A stretch of DNA of 64,000 nucleotides from Ptychodera flava (lineage: Eukaryota; Hemichordata; Enteropneusta; Ptychoderidae). The stretch covers positions 26,424,322 to 26,488,321 of the forward strand of contig NW_027248277.1 in NCBI RefSeq assembly GCF_041260155.1, written 5' to 3'. The translations under genes were made by a program, and so were the position numbers. Each line of letters begins with the position of its first letter. The stretch's first letter is position 1. The notes below the pieces were generated by a model. That model was not told the origin of the DNA. It ran no database searches and worked only from the letters and a program-made list of their open reading frames with translations. Shown one piece after another: positions 1 to 64,000 of this stretch.

Positions 1-331
1 GTCTAGCTAGTCACGTGAGACGCAGTGATCAGCGAAGTGAAACTGCAGACCTGATTAAATATTCATGAAAACCGCTGACCTCTTTTGAAGAAAGTTCGCA
101 TAAATTACTGGAATTTTCGATTGTTAGGCTGCATGATGTCATTATTTTAGTCCTTATATGGTACTAAACTGGGTCAAAGGGTCAGGAATACCCTCCTTCT
201 GGCTGAGTTCGGCAATGCATAGCTAAGTTAGGCATAAGCATAGAACGCAATCACTGTCGGTTTATATACCGACGTGGCGCTGAGAGCGAGAATGCCGTGT
301 CGGTTTATAAACCGACGCGGCACTTTAAGGG
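1..331. other. Non-coding stretch with two short palindromes
   Basis: I see no gene here. Two copies of a short perfect or near-perfect palindrome of the form GTCGGTTTATA-ACCGAC lie at about 256-273 and 299-316, just before the hAT end fragment. Their role is unknown. Confidence 0.5.
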
Positions 332-510
332 TTAAAGTACGGGGTCGGTAAGGTTTACTGGGATGTGTTTTACGTGTTCAGCAGCTTCGCAAGGTGTACA
401 CCAGCAACAGATATTGCTGCGTCCCAAGGGACGCGTGGTTTAGTTTTTGAGGGTCCTGCGTCCGGTTTTATGCGTAAAGGACGCAGAAATGCGCGTCATG
501 TAAAACCCTG
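332..510 (-). repeat. hAT terminal fragment, inverted
   Basis: This stretch is nearly identical to the reverse complement of the first 180 bases of the hAT element that starts at 1462, and to the end of the second copy near 12400-12581. It finishes with the terminal sequence TGTAAAACCCTG. No transposase is attached, so it is an isolated end left by truncation or recombination. The short open frame across it is not a gene. Confidence 0.85.
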
Positions 511-1461
511 TACCAATGTGAACATAAATGACCATTGTTATTGTTGACAAATGAATTCTAGTCTGGACTTGATCCAAGATCTCTTTTCGTCAAAAACAAC
601 CCTGACTGTTCACTGTATGGTTTGTGTCGACATGCTATTAAAATACTGGACATTTCATGACGGTTCAGGGAGGAGAACAAGATAGTACAGTAGATGCATA
701 AAACAAACCACTGTGAATATTACCGAATTTAGCAGCTAAAGGAGTCAAACTAAACATGTTGAGTTTATCTGTCACCCAGGTAGCGTCTATGGTTCTCTTT
801 TGTAGAGATCAGAAATTCTGGGCAAATATTGAATTGATGTTTTTTTTCCTTGGCCCCCCCTAAAAGATTGTGGTATTTTTGTCTGGCCCCCCCTAAATTT
901 TCTTGGGAAAAATGGGTGGCCCCCCCTGAAAATCCTCCACCCCCCCCCCTGGAAGTAAATTCTGAATCGTCCCTAAGTGATTTAAGGCTAGTTTTACAAG
1001 CTTACTTGTCAATGTTTGATGATGAAAGAAACAAAAACCACGAATAAACCTCAAAAGCAACAAAATTCCAAGCATAACATTACACGATGGTTCAGAATGT
1101 TCATTTACAAAGTTCACTCAAAATGTACTTACTAAAAGTCTGTTGAAAAAGAGAAGAGTACTAAATATCGTTGTTTTTCAGGTCAACAAGTGATTGAATC
1201 AGAAACATGTGTCATGAAACAGTAAAACAACAATTGATAAATAAGTAACTTTTCTCAAGAGTAACCTGAAACGCCTCACCTGAAAGAAAATTTCATCCCG
1301 TTTCACAGAAACTCACTGCGTATTCGAGCGCCACAGCAATGAACGGTCGGGGAATCCCCGCTAAAAAATCACTCACGCGTATGTACTCGTCCGAAACATT
1401 GATTGTTCACTATTTAGCTGCATGATTCAGCCTGCCAAAATATTTTTATTTTGTAGATAAA
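511..1461. repeat. Non-coding spacer with C-tract repeat at 851-952
   Basis: No gene is visible. Positions 851-952 hold four runs of seven or more C, three of them in a repeated TGGCCCCCCCT context spaced about 35 bases apart. The opposite strand is therefore a run of G-tracts that could form a quadruplex. The open frames crossing it are proline or glycine rich and follow from the repeat. Confidence 0.5.
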
Positions 1462-4271
1462 CAGGGTTTTACATGACGCGCATTTCTGCGTCCTTTACGC
1501 ATAAACCGGACGCAGGACCCCTCAAAAACTAAACCACGCGTCCCTTGGGACGCAGCAATATCTGTTGCTGGTGTACACCTTTCGAAGCTGCTGAACACGT
1601 AAAACACATCCAGTAAACCTTACCGACCCCGTACTTTAATGGAATGCTCCATAGTGCATTGGCCTCCACTGTTTCATAACCAATGGTAACCGCGGAAACA
1701 AATTCTATTGCTGTAAAAAGTTACTTTCAAAATGTAAACTGATTCTTAATTGGTCGATTTCTTGTTTGTGTCGATTAACACATTTTTATGCATCATGGCG
1801 GGTCGTGTCAAACAGGCCGATCTGCGAAGGTTTTTCGGCGGCCGCAGCAACCAGCACCATGCAGGTTTGGTCGAGGCCGAAACGGCAGCTACGCCATGCG
1901 ATACTGATACATCAGGTCCCCCGACCAAGTCAGCAAAATTACGAACATTCAACAGAAGTTGACTCAATAGATTTACTATAAATGGCTTCGATATTCTGAA
2001 GAGCGAAACGTCATGGAATGCGGTGTACGTTTGAAAGCGAATGTTACATGCCCGTTCATGGAAGGTTTTTGTAATTTTCAACATTCACTCTCACTCGTCA
2101 TCATTCAGGACTCGAAAAGTCGTCTCACAAGTGTTAAAATCCTAAGCATGAGGACCGGCAGTTGCAGGGTAAGAGCACAGTTACGAGTGGAGTGATACGT
2201 AGCGGTAAGAGTAACGAACTCGAGGCGTACGCTGCACAATTACGTACTGCTTACCTGATCGCTAAACGTGACCTTCCATGCACGCGATGTATTCACTGAC
2301 ATCATTCATCTGCAGAATCTGAACGGCTTAGACATTGAATATTACAAACGTCCTCAGATAGTTATGGAGTTTGAAGAGTGTATTCAACGTGCGATCGAGA
2401 AGTCCCTGATTGATAGTATACATGCAAGTGACGTCATCGGTATAATGTTGGATGAGACTTGTGTTGTGACATTTCATTCATAAGAAACTTGCAATATATG
2501 TTCGATATATTCAGAATGGCGAGGCGAATTTTTCTTTCCTCTGTAACCAGCAAATTACAGATGCCACTGCTGCAGAGATTGAAAACGCCTTGATTGAATT
2601 TTTGACTAGGAAAGAAATCTGTGACGCAGCCGTGGACAAAATATATGGACTAGGAACAGACGGGGCGGCCGTAATGACTGGCCGTTGAACGGGTTGGGTG
2701 CAAAATTAAAAGCCAGAAATCCCAACCTTGTTCAAGTGCATTGTGTTGCACATTGATTGAATCTTGCTGCTTCCCAAGCAGGCAGAGATATTGAATATTG
2801 CAAAGAATATCATAATATAATCCATTCATTGTATAAATACTTCATTGACTCCAGTGTGAGATATGACAAACTTAGGGAAATTCAAACTCTGTTGAATGGG
2901 AAAACAAAACAAATTACTGAGGCTACATCTGTTCGCTGGCTGTCGGTCGAATCAGCTGTCAAGATGGTTTTCATCAGTTTTGAGCCAATTGCCTTGGCAC
3001 TTGCAAGTGACAAAAAGGGGAAAGGCTGATGAGCTGTTGAAATTTATCTCTAATTCATTGTGTCTGCTATTCACTGCCTTATTGATTGATGTTCTTACTG
3101 TCATTGGAATTTTGAGCCTTACATTTCAGAAAGATTCTGTCACCTCTTATATCAAAAAAAGTGTTCAGTCTACTAGGGACACATTGAATACAATGACTAA
3201 TGATTCACACACTGTCAGAGAACGTCTTTAATGATTTGGGTGATGTTCCTGGCAATGGTCAGAAAAACACATACAAAAACATTCAAAATACTGACAATCA
3301 GCCACTCAGACAGAGGTTCTGTGATGCAAGAGAAAATTATATCAACAAACTGATGCAGAATTTAGATAGCAGATTTCCAGATGATGAGATGAATATTCTG
3401 GAGTGTTTTGATGTGATTCTCAACCCACACAGATATCCTGAAAATGTGGCCAACCTACCTGACTATGGGGTCAACCAGCTTGATCAACTGTTGATTCATT
3501 ATAACAATACACCAGGTATTGATGCTGATAGAGCTAGGGCACACTTCCTTGTTTACAAATACTTCACAAGATCTCATAGGGAGGCACTGAATTTTGATAT
3601 GTATATCAAGCTGTTGCTAACTGATTTTACAGAGGAGTATCCTGATTTTGCCATCCTAGCTAAAATTGCTCTTGTCATACCAGTGTCCTCTGCCCCATGT
3701 GAAAGGGGCTTTCAGTACAAAATGCCATCAAACAGAGGGCACGAAATAGACTCAATCCTCAAAGGCTTAATAGACTAATGTTCATCAAACTGGTTGGCCC
3801 CACCATAGATGATTTTGACTTCATGAACACTGCTACTGTAGGTTATTTGCTAAAGGAGCTGCTGGCAGAGTGTGAACTCAAACCTACTGGACTTGCTAGG
3901 TGTATGCCATTTCAGAGTATGAAATTACTTACCTTCTTGTCAATTTGACAAATTTGAATATTTGTTCAAATTTCACGTTGTGAACTTGTCATTAAAGTTA
4001 TGAGATAATATCATGAATAATGTTCTTTGAATTGATCAATGAGGGCCCTCAGTATGAACTAGAATTTTCATGTAGGAATTATTTTAAGAAATATGCAACT
4101 ATTTGCTGTGTGTTTTAATACTAATTGAACACAGTGAAGACCATGGCATTGATAACTATAAAACATTTTTGTGAAATAAATTGGGACCCCCATATTTTGA
4201 TGTAGGACTCCCATTTTCTAACACCAGGAGTCCCAGGGACTCTCAAAAGTTAAAAGTGATGTAAAACCCTG
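1462..4271 (+). mobile_element. hAT-superfamily DNA transposon, copy 1, decayed
   Basis: The element starts with CAGGGTTTTACATGACG and ends with GATGTAAAACCCTG, giving short terminal inverted repeats. The hexamer GATAAA abuts both ends (1456-1461 and 4272-4277). hAT elements normally leave 8 bp, so two bases may have changed. Its length of 2.81 kb and content match the inverted copy at 9760-12581. Internal homology is to hAT transposases of the KIAA1586/ZNF862-like group: a cysteine/histidine-rich N-terminal segment, an RNase H-like core and a C-terminal dimerisation domain. The coding region is broken, so it is not autonomous. Confidence 0.9.
1792..3790 (+). pseudogene. hAT transposase relic (KIAA1586-like)
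   Basis: The start codon near 1795 opens MAGRVKQADLRRFF. A Cys/His-rich stretch follows near 2010-2110. IMLDET near 2445 resembles the first catalytic aspartate region, and GTDGAAVMTG near 2655 the second. A VQVHCVAH motif lies near 2735. The longest intact piece, 3200-3778, ends with VIPVSSAPCERGF, the hallmark of the hAT C-terminal dimerisation domain. Several stops and frameshifts separate these pieces, for example stops near 1960 and 2480. Such a protein would cut and paste the element in the nucleus; this copy cannot. Copy 2 keeps parts that are broken here, which shows the two copies decayed separately. Confidence 0.85.
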
Positions 4272-7200
4272 GATAAATAATTGAATTTCTTACTTTTTTA
4301 TTTCGTTTGTTAATGAAAAGTCATTGAATATTTTTAGATGCTTTAAAAATTTCAAAACCGCTAAAAGCGACTATTTGGCCAAAATTCAAACGAAAACAGG
4401 AAAACCAAGCTCGAATCATGGGCTATTTCTCTATGAATACTCTCAGTCTCTGTAAGCTTACGCATGTTACTCTCGCCGATGCACGATATTTTGCATCGAA
4501 TTTTTCACTCATTTTCGTTGGTATGACTTTGAAACTCCAGGAAGCGATTGAGAAGAAAGGGTTACCTTGAATTATTGAGTTTTTTGCTGATAATTTGCCA
4601 AATTAAATGAGAAAAAACACTACGCAAATTTCCACACGCCTTTCATGTTCGTGTGGTACAACATGTGATCATGGAGGTAGTAGGAGACTGAGGTTTCTTG
4701 CACGGTCGTGCCGATGAAATGGGAAGCTGAAATTTTCGCTCGTAATTTTACAAACGAAATCGTAAATCCACTGAACTCAAAACTTCGTATTTTTTTGACA
4801 TATTTGAAACCCATGAGGAACGTAATTCATTCTCCCCTGCACAGTAAAAAGGAGATCGAAACGACATGCATGTCAGGACCAAACGCACGCATGATATTGT
4901 CCGTCAACATCCATAAATCTCGTAATTTACACTGACAGAACAAAAACAATATGATCGAGCATGGACGTTCTAACGTAAATGCATCATCGTCTATCGCATT
5001 TTCATGTAAGCCAATACACTCACACGTACGCTAAAGTTCAATTATAATGTCAATTCAACACGATCTGGTATTTTCGCTGATAGTGAGTGTGCAACGTGAA
5101 TGGTATGCCATGGAGGTATGCTCTGGTCGTTAAATAACACTGATCACGTGGTGTGACAAAATAGTTTTATGGAAGTTGTTGACGGAAATGATGTCAATTT
5201 CGCCTCTCCCAACTCTATAAGCTTCCTCAGTTACGTAACTTCGTCGCTAAAAACCAAGTTATAATGTGCATCAAACTATTGTTTTCAACCACTTCTAGTT
5301 CTGCAGTCATATTCAATTTTTACTACGGCCCTATGGGATTCGCACACACACACACATTTACGGCAACATCACCTTGCTACTAGTCAGCGCACTAAACCAC
5401 TTGGCCCCTCGATCCAACTCTAAAAAGAGTTGGTCGACACACCCAGTTAGATGTTACAATTTAGAACGCATACCAACAACACAATGTGCGTTGAGCAGAC
5501 GACACACAGACACGCACACACACAAACAAACATAAAAGCAAGAAGCTTTTAACTGAGCTATCAGACAAACATCTTCTTTCTTTCTGTTAAACACATGATG
5601 TAATGCAGTAGCTGGCAAGAATCCCCATAAAAGAAAAATGCGCATGAAATTGATTTTATCATGATGATGTGTGTGTTTTTTAACAATTCAAACCTGTAAC
5701 CAGTTAAATAATTTTGCCACAAACCATTATAGGAGACGTCCAGCGATCTTAATTTTAGAATGAATGTATACCTTTCTGCCTTGGTGACTTTGCTTTGCGT
5801 TCTTCGCTCACACATTGACCCCTATTGAAACTCAGTGTCCCCCTATTTTAACAATCACGGGACAGTGTCCAACCTTTACAATTCCTGGGCAAAACACTGA
5901 GTACGATACATATAGGGACGGCCAATGTTTGTTGGGCATAAAGATTGGGGAGAGTCACTTTTCTCAGCATCATTTTGAAAAACTCGCCCTCCCTCCCTAT
6001 AATTTTTTCCAGTCCCTTACCGGCCAGCACATGTTGAATTCGTGAACACACATATTGCAGGTAACCACTTCATGCATACAAGGGCTTTAAACGCTGATTT
6101 AACAGAAGATGAATCTATAAAGTGAATTAGAGTGAAAACTCTAATTGTGACTCGTGAATTTTGGCTCGCGGCACGTTAGCGCTGATCACAAATGACGTCA
6201 CTGCTCTCTCATTAATATGCATAAATAGACATTTGTCCGCATTTTCCTCATAAACGACGAAAATAAAATCTGCGAGTGTTAGAATGGCTATTTAGCATCA
6301 CACCTTATTCGTATGAATTGATGACTGAGACTACAAGCTGCAACAACAGCCGCGCATACAACGACAAAATTTGTCCGAATTTCAGCATATTCGTCCGCAA
6401 GTCGCGCGCGTACATCTATATTTAGTAGCAAACCCGAAATTACCCCTTTATTGGGACACAGTTGCCCTCGCCATGTATCGAACCACAGGTGACTTGCTCC
6501 AAGTCTGTGGGCATTTAATTATCAAAACAGAACAAACTGAAGGAAAGAACTTCGGCAGACGGCTAGGTGGTAGCTGGTACTTTGGTCGCGCGTGGAGAGT
6601 GAAAACTTTAAAAGCCTAATTGGCCCAACTGCTCAGTGCTCCGCTGAAGTGCCGAGAACAAGCCAGGCGACTAGCGACTGGGGCCTGTCTTCGACCGACA
6701 ACCTCAGGCAAAACTCAACCTACTGTACTGCAAGTATTGAGCGATCATAGCGTACACTCTTAACAAAATAACAGCCTGAAAAACTGTAAGCAAACTGTCA
6801 TAAATGAGCTGAAAGGGGACTCACATACATTAAGCTTGTCCGGTATCCATTTTTGGTTACCGCGCCGACATCTTGGACACGTCTCAGCAATATGGCACCT
6901 TGCAGACGATGACAAGGACCAGGGAGAACACATCTCCGAAAGTGGGACATGTGAATAATGACGAACTCAATCATCGCTGGTCGTGTACATTACTATGCAT
7001 CACAATAGATGAATACTCCTTGGAATATGTGAACGCTGCTGGCTGTCCATCACAACGACTGCAGACAGACGTCGACTGATATGATATTCACAGCGCGCAG
7101 TCTTGATCACGTGACCAAGTTAATAGTTGCCATGACACACGGACGCGTTCATCGTGTCTGTGTGTGTGATGACATATCAATTATTGAAGTGATTCTGACA

Positions 7201-7487
7201 GACTGTGATAAAGTGGTGGACATGTACACAGTCAGTTAGTGGTTCGATACACGGCTAGGCCTGCTGTATGCCAATTTTTCTAATGCATAAACGTATATCG
7301 GCCCTGCGACTGAGAATTCAATGTCACTCCACTGAGGGCTCGCAACGAATACACTGATACATCTGGGGTCGGACGAATTGCATTAGGAAATAGAAACACC
7401 GAAATTTGAATAACCAACCAACCCCCCGCCCACCATCATGAGATTTGACGTCATGTGCAACTCACTGAAATTTTAACAGACCCCCCC

Positions 7488-7531
<44 letters not shown>

Positions 7532-8206
7532 ATTTGAATAGTTAAACACCAATAGGCCTACATGTAGGCCCCATTTGTATAATTTTCACCAATACCTGAT
7601 AAAGGAAAGACATTTCAACTCCTGGTATTAATATCCTGATAGATTATCATCAGTTGCCTTTTGATGGTTGAAAAAGGTGAAACCAACGGAATGAAATTCA
7701 AAGTCACAACAAAATGTAAATATAAATATCATCCTATAGGCCTAACCAATATCAAACCGATTATACCGGTAGGTATGGTTAAATAACATAGTGGTTATTA
7801 ATTACACGTTTTCACATTTTGAGTGCATCAGCAGCTAATATCATACATATTGAATTTACGCATACTGTACGTTTGTCATTTTGTATGGTTTCATGTAAAT
7901 AAATATTTATTGTTCTCTTAAAGTATTTATTTGCTGTATATTAGAGATTTATAAGAGTAAAAAATACATTATCAAATAAACATTTAGGTATGCATATGAA
8001 ATGCATGTTATGCATTTTTTTATTTATTATGTCAAAACTTTGTTGTTGCAATATTGTGTTTATCAAAAGATTACCAAAATGTGTGTCAAAGTGGACAAAA
8101 AACAAGACAAAGAAAGCACAAAATTAATGTAAAGATTAAATTTACATTTCGTTGAAAGATACAAGAAATCTCTATCGCTTAGGTATTGTTATATATACAA
8201 CGTACA

Positions 8207-8208
<2 letters not shown>
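4272..8208. other. Long stretch without a recognised gene
   Basis: I find no conserved protein motif on either strand; open frames are all under 90 codons and unlike known families. A CA microsatellite lies at 7490-7527. The segment around 7640-7720 resembles 22650-22740, both containing a version of AAATTCAAAGTCACAA, so part of this stretch is an old dispersed repeat. Confidence 0.5.

Positions 8209-8248
<40 letters not shown>
8209..8248. repeat. (TA)n microsatellite
   Basis: About 20 TA units directly abut the left arm of the large palindrome at 8250, which suggests that the palindrome arose in or beside a TA tract. Confidence 0.9.
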
Positions 8249-8251
<3 letters not shown>

Positions 8252-8321
8252 GCGGATGAATAAAATTGCACACGTCTACTGATCTGCTTGTATATTTTCT
8301 GTTTATTCTGTTGGTAATTTT

Positions 8322-8358
8322 GATACAACGTTTCGTCCTAAAAGTAGGACTTCATCAG
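8322..8358 (-). ncRNA. Hammerhead-like core, mirror copy in left arm
   Basis: This is the reverse-complement twin of the motif at 8465-8501, carried by the other palindrome arm, with the same stem II and the same missing stem I. A transcript across both arms would fold on itself rather than show two free cores. Confidence 0.4.
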
Positions 8359-8464
8359 GTTGAAGATGTCTACAAGGGAGAATACAGACAAATACAGAAC
8401 AGTGTAAGGACAAAATTACACTGTTCTGTATTTGTCTGTATTCTCCCTTGTAGACATCTTCAAC

Positions 8465-8501
8465 CTGATGAAGTCCTACTTTTAGGACGAAACGTTGTAT
8501 C
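8465..8501 (+). ncRNA. Hammerhead-like ribozyme core, probably incomplete
   Basis: CTGATGA (8465-8471) is followed by one extra A, then a perfect 6-bp stem GTCCTA/TAGGAC with a CTTT loop, then GAAAC. This has the order of hammerhead core boxes and stem II. A minimal stem III (AC/GT around GTT) and a following A fit a type I layout. The flanks do not form a convincing stem I, and the extra A is unusual, so activity is doubtful. The same motif lies inverted in the left arm. Confidence 0.4.
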
Positions 8502-8573
8502 AAAATTACCAACAGAATAAACAGAAAATATACAAGCAGATCAGTAGACGTGTGCAATTTTATTCATCCGCTA

Positions 8574-9157
8574 TTACCAAACCACGCTACGAACAACACT
8601 GGGAGCTATCTGTACATCTCAAGTATACGTATATATATACAGTGTTCTCCCTGAATAAGGTAACAGGGGCGTGGCGCCCTCTTGTAAATTCCGAGCGCCC
8701 CCTTGCCAGAAATGAAAAAGATTTATTTTTTTGAAAAATAAAACAATAAAATGTACGGGAAAAAAGTTGACAGTGATTTACAAGCAAAATGCGAGCGTGA
8801 GCGTCGATCCTGCAGACTGCAAACGTAATTCTCATCGATCTTGCAAATCTCGCGAGTTTGTGATGTCATCCGAGATCATAAGCCCATGTGCAACTCATCG
8901 AAGGCAGCCATATTTGCATGGCTCAGTCCGTAACGTTACGTTAGCCACGGTCCTATAGGGACCGTGCATTAGGTAACCGACTTAGCTGAGTAAACATGGC
9001 AAGGAGCTGGAGGGTAACCAAGGACAGCAGAGTACACTGAAGTTTTTGTAGGAGGTTAGAATTTCGTTTGTGTATTCCTTCCCAAAGCAAAACAACCTAA
9101 TTTTAGGCTCGGTCGGACGTGTATCAGGATGAGAACACGTGAGTGTTATGGTGCTAA
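8574..9157. other. Non-coding stretch
   Basis: No gene is recognised. The open frames here lack family motifs. The sequence around 8665-8740 alternates GCGCCC-rich text with A/T runs, as in dispersed repeats, but I cannot assign it. Confidence 0.4.
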
Positions 9158-9515
9158 TTTTGACATCGATGAATAAATGTATGTTTCTAGACTCGCTATG
9201 TTTTCGTTTTCAAAAAATGTAATCTTCATTGAAATCCGTGAACTGTAATAAAAGTTATGGAACACTGTTTCAGATCTCTTTTCCTTTGTGTTTTTTATAC
9301 GAAAAAAATCTGAAAACTGCTCCCCAAGCCTGAGTTTTATGGTCACCGTGATCATTTTGACATCGATGAATAAATGTATGTCTCTCGCTATGTTTTCGTT
9401 TTCAAAAATGTAATCTTCATAATTGAAATCAGCGAACTGTAATAAAAGTTATGAAACACTGTCTCAGATCTCCTTTCCTTTGAATTTTTTATACGAAAAA
9501 AATCTGGAAAAAATA
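9158..9515. repeat. Two tandem copies of a ~198-bp unit
   Basis: The unit beginning TTTTGACATCGATGAATAAA occurs at about 9158 and again at about 9356, and both copies run through the same TACGAAAAAAATCTG text. The second has small indels. There is no coding content. Confidence 0.8.
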
Positions 9516-9574
9516 CTCCCAAAGTGCCACCAAATAACACCATTTTAATCTCTGTTTTTCAAAAGCTCCAACGG

Positions 9575-9648
9575 CAGGAGGGGGGACACCCCCCTCCTGA
9601 CCTCCCCCCGCGACCGCTTGCGCGGTCGCTTGTGGTGCTTCGCACCAC
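9575..9648. repeat. Cluster of three perfect hairpins
   Basis: Three consecutive perfect inverted repeats lie within 74 bases: an 11-bp G/C stem with loop ACA (9575-9599), an 8-bp stem GCGACCGC with loop TTGC (9610-9629), and a 7-bp stem GTGGTGC with loop TTC (9632-9648). Such stacked hairpins with tiny loops are typical of subterminal parts of DNA transposons, but I cannot name a family. Confidence 0.7.
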
Positions 9649-9685
9649 GTCTTCGCCCTCTTCTAAAAATTCCTGGGGAGAAACT

Positions 9686-9687
9686 GT

Positions 9688-9759
<72 letters not shown>
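9686..9759. repeat. (TA)n microsatellite, left flank of hAT copy 2
   Basis: A TA tract runs straight into the CAGGG end of the second hAT element and resumes at 12582-12603 beyond its other end. The element therefore inserted into a TA tract, and its target duplication cannot be told from the repeat. Confidence 0.9.
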
Positions 9760-9762
<3 letters not shown>

Positions 9763-12581
9763 GGTTTTACATCACTTTTTACTTTTGAGAGTCCCTGGGA
9801 CCCCTGGTGTTAGAAAATGGGAGTCCTACATCAAAATATGGGGGTCCCAATTTATTTCAAAAGAATATTTTATTGTTTATCCATGCCATGGTTTTCACTG
9901 TGTTCAATTAGTATTATAACACACGGCAAATGGTTGCACATTTCTTAAAATAATTCTTACATGAAAATTCTAGTTCATACTCTGCGGGCCCTCATTGATC
10001 AATTCAAAGAACACTATTCATAATTGAAATTATCTCATAACTTTAATGACAAGTTCACAACATTGTGAAATTTGAAAAAGTATTCAAATTTGTCAAATTG
10101 ACAGAAGGTAAGTAATTTCATACTCTGAAATGGCATCACCTAGCAAGTCCAGTAGGTTTAGTTCACACACTGCCAGCAGCTCCTTCAGCAAATAACCTAG
10201 CAGTGTTCATGAAGTCAAAATCATCTATGATGGGGCCAACCAGTTTGATGAACATTAATCTATTAAGCCTTTGAGGATTGAGTCTATTTCATGCCCTCTG
10301 TTTGATGGCATTTTGTACTGAAAAGCCCCTCTCACATGGGGCAGAGGACACTGGTATGACAAGAGCAATTTTAGCAAGAATGGCAAAATCAGGATACTCC
10401 TCTGTAAAATCAGTTAGCAACAGCTTGATATACATATCAAAATTCAGTGCGTCCCTATGAGATCTTGTGAAGTGTTTGTAAACAAGAAAGTGTGCCCTAG
10501 CTCTATTAGCATCAATACCTGGTGTATTGTTATAATGATTCAACAGTTGATCAAGCTGGTTGACCCCATAGTCAGGTAGGTTGGCCAAATTTTCAGGATA
10601 TCTGTGTGGGTTGAGAATCACATCAAAACATTCCAGAATATTCATCTCATCATCTGGAAATCTGCAATCTAAATTCTGCAGCAGTTTGTTGATATAATTT
10701 TCTCGTACACTACAGAACCTGTCTGAGTGGCTGATTGTCAGTGATTTGAATGTTTTTGTATGTGTTTTTCTGACCATTGCCAGGAACATCACCCAAATCA
10801 TTAAAACTTCTTTGACAGTGTGTGAATCATTAGTCATTGTATTCAATGTGTCCCTAGTAGACTGAACACTTTTTTTGATATGGGATAGGTTGACAGAATC
10901 TTTCTGAAATGTAATTCTCAAAATTCCAATCACAGTAAGGATATCAATCAATAAGGCAGTGAATAGCAGAAACAATGAATTGGAGACAAATTTCACAACC
11001 CATCAGCCCTTTCCCCCTTTTTTGTCACTTGCAAGTGCCAAGGCAATTGGCTAAAAACTGATGAAAATCATCTTTACAGCTGATTCAACCGACAGCCAGC
11101 GAACAGATGTAGGCTCAGTAATTTGTTTTGCCTTCCCATTCAACAGAGTTTGAATTTCTCTAAGTTTGTCATATCTCACACTAGAGTCATTAAAGTATTT
11201 ATACAATGAATGGATTATATTATGTTATTCTTTGCAATATTCAATATCTCTGCCTGCTTGAGAAGCAGCAAGATTCAATCGATGTGCAACACAGTGCACT
11301 TGAACAAGGTTGAGATTTCTGGCTTTTAATTTTGCACCCAACCCGTTCAAACGACCGGTCATTACGGCCGCCCCGTCTGTTCCTAGTCCATATGTTTTGT
11401 CTACGGCCGCGTCACAGATTTCTTTCCTAGTCAAAAATTCAATCAAGGCGTTTTCGATCCCTGCAGCAGTGGCATCTGTAATTTGCTGGTTACCGAGGAA
11501 AGAAACATTCGCCTCGCCATTCTGAATATATCGAACATATATGGCAAGTTTCTTATGAACGGTTATCAACTTATGTCACAAGTCTCATCCAACATGATAC
11601 CGATGAAATCACTTGCATGTATGCTATCAATCAGGGACTTCTCGATCACACGTTGAATACACAAACTCCATAACTATCTGAGGATGTTTGTAATATTCAA
11701 TGTCTAAGCCGTTCAGATTCTGTAGATGCATGATGTCAGTGAATACATCGCATGGAAGGTCACGTTTAGCGATCAGATAAACAGTACGTAATTGTGCAGC
11801 GTACGCCTCGAGTTCGTTACTCTTACCCTGCACCTGCCGGTCCTCTGCAGATTTGCGAGTAAGATTTGCGAGTAGTAAATTGTGACCTCAAGCTTAGGAT
11901 TTTAACACTTGTGAGATGACTTTTTGAGTCCTGATGACGAGTGAGAGTTGAATGTTGAAAATTAGAACAACCTTCCGTGGACGGGCATGTAACATTCGCT
12001 TTCAAACATACATCGCATTCCATGACGTTCGCTCTTCCGAATATCGAAGCCGTTTAAATCTATCGAGCCAACTTCTGTTGAATGTTCGTAATTTTGCTGA
12101 CTTGGTCGGGGGACCTGATGTATCAGTATCGCATGGCGTAGCTGCTGTTTCGGCCTCGACCAAACCTGCATAGTGCTGGTTGCTGCAGCCGCCGAAAAAC
12201 TTTCGCAGATCGGCTTGTTTTTTGGGTGTTTGACACGACCCCCCATGATGCATAAATATGTGTTAATCGCCGCAAACCTGAAATCGACCAATTAAAAATC
12301 AGTTTACATTTTGAAAGTCACTTTTTACCGTATTGAAATTTGTTTCCGCGGGTACCATTGGTCATCAAACAGTGGAGGCCAATGCACTACGGAGCATTCC
12401 ATTAAAGTAAGGGGTCGGTAAGGTTTACTGGGATGTGTTTTACGTGTTCAGCAACTTCGCGATGTATACACCAGCAACAGATATTTCTGCGTCCGAAGGG
12501 ACGCGTAGTTTACTTTTTGAGGGGTCCTGCGTCCGGTTTTATGCGTAAAGGACGCAGAAATGCGCGTCATGTAAAACCCTG
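9760..12581 (-). mobile_element. hAT-superfamily DNA transposon, copy 2, decayed
   Basis: This is a second 2.82-kb copy of the element at 1462-4271, in reverse orientation. It starts CAGGGTTTTACATCAC and ends TGCGCGTCATGTAAAACCCTG, with TA microsatellite on both sides. Similarity to copy 1 is high along its whole length by eye. Its transposase runs on the minus strand and is broken. Confidence 0.9.
10262..12260 (-). pseudogene. hAT transposase relic, copy 2
   Basis: Read on the minus strand, the relic begins near 12255 and ends near 10262. The segment 11569-11225 keeps a clean core: GLGTDGAAVMTGRLNGLGAK and VQVHCVAHRLNLAASQAG, the typical hAT second-aspartate and HCxAH region. The segment 10996-10289 keeps the C-terminal dimerisation domain with IPVSSAPCERGFSVQNAIKQ. 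Frameshifts separate the N-terminal Cys/His segment, the core and the C-terminus, and the last segment stops early. It is non-functional as it stands but preserves residues lost in copy 1. Confidence 0.85.
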
Positions 12582-12603
12582 TATATATATATATATATAT
12601 ATA

Positions 12604-13081
12604 AATTGCACCATGTTTTAATCTATTGTTTTTCATTTTTTTCTATTATTTTCTGAATCATTGATTACGACACTAAGTACTCATTACATTTCCTAAAAAA
12701 GGGTGCAGAGCACTTCCCCTCGGCCCCTTGCACACCCACACGATGCCCTGGTATTTTTTACAAGTTTTTTTTTTACTTTTTAATTTCAATTAAGAATTCA
12801 TTAGAGACGATCTTCTATTTTACAACATCTCTGTCCTCTAATTTAATGTCATCCTGCCTGTGCTCACATAGAGTACTACTACTTATTATGTAATCCGATA
12901 CAATGACAGAACATGTCTGTGTCTTATACAGGACGGATTGATCATCGTCGTACACCACGCGCCTCTTTACGGCTTAACAGCCAGTAGGTCAGCGGAGCGG
13001 AAATTATTGCTCTGGCTCGCGAGAATGGGATTGATTTATACGCTGACTTCACTATTGAAATTTGCGAAGTTCTTACTTTTT
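12604..13081. other. Non-coding stretch
   Basis: I see nothing recognisable between hAT copy 2 with its TA flank and the foldback element that starts at about 13082. Confidence 0.4.
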
Positions 13082-13474
13082 GCACAGTCGCTCGAGAGCT
13101 ATTCAGCTCTGGACTATTCGCCCCATAGACGAGTGTACATAAGCGAGAAACAACCCAAGTCTGAAAACAGAATGGCTATTTCAGACGATGGGGACAATGG
13201 CCGTCAACTCGGGGAAGCACGCACTTCTACTTGCTCTTCAAGTTTTGGCAATACTCATTAGTTTGAAGTCTGCCATTTCCGTCAACACCCATAATCCAGC
13301 AAGTAAGTCTCATATCCTCCCTAGTCCAACAACCAGGACAGTAATCTCCTGGTGAACCGATGGTCAACACTGAACATTTGTCTCAGCAAAACCCAGCGGT
13401 CGCGTGACGAAACAAAATGGAGGACTGCCGCAGTGACAAGGAGCGAACATGCATTGTCTCATTTAACCTTTATC

Positions 13475-16085
13475 ATTATCATGCTGTCTGGAGACATTTC
13501 CCCCAACCCTGGTCCTATTGACTCTACTATATCACTGGTAATACTTCTGCTCTTAGCTTGTTTTATCAAAACTGTACCAGCATAAAAGGCAAATTACGCG
13601 ATTTCCAATTGCATTTTGCCGGCGGCAGCTATGATTTCATCACCGTATCGGAGTCATGGCTGGACAGTAGTATATGCGATGCAGAAGTCCTTCCAGATTG
13701 CGGGTATAATATATTTCGACGGGACAGGAGTCGGCACCTACAGCGACGGCGAAGAAAAAACATGGAGGTGGAGTTATGATTGCAGTGAAGGATATTTACA
13801 AGGCTCGCCGCCGATACGAGTTTGAAACAGATCTAGAAATTGCGTGGGTGCAGGTATATATGAAAAGCTGTAGTATATTTATTGGTTGTGTTTATATCCC
13901 AACATGGGCCAATATGAATACATGGGAGCAGTTTGAATTATCCCTTGAATCAGTGTACACTTGCATCAACAACGACAAAGACTGCGTATTTCTATGTGGT
14001 GATTTCAATCGCCGCGACATTGAATGGTCTATTGTTCAAAATGCAGTGCGGCCATCGTCGTGGAATGAACACCTGTCGGACAGATGCATCGAAATAATTA
14101 ACGAGTTTGGTTTGACACAAGTCAACGCACACAGAACTTGCAATGATCACGTCTTAGACTTGGTGTTTTCTTTCGGTGGTTCATGTACAGCATCCGTCAC
14201 CGAAAAGTCTGTTAAATCTAATCATGACGCTCTTCACTGTGAACTTAAAATTGTCGGTAAGCGTCACATACTTCTGTGTGAAAGATCTGTGTATAATTTT
14301 CGAAAAGCTGACTTTGTACACCTGAAGTCACTTTTGTCATGTATTCCGTGGTCAACAATGCTTGACATTGAAGATCTCGATCAGTGTGTTAGATGTTTTT
14401 ATGATATTTTAAATAGTGCAATTGATGAATGTGTCCCTAAAATAAAACTTAGAGGGCGCAAATTTCCTCCCTGGTTCGATGCGGATCTAATTTCTCTATT
14501 GAAGGAGAAGGCAGATGCCCATCGTAGATTTAAAAAGTTTGGTAATCCTGCAGACTATGAACTTTTTTCCCAGCTAAGGTCAGAATTTAAAAAGTTGAAA
14601 AACATCAAATATTGTGAGTATGTAGAGGAAATCGAATTATCCTCACAACATAATCCCAAACGTTTCTGGGTTTTGTTGCTAATAAATCGAAATCTAGTTC
14701 TATTCCAAAGGTTATGAAACATACTGATTCCGTGTTTGATTCACCGATTTTAATTGCTGAAGGTTTTAACGATTTCTTCGAATCTGTTTTTAGTAAACCT
14801 GATGAGTCGAATTTACCTGATGTAACTACTATAAAAGATGACGTCTTGTGCAATATTCATGCACGTTACGATGACGTAATGACATTACTACTTTCCACTG
14901 ATGTAAACAAAGCTTCTGGAGTTGATAATGTATCTGGTGTAATTTTAAAAAGTGCGCTGAGGAACTTGCTTTTCCTCTCACTTATATTTATAATAAATCC
15001 CTTTCATCCGGAATCTTTCCGACGTTTTTTAAGCGTAGCAATGTGGTGCCAATCTTTAAAAAAGGTAATAAGCAGGATATTAGAAACTACAGACCTGTTT
15101 CACTGTTACCTTTATTTAGTAAAGTCTTCGAGAAGATCGTTTTTAAGAGTTTATATGGCCATGTTGCTAACGTTATCTCTGATGATCAACACGGTTTTGT
15201 TCTTGGGAGAAGCGTCGAGACGAATCTAGCCACTTACACAGACTTTATCTCAACAGCGTTCAACAATAAATTACAACTGATTCAATTTATCTTGATTTCA
15301 GTAAAGCTTTCGATTCCATTTCTCATAAACTACTCATTCACAAACTTTCTTCTTTCGGTTATACCGGAAATTGCATTAAGTGGCTTGAGTCGTATCTGTC
15401 TGATCGCTCCCAGAGAACTGTCATTGAGGGAAGTTTTTCCAAATGGTGCCCAGTTGTATCTGGTGTACCCCAAGGTTCTATTATTGGTCCCCTGCTTTTT
15501 ATTTTATACATAAATGATTTGTCAACATGTGCTCGGTCATCAAATGTTATTTTATATGCAGATGATTCGAAGCTTTATAAAACTATCCAGTCAATTTCTG
15601 ATTGCGCATTGTTGCAAGATGATCTTGACAGGGTTGTCCGTTGGTGTTCAACATGGAAGCTTAAGTTAAATATTGACAAATGTGGCTTCATTAGTTTTAC
15701 TAATAAGACTAAGATGATTCTTTTTAATTACTCAATTAATACAACTCCAATCACACGTTTTTACGTCAATCAAGGACCTTGGTGTCATACTTTGTGGCTC
15801 CATGGATTTTTCCGAGCACATTGATACTGTCGTCAAGAAAGCAATGCGCAATCTAGGTTTCTTAAAACGCAATTGTCAAGATTTCCATAATGTAAAGTCG
15901 GTGAAGGCCTTGTACATTTCTTTGGTACGGAGCTGCCTCGATTTCTGTTCTGTTATATGGAATCCATGGCAAAAGAACCTAGTTGATAAAGTTGAACGTG
16001 TTCAAAGAAATTTATCAGATACTTATGCTTTAAACAAAACATACCTTACTGTTCTTCAGAGTATAGAAAATTATGCACATTTTTA
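13475..16085 (+). pseudogene. LINE endonuclease-reverse transcriptase, frameshifted
   Basis: In order: a hydrophobic segment and a 2A-like motif (13481-13516). The endonuclease start follows, with YQNCTSIKGKLRDF and VSESWLD near 13560-13670, then CGDFNRRDIEW near 14000. The fingers of the reverse transcriptase appear near 15040-15200 with VVPIFKKGNKQDIRNYRPVS. The catalytic YADDSKLY lies near 15555, and a C-terminal part with VKALYISLVRSCLDFCSVIW lies near 15900. The reading frame changes at several points, including between the 2A-like motif and the endonuclease, near 14715, near 15280 and near 15790. Such proteins nick DNA and copy the element RNA in place. Confidence 0.85.
13481..13516 (+). 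other. 2A-like ribosome-skipping motif in the LINE
   Basis: The codons read MLSGDISPNPGP. The 2A consensus is D(V/I)ExNPGP, with release before the last proline. Here the glutamate is replaced by serine, while D, I, NPG and P are kept. 2A-like sequences at the N-terminus of CR1/L2-type LINE proteins are established in sea urchin, amphioxus and molluscs. Activity with the changed residue is uncertain. Confidence 0.6.
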
Positions 16086-16517
16086 AACTACCTCCCCTTT
16101 TTAATCGTAGAAAAGTTTCTGATCTCTGTTTTTTATACAAATGTATTCATTCTGTGGTTAACAGTTCTTATTTAACACAAATCCCACTGAATGTTCAACG
16201 AACTTTGAGGTTTAACTGTCCGTTTCGGGTACCAGCAACCAGAATTAAGTTCGCAAGTACTCTTTCATTCCACGTGCTCTGTCCACTTTTAACGAAATTG
16301 CAAAATATACTCCAAATATTGATATTTTTGACAGATTTAGTCTTTTTAAAAATAGTGTAAAGAATTATTTTTATACATGATCTCATTTTTGAATCGCAAT
16401 TGTCTGTTTTTATTGTATATATTGTTTTTATTGTTTATTTTGTGTGATTGTGCTTGTATTTCTTTTTATGTCGAGCGGAGCCTGTAATTGGGATTTTATT
16501 CCTGTTGGTCTTCCGAA

Positions 16518-16552
<35 letters not shown>

Positions 16553-17361
16553 AATAAATAAAAACCACGCCATGTCACATTCCGTGTCCTATTTCACTGT
16601 GAAAATTAGCAAGTTCATCTATCATGTAACCGTCGATCGTTCCCTAGCATTCTCAAAATTCATACCTGGTACTTAATTTGCTTCAAAAACGCTCGTTTTG
16701 TGTGATTTTCGGCCGAATTCGACGGACACATCGCCAAAACATAAGCGTGAGCAACATTCCGGTCACCTCACAGTGAACGTTGGGCACCTCCACTTTACTG
16801 ACGTTAACGCAGCGTACCCATGAGGGGTGACTGGAAGGTTGTTCACGCCTTATGTTTTGGCGAGGTGTCTTCTGAACTCGGCCTAAAATCACACAAATAT
16901 TCATACCTGATACTTTATCTGCTTACAAAATGCTCATTTTCAAGTGATTTCGCCTGAGGTCGAGAGACACCTCGCCAAAACATAAGCGTGAGTAACATTC
17001 CAGTCACCCCTCATGGGTAGGCGGCGCCAACGTCAGTAAAGTGGAGGTGCCCAGAGGTGACCGGAATGGTTGCTCACGCTTATGTTTTGGCGATGTGTCC
17101 GCCGAATTCAGCCGAAAATCACACAAAACGAGCGTTTTTTAAGCAATTAAGTACCAGGTATGAATTTTGAGAATGCTAGGGAACGATCGACGGTTACATG
17201 ATAGATGAACTTGCTAATTTTCACAGTGAAATCGGACACGGAATGTGACATGGCGTGGTTTTTATAGCCATTCTGTTTCCAGACTTGGGTTGTTTCTCGC
17301 TTATGTACACTCGTCTATGGGGCGAATAGTCCCAGAGCTGAATAGCTCTCGAGCGACTGTG

Positions 17362-17783
17362 CTTTTGTCAGGGAAAATGGTATGTTTTGTGGTCGTATAT
17401 TTATAGCTTTTTCGACTCCTACCATTCTAGATCACTGAAAATAAGATCACTGAAATAAGTCCTTGTCAACTCGACTGCAATGCTTCACATTGCCACATAT
17501 GCTTGTTCAGCAGGTCTGACAAACCAAAAGACCAAAGTCCACATTCTTTCATTTTAATTGTGACCAGTAACTTGAGTAAGCAAAATTGTTTGTTCCTCTT
17601 TTAAACTCTGTGACATCGCCTACGAAAGTTACAGAAACATTAGTTCAAATGTTGAGCTCATTTTCAATGTCATTATAAGTTTGTAGTGTGGGACGAGCGA
17701 GGAAGACACTAGAAGCATGTACTCATTTTATACAATGGCTACTATAGTCTACACGGACAGACCGACAAGGCGTGAATGGGGGT
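17362..17783. other. Non-coding stretch
   Basis: I see no gene or named repeat between the foldback element and the MITE at 17784. Confidence 0.4.
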
Positions 17784-17969
17784 GGACCCTTTGATATCTT
17801 TGGGGGTCTGGAAGATTGATGAGGTAGCATTATTTCTATACCTGGTCCATTGTACATTTTTTCCCACTCTCCCATTTTATTTTCAAGCCTTCTCTGGCTG
17901 ATTTGTTGACATTTGCTTGGAATCTTCTTTTTCGAAAATCTTCCAGACCCCCGGGATATCAAACAGTCC
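17784..17969. mobile_element. MITE with ~35-bp terminal inverted repeats
   Basis: The left end GGACCCTTTGATATCTTTGG and the reverse complement of the right end, GGACTGTTTGATATCCCGGG, match over about 35 bp including GGGGGTCTGGAAGATT. The 186-bp element has no coding capacity. A diverged relative lies at about 59330-59485, sharing the GGTAGCATTA and CAAGCCTTCTCTG blocks. Confidence 0.75.
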
Positions 17970-20460
17970 ACACCTTAGTCAACAATCCCTTGTTATCTGA
18001 CGTCACTAGTGCCTGCCTATATACCACAAACTTGTGTAAATTCTCGATGCATATATCAGATTCAACTATTCATGCACCGAACACATTGTTTCAAATAAGC
18101 CTCTACCATGCAAATTTGTTGCCTTCACGAGGCTGTGAGAGAGCGTAGCAACACAGTAACCCACCTCTCAATATTTGTCCCAAGCTGCACTAGGACGCCA
18201 TCACTGTGGTGTTGGTTTGTTGGCCTGGGTCTGCTCTGCTGATTTAACACAAGCACAGTCGATGTTACATTGCACTGGTTGCCTCTGTGGAGGGACCGTG
18301 CCGTCAATAAGATATCCACTTAATCCTACAAAGTGTCTTTCAGTAAATTTCCATCAGCATACACAACTTAAACCGGAATACTCTGTAGTACATGGTGAGT
18401 CAATGTAGTCAGATTGATAATGGAATTTGGTTAATTATTAATATTTAACCACAAATAAACTGGGCGGCTGTCGAGGAACCATTTCGTCGCATGACCTTAG
18501 CTGACCCCTTGCAACGTTATTCAAACACTGAGGACAACAATAGTTCTTTATTGTTCAGGTTCTCAAGGATTATTACTGTTTTCCTGATCGACTTTAATAG
18601 ATGGCCATTCATAGTCAATCTCATAGCCCTTTGATCAATTGGTTTTTTAAAAGAAAATTTATTCCAACCTGAATACACTAAAATCTACTGAACTTTAAGT
18701 AATAATGTAAAAGTACAAAATGTTAGTTTTGAAAAGTAGTCATTTAGCTTGAAAGCAGAGCAAATATAAGTAAAATGGCACCATTATTTGAATGCGTTCA
18801 TGTCCTTTACCGATAAAGGCAACGTAGGTATACTGGTCACCTCTATTTTCCTACAAAATCACGACAAGCCCGAGTTACCCAGACTGCACTTGTGGGCTCT
18901 CGTCTGGACGCGTACGCCCGGATGAGAACAGTAAGCCCAGTCTGCGTAACTGGAACCGAGGGTAACCCTCAGGTCGCAACGCAATTTGGCCGGCTTCACA
19001 CAAGCACCCGTGCGCTGGGTAGTCTGCTAGATCGATCGATTTTATGCTCGTTACATATCGATATTGTACTCGATCTGCCCGCTACTGCAACCTAAATACT
19101 CAGTGGCGGGCAGATTGAGCCTGAGTACGGTATTGAGAGATCGAGCACAGAATCGAACGCGCAGCAGATCCATGCAGCTCACGGGCACCTGTTTAGCTTC
19201 ACCAGCTCCCTGAGTTTAGTCCGGATGAAATGAGAGCACTTGTATGGCCTGAGTCGGCTTAACCGGGCCACCGGAGGGCGGTGAGAGGGGCCATTCAATG
19301 CATTGACTGAAATAGAAACATAAGAGGAATTCGACCGCTCGGCGCATATTTTTCTGACGTGTCCTACGAAATCACAGAACGAACAACAAACTACATTTAA
19401 GATATCAGAGGGACACGTTCCGAAAATATTCTACTTCCCGTTGACAAGCTTATATACTTTGCGACAACCAGTGCATCACGCATCGAAAACAAAACTAACG
19501 TTTACTTCACGATATCGATTCGTTGCAACACAAGCTTTACTGTGTCATAATTCATTGAGTATACACAGAAAAGCACTGATACATCGACAGAATAAACACT
19601 GAACATAAAAGACCGCATAAACAAATAAAAACTGTAATCCTTTGATGTCTTTGCGCGTGTACAGCTATTAGGCCCTAAATATGCTAAAAATTAATATTTG
19701 AGCATTAAATATTCTGAATATACAGGGCATCAGCTACGTTTAAAAGGACATTCCTATACACACCTTTTATCGAAGTACAAAAGACACTAATTACAAATAC
19801 CGATTATTCATATATAATCACAATGCACTATTTGTATATCCTATACCAACAGTATATCACTTATTGAGTTAAATGGATTATATCCACATATGTCACATTG
19901 AGATGTTCAATTTTGTGAACTTGTGATTCATTCAAACCGGCAATCATCTTAATTACAATATGAACTTGATGATTTACTAAAGGTTTAGCCACGCCCTGTC
20001 TGCTTCTTAATAAATCTGCTTTATCTTGAGATATTCACCTCACGTACCATCTTCCTATTATATGGTTACGTCTCACTGTGAGTAGAAAAGTCTGAGGCAA
20101 CATCTTTCCACCTACGTTTATATATACATTAATTGCCAAAATGAGATGCAAATATTTCCCTGCTCAGAAACTAATTGAAACACGGCGATTTCGATGCAAT
20201 CTACTCATATTTTAACATTTTACGTTTACATTTCTTCTTCCGTGTTCGACCACAGAGTCTTGGTTCCAACGCCTTCTAATGCAGATAATTCAGTATTCGC
20301 TGAGCGGTAGTTTCGAAAGCGCACTTGTGCGGCTGCATCTCAGCTCGGCGTTGCGTCCTCTTCTTCTATGCAAAAATATTCACAATTCATAATTCACCTT
20401 GTTCAAAATCATTGCATTCATAATAGATTTCCATTCGTTGACTACAGTTCATGGATTTAA
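17970..20460. other. Stretch without genes, two imperfect palindromes
   Basis: No coding homology is seen. An imperfect inverted repeat spans about 18871-18955 (AGTTACCCAGACTG against CCCAGTCTGCGTAACT). Another spans about 19029-19166, with GATCTGCCCGCTACTG facing CAGTGGCGGGCAGATT. Both look like small non-autonomous transposons, but I cannot define exact ends. Confidence 0.5.
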
Positions 20461-20491
20461 ATAAATAATACATAAATAAATAAATAAAAAA

Positions 20492-20538
<47 letters not shown>

Positions 20539-20540
20539 AT
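20461..20540. repeat. (TAAA)n microsatellite
   Basis: A tetranucleotide tract occupies these bases. It could be the 3' tail of a LINE or SINE lost to truncation, as in the LINE ending at 16562, but no LINE text adjoins it. Confidence 0.85.
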
Positions 20541-21393
20541 ACTTTGTAAGAGACGCCATGACAAGTTCTTTCTCAGTGGGTTCTACAGTATCTCCAGGTG
20601 GCTTTGAATTAAACGTTACGAGACAGCGAACGATACAGAAATTGTATGACATAAAGTAGAAGTAAACGTTCGTGTACATTGAAACGTTGAATATACTGTA
20701 CAGTATAGCAGTCGAAATATTCGAACTTCGATCATTTGTTTTCACCAGGATGTGACGCAAAAAAATTACTCAATCATTAATCGCGACGCAAAACACCCGG
20801 AAGTTCAGCGGCGGGGATAGAGGGAAATCGTCGAAGTTGGGGGCAACAGAACTGCAACAAAACACCGTCAAACAGTTCAAGCAAGATATGGTCATGTCAG
20901 TTAAATTAAAATATATAAAAATACTATCAAATTCGCAACACGTTGCTGGGCCGAAAAAAAGACAACTGAATTACATGTTGTCACACCATCCACGTATATA
21001 GTGGATGTGTTTGAGTAAAAACTGTCCCCTGCGTGCATTGTTAATACTATAGGAAATGCTTCACATGTGTCTGTTTGTGTTTGACTGAAAAAACTTCAAA
21101 ACGAACACCCACATGCGGTAGACCAGAAAAGTGTTGTAAAAATTTGAGAGTCTGAATATTTTCCCTAAGGCCCATTCTACCCTGAGTGAGAAGTGCATCA
21201 ACTAATCGGACGTGTTTTAAGGTTTTGCAAATACTTTGGTCATTGTGGAAAAATTAGCCAATCCTCTGTCAAATTCATGAATAGAAACGAGGGTCACTGT
21301 GCATAGTTTAGCTTATGTGAGACGAATTGAAGTATACTGTTTCAGTGATCGTCGGATTGCCATATGTGAGTTTTCACCTGAAAACGATCGCGT
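20541..21393. other. Non-coding stretch
   Basis: No recognised gene or repeat is present before the TA tract at 21394. Confidence 0.4.
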
Positions 21394-21397
21394 TTAT

Positions 21398-21476
<79 letters not shown>

Positions 21477-21668
21477 ATTGATTGCTTGTCAATGCAGGCA
21501 AAGTATAGTGCTCAATGCATTTCTGCAGGACGGTAATAATGGGAATCTAGGAACTTGTAGTTGTCACTCATAAACAGTCTCATTCCCGCCATATCCTCAC
21601 TCCTGATGATTGCTTAGCGCAAGAAACAGCCTGTAGAGTGCACAAACTACAAGTTCCTAGATTCTCAG

Positions 21669-21736
<68 letters not shown>
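21394..21736. repeat. Small hammerhead-bearing insert between two TA tracts
   Basis: TA tracts at 21394-21472 and 21669-21736 both contain the same TATAATATATA irregularity, as if one tract were duplicated or split by the insert. The roughly 196-bp insert holds an outer 19-bp perfect stem (about 21544-21562 with 21646-21664) that encloses the hammerhead ribozyme at 21598-21640. There is no protein. Insertion of a small retroelement unit, Penelope-terminal or retrozyme-like, into a TA repeat is the simplest reading, and it is inferred. Confidence 0.7.
21598..21640 (+). ncRNA. Type I hammerhead self-cleaving ribozyme
   Basis: All parts are visible in order. Stem I 5' strand is CACTC (21598-21602). 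The core box is CTGATGA (21603-21609). Stem II is TTGC/GCAA with loop TTAGC (21610-21622), followed by GAA (21623-21625). Stem III is ACA/TGT with loop GCC (21626-21634). The cleavage-site A is 21635, and the stem I 3' strand GAGTG (21636-21640) is fully complementary to CACTC. Predicted cleavage lies between 21635 and 21636. Very short stem III is typical of hammerheads in Penelope-like elements and other eukaryotic retroelements. The first stem II pair is U-A rather than the usual G-C. An outer 19-bp stem encloses it. Activity is not proven. Confidence 0.85.
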
Positions 21737-21933
21737 TGTGAATGACCGCCCATGAACAAACAGATTAAGTCAGTAGCATTTTGTGACATCCTAAGGGTGG
21801 AGTATGGTACTCAAGGTTTCAGAGTGTACGGAACACAAACTATAACATGGTACGTGTAAAAAAAAATATGTATGCAAAAACGTAGACCCTTGAGCGACAC
21901 CCTCGCCCAGCACTTAACTGTCGAACTAGTCTC

Positions 21934-21984
21934 GGTTACCCAGACTCCTCTGCGCTACCGGCGAGAAGAGAGTCTGGGGAAATG
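21934..21984 (+). repeat. Dispersed repeat, copy also at 42860-42912
   Basis: The text GGTTACCCAGACTCCTCTGC, followed by GCTACCGGCGAGAAGAGAG, recurs on the minus strand at about 42860-42912. The family is unknown; it may be part of a SINE or MITE. Confidence 0.65.
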
Positions 21985-22854
21985 CTACTGTAGACCAGTA
22001 CGCGCGCACTCGGAGTATGTCATGTGGTTGCAAGCCTGTCACACGAGTACAGTAGGACGTTCGCCCTCTATGGTCACCTCTCTCATCCGAACATGTTATG
22101 CAGAGTTGCATTGAACTTACAAGTATTACTGGTGAGACGGCGTGTGTTTTGCCTGAAAAATTTCAATAATTTTTCTGTTTTGGTAGAGCAATTGGGTGTG
22201 AATTTATTAGAATCTTTTTTTTTCTCTGATGGTGAAACAAGACAGGAACAACAGTGACACAGGATCATGTTTTACTTTCCAAGATTTTATTCATTTCAAC
22301 AATTCAAGATTACAACAAGTAACAACACAATTTTACATAATCAAACTTTCTAAGGTTAACAAAGGATGAAGAGTGAATAAAATTAACGTTTTCCTGTGGT
22401 AAAATCTTACTTAGGGAGTCGTAATTATTTACGACCTTGGGGGGGGGGGAGTCTGGGGAATTTCATAGTATTCTGAAATTTCGAGTAAACCCATGCCAAC
22501 CCAAATGCATTTGAGTAACCCAGTCTCTAACACAGAAATTTTGACTGATCCCTCCCCTCCCCCCCACTTAGACCAGTTAAATACCAAGACATGTATTTGT
22601 AACATTTACAAAACTACAGCAATAGTACAGACCTTTCATATCCTGCTGGAATATCATCGGTTACCTCATGACAGTTGAAAAAGATGTGACCGGCAAAAGA
22701 AAATTCAAAGTCACAATAAAATGTAGATACAAAAGCTCATGCTGTAACCACTATCCAACCATATAGTATTGTTTACCATACAGTATTGTTTATTTTGGAT
22801 GGGTATCATGACAAGGTTTCCACTAAGATATCTGACAGGGCAGAATTTGAAAGT

Positions 22855-23290
22855 ACAGGAGAACAGTCAGGAGGCTGGGGGGTGGGGCAGTGTCAGAGGA
22901 GTTGTACCCTCTCGTGTTGAAAATTTGAGAGATTGATGTGTGCAATAATGCAGTCTGGTGCAATATGAGAGATGTTATCAATTTGTGTAAAACTGTTAGA
23001 ACACCCAACAGGGGAAAAGTGTGAGAGGCGTGTCCCCTCTGCCACGTCGGAAATTTTGAGAAATTAATGAGTTCAATGATGCAGTCTGGTGCAATATTAG
23101 GTGTTTTCTATTTGTTTTTACTAAGTAAAACTGTCAGAACACACCCAGGGGGAGAGGAAGTGACAGGGGTCGCTCTGAGAGGTATTTCAATGCATTTTGT
23201 ACCAAAAATTGAGCAACCCCTTCTTTCTTTCCAATTTTGAACAACCTCCTTGTAGCTTTCAATTTTTTGAGTGACTACCCTCACATTCCT
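22855..23290. repeat. Diverged tandem repeat, ~131-bp period
   Basis: GCAGTCTGGTGCAATAT appears near 22950 and 23081. GTAAAACTGT(T/C)AGAACAC appears near 22988 and 23126. Each unit also has a G-rich block. About three units can be made out. Together with the G-rich run at 22441 and the related text near 7640, it looks like an old transposon interior. Confidence 0.55.
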
Positions 23291-23841
23291 CTGACCCACC
23301 CCCCAGGCCCTTATGTTAAATTACTCTAAAAGACCATAAAAATATTCTTGATGGCCTTAATTTGTGAACAACATGTACAGTAAAAGTGGTCAACTTTGAT
23401 GCAGTCTTGCTGATGCATTTTATGAGGCTTGAACTCACAATATCTACATTACTATTCGTACTAGCTTAGCAGTCATTAAAACCCCTACAAATAGGCGTTT
23501 CAACTAGCAGCGGCCTGGTATCTCATGTAGCTGTACTGTGATAATGTTCAAGAGAATCCATAGGATAGCTAGGTGTGCTCTCAATCAGGCAAAACAACAG
23601 TTAGCAATAATAACAACTGTAATAAATATCAATTTCTGCAAGTCATTTAAAATATATACCACCAAGGGCACAGTATTGCTCCTATCTGACAAACAAAAAG
23701 ACGTATTCCTATTTCCACTTATTCACTCAAAATACTATTGTGTTTGCAAAGAGTTTGAACTTTCAATTTTCATGGGCAGAATTCCGTTTTAACAGCCACT
23801 TTTCAATTTTGTAGATCAACAATAAAATTTGATGGTCCTTG

Positions 23842-24411
23842 TGTTATGTAGGTCATTTACCCCACACTCATCATGACCTGAGTTCAATTAGTCTAGAACA
23901 TTCTCAAGGTCACTGCCCTTGATGACCTAACAACCTTGAATTCAATTAGTCATGTTTGGAATGTTCTGGAAAGTTGATTAGTTGTGTAAGGGAGATAATT
24001 TTAGAACAGTAATTAGCATGTCAATAAAAGTTCTAGATTGTTCTTATATGCCTTTATAAAAGGGACGTGCTCAGCTTCCAGTCAGACTTTTGGGATCGTG
24101 TCTCTTGTGTGTTACTAAACTCCAGCAGTAGTCATTCTCAAGACTTTCAAGACCTTCACTGCCAACGCTGGATTTATACTGTGGACTTCTTGCAGTTTCA
24201 AGCCTGCAAGCCAAAGGACTGTTCATTCATCCAACTGACTGTTACAACTCTGAGACTGGAGCTTTGCCGTCCCAGCTGAGATAAGTAGTCTGTACACTTT
24301 TAAAGCTTGTACTCTATCCCTGACTTAGCAATTAGTTTTTTTTCGTAATAAATTTTGTTTAAACGGAAACTGCTGAGTTCACCCTTTTGTTCGTTTTCTC
24401 TGCACGTAACA
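23842..24411 (+). repeat. 5' LTR of the Gmr1-like element
   Basis: The LTR runs TGTTATGTAGG to CACGTAACA. A TATA-box-like TTTATAAAAG lies at about 24053-24062, and AATAAA near 24348 could serve as a polyadenylation signal, so the U3-R-U5 parts can be roughly placed. Confidence 0.92.
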
Positions 24412-24414
24412 AAT

Positions 24415-24432
24415 TGGGGGCTCGTCCGGGAT
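24415..24432 (+). other. Primer binding site, tRNA-Pro type
   Basis: The 18 bases TGGGGGCTCGTCCGGGAT follow the 5' LTR after three bases. They match the site complementary to the tRNA-Pro 3' end known from murine leukaemia viruses, so reverse transcription in this family was probably primed by tRNA-Pro. Confidence 0.8.
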
Positions 24433-24513
24433 ACGAATATTTTGAGCCGTTTGACAACATTTTGCCTGCCTTTTTAAAACTACAGTATTCTGTGAACTCA
24501 GCGAAATTTAATC

Positions 24514-25880
24514 ATGGCGGAATTTAAACCAGAGGAAATGGATGACCTTGATCAGGACACATTTGATTCCCTCAGAAAAGACGACCTCATTGCACTGGCC
24601 AATTTCCTTAAAGTAGAAGTCAAAAGATCTATGCGCAAGAGGGAAATACAGTACCGTATTGCCAAACATCTAGTTGATTAGGCCAATTTGAGGAATCCAC
24701 CCTGAAGATTATGAGCCCGAGTCTACCTCTGAACTCAGAAAATTAGAATTAGAATTGAAGACAAATTTGGAGATCAAGAAACTAGAATTACAAATGGAAA
24801 AAGAGAGACAGGCATTAGAAAAGAAAAAATACAAATGCAATTAGAAATGGAAGAAAGACAGAGAGAGAAAGACAGGCAGGAAGATTAGAAATGAACGTTT
24901 GGAGCTTGGACAGTCAGGAAAATTCTTCCCTTCAGATAAGTTTGACATCACTAAGCATTTCAGGTTAGTTCCCCCTTTCCAAGAAAAGGATGTTGATAAT
25001 ATTTCCTTCATTTTGAGAAAATTGCTCAGAGTCTGAACTGGCCTAAGGAGTCCTGGTCTATGCTTTTGCAGAGTGCTTTGGTGGGTAAAGCCAGAGAAAT
25101 TTACATTCAGTTGTCAGTAGAGCAGGCTTCAAATTATGATTCTGTGAAGGAATTAATTCTCAAGGGTTATGAGTTGGTGCCTGAAGCTTACCGTCAGAAA
25201 TTTAGGGATTGTGAGAAGGCGAAAGACCAAACTTATGTTGAATTTGCTCGAACAAAAGAACAACTGTTTGATCGCTGGTGTTCTTCTGAAAAGGTTAGTC
25301 AGAATTATGACAAATTACGACAACTTGTTTTGATTGAGGAATTTAAAAGGTGCATCCGGAGTGACATCAAGACGTTTATCAATGAACAAAAGGCAGATAC
25401 ATTAGAGTTGCTGCACGTTTGGCCGATGATTATTCATTGACCCACAAATCTTCATTTCTCAGCAAACCATCCCAGTCCTTTTCCTACAGAAACAATGCAG
25501 GTAAATTTAACTCGTCCTTTTCATCCAAGAATTTTTCAAAGGACAGTAGAAAATCAAATGACAACAGTTCACAGAGTTCAAGTAACACTTCCACATCATC
25601 AATCCCAAGTCTCAATCTCCTTCTGACAAACAGTTCGGTACACTTTCTTGTAATTATTGTAAGAAAGACGGCCATTTAATGTCAGAGTGTTTCAAATTGA
25701 AAAGAAAACGTGAAGGTCAAAGTAGTCAAAGTGGATCTAAGCCCACCGGCTTTATTTCTTCATCAACTCAATTAGAGTCTAATAATGCGTGCAACACATT
25801 TTCTGAGGTTAAACCCCTCTTATCCCCAATTAATGAGGTCAAGGTCAATTCTTCTCAAGATAGCATTATGGGTATTTTTG
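24514..25880 (+). mobile_element. gag-like region of the LTR element (fossil)
   Basis: This part starts with MAEFKPEEMDDLDQDTFDSL just after the leader. It includes a charged coiled-coil-like stretch, a capsid-like helical part near 25060-25430 and a basic Cys/His-containing region near 25650. It is broken. The assignment rests on position and composition. Confidence 0.65.
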
Positions 25881-26650
25881 AACCATTTATTCATGATGGT
25901 TTTATATCACTTTCTAGTGATTTGTCTTCCGCTACCCCTGTCAAAATTTTAAGAGATACCAGGGCTTCCCAGTCTCTTTTGTTGGCAGATACCCTGCCGT
26001 TTTCTGAAAAGTCATTTTCAGGTTCTAAAGTTCTTATTAAGGGGGTAGATTGTAATGACTACATTTCTGTTCCTCTCCATAATGTCTATTTGTCTTCGGA
26101 CTTTGTTTCTGGACCTGTGACTTTAGGTATTAGGCCTTTTTTGCCTTTTGAAGGGATTCACCTTCTTCTTGGAAACGACCTTGCTGGGGACAAGGTCATT
26201 ACTAATCCACTTGTGACTGATAATCCTAGTTTAGATCAGGATCCAGAGCCAATTGAACAAGAGATACCCGGTTTATTTCCTTCATGTGCCATTACTCGAG
26301 CCATGTCAAAGAAAACTTCCGAGAATCAAAATACTCTCAAAAATAATGTCACAGATGTTGACTTAAATGACACCTTTCTCAGTCAGGTGTTTGACACGGA
26401 TCATTCCGTTATCCCTCGTGGATTTGAAACTTCCAGTAAAACTTCTGCTGACCAAAGTCAGACATTTTCTAGATCAAATCTCATTGCAGAACAACACAAA
26501 GACCCAGATATTTTGTCTTTGTTTGACAGGGTAGATGATGAAGGTAAAACTTCAGATAGCTCTGTTTCCTATTATACAAAATCTGGTATTCTCATGCGTA
26601 AATGGAGACCTCCAGATGTTTTGGTTGATGACGATTGGGCTATAAAACAA
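25880..26650 (+). mobile_element. Protease region of the LTR element (fossil)
   Basis: The text near 25940-26190 resembles a retropepsin domain: a KILRDTRAS segment at the usual catalytic place, then hydrophobic strands ending in HLLLGNDLAG. It sits between gag and integrase, as in Gmr1 elements. Confidence 0.55.
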
Positions 26651-26686
26651 TAAATTGAGGTTCCAAAGCCCTATCGTGCTGAAATA

Positions 26687-27880
26687 TTGTGCCTGGCCCA
26701 TGAAACCCCCTGGGCTGGTCACTTAGGAGTCAGGAAAACTTATCATAAAATTCTCAGTCACTTTTATTGGCCTAATCTCAGGCAGGATGTAACACATTTC
26801 TGTAAAACTTGTCACATATGTCAAATGGTAGGAAAGCCAAATCAGACCATTCCAAAGGCCCCTTTACAGCCGATTCCTGCATTTCAAGAACCATTTAGTA
26901 GGATACTAATAGACTGTGTTGGGCCCCTACCAAAAACAAGATCAGGAAATGAGTACATGCTGACAATAATGTGTACATCAACTCGGTTCCCAGAAGCCAT
27001 ACCACTGAGAAACATAAAGACAAAGACTATAGTGAGAGCTTTAGTCAAATTTTTCACTTTATTTGGCCTCCCTAAATGTGTCCAGTCCGATCAAGGCTCC
27101 AACTTTATGTCTGGTATTTTTCAACAAGTAATGGATCAGCTAGGCATTAAACAGTACAGGTCATCCGCCTATCATCCAGAAAGTCAGGGTGCTCTTGAGC
27201 GATTTCATCAAACTTTGAAAAACATGATTAGGACCTACTGTTTTGACACAGAGAAGCAGTGGGATGAAGGAATTCATTTTCTGCTCTTTGCTGTTAGAGA
27301 GTCAATTCAAGAGTCTCTTGGTTTTAACCCATTTGAGCTTGTATTTGGACATACAGTCCGTGGCCCACTCAAGCTCGTTAAAGAGAAATTCTTATCAGAC
27401 GATGATGATTGTCTGAATATTTTGCAAAATGTGTCAGATTTTCGTACAAAACTCTCTAAAGCATGTGAATTAGCCAGAGAAAATCTTGAGTCATCTCAGC
27501 AGTCAATGAAAATCAAATACGATAAAAGCACCTCAAAACGGAAGTTTGAACCAGGTCAAAAAGTTCTTGTTCTACTTCCAATTCCTGGCAAACCACTCCA
27601 TGCTCGTTACTTTGGGCCATACCTAATTGATAAAAAATTGAGCGATTTAAATTACATCATAATAACACCTGACAGGCGAAAACAAAAACAGCTATGTCAC
27701 ATAAATATGCTTAAGCCATATTTGGATAGGGATAATCCTACTATAACTCAGCCTGTCAGTGCAGTCAGTTCAAACCATTATGAAGATAGTGATACTGAAA
27801 CTGACTTGAGTGAAAATACTCTAACTCAAAGCTGGGCTCGGTCAAGCTTCAGAACTCAGAAATCCTGGAGAAGCTGGAGT
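26687..27880 (+). mobile_element. Integrase region of the LTR element
   Basis: An N-terminal HHCC zinc-binding part contains GHLGVRKTYHKIL and CKTCHICQ. The catalytic core follows with D, D and E in IDCVGP, SDQGSNF and PESQGALERFH. A C-terminal DNA-binding segment includes GQKVLVLLP and ARYFGPYLI. It precedes reverse transcriptase, the reverse of the canonical Ty3/gypsy order. Confidence 0.9.
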
Positions 27881-27889
27881 CTACAAAGT

Positions 27890-29269
27890 TGGCACACCTC
27901 CAGCCAGAACAACAACAACAGGTGAAAGAACTGCTCCACGAATATAAACACCTGTTTCAAGATGTTCCAACGAGGACAAACGTCATCTATCACGACGTTG
28001 ATGTTGGGGACAGTAAGCCTGTAAAACAACATCCATACAGACTGAATCCAACAAAAGCGAAATATCTCCAGAAGAAGTCAAATACCTGCTGGACAATGAC
28101 TTTATTGAACCCAGTAAAAGTAACTGGAGTTCGCCGTGCATACTTGTTCCCAAATCAGATCACAGTTATCGCATGTGCACGGACTTTAGGAAGGTCAACA
28201 CTTTAACAAAGACAGACACTTTCCCAATCCCGAGGATTGATGACTGCATCGACCGAGTGGGAAAAGCCAAGTATGTGACAAAATTTGACCTACTGAAGGG
28301 ATTTTGGCAAGTCCCTCTGACGGATCGTGCTCGTGAAATATCCGCCTTTGTTACACCAGACGGATTGTTCCAGTACAAGGTGATGCCATTCGGAATGAAG
28401 AACTCTCCGGCAACGTTCCAACGGATGATCAACGACGTCATATCCGGGCTAGACGGGTGTGCAGCTTACGTTGACGACGTAGTCCTGTATAGTGACACCT
28501 GGGAGGAACACATCAAGCTCATGCGAAAGTTCTTTGAGAGACTGAGCAAAGCAATGTTGACTGTCAACCTTGCCAAATCTGAGTTTGGTTGGGCAAGGGT
28601 AACTTACCTCGGACATACTGTAGGACAGGGTGAGGTAAAACCTGTTGATGCCAAAATCAGTGCCATTTCAAGTTTTCCCATACCAACTGCAAACGACAAC
28701 TGATGCGCTTTCTCGGTATGGCTGGTTACTACAGAAAATTCTGTCCAAATTTCTCCACAATTACTGAGCCTTTGACTAACTTACTTAAAAAGAAAGTAAA
28801 GTTTGTTTGGTCAGAGCAATGCCAACAGGCATTTGATACACTTAAAGCCATACTGCAAAGTGCTCCAGTGTTGTCTGCACCAGATTTCACTTTGCCATTC
28901 AAATTAGCTGTGGATGCTAGTGATACGGCTGCTGGTGCTGTTTTATTGCAAGAGGATAGTCATGGGGTAGATCATCCTGTTTGCTATTTTTCACGCAAAT
29001 TTAACAAATCCCAGAGAAACTACTCTACAATTGAAAAAGAGTGTTTATCTTTGATATTAGCTTTACAGCATTTTGAAGTTTATGTTACTTCTTCAAATCA
29101 GCCAATAGTGGTTTATATTGATCACAACCCTCTTGTTTTTCTGCAGAAATTTAAAGGCAAAAATCAGAGATTGCTAAGATGGAGTTTAATGTTACAGGAG
29201 TTTAATCTTGATATTAGACATATCAAAGGCAGAGACAATTTAATTGCAGACTGTCTTTCTCGTATTTAG
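27890..29269 (+). mobile_element. Reverse transcriptase and RNase H region of the LTR element
   Basis: The reverse transcriptase contains the Ty3/gypsy signatures TKFDLLKGFWQVPL, MPFGMKNSPATFQ and the catalytic YVDD near 28470. RNase H follows with LAVDASDTAAGAVL near 28910 and ends with DNLIADCLSRI, typical for gypsy elements. The region is broken. Confidence 0.9.
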
Positions 29270-29401
29270 AGTTCATTGTTGTTCACTTTCAAGAAGTTTT
29301 ACTTTAGAAAAAAAAAATTCGAGTACTTAAATCTTTTAAAAGATAACATTTCCAAAAGAAAGATTTTTCTTTGAAAAATTTTCTTTTTTGAAGACGGGGT
29401 G

Positions 29402-29973
29402 TGTTATGTAGGTCATTTCCCCCACACTCATCATGACCTGAGTTCAATTAGTCTAGAACATTCTCAAGGTCACTGCCCTTGATGACCTCACAACCTTGAA
29501 TTCAATTAGTCATGTTTGGAATGTTCTGGAAAGTTGATTAGTTGTGTAAGGGAGATAATTTTAGAACAGTAATTAGCATGTCAATAAAAGTTCTAGATTG
29601 TTCTTATATGCCTTTATAAAAGGGACGTGCTCAGCTTCCAGTCAGACTTTTGGGATCGTGTCTCTTGTGTGTTACTAAACTCCAGCAGTAGTCATTCTCA
29701 AGACTTTTCAAGACCTTCACTGCCAACGCTGGATTTATACTGTGGACTTCTGTGCAGTTTCAAGCCTGCAAGCCAAAGGACTGTTCATTCATCCAACTGA
29801 CTGTTACAACTCTGAGACTGGAGCTTTGCCGTCCCAGCTGAGATAAGTAGTCTGTACACTTTTAAAGCTTGTACTCTATCCCTGACTTAGCAATTAGTTT
29901 TTTTTCGTAATAAATTTTGTTTAAACGGAAACTGCTGAGTTCACCCTTTTGTTCGTTTTCTCTGCACGTAACA
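29402..29973 (+). repeat. 3' LTR of the Gmr1-like element
   Basis: It is nearly identical to the 5' LTR and preceded by a purine-rich GAAGACGGGG tract. The 3' flank begins CTTG, matching the four bases before the 5' LTR. Confidence 0.92.
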
Positions 29974-32184
29974 CTTGCTTGAAATGTTAAGATTTACTCA
30001 GAGTTAAGTTATACACAAGTTGTTTGTGTAAGTAAGTTTGTGTGGTGAAGTTACCTGATATTATCATTCATCACTCATCTTATTCAATCTACACATGATT
30101 TCACTCGGCTGCCTTCATCTTTGTGAAGATTTACTTAATTAAGTGATACCATGACAGGTTTTTTTGTTTATGTAACATAATGATTGGAACTGATACAAAT
30201 AAACTGGAGTCTGTTTTATTGGTATGGTGCATCTTGCCATATGCCTTGGATTGAAATCCCTCATCAGTGTATGGGGTTTCCTCCATGAAATATTTGCTAA
30301 AGTTGATCCACTACATAAAACATAAGCTCACAACTTTTTTCTAGATCATATTTCACTACAAATTGGCATCAAATAAAACTACATATTTCAGTGTCTTCAA
30401 AATTGATTTACAAGGTATTCCGGGTTGGAATAGGTCATTCAAGCTTGCGGACTAATATATTGGCTCCAAAAACAAAAAATCATTGGTTCCCCCAGTTTGA
30501 AAAATGATTTGGCTTAGGTAGTCTCCAGGGATTTTTATAAGAAAATGCAAAGCTATCAGATAAACACCAATGAGACAAAAGCACTTTTTGACCGAAATTG
30601 ACAAAAATTGCTCCAAAAATACAAAATTTTGCATTTTCTCACTGTATAAAAATATCTGACTTAAGTCATCCTAAGGACCTGTATACTGAATATCAAAAAG
30701 TCTGACAAGGAGTTTTGAAGAAAAAAATAGATCTACAATGACAAAAATAATCTCAAAAATACAAAGTTGCATATCTTGGCACGATTTTACAAAATCTTAT
30801 TGCTGCCATCCTAAGGGACATGTATAATCAATATTAATGTGTCTGACCAGAACTTTTGAATGATATTTTTGGTTAAATATGACAATAATTGCCTTAAAAT
30901 TTAAGTTTTAAAATATTTCATAACAATATGAACAAATGTCAATAAGGTTATCCCTGCAGAACAGTATTTTAGATTTCTGTGGCAATACTAGAGTTTATTT
31001 GCTTCTTCAAGCATAACCATTCTTTTCCTTGACATAAGGTAAACTTCAGCCTCCTCCAACAACACAATTGTGATGTAGTCTACAACAAACCTGAGTGAGA
31101 AAAATAGAAATATAGATATATATTAATACATTTTTGTATATTTCAAATGCTATGCTGACAAGCTAAATATTGATTTTTTAGCAATCTTTTTGTAGTAAAA
31201 TAACAACTTACAGTGGACAAATATAAATAATGAAAATAATATCAAAAGTAAGCATTACAGGCCCTCTAAATTTTTGAGAGTTGTAATATAATAACTTACA
31301 CATTATCCCAAAACCATTCACAGGATACAGCTCAAGTTGTAACTACAAAATGGTACACCAATGTGAGTAGCAACATATGAACATAATACCCTACTTACAT
31401 TGACGTTTCTTTCACATTCCTCTTCCATCTGTTGTTAAGGCAGTGTCATATCATTCAAAGATACTGTCAAAACAAACAGAAATCCATTATTACATCAGAA
31501 TGAATAAACACTGTTAACAGACGTTTCATATTAAAAAGTATTCTTTTTTAATACTCTCTGTTTTCAACAGACATGCCATAAACCTTCAAAAGACACAGTT
31601 TATGTTTACTTTGCATATAAAAATGATATTAGTCTTGCAATGGTTATGTATAAGTGGAGCTGACAACAGTTGCCCACAATGGGCAGTGACACATATGATT
31701 TGAATAAAATATCACTTTTAACATGGTCGTCATTTCCTTCTTTTGGCAGGTTACATCTGAACATATTTTACAGTACATGATCCTCATACAAATTAAAATG
31801 CCTCTTATTCAAAATGTAAGAACTTTATTGCCAATCAAAAAAAGTTTTGTTTAACAACATTTAATAAAAAAATGTGAAAATCTAAGAAAGTTTGACCAAG
31901 TCAGTATGGAGTTAAATTGTTTGGAAATCTTGAAATTGGAAGAATAGTGAAGCCAGGAAATTGGGTGATTTGCAAACATTTGCAAAAATTAACACTTCTT
32001 TATCAAGCAACCTACGACTGCTTGACAGCCTTGAAGATGAACCCAAATAATAATATTTTAATCTTGGGTTAACAATTTCATTAAATTAAATGAATGTCTA
32101 CAAAAAAGTGATTTTGGTGCAAAATACCATGTGTTGGGTGCAGCGCCCCTTAATTAGCAAGTTTTATACCACTGCAAAGTCTCT
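29974..32184. other. Stretch without genes, with diverged tandem units
   Basis: No coding homology is seen. Between about 30530 and 30900 roughly three diverged units share GACAAAAATxxxCTCAAAAATACAAA and GCCATCCTAAGG-like text at about 140-bp spacing. The rest is AT-rich and unremarkable. Confidence 0.45.
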
Positions 32185-34371
32185 GTGCAACCAGGTGACA
32201 CATTCTGACTCAGCATGATCTAACAGCAGATTCCTGCATAAAATTTTGATTTGAAAACTTGAATCACTTTTAATAGCATGAAAAGAGCAAAGGAGAAACT
32301 TAGATGACAAAGCCTTATAAGGGAAAGAGAGATGTACCACATGACTCCGTGCAACCAGGTGACACATTTGACTCAGCATACTCCTAAAGCAGACGACTGC
32401 ATAAAATTTTGATTTTGAATCACTTTGTAATAGTATAAAAAGAGCAAAACCAATTAGAAAAATTAGCATTCACAGCCTTAGCACAGTAAGAGAGATGCAC
32501 CAGAGTGTCCATGCAACCAGGTGACACATGGTGACTAGCATACTCCAAATGCAGATTCTGCAAAAATATTTGATTAGACAACTTAAATTAGCTGGCGATA
32601 GCATAGAAAGATGAAAACCAATGAGAAAACTTAGAAGTCACAGCCTTAGCACAGTAAGAGAGATGCACCAGAGTATCCGTGCAATCAGGTGACACATGGT
32701 GACTCAGCATACTAAAAATGCAGTTCCTGCAAAAATTAGATTAGACAACTTAAATCAGTTGGCGATAGCATAGAAAGATGAAAACAATGAGTAAACTTAG
32801 AAGTCACAGCCTTAGCACAGTAAGAGAGATGCACCAGAGTGTCCGTGCACCAGGTGACACATGGTGACTCAGCATACTAAAAAGCAGTTCCTGCAAAATA
32901 TTTAGATTAGACAACTTAAATCAGTTGGCGATAGCATAGAAAGATGAAAACCAATGAGAAAACTTAGAAGTCACAGCCTTAGCACAGTAAGAGAGATGCA
33001 CCAGAGTGTCCGTGCAACCAGGTGACACATGGTGACTCAGCATACTAAAAATGCAGTTCCTGCAAAAAATTTAGATTAGACAACTTAAATCAGTTGGCGA
33101 TAGCATAGAAAGATGAAAACCAATGAGAAAACTTAGAAGTCACAGCCATAGCACAGTAAGAGAGATGCACCAGAGTGTCCGTGCAACCAGGTGACACATG
33201 GTGACTCAGCATACTAAAAATGCAGTTCCTGCAAAAAATTAGATTAGACAACTTAAATCAGTTGGCGATAGCATAGAAAGATGAAAACAAATGAGAAAAC
33301 TTAGAAGTCACAGCCTTAGCACAGTAAGAGAAGCACCAGAGTGTCCGTGCAACCAGGTGACACATGGTGACTCAGCATACTAAAAATGCAGTTCCTGCAA
33401 AAAATTTAGATTAGACAACTTAAATCAGTTGGCGATAGCATAGAAAGATGAAAACCAATGAGAAAACTTAGCAGTCACAGCCTTAGCACAGTAAGAGAGA
33501 TGCACCAGAGTGTCCGTGCAACCAGGTGACACATGGTGACTCAGCATACTAAAAATGCAGTTCCTGCAAAAAATTTAGATTAGACAACCTAAATCAGTTG
33601 GCGATAGCATAGAAAGATGAAAACCAATGAGAAAACTTAGCAGTCACAGCCTTAGCACAGTAAGAGAGATGCACCAGAGTGTCCGTGCAACCAGGTGACA
33701 CATGGTGACTAGCATACTCCAAATGCAGATTCTGCAAAAATATTGATTAGACAACCTTCAGTTGGCAATAGCATAGAAAGATGAAAACCAATGGCAAAAC
33801 TTAGAAGTCACAGCATAGCACACTAAGAGAGATGCACCAGAGTGTCCGTGCAACCAGGTGACACATGGTGACTAGCATACTCCAAATGCAGATTCTGCAA
33901 AAAAATTTGATTAGACAACTTAAATCAGTTGGCGATAGCATAGAAAGATGAAAACCAATGAGAAAACTTAGCATCCACAGCCTTAGCACACTATAAAAGA
34001 GAGATGCGCCAGAGTGTCTCGCATGCAACCAGGTTACACATTGTGACTCAGCATACTCAAAATGCAGTTCCTGCAAATAATTTAATTAGACAACTTAAAT
34101 CAATTAGTGATAGCATAGAAAGATGAAAACCAATGAGAAAACTTAGAAGTCACAGCCTTAGCACAGTAAGAGAGATGCACCAGAGTGTCCGTGCAACCAG
34201 GTGACACATGGTGACTAGCATACTCCAAATGCAGATTCTGCAAAAATATTTGATTAGACAACTTAAATTAGTTGGCGATAGCATAGAAAGATGATAAACC
34301 ACTGGGAAAACTTAGAAGTCACAGCCATAGCACACTAAGAGAGATGCGCCGGAGTGTCCATGCAACCAGGT
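32185..34371. repeat. Tandem satellite, ~168-bp unit, ~13 copies
   Basis: Units begin GTGCAACCAGGTGACACATG and recur near 32185, 32349, 32511, 32678, 32846, 33012, 33181, 33348, 33516, 33686, 33848, 34024, 34191 and 34361, so the period is 162-176. The central copies (about 32680-33690) are most alike, while edge copies are more diverged, the pattern expected of unequal exchange. Minus-strand open frames across it are by-products. Confidence 0.92.
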
Positions 34372-34906
34372 TTATAATGCTTTGAGCATTTTCGACCGTT
34401 GTTACTGAAGCAGTGCCATGAATACAAAAGCAAGCACAGTAGCTTTGTACGGCTTTGGACCATAACGATCAAACACTAAAGTGCTGAATCTGTCGAGGTC
34501 GATCATGATGACTGATGTATGTAGACACAGTCAGAGGCGAACTGTCATGTAGACCTGGTTTCGTCTGACCTCTGAATTTTAAAGACCCCTGAATTTTAAA
34601 ACCGCTTGCATGCTAACACCAGAGATATATGAGAAATCGTATCCTTGTGTTACAAGCCTACGATCAAGAATCGAACAGACTACTATACTTGTACTCACTT
34701 GCTTCGAAATGGCACAAATGAAAACGTGCTTTGACAACCAGAGCTAGCACAAGGTACAAGAATGCAAGGAATTACCCATGCTTGGACTTTCAACTCTGAT
34801 CTTTGACATCGAAACATAACCAAATATGGGTGTGTCATAGCCAACAACCACATGACATATTTACAACCAGATGACAGGACTCCCAAACGCGCGTACTCCC
34901 TCTATC
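34372..34906. other. Non-coding stretch
   Basis: I see nothing recognisable between the satellite and the dispersed repeat at 34907. Confidence 0.4.
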
Positions 34907-35010
34907 AAATGCTATGGCACGGTTTGTAACACAAAATGGCCGCTGACAGAATTACGGACAGACGCTGATTGGCTTATCCGTCAGTATGACCCGGGTCACT
35001 GCAACTCGAC
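34907..35010 (+). repeat. Dispersed repeat shared with 42757-42857
   Basis: The text GCTATGGCACGGTTTGTAAC followed by ACAAAATGGCCGCTGACAG is found nearly unchanged on the minus strand at about 42757-42857. The distant copy is followed by the repeat block that also occurs at 21934, so these blocks belong to one family assembled in different ways. Confidence 0.75.
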
Positions 35011-35351
35011 TGAAAACATGGACAGCCATCGATGGAGACCGATTGAACGCTGTAATTGAAGCGTCTTTGACCTTGTACGATATATCATACACGTTAAAGG
35101 TGGGAATTTCTCGTTCTATTGGTCTAGTTAATCACCACATAGTTTAATTTCTCAAAATGCTAGCTCGTTTGCCAATGCCACACTTCATCCTCTCGTTGCC
35201 ACACAATGAATAGTTGTACAGTTTTTCTCGAGGGTCTCTGGTGTACAGACCATGGGTGTAAGGTCGATTTTTACATCCATGTACAGACTCAGACAGGCAT
35301 TGGAATTCAGTTACTGAATCAGTTGCTTAGATTACATATCTCGATTACCTG

Positions 35352-36118
35352 TACCGTAGCTGCAATGATTGCAGGAGGAGTCGCTCGTCTGGACTTTGTA
35401 CGCGACCCCAAGGTCGCGTACAAAGTCAATCCAGACGAACAACATCGTCCCTAGCTGCAAAATTGTAGCGCTACGGTGAGGCGGTCGGTGATTTTTGGTT
35501 TTTTGCGACTTCGCTCACCAGTAGCGCTACAAGGCCGATGGCCCTGGGGAGTATCATATAAGCGCGTCGTACTCGACCAGCGTTTTGATGTGGAATGCAA
35601 CATATTTACTGCATTTGGTCGTACCGATTTATCACTACTGAAGACTAAACAGTATACTGCACTAACTTTGTCATTTATGGGGTTGGAATTTGTTCAAACA
35701 CGACGATCGCGTTCCGAAACATTTCTGGGAGCCGTCATTACCAACTTCCGGTAATGGCGGCTCCCACAAACACCGACGCCCCACGCTCAATGTTTTCAGA
35801 ACGCGATCGTCGTGTTTGAACAAATTCCAACCCCATAAATGACAAAGTTAGTGCAGTATACTGTTTAGTCTTCAGTAGTGATAAATCGGTACGACCAAAT
35901 GCAGTAAATATGTTGCATTCCACATCAAAACGCCTGGTCGAGTACGACGCGCTTATATGATACTCCCCAGGGCCATCGGCCTTGTAGCGCTACTGGTGAG
36001 CGAAGTCGCAAAAACCAAAAATCCCCGACCGCCTCACCGTAGCGCTACAATTTTGCAGCTACCCCTCCCCTACAATCATTGCAGCTACCAGGTCGCGTAC
36101 AAAGTCAATCCAGACGAG
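35352..36118. mobile_element. Nested foldback elements
   Basis: The core element (35452-36061) begins TAGCTGCAAAATTGTAGCGC and ends with its reverse complement. Its arms of about 290-310 bp face each other around a 7-base loop at about 35742-35748 (GGAGCCGTCATTACC facing GGTAATGGCGGCTCC). It sits inside an outer repeat whose GGTCGCGTACAAAGTC block occurs inverted near 35392, direct near 35413 and direct near 36092. The same core occurs at 45131-45879. There is no coding sequence; peptides read from both arms are identical only because of the palindrome. Confidence 0.85.
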
Positions 36119-36320
36119 CAACCTCCGCTACGATCATTGAACACCAACCCATAATTATCGAGCGGAGAAAACAGTGCCAATCACATTGTTTTTGACACTG
36201 ACTGTTCACAGTTATTTTAAAAATAAAGCTTTAGCTGCAAAAATTGTACGATCATTTTTCATAAGTAGATATGTGCACAACCCCATGTACCAAAAAAAAT
36301 ACTTCAATTATTTCTGCTAT

Positions 36321-36354
<34 letters not shown>

Positions 36355-36738
36355 TGTGTGTGTGTGTGTGTATGTGTGTGTTGTGTGTGTGTGTGTGTAA
36401 GCATATACACTGGAGCAAAGGGTAAAGGGTCTATGGTGTAAGTAAGAGAGCCAAAAAAACAAAGTGACAATACTTGAAGCCTCAAGAATCCTGTCTACAT
36501 TGATGACTTTTTTATCAATCTTGTGCTTTCATAACTAAACATAGAGCCTATTAAAACCTTGTTGGTATTTTTTTATAATACATTTCCATCAGGATAAACA
36601 AGTGGAGTGCTTAAAGCATCTAGTGAATGGCAGTGAAGTCATGACAGTATTGCTGACCGCTATTGAAAAACTATCATCTATGCTTTGTTACTGAACATAC
36701 TAAATGAATATCACAACAATCCTCGGATGAACCACAAG
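36119..36738. repeat. Non-coding stretch with GTT and GT microsatellites
   Basis: A GTT tract occupies about 36322-36352 and GT tracts about 36356-36398. No gene is recognised before the RecQ relic. Confidence 0.6.
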
Positions 36739-38520
36739 GTTGTTTTAGATCTCAACCTGGTGTCCCTTATGGCTGACCAGGTGCAGCGTCTCAACGTACA
36801 GTACAGCTGAGTGATCAAGAACAAGGCTCTATTACAGGTTTGTTTATATGCTCATGTGTAATTCCATTTTTTTATTTGTAAAATGTATGGTAATGTCAAA
36901 TAAATCATATCACCTAATTTTGAGAATGCTGCAACTATCTATCCACTAATCTATTATCAAGACTTGTGGGGACCATATGTTATTTAAAACCTACTACCTT
37001 GATGTATTTAATAGAAACTGAACTGCATTACTTTTATGAAATATTATCTCTCAATAAGTGTTTTCATGCATCCCATATGGGTGTAAGCTGGCATATAATA
37101 ATATGACTCGAAACTTTCTCAGACATGTACAGTTATATTGTCAAGCACTGCGATGGTGTGGTGTTACATGTAAGGGTGTGCAAAACAGTTATTATCAATG
37201 GCAGTATCAACTATTGAAGGACAAAATGCAAAATGCAAAACTACATACGATTTGTCATTTCATTCTATAAATAACATGTGTATTTTCCCAATATGACATA
37301 TTCAACTGCAGTCTTCATAAATACAGTATTACATATTTTTCATTCACAGACAGAGATAGTGCCATCATGCTACTCAGTCCAGAAATGCTATTTAGTGGTA
37401 ATTGAAGAAATCATCTATGCCAATCAAAGTACAGAGACACCTTTCCATAGTTGTCGATGAAGCACACTGTGTTGTTCAGTGGTATGTGTCAATAATTAAT
37501 AACGTGTATATAAAAATATATGTCTACGTTTGTGTGTGTATACATAGTATAAATTATTCAGTTATACTTCAAAACTTTTATCACATTGAATGTCTGAGTG
37601 AGGAATGTAGCTGCCATCAGATTTTTCAGTATTTTGAAGAAATATTGTATAATGGTAAAATCACCAATTTTGCATGAGAATTGAGTGAAGTGGCAATGAT
37701 AATCATCATATTCAGCACAATGAAAACAGAAAACACTTCAATTTGAAAATTGATATGAAATATTACTAATCCTGCTGAGATAGAGATGACCACACACAGC
37801 TTTTATGATCTCCCACTCTTAAAAATGTTGACATGTCTATTTTTATTTTTACTTGTACAGGGGTAAAATACTATGCTCACATTGGCGAACTACAGAGTCT
37901 TCTTCCAAGAGCTAACATGGTAGCACTCACTGTAACAGCAACTCCAGATCTGAAATAAAGAAAATGTTATGCATGGAAAAATGTGAGCTGGTGAGATGTG
38001 ATCTTGACCGCCACAATATATTCTACCAAACAATACAGGCTCCAACATCAATTGCTGACACATTCTCTTGGCTTTTTGAATCTCTGAGATGCATGAAGAC
38101 GCTAACTAAGAACACATAATTTACTGCAGAAATATCAATTCTTGTGCTTATTTGTACAAGTATTTTATCATTGAATTAAATGATGAATCATGGATTGGGT
38201 CACCAACATTTCAGAATGCACTGTTTACCATGTACCACCACTCCACACCAGTGAAACATGATTGGTTGAAAATCATTCAGCAAGACTGAATCTAAGTTGA
38301 GAGTAATCATAGCTACTGTTGCATTCAGTATGGGAGTGAATGCCCCTGATGTCTACATGTCCATTCATTGGGGAGCCTCTAGATCCTTTGAAGGCTTTGT
38401 ACAGGAATCAGACATTTGCTATGGACAATGTGACTGTAGGGAATGCCCTATACGTTCTGGTTTGATCGCAGAGAGACTTAACAATGAGGAACTTTGTGCA
38501 GCTGCTAAGGATGCCAGCAC
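36739..38520 (+). pseudogene. RecQ-like DNA helicase relic
   Basis: Helicase motifs occur in the right order. VSLMADQVQRLN (motif Ia region) lies near 36760 and LLSPEMLF (Ib) near 37370. VVDEAHCVVQW, the DEAH box, lies at about 37450-37480 and is followed by a GTATGT donor. GELQSLLPR and ALTVTATP (motif III) lie near 37885-37945 after a TTGTACAG acceptor. CDLDRHNIFYQ lies near 38000, and ATVAFSMGVN (V) with HWGASRSFEGFVQES (VI) near 38310-38410. The GRAGRD that should follow QES is missing. In-frame stops near 36810 and 37395, and frame changes near 37960 and 38290, make it non-functional. Motif I (Walker A) is not found. It could be a decayed host paralogue or part of a mobile element. Confidence 0.8.
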
Positions 38521-38912
38521 CTGATTAGTAGTATTACTGACGAACAACAACGGATCATCAAACAAGATTGACCAATATAGAGATTAAATGTCTTAGGCTT
38601 TGATTTCATCAATAGTAATGACTAGGTTGACAGATGCTGTCATTTCTGATATTGTAGACAATATTCCCTACATTCATTGTAAGGACAATACACTCACAGA
38701 GTTTGTGTTTGATTCACATATTGCCTCAGTGGTGTGGAAAATCATTAGTGAAAAATTAGAGTGAAACTATTAGGATTTACATACAACTTAACATACTTGC
38801 ATTCAGAAAAGTGTCATGGTTTTCAATATGTCTAGGCTGAACAAGATCAGGAATGCTGGACTTAGAGGGCTGTAGAGCAAAAGGATTGGTGTTAGGCTAG
38901 CTGCATGAGAAA
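38521..38912. other. Tail of the RecQ relic, unassigned
   Basis: Stop-rich text follows the helicase motifs. Fragments such as ISSITDEQQRIIKQ may be remnants of the same gene, but I cannot align them with confidence. Confidence 0.35.
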
Positions 38913-39405
38913 ACGAGAGCCACAGATCCTACCCATGTCCCATGTGTAAGTACCTACTCTAAGCAAACAGAATTCCATTTGTGCCTCTGCATGTTTTTTC
39001 TCCAGCTATGGTCTCATTTTCTTGGCTTACTTACTGTTCGGACCATATTTAGTACCTACCCTAAAAAGTGTCTTTACTGTAAGTAGATCCAACAGGCGCA
39101 GAGAAGAGTAAATCAAAAATTTACTGGTTGATGTCCATTAATCCATTCACACATTGCCATCTTGGCTTGCCCTGTGATGATTAATGGACATCGACAGACA
39201 GCAACAGAACTTTGATTTACTTTGCAGTGCTCCAGTTGGATGTACTAACAGCAAGACTGTTTTGTCAGGGTAGGTACTAAATTTGGTCTGAATGTGAAAA
39301 AGCCAAGAAAATAAGACCAGAGCGGGAGAAAAGCATGCAGAGGCGCAAACGGAATTCCGTTCGCTTAGAATATGTACTTTGGCATAGGTAGGATCTGTAG
39401 CGCTT
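38913..39405. mobile_element. Foldback element, ~225-bp arms
   Basis: The left arm (about 38913-39135) and right arm (about 39176-39405) are diverged reverse complements. Examples are CACAGATCCTACCCATG against CATAGGTAGGATCTGT, and TTGATGTCCATTAATC against GATTAATGGACATCGA, around a 40-base centre. A 149-codon open frame on the minus strand lies in the right arm; it has no family features and I do not call it a gene. Confidence 0.7.
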
Positions 39406-40892
39406 GTTTTTTTCCGGTACAACCCACGAGAGCTATGACTGCAGCTAGCTATCTTTAGCCCAGGGGAAAAAAATTCTTGTTCATCAGATTTTTTGCGCCA
39501 AGCTTCAGAAGCGGCTAGCAATTTTTTTTTTCCAAACCAGCAAAATCTACCAGTAATTTCACCGGTAATGATAACCTGGTCAAGATTTTGCAACACTCTT
39601 CAATAACAGAGTGAATTGCGTGCAGGAGTGCAGCAGATCTAGAATAAACATGTATTAAACACAAATGGTGGATACAAGCAATAGTTGTGCAGATCCACTA
39701 GGGGGCAAGCTTAAAAAGCCCACCTAGTAAACAAATTTTCAAAAACATAAAATTCCAAATCTGCAAAAGTAGAAGTGGCGATTTGGATGAACAATTTTTT
39801 TTCCCTGGCCTTACTGTGTAGTTATATTCAAAACAAATTTCAATTTTGCTTGGTCTTCCCAGTGTATTGTGATCTCCCCACTGTATAGTGATCTCAGAGT
39901 CCAATATTTATCCAAATACTATTACACACTGCCTACAGTGCAAAGTTTTCTTTACTGTTACTAGACCAGAATGAGACAGTCATTCAAAATTAAGCCAAGT
40001 CTATGTGTCATGCTTTCGAAAGGTCAAACTCTGCATTTGAATGAGTATCATGAGAACTACTCGGTGTTTTGTTACAGGCGGTATTATTTATTTTATTCAT
40101 TTTGTGACTGATGATTTTGCTCCCTCCATACCTGAACTTCATTATGTGACATGTACACTTTTGGGCTGGTGGCCTCCAATATTGTAATAAAAGTTATTGA
40201 TTTACACAAAACTCAGAGATGTGAGAATATTTGAAATCTTTATTTACTTTTGACTAACCCATGTCAATAAATATGACATACATATTGACAGGGTGGGGCG
40301 CATGTATTTTCCTCAAGAATTTGAAGGGTGGTCACCCAAAAATAATCCTGGAAAAAATCAAAATCCCCCTCCCCCAGATGTAAAAAATTAACACTCCCTA
40401 ATTACAAGTCAAGACTTGTAATGTTCCTGTCTTGATGTCTGTATGTTTACATCACAGACCTACATTGTACTTTAGCATGGGGTTTAACAATGGAACACAT
40501 GAATCAAAATGAAAGGATCTTGTTTCCTCACGTGTGTTCCTTGTTGGTGTCTGCAAGATGCCAATAAAAGTAATCAGAGTAATCAGTCAAGATAGCACAC
40601 AAAAAATCCATGTTCAGCAATGAAATCTCTAGAGCGGAATGAAATTGGTGGTAATTTGCAATGCGATGTTCAAACAGATGTTCTGTGATAGCAAAAAAAA
40701 TTCAAATCTCACAAATGCACACAATTACAACAGCCTGTGAGTGCACTTTTTCAGAATGCCCATTTACTAGTTGAGTATTCTTTTTCTTTCCATTTATCCA
40801 CCTGTGTTATTCTTTGGGATCAATATTACAGAAAATGTCAGCATAAAGTTGGGAAATGATCATGTGCCCTCCCTGACTTATGTTTCAACTCC
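39406..40892. other. Non-coding stretch
   Basis: No gene or clear repeat is found. C-rich text near 40360 resembles the G/C-rich ends of local MITEs. Confidence 0.4.
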
Positions 40893-41290
40893 TCATATAT
40901 GTTCACTATCAACACTAGCTTTTGTATGTGTTCCTGACTGAAATGCACATCGAGTTCTTGAAGCTAATGCTTCTCTGAAGTTCTCAATGTCATCACAGTA
41001 CAACACAGTCTTTCCAATCCTGGCAACAGCAGCACTGGTGTGATTTAGTCCCAATGATTTCATTCTTTTCTCAGCAAGTCTATTTGGGAGTTCCATGACA
41101 TAGTAACCATCAAAATTATTTCCTTCTCCTCTCGATAAGTTAATGAACCTATTCCAGGTTATTTGATGACTGAGCCATGGTGACAACAGTGCTTCGGTAC
41201 TTGCTTGGAGAAGAAAAGCCTCAAGTCTATACTTGATCTTGTGACTAGAATAATAGACAAGCATAGCATATCTCCAATGCCTCAAGCATC
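40893..41290 (-). CDS. DUF6589-domain protein fragment
   Basis: The 130-residue minus-strand frame reads HWRYAMLVYYSSHKIKYRLE, then LLSPWLSHQITWNRFINL, then RGEGNNFDGYYVMELPNRLA and a region ending ARIGKTV. This matches the pattern of DUF6589: a WRY helix, LSP...QLxWxRFVN, R-GGN-PxDLxxE-LNR and RVGKAI. The function of DUF6589 is not known to me; it is found in many animals and fungi, often in multi-copy genes. The frame continues upstream past its first in-frame ATG, so this is probably the last exon of a spliced gene or element with earlier exons at higher coordinates. It converges with the RecQ relic. It could be host or transposon derived. Confidence 0.7.
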
Positions 41291-41639
41291 TCTCTCCATA
41301 CCATAGGATATATCAGGCTTGGGAATATGGGTCGGAGTTGTTATTACCTGTATCAAATTAAAAAAACAGACATTGGTTTCTATCTATTGAATATATACAA
41401 TGTAATTAAAAGCACAAATAGTATTCTATAAGATTCTATCACATTAAAAGTTAATAAGAATAAAATTGTTATGATCACAGTTTTAACAATTTTGGTTAAA
41501 ATTCACAAGCTGAACCTTAAAAGTGCAAGTAGTAAGACAGTGTCCAAAATAACATCAGATGTAGAATTTGAGTGGTGTCACATTTGGCGATTCTTTTTTT
41601 TTTTGAAAATTGAGTGGTTAGAGTACAGACACATCAGAA

Positions 41640-42094
41640 TCACAAGTGTATATGATATAGCAAAAATAAAATGTACAAAATTGTATGGTCTTCAATACCG
41701 CAGGTATAATAGCCTTGAAAATCAAACTTAACAGAAAATATACATACCTTTTGTGTTGTAGTGTCTGTTTTGTTCACTTCATATCTTGTCTTGGGGTGAT
41801 ACAGGAAGTGGTTACTTGAGAGATCTGCAATGGATCCATAAACATATGGCAAGTTATCTCTAAATGAACACATACTCTGATGAAAATTGGATACATGAAT
41901 TGGCTTGATTTTCCCTCATCTTGTTTCCTCTGTAGAATATCATTTAACATTTGGTCACACTGCCATAAGCTTAGGGCAGCACTAAGACAGTTGAGGGCCA
42001 CATGGTAGTTTCTGAGTTTTGTGATATAGATGCACAGAATAGGGCGAACAATCATGACAGTGTTTGAAAAAAACGTGCTTAGTAGCACTATCAA
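41640..42094 (-). other. Possible upstream coding part of the DUF6589 gene
   Basis: A minus-strand frame reads SSNHFLYHPKTRYEVNKTD near 41820-41760 and ends at a fair GTATGT splice donor (about 41745). I do not recognise the sequence. Its strand, position and donor fit an exon upstream of the DUF6589 fragment, but a chance open frame is possible. Confidence 0.3.
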
Positions 42095-42315
42095 CCTCTC
42101 ATTATGTAAGACTTTGGGAAGTTTGAAAAATATCTTTGTGGTGATATTTTCCTGCGCGAGGTGTTTGGAAGTTTTTTCCGGTCAAGTTTCAGAAGTGTGT
42201 AGGCAACGTAATTAACTCGCAAAAGTATGGGTTCGCTCACAGTCCCATAGAGGGACTGTGGTTCACTGTTTATGGCAACACTCATTAGACAGATCATGGA
42301 GGTAGAAGGAAAGAC

Positions 42316-42430
42316 AGATGACATGTATGTGGTCGGTAGTGATTAGTATCGATAGCTATTAAGATATATCTCCGCTATATAGGAGACTGGGTACCGTACG
42401 TTGTGAGTTCGAACCCAGTTAAAACCACCG
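42316..42430 (+). repeat. tRNA-derived SINE head, degenerate
   Basis: A B-box-like GAGTTCGAACC at about 42405, preceded by ACTGGGTACCGTACGTTGTG, closely resembles the SINE head near 47101-47135 (ACTGATGCCGTATGTTGTG). The A box is weak. Confidence 0.5.
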
Positions 42431-42530
42431 TATATTGCATACATACCGCATTTGGTGTACATGGAAACATTCTTTTTTTTCTAGTCGCCAATCTCTCAAT
42501 TTTTTGCGATCTTTTCCACAAACTCTCCTA

Positions 42531-42648
42531 CTGCAGTACAGTAGCTCGACTCGAGGTTTTGCCTGGGTATTTGGGTCGGACTGCAAAACCATCTGGTTTT
42601 GCCGCCCGACCCAAATACCCGGCAAAACCTCGAGCTACTGTACTGCAG
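42531..42648. repeat. Hairpin repeat with ~45-bp arms
   Basis: CTGCAGTACAGTAGCTCGA... pairs with TCGAGCTACTGTACTGCAG, and TATTTGGGTCGG pairs with CCGACCCAAATA. The centre is itself a small hairpin (AAAACC-ATCT-GGTTTT). It is probably a MITE. Confidence 0.75.
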
Positions 42649-42756
42649 CTACGGTCTCTTATGAAAAGACAACAAATCACACACACAGACATTGCCGAGA
42701 GTCACTTACAGCATGTGTCGTCTCCGCTGCGTCGTCTCCATGTTTTCAGTCGAGTT

Positions 42757-42912
42757 GCAGTGACCCCGGGTCATACTGAAGGATAAGCCAATCAGCGTCT
42801 GTCCGTAATTCTGTCAGCGGCCATTTTGTGTTACAAACCGTGCCATAGCATTTCCCTTTCCCCAGACTCTCTTCTCGCCGGTAGCGCAGAGGAGTCTGGG
42901 TAACCGAGACTA
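42757..42912 (-). repeat. Composite dispersed repeat
   Basis: The minus strand carries the block shared with 34907-35010, joined to the block shared with 21934-21984. This joint copy shows that the other two are parts of one larger repeat. Confidence 0.7.
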
Positions 42913-43502
42913 CTGTCGAACCAGAAAGCAAGCGCCTTCCAGGCTTGACCTGTTGACCTGACCTCAAATGACCCCTATTACCCACAACCCCCTGCTTTGT
43001 ATGCAAACATACAACATGGCGGCAGAGGCCGCGTCTCCTCGACTGCTTCAGACCACAGTCCCTTGAGACCGTGACGGTTCCGCAGCCTTACCGCAACTGC
43101 TAGGTATCAACGATTTTCAGTCAACGACGCATCGATATCCCCGGAAGGGGAGTCGTACACTGACATTACGGACGGAGCAATTTTACAAGTGACCCATGTT
43201 GAGCTTCATCGTCCGCCAGCACGGCTCGTTAGCCAGACAGGAGTCTGATTTCGGGAAGCATCCGGCTGACCGAACAGCAGGCCGTGGCAAGCGAAGATGG
43301 TAGAGCTTCGGCGTCGCCTGAGCTAACCTAAGGTATACTGCTGTACACTGATTTACCATGACATAGCTGGGGCTGCGGCCATTCGAGTTACTCTGTCGCT
43401 AACTAACATTATAGTTTACACAATCAGTCTATAACATTGTTCAAGGCATGAAGGTAGCAAACTGCACACTCTGAGATGATTGAATTGCATTCGCTGACAT
43501 TC
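42913..43502. other. Non-coding stretch
   Basis: I see no gene. Local GC content rises around 43010-43330 and there are scattered CpGs, but no exon-like conserved frame was recognised. Confidence 0.35.
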
Positions 43503-44984
43503 GACCGCGTTCAAAAAAGTGGTGAGGGGGGGGGGGGCTGGAGGAATTCAAGGGGGGATTCCAAAATTTTTGGGGTAGTCAGGGAGGGGGACTTGAAAGT
43601 TTTGCTCTGCCTATAGGGGGAGGGAACCTGAAAATATTTGACTCCCAACATTTTGATGTCGTCCAATGGTTCCAATGGTTCTAATGTTGGTAATAATTAA
43701 ACAAAATCTAGAATCGTTTTGTTGTACTTTTATGTCTTTAATCTCGAAAAAGTCTAAAAACATATGAATGCCATTAAATTTTCGTAGAACAAGTTGGCCT
43801 TGTAATGGGCAGGAGCTTCAACTGTTGATAATTTTTCAATATTTCTATGCAATATATCAAACACAGTTTCTCGGTGTCTCTCTACAGCATGCTGAAAACA
43901 CAATATTCAGTTGTCAACAAAGCCTGTTTGTCTAAATATTGGTGATAATTGAATGATGCAAATGCACGGTACACGTAGGCTGTGTTGGCAAGCTGAATAC
44001 TGGATAGTTCAACATTCTGTAGGGAATAGAACAAGAACACAATTGTATAAACTGAGCAAAAATATTGTCCAAATAAAAAGTTAATACAACTACTGCCCTG
44101 CTACTACATACTGGCAGTGACAGTGATACATGTAGCTTTAAGAAGAGTTTCGGTCATAGGACACTCAATTGACAGTGAAACATACATCTACTTGTACACA
44201 AGATCCAGCCAGAGAGTAACACATAGAAGACTAGGGGACTAACAGTTACCATGGATTTTTGAATTCTGGCATATGAGAACAATCAAATATTAGAGAAAAA
44301 GATGGGTCACCATAATTGATCTTATACAAATATACGATGAAAAGTCAGTTTTTCTGAAATCACTAAAATCAATATATAAAACCATTCATTTCAAGTTCAT
44401 GCAGTGAATGAAATTTTCACATCTCATTGTACCAATAACACAAAAGTAAAACTTTGAATAGTAAAGACTCTAATTTAAATGGAAAAATGTGTGACTAAAT
44501 GGAATCTTTTATTTTTTATCAAATTTGCCATTATTGCACCCAAAATTTCTGAGATTAAAACATTAATTTCATGGAATATTTTAACCTTCCAGTATTGTCA
44601 ATTTTGTAAAACATTTTATAAGTGGCATCTAAGTTGTATATGTCTTGTACTTTTGAAAAAAAATTTGGTAGATCACTGTGCTCTTTTTTTCACATTTGGT
44701 TAAACGTACAGGAATACACAATTTCATACTCTCTCATGATTGTCATTTAGTGTGCTTTTCTGCTGGTGCCATTGAACTGGCCAGAGTGGATAAACTCAAG
44801 TCGGCTTAGACTGAGATACCATATGCGGCTATATGGTAATTGGGGACACTTGAAAAGTTTTGAGGGTATTGAGGGGGGGACTTGAAATTTTTGATGATAT
44901 TGAGGGGGAGTCTGAAAAAATAAGATTTCGATCGCGATTCCGCCAGTTCCCCCCCCCCCCCCCACCATGTTTTTTGAACGCGGC
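43503..44984. mobile_element. Non-autonomous DNA transposon with G-rich inverted ends
   Basis: The left end GACCGCGTTCAAAAAAGTGG is followed by a run of 12 G. The right end is the reverse complement, with a run of C, then CCACCATGTTTTTTGAACGC and GGCC. Subterminal blocks also pair: GGGGGACTTGAAAGTTTT near 43590 corresponds to text near 44870. The 1.48-kb body has no protein homology. The family is unknown. Confidence 0.7.
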
Positions 44985-45130
44985 CTAATGGCCGTCTAGC
45001 ACAGGTCAGCTGCAAGAGGCAAGCTGTGAAACAGCCCAATCCTTTTGATGTGTCAGGACTTCTGACATGTGTGCTGGCTGGCACAGCATTTCCAACTTTG
45101 AATAAAGTACTCTGAAGTTTTCTTACAGTG

Positions 45131-45879
45131 TAGCTGCAAAATTGTAGTGCTACGGTGAGGCGGTCGGTGATATTTGGTTTTTGCGACTTAACTCACCTGT
45201 AGCGCTACAATGCCAATAGCCCTGTAGAGGTGAAAATAGAGGTATTCTGTTAGTCGCTATTTGGGCTTGTACAACTCTAACAACCACGTCGATGATTGGT
45301 CAATGAAGAACAATAAACAAAAGAACAGCTATCTTTTGGAACAATTATATCATAACAAATGATATAATATGAAATTATAATTGTTGATATAATATGATAT
45401 AATCATGATGTAATTGTTCCAAAAGATAGCTGTTAATAGGATATCATTGGTTTTGTTGTTTATTGTTCTTTATTGACCAATCATCGACGTGGTTCTTACG
45501 CAGTTGTTAGCGTGGTACTAGCCCGAATAGCAACTAACAGAATACCTCGAAAATAAGCGCACCTCATTGGACAAGGAGTGTTGATGTGATTACCAACTTC
45601 CAGTAATGGCGGCTCCCAGAAACACAGATGCCCAATGCCGCCCCAATGTTTATATTGGAACGCGATCGACGTGTTTGAACAAATTTCAGTAGTGATAAAT
45701 CGGTACGACCAAATGCAGTAAACATGTAGCATTTCACATCAACGCGCCTGGTCCAGTGGGGTGCGCTTATTTTCACCTCTACAGGGCCATCGGCATTAAT
45801 TGTAGTGCTACTGGTGAGCGAAGTCCCCAAACCCAAAATTCACCGACCATCTCACCGTAGCGCTATAATTTTGCAGGTA
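45131..45879. mobile_element. Foldback element with 10-bp target duplication
   Basis: The ends TAGCTGCAAAATTGTAGTGC and ...TATAATTTTGCAGGTA match the foldback at 35452-36061. TCTTACAGTG lies directly before (45121-45130) and directly after (45880-45889). This perfect 10-bp direct repeat is best explained as a target-site duplication. A length of 9-10 bp is usual for Mutator-like and foldback elements. Part of the left arm is missing, and another MITE (45239-45548) sits inside what remains. Confidence 0.85.
45239..45548. mobile_element. Palindromic MITE nested in the foldback
   Basis: The terminal inverted repeat GAGGTATTCTGTTAG / CTAACAGAATACCTC bounds 310 bp. GAAAATA flanks both sides (45232-45238 and 45549-45555), a 7-bp target duplication. 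Inside, CCACGTCGATGATTGGTCAAT and ATCTTTTGGAACAATTA recur inverted, so most of it is palindromic. Confidence 0.8.
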
Positions 45880-46342
45880 TCTTACAGTGCATCTTGCTGA
45901 TGGACACCATTCTAGGGAGGCCACCAGAGAAAGTCATACAGCAGTGCACCACAACATGTACAGTACTCCTTAGTTTACAGATGTATCTACATCTGTTAAC
46001 AAAGTTTACAAAATTGCCAGGGTCGCATTTTTTATCTTCTTGATTAAAATTTCGAAGGCTTTCATATACTTCAAGTCACATAATATTAGCAAAATAGTCT
46101 GAAGATAGCATAATTTGTTTTCATCAATTTAATGCAGCCTACACATAACTTGCAAGTCCAAATGTGGCTGGTGTTATTAAAATAAAGTAGTCTGATCAGA
46201 AGTGAAACAGTTTGACTGGAAATAATTTACTAGTATTCTGAACTCCATCATATTAAACAAAGGCAATGCTGCAATTTCCCTTACATCTCTTTCTTTCCAT
46301 GATGTTTGAAATTTAATCACAGTCTTGGTGTTTTTCTTACAG

Positions 46343-46463
46343 TTTTTTGAAAAAAGAATTCAGCCCTTTTGTGGATAAGTTGGCATCTGCACAAAGATTT
46401 CCGGCAAATCAACTTTTCAAGAAATGGACAATGCTGGATTCCTGGGTATAAATAGATCAACAG
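46343..46463 (+). pseudogene. ACAD N-terminal exon
   Basis: After a TTTTTCTTACAG acceptor the exon encodes KKEFSPFVDKLASAQRFPAN and QLFKK, then, one base out of frame, MDNAGFLGINRST before a GTGAGA donor. This matches the ACAD N-terminal helix pattern (F..E..PF...W...G..P..L..K....G.LGI). The single-base loss lies at about 46421-46426. The exon ends after the first base of a codon, and the next exon supplies AA to make Glu, so the splice phase fits. Confidence 0.75.
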
Positions 46464-47060
46464 GTGAGAAATGTGTCTCAACCTTTTTAAACAACCTTTG
46501 TCTTTTTAGTATGTTTGGGTAGTTGACAAGTTGTTGGTGATAGACAATCAGAGAATTAGAAGGAACTCACCGACCTGTTTCCTTCCCTCTATGTTAACAC
46601 CCTTGAACCACCATGGTTTGGCCCAAACCTATTGTTATCAAAGGTGATTGTGGACCTGCAAACTGGGAATGGGGACAAACAGGTCGTAGGACACTTTGAC
46701 AGGAAAATTGTATAAATGTAGAGAATTACGCGGAGCCGTGTCAACTTTGAGCTTTGAGGAAAGAGTAGGCCAAATTTGAGCTTTGAAGGTGAGAAGTTGT
46801 GTGACTCTGCAAAAAAACATGCGTAAATGATGACGTCAAAGAGAGAAAATTCCATGGGATTATATACTGTATTTATCACATAAAGTCTTCTCATTTTTCG
46901 TTTGATGTGGATAGATCAAAATTATTGTCAAAACATTACGGGAATTTTAGGCTCCATTAACTTAGGAATACCCTACTTAGGAATACCCTACCCTTAGGAA
47001 TACCCTGTCAGAAAAATGTAACAACTTAGCCGGCTATTGAACCACTCTTTTTTTTGGGAG

Positions 47061-47150
47061 TGGAGATTTAGCCGAGTGGTTCTGTCTGTGGCCTCTCAGC
47101 TAGGCGACTGATGCCGTATGTTGTGGGTTCGAAACCGATTGAAAACTATC
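47061..47150 (+). repeat. tRNA-derived SINE head
   Basis: An A-box-like TTAGCCGAGTGGTT (about 47068) and a B-box-like GTGGGTTCGAAACC (about 47122) are spaced as in a tRNA with a long variable arm. No complete cloverleaf with acceptor stem is seen, so it is a SINE promoter rather than a tRNA gene. The SINE body probably continues towards 47400. A related head lies at 42316. Confidence 0.65.
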
Positions 47151-47473
47151 CGAATTCCCTAGAGGATCAATTTAACAGACCTGCCTTTCCTACAATGGCA
47201 CTACAATAACACCAGCTGGATTAGATAAACATAACAATGGAACATTCTCACCTTAGGGATTAAAAGTCTTCTGTTTGTCACCCGAGTTGCTCAGGTAAGG
47301 ACTGGGTTTCAGGTACCATTCAAGTTAATGCGTCGTCCCCTAATGATGTCAAAATTTCAACTTGATTGGATTTATGAATGAAAGTATATACCTCTAACAT
47401 TTGCACATCTCCTGGGTTATGGGCCACTTTACTCACTAAATGAAAGTAATCCATGTAAATAAAACACAAATTG

Positions 47474-47475
<2 letters not shown>

Positions 47476-47547
<72 letters not shown>
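47476..47547. repeat. (TA)n microsatellite
   Basis: A pure TA tract within the ACAD region, in the interval between the first and second recognised exons. Confidence 0.95.
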
Positions 47548-47550
<3 letters not shown>

Positions 47551-47930
47551 TGTAAACTATATGCTTTGCAAAATTTAATATATTGTCCCTTCAACAATAA
47601 AATCAAGCCACCATTGAAATTTTTGGGTTAAAACAGTAAAGTCGCTCAAATTTACTGTGAATTGTTAAATACTAGGAACATAAATGGATGTTATGTTTTT
47701 AATTTTGAAGCCGCATCATCTGAAATCTGTGATAAATTTGCCAGGATTTTTGTCCCACTTGTAACAATTTCTTGTTCTTGTCCTAAATGTCTGTCATGTT
47801 CAACTTGTCATCACAACCTGTATATGTGTAATAGCCAATGCTATGATTGAGAATTATATCATACCAGTATACTGATGGCGCAAATACAGTGATCTGATTG
47901 GTTGAGACGTGAAAAAAACCGTGGTATATT

Positions 47931-47955
47931 GGCAATATACCACGGCTGGCATACA
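47931..47955. repeat. Short palindrome
   Basis: CCGTGGTATATTGG-CAATATACCACGG pairs almost perfectly around a tiny loop. It lies in AT-rich intronic text and resembles a transposon end. Confidence 0.6.
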
Positions 47956-49482
47956 CGCAAGCTCTCAGCTATTATAGCTTTGTCAATACCAGTGAATTTT
48001 GTGATGTCATACTGTCAGATTATTACTGATAATGTATCAAATTATCCAGCATTGTGGCCCAAGATGTTTTCTACATGTACAAATTCACAGGCATGGCCTA
48101 AACTATATACTGTAGCAATAATGTTCATCCCTATTTCCCTGTACATAGATCCACATTCCCCACTGAAAACAATAGGTGTGGGTCAAACCATTATGGTAAC
48201 GGGGTTAAAACAAGTCAACAGAAGCCATAGATCTGCCACCCTCAGGGCAGATGTGATGAACCACTGACTGAATAGTGTTCTTGTTGATGCAAATTAATTC
48301 TACACATTACATGCATTAGAACAAGGCTATTTTTAGAATTCCTAAACTTGACCCAAAAAGTTCAAAAAAATTAAAATGAAGAGAGCAAAATGATCAACAG
48401 TAAAAGTAATACACATGGAGAGGTTGAAAGTCTGTCCCCATGTTGCATGTTGCCTTAATTCACTGTAATTTCTTGATAGTGTATTGTACAGATGTAGAAA
48501 TAGATTTGGGTACTTTGAATAATCATTAGTGCGCCCTCTAGTCTAAATTGACACTCCACTTACTGAATCAAGTTGTCTCTGATACGTGATAATTTGACAT
48601 ATTACATGTACTGGTATTGAGTGGATGCGAAGAAATTTCCAGAAATTCATAAATAGACTCAAAGAGTTAGTGAGTTAGAGGGCACAATGGTGAGCATTCA
48701 TTTGTCATCAAACTGATCAGGGGATCAGAAACTGAATATGATGTTATGGTTTTCAACAAAACTGACATGTATGTTGGTTTCTTGATTGATCCCGTATATA
48801 AATGTATGTGCACAGTCTGCTCTGATGTTTTAAAATTCATGAAGCTTTATGTGAAGTAGACTCACAGGGAACTTGGACTGCTGACAAAATAAAATATTCA
48901 CTGTATTTATCTTCCTGAAATAAATATTCATGTTCCTGTTGTTTTCAACATAAAAATGATAATATACAGCAAAATGATAATGTACAGCCAAAAATCTGCT
49001 CAACATTATCATGACTTTACAACCTGTCTTAACTTTGAATTTACATCGGATTGTGATCCGCCAATAAGGGGTTGGGTGTTTCAGGCATACTGTACTAGTT
49101 TCTAAACTGTAAAACTTTGACATTGAAAATCACTGATTTTACATCTTTAGGGAGATTTCCGTGAAATGACAGAACAGTGAGAACAAGGAACATCATTGCA
49201 CCAAACTTGACATCTTTGCCAAAGACCATTGAAATGAAGTATATTTTTTATCAAAACACAGAATGTTTAGGTGCATATGTAGATTGAATTGTATCCCTTG
49301 TATAATGTAGAGGTGATTGTTTACATGGCTGGTCACTTACTGTAAAGGAAGCTCCAATTACCATGGTGACGTTGTACTGTACCTAGCGGTAGCCTCAGTC
49401 TTTATAAACACTTTCAGGCCTGACTTTCTGGTAACTTACCATGTATAGGGATTTAGGCCTGAAAGGGTTAACAGTCACTTAA

Positions 49483-50589
49483 CCCCTTGACTACCAAGGC
49501 CAATGTATTCCTATATACCAGGCACAGTATGTAAATATTGATAAAATCTTGTGTGTGGTCATTGCATAAACACTGCTAAGAGTAAAAATAAGTAAGTACC
49601 AATAAACCATATGTTTTCTAAATCAGCATGAAAATTTCCACTTTTTCATACATAAGTTTTGTATTTCCAGGTCACGTGACCGATCACATGTCACATCATG
49701 TGACCAGAGTTGGCAAAGAATATGAATATTTGAAGCATCAGGACGTCTTTTCAATCCATAAAATGACGCAAATTTGAATACAGTTGCAATTTTCATGGCA
49801 TTGTCTTTACATATATGTAATTATAACTACCCTTTACTTTATTAATAAATGTACCTATTCGAGATTTTTCTCACAAAAGGCAGAGTAAATGAACCACAAA
49901 CAGCATCTGACATGATTCTGTATTTGAAAATCAACACATTTTATATTTGTAAACACCTGCTTTATGTCTTCCTTGCGGAAACATGCATCTAAAATGGTTA
50001 TGATTTATCAAAAAATAATTCACAATATTTAAAAATACATTTTAGGAACAACATATCACATGGCCAAACACATGACCAGTCATGTGACCAGTCATATTGA
50101 TAATATGGCTGCTATAAAATTTCACAGGCTTAGCAAAAAATTGTATTTCCTCTAGTTTCGTTCACGAATATTGCTGTTAATAGAACATATTTACATATAA
50201 ATCATTTGTTTTCAATAAATAAACAGTTCATTTCATTAAAAAAAACAAACCATAAACATCTTCGTGATCGTCCGTACTTCTGAAAACTGTAAACAATCAG
50301 CGCAAAAATCTGTGATCAGCCTGACCTTTCAGGGTCGAGGTCATGGGTCAAGTCATTTGCTTCCGGATTTTGGCCATACTCGGACGTACGGGGCGCAATC
50401 AAATATTCAGGCCAGATCGGAATACATCAATCTTAGTCGCGCTGCGTGCCGACGCCGAAATTATGGGAATTTTAGGGACAAAAATTAAGCAAATACGCCT
50501 ATTTAACTGTGCGGATATTTCCGGCACTCTAGGTATATGGTAATTCAATATGGCGCCGGATATATCCGGCGCCATAGGTAGTCAAGGGG
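49483..50589. mobile_element. Non-autonomous piggyBac-type element
   Basis: TTAA (49479-49482) is followed by CCCCTTGACTACC, and GGTAGTCAAGGGG is followed by TTAA (50590-50593). Precise TTAA duplication with C-run 13-bp ends is diagnostic of the piggyBac superfamily. The 1.1-kb body has no transposase. A 28-base subterminal palindrome, TATGGCGCCGGATA/TATCCGGCGCCATA, sits directly inside the right end. Confidence 0.85.
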
Positions 50590-50668
50590 TTAATTACCTT
50601 TAAGCAAATTCATGTACCGGTATATCATTTGATATGAAAACAACAAAAAACTTTGATACATACTTTCA

Positions 50669-50674
<6 letters not shown>

Positions 50675-50754
<80 letters not shown>
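50675..50754. repeat. (TA)n microsatellite
   Basis: A TA tract of about 80 bases between the piggyBac-type element and ACAD exon 2. Confidence 0.95.
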
Positions 50755-50756
<2 letters not shown>

Positions 50757-50881
50757 ATACATGTATTTATTGTCAACCAGATAAGTATACATTCTGTTTT
50801 GTTTACACATATAGCAAAACACATTGACAAAAGTAGATAGGATCAAAAGTTGCCTTTTATGGGCTGAAAACTTAGCATTGT

Positions 50882-51040
50882 AGACGTCTGTGTAGTCATT
50901 ATTGTGTTGATGTTAAGTCTATAATGTTTGTATTTAATTTATAACAGAATATGGCAGGACAGACGTCTGTGTAGTCATTATTGTGTTGATGTTAAGTCTA
51001 TAATGTTTGTATTTGAATTTATAACAGAATATGGCAGGAC
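50882..51040 (+). repeat. Tandem duplication of a splice acceptor
   Basis: A 79-bp unit (50882-50960) is repeated at 50961-51040 with one base added. The unit ends with the polypyrimidine-poor ATAACAG acceptor and the first bases of ACAD exon 2, AATATGGCAGGAC. Two equivalent acceptors therefore precede the exon; use of the first would add intronic text to the mRNA. Confidence 0.9.
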
Positions 51041-51157
51041 AGGTGCAGATTTCTCCTACACTGTTGCATTTATGGAAGAGTTTGATGGAATCTGATGTGG
51101 TGGATTGCCTCTGTCAATTGGTATGCAGTCAGATGTTGAAACACAAGGTCTTAATAG
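51028..51157 (+). pseudogene. ACAD exon 2 with in-frame TGA
   Basis: It encodes EYGRTGADFSYTVAFMEEFD, GI, stop, CGGLPLSIGMQSDVETQGLN. The family text is EYGG.G.DFSYT.AFMEEFG.IRCGGLPMSIG, so the TGA at 51093-51095 replaces an arginine codon; CGA to TGA is the common CpG transition. The acceptor is TTTATAACAG and the donor GGTATT. The 79 bases before and including the exon start are duplicated upstream (see 50882-51040). Confidence 0.85.
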
Positions 51158-51642
51158 GTATTGTCTCCTTGTTCACTTTCAACAAAGTATTTACTTTTTG
51201 TTTATTTTTTTGTGTTTGTGTCACCAATGAAAGAGGGGTAAAATAGACTTTGGATATCAGCTTTGTTTTGCATGTATAAGTACTCAAGACATGTTCACTC
51301 TGAAGTCAGAGACATCTAACAATCCTACTTTCCACATTGATGTCTCCATGAACTTGGGAACACTGTCAACAAACACTCTGTTAATAAACAAAAAATGTCA
51401 CAGAAAACATCCAGTGTTGAACTTGAAATTACAAGATTGAGACTTAAATTTTACAATTGTAATTTACCATGGAACAAAAAATTCAAAACTGAACCCCAAA
51501 ACGAGCATTTTGAAACTGACACTGGTAGCAAAATGTTTTTCTTGTAATACAAATGTCAACTTTCAATATCACAACTAGAATGGTACATACTAGTAATCAG
51601 TGTACATGCACAGTCTCTCCACAAAGACACTGGTAGAGATGT

Positions 51643-51786
51643 TAGCCCTGGACTCATGAGCGGAATGTAGGATGGGCTACTTTTACACTCAGTCACCAAA
51701 TGCCAAGGTGGTAGGAAGGGAATCAGGCATCCTTGTATAAAGTATAAGCAGCCCGCCCCATGTTCTGCCTATGAGTCCAGGGCTGT
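51643..51786. mobile_element. Small MITE (144 bp)
   Basis: TAGCCCTGGACTCATGAGCG at the left faces CCTATGAGTCCAGGGCTGTA at the right. The inverted repeat AGCCCTGGACTCAT is perfect over 14 bp. There is no coding capacity and no clear target duplication. Confidence 0.75.
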
Positions 51787-53058
51787 ATACACATCTATAC
51801 ACAAAGACGACCGCATGCTTCCCCATGATTCAAAGCCATGCACTGCTGTACCCCATTTCGTTACACCCATGTGTTATGTAAAACTTGAAAACCTGTTTTC
51901 TCAACTTTGGAATGATCTTAAACACATCAATGAAAGCTAATAGTATATTCTCGAACAATACGTTGGAAAAGGACATGTATTATCGTAAAACTTGTGAGCA
52001 AAGCAGCACAGTGATTTGCATGTTTCAATGACCAACTTCAAAATGAAGTCACAAGAAGACACACACTTTCCATTCTTTGAAGAGTAGCTCAGTGTAACTC
52101 TTTTGGAGATATTTACATCTGAACGCCATGGAAGGTATGTCAATTGGGATTTAAAACAACTGCCGAAAATTGCCAGTGAATGCTTTCCTGGTAAATCCGT
52201 GTTTTCACTTCTGTGCTTGCTCATTGAATATTGATGTTACAATGCCTTCTGTGATTGCTCAGTAAAACGGTCATGACTCCTGCAATGGTCTCCTGCTGTA
52301 GAGTGTACACCAACTCATATTTTCTGTAAAATATTTGTTACAAATAGTCTCCTCTCTGTGCACCATCACAGGGTTCTCGCAGTGTGGTTGTTGATTTGCA
52401 TTATCAGCACAGTATGTTGTAATGTTAAGGTAGAACATGCCTCAGGGACAGAAATTCCGGCTTTCAAATTTTTTCAATTCTCTGCTGACAGACCATTTTT
52501 GGGGGCTCATTTTAAAACTCTTGATGAAAGAAAAAGTTTTCACAGTCTTAGTTTTTTGAAAATCAAAAATTATGTCTTTCCCTAAGAGTTTTCACAGGGA
52601 TTTCAGCCATTTTAAATTTGAATTATCAGGAAATCTTAGGTAATTTATCTCTATAGTACCAAGTTTGCACGCTGACCGTGACGCAATTTTCTTGCTTTGG
52701 TAAGAGAATGGTCAAAAGTTTCACTGAGGAAAGTTTGAGTAAAAGTTTAAATCTTTCACTTTCGAGGCGCATATTACTTAAATGAGACTCTATCAATATA
52801 AGAATATTTATATTTTAATGAACTTTTATCTGGTTCTTGAATCTAAAGGTAGTGGCTATCTCCTTTAAGGAACTAGGGTTGTATATTAAGTCAGTAGATT
52901 AATCTGTCAGAGTTCTGTCTTGAGACAAAAATGAGAAAAACACGGTAGAAAGATGATGGTTTTTGTCCCTTTACCAAACTTTCCGAAAGCGATTTTCAAA
53001 CACTATTATAATAATGTATCCATGTTGTAATATCTGAGCAATCATATTTATTTTCTAG

Positions 53059-53131
53059 CTTTGATTCAGATGAACTGAAGGAAATGTTTTTAGAGCCAAG
53101 CATCAAAGAAGATATGGTTACCAGTCTTGGA
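53059..53131 (+). pseudogene. ACAD exon 3
   Basis: After TTATTTTCTAG, the exon continues the split serine codon and reads FDSDELKEMFLEPSIKEDMV, then TSLG. This fits the ACAD stretch leading to the FAD-binding GVSE.GAGSD motif. A GTAAGT donor overlaps codons for VSE. If it is used, the exon ends at 53131; if not, the frame stops at TGA 15 bases later. The GAGSD part is not found. Confidence 0.7.
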
Positions 53132-54162
53132 GTAAGTGAAACTTGAAGTGGTTCTGATTAACTAGTAGGTAAGAATTATCACATTCCATTAACCCATTCA
53201 TCAGCATGGTTTGACCCAACCCCATTGCACTGCTATATGCAGTCATGTCAGTGTAAGAAGATCATAACTGATATTTTTGATGAAACTGACTGAGAGTAAC
53301 TTAGGTACATAGGCTAGATTTCAAAACCAAGTGAAATCTTTGTACAAGACCAGTGTTGAACATTTATTGGTCCATGTTTCACATTCATGTTATGACTGCT
53401 ACTATTACAAAATGACACAACAGTTTGTACATATGACCCTTTTGTACTATGATGATGTACAGAGCAATGGATGGGATAAGGGTTATCCACACTCATAAGG
53501 TAGATTGTGCCTCAATTTGGACTGCTACAGTTTTACAATACTTTGCTGACATGCTACTTGTGAGGACTCAATTTTAAACTTGTCAGGAAAATAAAGTATT
53601 CACCTTGATTTTGTTAAAATCAAATATTTTATTTTCCTCATGGATTTAAAGGATTAGTAGCTGTAACTTTTGATAATTTGTTTCTTTTTTTGTCTTTAAA
53701 TGCCAAAAGAACTACATTTGGGTTTTTTCTACTCCCCAAAGCATGTTGGGATACAAAGTATTCAGCTTGTACTCTGCATGTACTGTATTTTTTTGTCAAC
53801 AATAATAATTCTAGTTTTTAATATCAGAATTCAAATGTCAACAATAACAGTGCATTTCACATTTATAGACACTGTGTTGACAAGCTAGATTGTGATTTAA
53901 AATGATTTTGGAGTAGAACAACAAAGAAACTTGAGTTGACGTTGAAAACAAAAACTGAAAAAAGTCATCAAAAGTTACAGATACTGTGCATTTATCATAA
54001 GGATAGCTTCCATTTGAATTTTAAGGAGTATTAATGAGATGATCATACAGTACAGGTTTGAGGTCAGGAAGTAATCCTTTGACATCTTAATATTGTTAAA
54101 TTTTATTTAGTTTGTTCCAGCACTATGCAAATCTGCATGGTGACGCCTGATATCTATTTATT

Positions 54163-54750
54163 ACTGACCAATCACAGACAAAATTAAAGGCAAACTCCAT
54201 GTAAGCTGACAAATCACAGAAAACATGAAAGGCAAAATCCATGCAAACTGACCAATCACAGACAACATTAAAGGCAAACTCCGTGCAAACTGACCAATCA
54301 CAGACAACATTAAAGGCACACTCCATGCAAACAGACCAATCACAGACAACATTAAAAGCAAATGCCATGCAAACTGACCAATCACAGACAACATTAAAGG
54401 CACACTCCATGCAAACTGACCAATCACAGACAACATTAAAGGCAAACTCCATGCAAACTGACCAATCACAGACAACATTAAAGGCACACTCCATGCAAAC
54501 TGACCAATCACAGACAACATTAAAGGCAAATGCCATGCAAACTGACCAATCACAGACAACATTAAAGGCAAACTCCATGTAAGCTGACAAATCACAGAAA
54601 ACATTAAAGGCACACTCAATGCAAACTGACCAATCACAGACAGCATTAAAGGCAAACTCCATGCAAACAGACCAATCACAGACAGCATTAAAGGCAAACT
54701 CCATGCAAACTGACCAATCACAGACAACATGAAAGGCAAACTCCATGCAG
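54163..54750. repeat. 42-bp minisatellite, ~14 copies
   Basis: The unit ACCAATCACAGACAACATTA plus AAGGCAAACTCCATGCAAACTG repeats in register to within 35 bases of ACAD exon 4. Because 42 is a multiple of three and the unit lacks stops in several frames, long open frames appear on both strands (up to 207 codons on minus). They are not genes. Each unit carries a CCAAT core. Confidence 0.95.
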
Positions 54751-54784
54751 CCGCTAACTTTTGCTTTTTAATTTCACTTGCAAG

Positions 54785-54951
54785 ACATGAAGACCACGGC
54801 AGTCAAGAAGGTGGTGATCACGTCATCAATGGTAGTAAAATGTGGATAACCAATGCGATTCAATCAGACTTGATGTGCTTGCTTGATAACACTGGTGATG
54901 AGCCCCTGCATCTGAATGAATCTATGATCTGTGTTGCTCTTGATATCAAAG
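54785..54951 (+). pseudogene. ACAD beta-domain exon, frameshifted
   Basis: After TTTCACTTGCAAG the text reads MKTTAVKK, then, in another frame, GGDHVINGSKMWITNAIQSD and LMCLLDNTGDEPLHLNESMI, and ends at a GTAAAC donor after DIKG. VINGSKMWITN is a hallmark of ACADs; the tryptophan and threonine there pack near the flavin. One base is missing at about 54808-54812. The minisatellite at 54163-54750 ends only about 35 bases before the exon. Confidence 0.85.
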
Positions 54952-55663
54952 GTAAACATTAATGCTTGAAGTCTCTGTGTTTTTTTCAGTGTCTTGTTTG
55001 CATTTAGAAATGACAGTGGTGTGATCTATTCCTTTACCCTTTCACACACCCCCCCCCCCCCCAATTTCCCTTTGTAGAGGTCCAACTTTACCATAGAAAA
55101 CAATGGGATCGATACAAACCATGGTGGTGAAAGGGTTAAGCAGGATGAACACCAATACTTGGCTGGTTCACAAAGTGTAAAATATGTGTGAGGTGCATTG
55201 TTGTTGACGACTGAATTCAAATCTTGACTGAAAGTCAGCATTTAACAATAGCAATGCAGCTTATGAATGCACAGATTGTATTGATAAGCTGAGTACAAGT
55301 CTTAGTTTAGTTTATACATGCCAAGGAACTGTGGTTGATACAGAACAAAATACTGCAAAAAAGTTTAATACTAAAAGTTATTGATTTGTGTTAAATGGCA
55401 AGTTGCTTTAATTTGCAATGATTTTTTCCCTAATTTTTAATCAACTGCATTTGCTTGTTCAGCTTTCAAATTACCTTTCATTACACAATGTTGAACTTGA
55501 CAAGTACATTTTATTCCAGAGTAGAAATCAAACATAAACAATAACAGTAGACAGTGGGTTGACAAGCAAAGGAAATGGTGTTTCAACATGTTTTGGAGAG
55601 TAGAAGAAAAACTTGCGATTGATATATGAATACAGGATTAGTGAAAACATTGACAGAAGTACT
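54952..55663. other. ACAD intronic stretch
   Basis: No exon for the rest of the ACAD beta domain was found here. A C-run near 55050 and AT-rich text are the only features. Confidence 0.4.
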
Positions 55664-56122
55664 TAAAACACAGCCTTTTTGATATTGTGCCATGATTCAA
55701 TAGACTCTGTATGATGTCAAGTAACCAAATCCTGACAAAGACATCTAGCACTGCAGAAATGACACAGGGAACAGACTTAGCAGACACTGAGACACAAGCA
55801 ACAGCTGCCACACTCCAAGCAGTGAGGGCGCTTCATTAGTTTAATTTACATAACAAAGGCAAAAGGATAAGGACACTTTCTAATGTAAGAGACACAAATA
55901 AATAAGGGCATTTTATTCATTACTCAGGTCACATCAAGTCCGGTCAGTACAAGGATATCTGCTTCGAAATTTCTGTGCTGTGCCCATGTTATTGTCATCA
56001 AGTAAGGTCAGTACTTTATATTATTGCCTGAATATATGGGTTTATGTGCCGGACAGTTTGCCCAACGCCAGGAGGGTATAATGTCTCCTGCTGCAAGGGT
56101 ACATGTATTCGGGTAATAATAT

Positions 56123-56419
56123 TTTTATTACATGCCTTCACAGTTAACATTTAGTTACATGCTGGGCATTCTCAAACAATTTTACCATTATCGACCAGCA
56201 TCAAACAGATTTTAACAAATAGCAGTGCGCAAATGGATATTTTACATCTAGCATTAAGTGTCTCCATGTACCATGACAATGAAAACATTGAAGGGCTTCA
56301 TCGGACTGGGTAACTATGAAAACCAGTCCGTACATCGTTCACACGGCACTGCTAACTCCCTGGATATTCTAATCAAATCAGTGCACTGATTTGCACTCAC
56401 ATGAAGGCATGTAATAAAA
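56123..56419. mobile_element. MITE inside duplication copy A
   Basis: TTTTATTACATGCCTTCA and TGAAGGCATGTAATAAAA are perfect 18-bp inverted ends around 297 bp. The counterpart in copy B is 60218-60515, so insertion preceded the duplication. Confidence 0.8.
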
Positions 56420-57708
56420 GGATATCAGTGTCAAAATTTTGGTGTTTTGTCCATATTTTTGATTTTCTGTGAGTCTTGCCAGCATGGCTGATTTTGTTCA
56501 GTTGTCAGTAAAACCAAAAAAAGGAAAATTTAATATTCGTGGTAAGCGTTACCTTCACAGACATTTTACCTCAGGAAACTTTATGCCGTGATAAATTCTT
56601 GCACCAAAAAATCATACAAACTATATATTATTTGACATTGAATACAAACACCATAATATTAAAATGATCACACTGTCCCAATGTTCTTTCAAGGTTTATA
56701 TCATCTTAATGTAAATGACCCATGGGTGCATTTAAGCATAGAAGTATTTTCATTGTAATAACACCGTCATTTGCAATTGCCAGATAATTCAGCATTAAGT
56801 GACAAGAAATATGATGTAAATCTGTACAAATTTCCCCCTCCACATGTAAAATACCCAGGATTCAGCTTGTCAGCATATTGTACACATCTTCATGCTCATA
56901 AATAGGTCAAAGGTCAAGCCAAATATTTTCAATGATATGGTATGCTAAATCATGGCATAAATTGTTGACATGTGTTTTCTCTTCACATCATCATTTCTGA
57001 ATCTAGAAATCTGTTTACAATAGCTGTAAAATGAATCTGAGATAAATAATTAATCTGCTGTTGATGAAGTCAAGGATCCATCCTACTGATGAAGGCAAAA
57101 TCCTCAACTAATTTGTGAAACTTTTTGTATATATTCATGAACAAATAAAAGTGTGAATGTTTATATTGGCAGACATTTATAATTTCAAATATTGATAAAT
57201 TTAACACAATTTCTTTCCATTGATCCAACTTTGCACCTTGATCCCTGATTTGTATTCATGTATGTGATAGAGATTATTTGAAAGTTTACTTTAGGAAAGT
57301 TGAACAAATGTTTAAGTCTTCAAATTTTGAGATACATACAACATTAAGACTCAAATATACTGGCCAAGGTCTTTTGAAAAATGCACTTAAACTGAATCTT
57401 TCCAAGTGCACCTTTTGTTGTTACATATACGGTAATTATATTGAACATTGTCTTCGAGTTGTGTTCACATGGTTGATGAAAATCATCATTATTTTTAGAG
57501 GTGTTTGATGATCTTTCATGAAAAAAAAAACAAATGTAAGAAGTACAGCTATTCTGGTTCTAATCTTTCTCATTCTGAAACTTTCTTATTTTCTCATTGT
57601 TTTCAATGGGCTGGATGTACCTACATACAGCAAAATAACTCTGTTTTTGTTCCATTGAATTTAAATTTATAACATGTTTAGTGGTTTTCTTTTATTCTGT
57701 CTCCACAG

Positions 57709-57869
57709 CAATGTATCTGCAAGGTTAGAGACATCACCAGACTTGCCTCCATGGCTGAGCTCAAGAGTAGAAGGCTAGTCAGAGAAATGGCCGATACCTG
57801 TCTGCAATACTGGGATGGAATGGATTCTACAGATGATGTCTTCATCAGCAGATACTGCAGGGATTTCAG
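57709..57869 (+). pseudogene. ACAD C-terminal exon, copy 1
   Basis: The exon lies between CTCCACAG and GTATGC (161 bp). It reads RDITRLASMAELKSGRLVRE, MADTCLQYWDGMDSTDDVFI, SRYCRDFR. ACADs have LASMAKLKAGR..RE..D.CLQYWGGMGFT.E...SR.YRD.R, so two glycines of YWGGMG are changed to aspartate. At the start, MYLQG is one base out of frame with RDITRL because of an extra T at about 57726; all four copies share this. Confidence 0.8.
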
Positions 57870-58098
57870 GTATGCACGGGTTATGATCTTCATTCCAGAT
57901 TATTAACAAAAGCACACACATTTATTATATGATCCTTACCAGCATTTTGTGCCCCTGATACTGCCGCGCCACTCAGTCAGTTTTGTAAATTCTCCTTAGC
58001 AGCTCCCTGACCTTTGGAACTCTCTGCTCTTGGACATAAAAACTTCTCCAAATGACAACTGCACTTTCAAAAAATGCTCAAAAACTTGCATCTTTCAA

Positions 58099-59330
58099 AG
58101 AGCATTTTTAGCTCACATTTGGTTATACCAATGTGAGTTTATCGTATAAGCTGAAGTTGATGGCGTCTGTATGTATGTGTGTATGTATGTATGTATGTAT
58201 GTATGTACAGTATGTCCGTCAACATCAAAAACACGCAAACCGCTGCACATTTCAGCTTGGTATTTGGTGTGTGGATGCATCCTGGGCTATAGATGGGATT
58301 TTGTTCAAATGAAGTCTGCATTGCCAAAATTATGCAAATGAGCTTACAAAATGTGAAAATGGTCAAGAATTAATATCTCGAGAACCGCTGTTTTGATTGA
58401 TTTGAAAATTTGTGTGCAAGTACCTTAGGTGAACCTTATACAGTTTTATGAATATTGTGAAGATATCTTTAATTATGAATTTTTGCTGAATTTTTTGGTG
58501 ATTTTTCTCATTTTCAATAAAAATTATTCTTCTCTGAAACCGCCAGCCCAATCGCTCTCAAATTTTGGTTGGATCTTTGCGAGGGTGTTACTCTTCTAAT
58601 TTGTTGAAATTATGACAAAATTTGGAAAATTACTATTTTGGAGCAATTTTGTTATTTTTGGTCAAAAAATCTTAAACAGTATTTTCTTTTTAAAACCCCT
58701 GGACAGACAGCTTTTATATTTTGTACACAGACGTACAGACATGACAATAGTCAGATATGTGGAAATTGTCCTGAAATATACAAATTTGTATTTTTAAGAC
58801 AATATTGTCATTTTTGGTCAAGAAAACTTGTTCTCAAAATTACTTGTTTGATAGCTTTGTAATTTGGTATAAAGCTCCGAGGGATGTTATTAGATAAATT
58901 TTCTGCTCAAAGTGTTGGGAAACCCCCAAATTTGTATATTTTAGGTAATTTTCTCAGTTTGTGACCTTAAATGACCTACACCAACCCAGTATATGTTGTG
59001 AGACCGTTTCGAAGGCTGTGAACATAATTTTGTCATATTTGGTATCAATTTGTAGGAAAATTTGATCCAGAAAACAAAGCTGAGGTGAATTTTTTCATTG
59101 CAGACCAATTTTTGCAACTTTTCTATGTAAGACATACAAGAACTAATGAGAAATTTGGATCCAGGATAATTCCAGATGTTGTAATCACCGCCCACAGTGG
59201 AAGGCATTTCACTATCTGTAACTAACTTAAGTGCTGTTTACATTAGAATGATAACACTCATAGCATTAATTAAAAACTCCCCAAGGTTGTAAATACATTT
59301 CCTGTAATCTGGCGTTATATAATACCAAGG
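58099..59330. repeat. Dispersed element beginning with a hairpin
   Basis: It starts near 58110 with the hairpin AGCTCACATTTGGTTATACC / AATGTGAG and continues through a TGTA microsatellite (58170-58206) and TCCGTCAACATC text. Diverged internal units follow (for example TTTTGGTCAAAAAATCTTAA near 58660 and TTTTGGTCAAGAAAACTTG near 58815). No protein is encoded. It has no counterpart in duplication copy B. Confidence 0.5.
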
Positions 59331-59485
59331 GATGGAACATTTGATATTCAGGAGGGGGTAGGGTCTATAAGATTGGTGAGGTAGCATTACTTTTTACAGA
59401 TCCCTGTACATTTTTTTACCCACTTCCACCTTTCTTTTTATCAAGCCTTCTCTGTCTATTTTTGTTGTGGACATTTGCTTATGTA
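59331..59485 (+). repeat. Diverged relative of the 17784 MITE
   Basis: It shares AACATTTGATATTCAGG-like start, GGTGAGGTAGCATTA, TGTACATTTTTT and CAAGCCTTCTCTG with 17784-17930, in the same order. The right end is not preserved. Confidence 0.6.
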
Positions 59486-59760
59486 TTTAGGATCTGCTTG
59501 CCATTGCTATAGAAGTTGATATGCATGTTCCTAAAGATGTCATTCTTGTTTTTCCTGGTTTAACTATTTCTCGAATTGACCAATTCGAACCGAATGTGAG
59601 CACACTGTCCTTGACGGTATTTTTATGTATTTATTCTCCTCATCATCCCCAAAGTGCCAATTTGCACTGAGCAATTATGTTGCAAATTTGAGCTGCATTT
59701 TACTCAAGGGTGATTTTGGAAGGGATAAACGGTCAAAGTCGCTGGACTTAGGTTTCCCTT

Positions 59761-61117
59761 TAAAACACAGCCATATTGATATTGTCCCATGATTCAATAG
59801 ACTCTGTATGATTCAAGTAACCAGAATCTTGACAAAGATGTCTAGAACTGCAGAAATGATACAGGGAACAGACTTAGCAGACACTGAGACACAAGCAACA
59901 GCTGCCACACTCCAAGCAGTGAGGGCGCTTCCTCAGTTTATTTACATAACAAAGGCAAAAGAATAAGGACACTTTCTAATGTAAGAGACACAAATCAATA
60001 AGGTCATTTTATTCATTACTCAGGTCACATCAAGTCCTGTCAGTACAAGGATATCAGCTTCCAAATTTCTGTGCTGTGCCCATGTTTTCAACATCAAGTC
60101 AGGTCAGTATTTTATATTATTGCCTGAATATATGGATTTATGCGCCGGGCAGTTTGCCCAATGCCAGGAGGGCATATTTTCTCTTGCTGCAAGGGCACAT
60201 GTATTCAGGTAATAATATTTTCATTACATGCCTTCACAGTTAACATTTAGTTACATGCTGGGCATTCTCAAACAATTTTACCATTATCGACCAGCATCAA
60301 TCAGATTTTAACAAATAGCAGTGTGCAAAAGGATATTTTACATCTAGCACTTAGTGTCTACATGTACCATGATAATGAAAATGTTGAAGGGCTTCATCGT
60401 ACTGGGTAACTATGAAAACCGGTCCGTACATCGTTCACACTGCACTGCTTACTCCCTGGATATTCTAATCAAATCAGCACACTGATTTGCACTCACAAGA
60501 AGGCATGTAATAAAAGGATATCACTGTCAAATTTTGGTGTTTTGTCCATATTTTTGATTTTCTGTGAGTCTTGCGAGCATGGCTGATTTTAATCAGTTGT
60601 CAGTAAAACAAAAAAAGGAAAATTTAATATTCGTGGTAAGCATTACCTTCACAGACATTTTACCTCAGGAAACTTTATGCCATAATTTCTTTCACCAAAA
60701 ATTATCCAAACTATACTAAATGTTTAGTGGTTTTCTTTTATTCTGTCTCCACAGCAATGTATCTGCAAGGTTAGAGACATCACCAGACTTGCCTCCATGG
60801 CTAAGCTCAAGAGTGGAAGGCTAGTCAGAGAAACGGCTGATACCTGTCTGCAATACTGGGATGGAATGGGTTCGTCAGCAGATACTTTAGGGATTTCAGG
60901 TATGCAGGGGTTATGCTCTTCATTCCAGATTATTAACAAAAGCACACACATTTATGATATGATCCTTACCAGCATTTTGTCCCCTGATAATGTCAAGCCA
61001 CTCAGTTTTGTAAATTCTCCTCAGCAGCTTATGTCTTTTTAAACTCTGTGTCCTTGGACATAAAAACTTCTCCAAATGTCAACACTTTCAAACAATGCTC
61101 AAATACTTGCACTTTGC
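59761..61117. repeat. Segmental duplication, copy B
   Basis: This is the duplicate of 55664-58098 minus about 1.03 kb. It includes a copy of the MITE (60218-60515) and ACAD exon copy 2. Confidence 0.85.
60755..60899 (+). pseudogene. ACAD C-terminal exon, copy 2 (shortened)
   Basis: It has the same acceptor and donor as copy 1 but is 16 bases shorter, with the stretch after TACTGGGATGGAATGG missing, which shifts the frame. The remaining text RDITRLASMAKLKSGRLVRE TADTCLQYWDGMG is closer to the family than copy 1. It lies in the segmental duplicate at 59761-61117. Confidence 0.8.
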
Positions 61118-61279
61118 CCCTACTGGCCAAACACACAGGAATTTGCAGTTCTATTTTCTGCTTCAGGTAAGCTTTAGAGAAAGTGCAAGTCTTCCATATC
61201 AAGGTAACTAACTTAGATCTTAGACTCTGGATTTATAATTTAATTTAATGCAATGGTTGTTTCTATTCTGTCTCCACAG

Positions 61280-61440
61280 CAATGTATCTGCAGGGTTAGA
61301 GACATCACCAGACTTGCCTCCATGGCTAAGCTCAAGAGTGGAAGGCCAGTCAGAGAAACTGCCGATGCCTGTCTGCAATACTGGGATGGAATGGATTTTA
61401 CAGATGATGTCTTCATCAGCAGATACTACAGGGATTTCAG
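61280..61440 (+). pseudogene. ACAD C-terminal exon, copy 3 (donor lost)
   Basis: It is full length (161 bp), with RDITRLASMAKLKSGRPVRE, TADACLQYWDGMDFTDDVFI, SRYYRDFR, the best-preserved copy. The splice donor has changed from GTATGC to ATATGC. Another GTATGC lies ten bases further on. Confidence 0.8.
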
Positions 61441-61529
61441 ATATGCAGGGGTATGCTCTTCATTCCAGATTATTTACAGTAATACGTACATAATTCTCCA
61501 TACTTATGATATCATGGATATCAACCATG

Positions 61530-62394
61530 CAAGCATCTTATGCTACAGAGCCCCTAAATCAAGGGCTCAAAGTCATCAGTAAAATCACCTACGCAATATC
61601 AAAACAGGTAATAGAATATGTGTTATCCAAACTAAGGGTCTGTGTACAACAACTTTTGCTCACCACATTGGTATAGGGGCACTCTCTTGACCATCCTTGC
61701 AATATCTCCTGAGCAATCAAGTTCTGTAAATATTCAGACTCATTAACAAAGTGGCTCATCTGAAGGAGTCTGTAAATTATAAAACCTTAGGATAAGCAAC
61801 CATGCAATATGTTTTCATTACAAATCACAAGTGCAGTGCCAGAACCACAGTAGAACTATTAGTAGATTGTCTGGTCTGTCATAGAGATAGAACAACTCAC
61901 TGCACAATGCCAGGTAATTTATTTGACTGTATAGGATATTAAAGAAATGAGAAGTACAAGTTCAGAAATTCAGCCTGTTGGTACAGATTCTGTCATATTA
62001 TGTAGAGCTGTAATCCCCTAGGAAAAAACTGGTTGGCCTGTGAATGCAACTTGTACAAGCAGAAATATTAATGTGTGTAGAGACAGCATGAGTATTTTTC
62101 CATGTTAGCTTTTTGTAACATACTCATATTTCCAGCACTGCTAGAGTTCACCATTACTTTTTTGTAGTTACAGTAGTGAGAGCTGTCAGAGATATAGGAT
62201 GAGATCTGCCATGATAGAAGACAGAATATCTGGACAAAGAAAGTCAGCAGTTATTTCCTTGACAACAGTGTTGAATTGTTTGAGTTACCATGGCAATACC
62301 TACCATGTTTGACACAATTTTATGACACAGTGCTTTGTCTTTGTTTACACTGAAAGGACCATTCAGCGTTCCATGTAACCAATAATTTTTTTTT
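61530..62394. other. Non-coding stretch between exon copies 3 and 4
   Basis: I see no further ACAD exon or other gene here. Confidence 0.4.
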
Positions 62395-62441
62395 TAATAA
62401 TTTAATTCAAATGCAATGGTTGTTCTATTGTATCTCCACAG

Positions 62442-62570
62442 CAATGTATCTGCAAGGTTAGAGACATCACCAGACTTGCCTCCATGGCTAAGCTCAAGAG
62501 TGGAAGGCCAGTCACAGAAACTGCTGATACCTGTCTGCAATACTGGGATGGAATGGATTTTACAGAAGAT
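62442..62570 (+). pseudogene. ACAD C-terminal exon, copy 4 (truncated)
   Basis: After TATCTCCACAG it matches the other copies up to QYWDGMDFTEDV, then homology ends near 62570 and the frame meets a stop. No donor is present at the expected place. Confidence 0.75.
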
Positions 62571-63343
62571 GTTTAATTGGACTGTGCTGAAGGTAATTCA
62601 CCAACTGTAGTTTAGTTTCTTTGGAATATCTCTCATCACAAACCCTGTTTTTGTGACTGAGTCCATGCTGTTCCATTGATGTGTACAGATGTCATGTCAA
62701 CAGATTAGCTCTCAAGGATATCAGCTCAAAATACAGCATTTCCTAGTTCGATGTAACAATTCATATTTGTTAGTTTTAAATGCTAAGTCTCTCAAATACT
62801 TATCGGGTTAATTTTTTTTCAGAGAGGCAGGTCAAGTTTATTAACACAGTAAAGAGAAATTTGTTCAATGCAAAATATTTTGACAGACTTGATCATTTAA
62901 AATGGTAAAACCACGTATTGACATGATTTCCCAGCTTAAATACACACAACCGTGATGATATTCACTGACTTGACCTGATGGTGATAGTTTACACCACAAA
63001 GATATGTACTACTGTAAACTAATGCTTTATACATGTACATTAATTTTTATGCTGATTTTGAATGGTCTACTCTTAAATGTTTTCAGAAGTGCATTTACAG
63101 GCAGTTCTCCCCTTACTTTTTATGTTCTGTGTACAACCACATCACTTCCAAAATTTGTCACTTCAATTGAACATTAGTCTTTTGTATTTAATTTTAGTTC
63201 AATCTCATCCTTAATGTCTTATCAAGTCACACAGATACCTCTTGTCTTGTGTAATACAGATAATATGTCTTGGATAATGTAACTTGAGTTCATAGACTGT
63301 ATTATTAATTGTTTTCTAAATACTGTTTGTTTCTTTGTATCAG
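62571..63343. other. Spacer between the ACAD relic and the UBE2Z-like gene
   Basis: No exon could be supported. The preceding UBE2Z exon, expected to encode a QC..R.KR segment, was not found here and may lie in a diverged form or further upstream. Confidence 0.4.
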
Positions 63344-63925
63344 GGACATAATGAGTATATACAATGAGCCACCACCAGGCATGTGTGTAGTTCCTGATAA
63401 AGACGATATCACAAAGGTCAGTCATACAATTTATCTAATCACCCTCCATGTCACTGAAACTTAATATCTTGTCAAGTACCCTACCACTGGTCATGGAATC
63501 AATTCTTGTTTGTAATTATTCCATTAGCAGTCATCACAAAATGCTTCCATGCAACAATTTTACTTTTAATTTGCTGTGTACATACATATACCTCAGAAAC
63601 ATTTATAATGAAAAGACAAAACAGACAAATGTTCTTTTCTTTGTAACACTGTATGTGAACAATATAATTTCTGATACAGAGAAATTCTATGATTTTTATA
63701 TGCACATGTAATACCGCTTACTTCTGTTTCTTCACAGGTGCATGCACTTATTACGGGACCCTTTGACACCCCTTATGAGTGTGGTTTCTCCCACTTCCTT
63801 ATTAGGTTTCCTCCAGATTATCCAATCAGACCCCCTAGAGTCAAGTTAATTAACACAGGTGATGGTAAAGTTCGGTTTAATCCAAACCTCTATCGAAATG
63901 GCAAAGTCTGTCCTAGTATTCTAGG
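63344..63925 (+). CDS. UBE2Z-like: UBE2Z-like ubiquitin-conjugating enzyme, two exons (partial)
   Basis: Exon 63344-63416 (after TTTGTATCAG, before GTCAGT) encodes [20 protein letters not shown] and DITK. Exon 63738-63925 (after TTCTTCACAG, before GTAAGT) encodes [40 protein letters not shown], then [21 protein letters not shown]. This is the UBC fold of UBE2Z (USE1), the E2 that accepts ubiquitin and FAT10 from UBA6. PPGM.VVPD..D is distinctive of UBE2Z. The cysteine in NGKVC is the catalytic one. [10 protein letters not shown] replaces GGFFLFVFRC of the human protein, so this may be a lineage paralogue. The N-terminus is upstream and unseen; the C-terminus lies beyond the window. No disabling change is visible. 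Confidence 0.85.
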
Positions 63926-64000
63926 GTAAGTAATTTCCTCCATTGCATGACCTTCTTTACCAAGTGTCTGTGCTGTGTGTCTGGCTGCTATCAACTTTTC

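Follow-up and report, generated by a model that had tools for sequence, protein, structure and literature searches.

Two TA tracts in the window (the whole 64-kb stretch of DNA that was analysed) enclose a segment of 196 bp with a GC content of 0.42 (21473-21668), which ends in an inverted-repeat insert of about 130 bp (21539-21668; Table 1). The sequence-only reading had already placed TA tracts on both sides of the insert, and both are there. The loop and right arm of the insert carry a motif with the letters of a type I hammerhead ribozyme.

MITEs and foldback elements in TA repeats are short and non-coding, with a near-terminal inverted repeat and TA on both sides. The insert is built in the same way: it is short, bordered by TA on both sides, has its inverted repeat close to the termini and shows no coding capacity. 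TA dinucleotides stand at its edges (21537-21538 and 21669-21670), which, as a test for a target site duplication, has to be read against surroundings in which TA is ubiquitous. The ORFs of at least 70 aa that extend into the TA-flanked segment (21321-21533, and 21583-21810 on the minus strand) have no Pfam match, and 10 of the 12 ORFs of this size between 17828 and 22254 gave no match above the curated cut-off; for these 10, the earlier statement that there is no protein nearby holds. Pol III boxes were likewise absent from the insert under the patterns used. Unlike MITEs and foldback elements, the insert has no second copy that we could find within the 64-kb window. A tandem unit consisting of a TA tract plus the insert was considered and rejected, the flanks of the two TA tracts being different. 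Given that the window has other inserts and palindromes that lie against TA tracts or are themselves foldbacks, we conclude that the ordinary reading of the insert is that of a short foldback or MITE-like element in TA repeats.

Table 1. Features of the TA-flanked segment and of the hammerhead-like motif within it
Feature	Position	Strand	Remarks
Left TA tract	21395..21472		
Stretch between left TA tract and inverted repeat	21473..21538	+	66 bp; no relatives found in the window
Left arm of inverted repeat	21539..21569	+	Tip CACTC 21565-21569, rival of 21598-21602 for GAGTG
Type I hammerhead-like motif	21598..21640	+	5-bp stem I, 4-bp stem II, 3-bp stem III
Stem I, CACTC/GAGTG	21598-21602/21636-21640		5 Watson-Crick bp
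CTGATGA box	21603-21609		
Stem-loop II, TTGC-TTAGC-GCAA	21610..21622	+	Atypical U10.1-A11.1 base pair
Stem II strands	21610-21613/21619-21622		4 bp; loop TTAGC
GAA box	21623-21625		
Stem III, ACA/TGT	21626-21628/21632-21634		3 bp; loop GCC
Cleavage base of the motif (predicted)	A21635		
Right arm of inverted repeat	21636..21668	+	Tip GAGTG doubles as 3' strand of stem I
Right TA tract	21669..21735		

Likeness of the motif to natural hammerheads

Every box that the sequence-only reading had named is in its place, and stem I closes perfectly, as it had said, with five Watson-Crick pairs. The invariant type I core (CTGANGA, GAA, A15.1-U16.1 and H17) is present and is surrounded by three helices of 5, 4 and 3 Watson-Crick pairs, twelve pairs in total, with cleavage predicted to fall after A21635. 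A structural scan of both strands of the 64 kb, covering the type I and the type III arrangement, returned this motif as its sole match. Inspection by eye of the sequence past stem I revealed no further pairing suited to a contact between the loops of helices I and II.

The Rfam covariance models, to which the sequence-only reading had pointed as a check, returned no match for the motif: nothing was reported in the window at gathering cut-offs, and none of the 12 matches obtained around the motif at E-values up to 10 belongs to a hammerhead family. Applied to 10 viral-contig loci whose predicted hammerheads are well formed, the same models, at the gathering cut-off, reported a hammerhead in one, and a control hammerhead of 43 nt reached an E-value of only 8.9, with the type III model. 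Since nine of the 10 control loci were missed as well, the silence of Rfam on the motif is weak evidence, and Rfam was dropped as a decisive test.

Two further covariance models were built from viral-contig hammerheads only and contain no sequence of the window. For model R1, which was run with filters off, 16 sequences were taken from a set of 67 distinct type I hammerheads; an initial MAFFT alignment, comprising 37 hammerheads, had been discarded with its 3' half out of register, and the 16 were used instead. Model R2 was made from 81 uncurated matches (E up to 1) in 52 of 209 loci, which may include a few non-hammerheads. The motif ranked first in the window with both, scoring 21.2 bits with R1 (E 9.2e-5) and 28.8 bits with R2 (E 1.2e-7, a rough value from a short calibration). 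Next came motifs at 8326-8362(-) and 8461-8497(+), at 17.1 bits with one model and 17.4 bits with the other, and the remainder of the window stayed at or below 11.7 bits with R2. The likeness to a hammerhead that had been claimed is therefore upheld by independent models, with which the motif outscores the rest of the window.

How often such a motif would be expected by chance depends on how it is defined. Windows were simulated with a first-order Markov model, and equally good matches numbered two in 300 windows for a loose definition and four in 9149 for a tighter definition that still admitted G-U pairs and loops of up to about 20. When the stems are disregarded, the simple pattern is nothing unusual in the window itself (7 matches against 4.87 expected). 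The motif is more than chance would be expected to give in one window, yet reachable by a scan of thousands of windows. These rates bear on an explanation that we regard as a serious contender, namely that the insert is an ordinary short inverted-repeat insert in which the letters of the loop and right arm form the hammerhead boxes by accident. The motif came to attention through the reading of many windows, which favours coincidence at the loose and tighter rates; however, under the strict definition, with twelve Watson-Crick pairs and short loops, none of the 9149 simulated windows produced a match, and the R2 score lies well above the noise.

The base of stem II and a competing hairpin

Two points are absent from the sequence-only reading: the base of stem II is a U-A pair, and GAGTG has a second possible partner. 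For the first of these, the comparison is with predicted hammerheads from viral contigs, collected in two scans that left positions 10.1 and 11.1 free and held the inner stem II letters fixed; the scans gave at least 132 matches in at least 120 loci, and 94 matches in 89 loci. Among the 226 matches listed, 198 also satisfy a rule for hammerhead stems I and III, one that the motif itself would pass. The 10.1-11.1 pair in these 198 listed matches is G-C in 96, U.U in 99, G-U in three and U-A in none; one of the 28 listed without such stems has U-A. A wider, overlapping count over the same listed loci comprised 248 distinct cases (G-C 141, U.U 97, G-U 4, A.A 3, U.C 3, U-A 0). The exact stem II of the motif, with its U-A pair, occurs at seven genome_contigs loci, none of the seven with hammerhead stems, and the RF00008 consensus has G and C at 10.1 and 11.1. 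The pair found in the motif thus falls outside the natural kinds, G-C or U.U, while being one base away from U.U, the pair of half of the full-stem matches listed (99 of 198). The description of the hammerhead as complete is not supported by this comparison. As side observations, the predicted hammerheads of the viral contigs (L001-L209) fall mainly into two 10.1-11.1 classes, G-C and U.U, and where the inner stem II is TGC/GCA the pair is U.U in 82 of 94 matches.

The absence of U-A from the full-stem matches favours coincidence. The objection is weakened because changes at 10.1-11.1 are on record in cave crickets, which suggests that other pairs are possible in animals: the available text of PMC2837043 describes compensatory changes at these positions in Dolichopoda, and that of PMC7229834 an axolotl hammerhead whose helix II has a mismatch, U.U, at its base. 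We consider the 10.1-11.1 pair to be a strong criterion that is not absolute, given that animals may tolerate other pairs.

The outer stem, put at 19 bp by the sequence-only reading, is real and longer than that, with an uninterrupted run of 20 Watson-Crick pairs (21543-21562 against 21645-21664) and 30 pairs of bases in all; as support for the ribozyme it does not serve, being a rival to the ribozyme fold. In the predicted fold of 21540-21668 (129 nt), the 30 pairs, interrupted by two bulges, reach as far as CACTC 21565-21569 and GAGTG 21636-21640, so that the partner of GAGTG is this CACTC and not the one at 21598-21602. The predicted energy of the 129-nt RNA is -53.4 kcal/mol (z -8.64), which none of 200 shuffles equalled; the bare 43-mer has no special stability (z -0.93). 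A continuation of the inverted repeat through the ribozyme is borderline, with 88 to 133 of 2000 shuffles, and 46 of 500, as good.

By energy prediction, imposing the hammerhead fold costs 4.6 kcal/mol in the bare 43-mer and 14.8 kcal/mol in context, and the maxima among 67 natural hammerheads are 3.8 kcal/mol bare and 8.5 kcal/mol in context. If the RNA stops at 21640, the fold costs 8.0 kcal/mol. The value of 14.8 kcal/mol arises because the 30-bp inverted repeat ties the 3' strand of stem I to the earlier CACTC, and with a natural maximum of 8.5 (n=67) the ribozyme fold is predicted not to be competitive with its alternatives. Folding during transcription would be expected to ease this competition without abolishing it. 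Because predicted energies leave out tertiary contacts, and because one Penelope hammerhead, according to the accessible part of PMC11167929, cleaves only together with its protein, inactivity does not follow from a poor fold alone. Coincidence gains from these predictions too, in that the hammerhead fold is strongly disfavoured and the GAGTG strand is accounted for by the inverted repeat.

Comparison with known hammerhead elements

The sequence-only reading had suggested a small non-coding hammerhead retroelement comparable to retrozymes or to Penelope termini. Animal retrozymes, as described in the available text of PMC7229834, are short tandem repeats of 150-450 bp and low GC that carry type I hammerheads with a short helix III, and those of the non-LTR kind lie in tandem repeats and had their helix I-II contacts checked. 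The motif shares with the non-LTR retrozyme hammerheads of that text the type I permutation, the short helix III and a host segment of about 200 bp and low GC; at 196 bp and a GC content of 0.42, the segment falls within the size and composition range. Unlike them, it is present as a single copy in the window rather than as tandem repeats with one hammerhead each, has U-A at 10.1-11.1 and is accompanied by a competing hairpin. Schistosome W-elements also contain inverted repeats, and the portion of PMC8490949 available to us gives functional evidence for their minimal hammerheads, which have a short helix III; they are satellite-like repeat families in which some candidates have core mutations, whereas the motif has an intact core and is single in the window. 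The hammerheads of Penelope-like elements resemble the motif in their minimal size and AT-rich surroundings but, as far as the accessible parts of PMC6155905 and PMC11167929 describe them, belong to elements with an RT/GIY-YIG ORF and usually lack helix III. The motif has a helix III of 3 bp, and of the 165 ORFs of at least 70 aa, the 30 that were scanned showed neither a GIY-YIG domain nor a Penelope RT. Viral contigs contained no exact relative of the motif, of the arm or of the Penelope-type motif described below. With no second copy in 64 kb and no tandem unit added to this, the assignment to a retrozyme or Penelope-like element is not sustained.

These comparisons also bear on whether the motif could be a functional hammerhead belonging to a small retrozyme-like element, whose RNA would be cut at 21635/21636, circularised and spread, as RNA, into TA-rich sites, perhaps with the hammerhead acting as a dimer by analogy with those of amphibians. 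The scores with both models and the size and GC content of the segment, which agree with the range given for animal type I hammerheads in the available text of PMC7229834, are what such an element would lead one to expect. However, the lack of a second copy or tandem unit in the 64 kb, the U-A pair together with the competing hairpin, and the absence, by eye, of pairing past stem I for a helix I-II loop contact all argue in the other direction, and we consider a working element unlikely. Should the motif be active, the known type I ribozymes would gain a hammerhead that is present as a single copy and masked by a hairpin.

We favour the view that the motif is a vestigial hammerhead in a foldback insert, to which we give a probability of a little under one half (about 0.47). 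A short, non-coding inverted-repeat insert (21539-21668), moving as a unit, would have settled among the TA repeats, and its type I motif probably descends from a real hammerhead that has since lost its activity. Its vestigial state would consist in core boxes that are intact, a stem II whose base has been altered and a stem I whose 3' strand has been captured by the long hairpin. Transcripts of the locus would be mostly in the form of the 30-bp hairpin, and self-cleavage is accordingly predicted to be poor or absent. The weights that we attach to this view, to coincidence and to a working element are judgements. Because the U-A pair does not occur in the natural hammerheads examined and the hairpin competes with the fold, we judge a working ribozyme less likely than a relic or a coincidental motif. 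The main lesson is one of method: 21598-21640 is distinguished from the natural hammerheads examined by its 10.1-11.1 pair and by the energy gap to competing folds, and the Rfam cut-offs miss nine of 10 controls.

Other repeats in the window

A foldback at 8249-8574 has arms of 159 bp that are 100% identical, separated by a spacer of 8 nt, and lies beside a TA tract. Both arms contain CAAC-CTGATGAAGTCC...GGACGAAAC-GTTG, which gives two identical motifs, those at 8326-8362(-) and 8461-8497(+). Judged by their letters, these appear to resemble a Penelope-type minimal hammerhead without helix III more than 21598-21640 does. A more speculative account is that of a foldback family that settles in TA repeats and carries hammerheads masked by the family's own inverted-repeat arm, one strand of stem I being paired with it. 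Cleavage would then take place only during transcription, in dimers or with the help of a protein, and the inverted repeat would act as the switch of its ribozyme. In architecture, the perfect foldback at 8249-8574 would be a younger relative, both of its arms holding a Penelope-type motif and one edge adjoining a TA tract. We think a masked family of this kind very improbable.

Several other repeats were recorded in the window. Long palindromes lie at 16558-17265, 35452-36061, 38910-39410 and 45239-45548, with self-match identities of 86%, 91%, 76% and 73%, respectively, which suggests that they are further foldback elements. A hAT-like element is present as two inverted copies that are 91% identical (9752-12589 and 1454-4279), with CAGGGTTTTACAT termini and a hAT dimerisation domain; the copy at about 9760-12581 has TA tracts at both ends. 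A satellite array at 32178-34371 comprises 13.1 copies of a 169-bp period. Finally, an LTR retrotransposon at 23840-29973, with LTRs that are 99.3% identical and a match to a SCAN domain, is probably young; its integrase lies ahead of the RT and RNase H, an order that gives a hint to the host in that it recalls the Gmr1-like Ty3/gypsy elements of deuterostomes.
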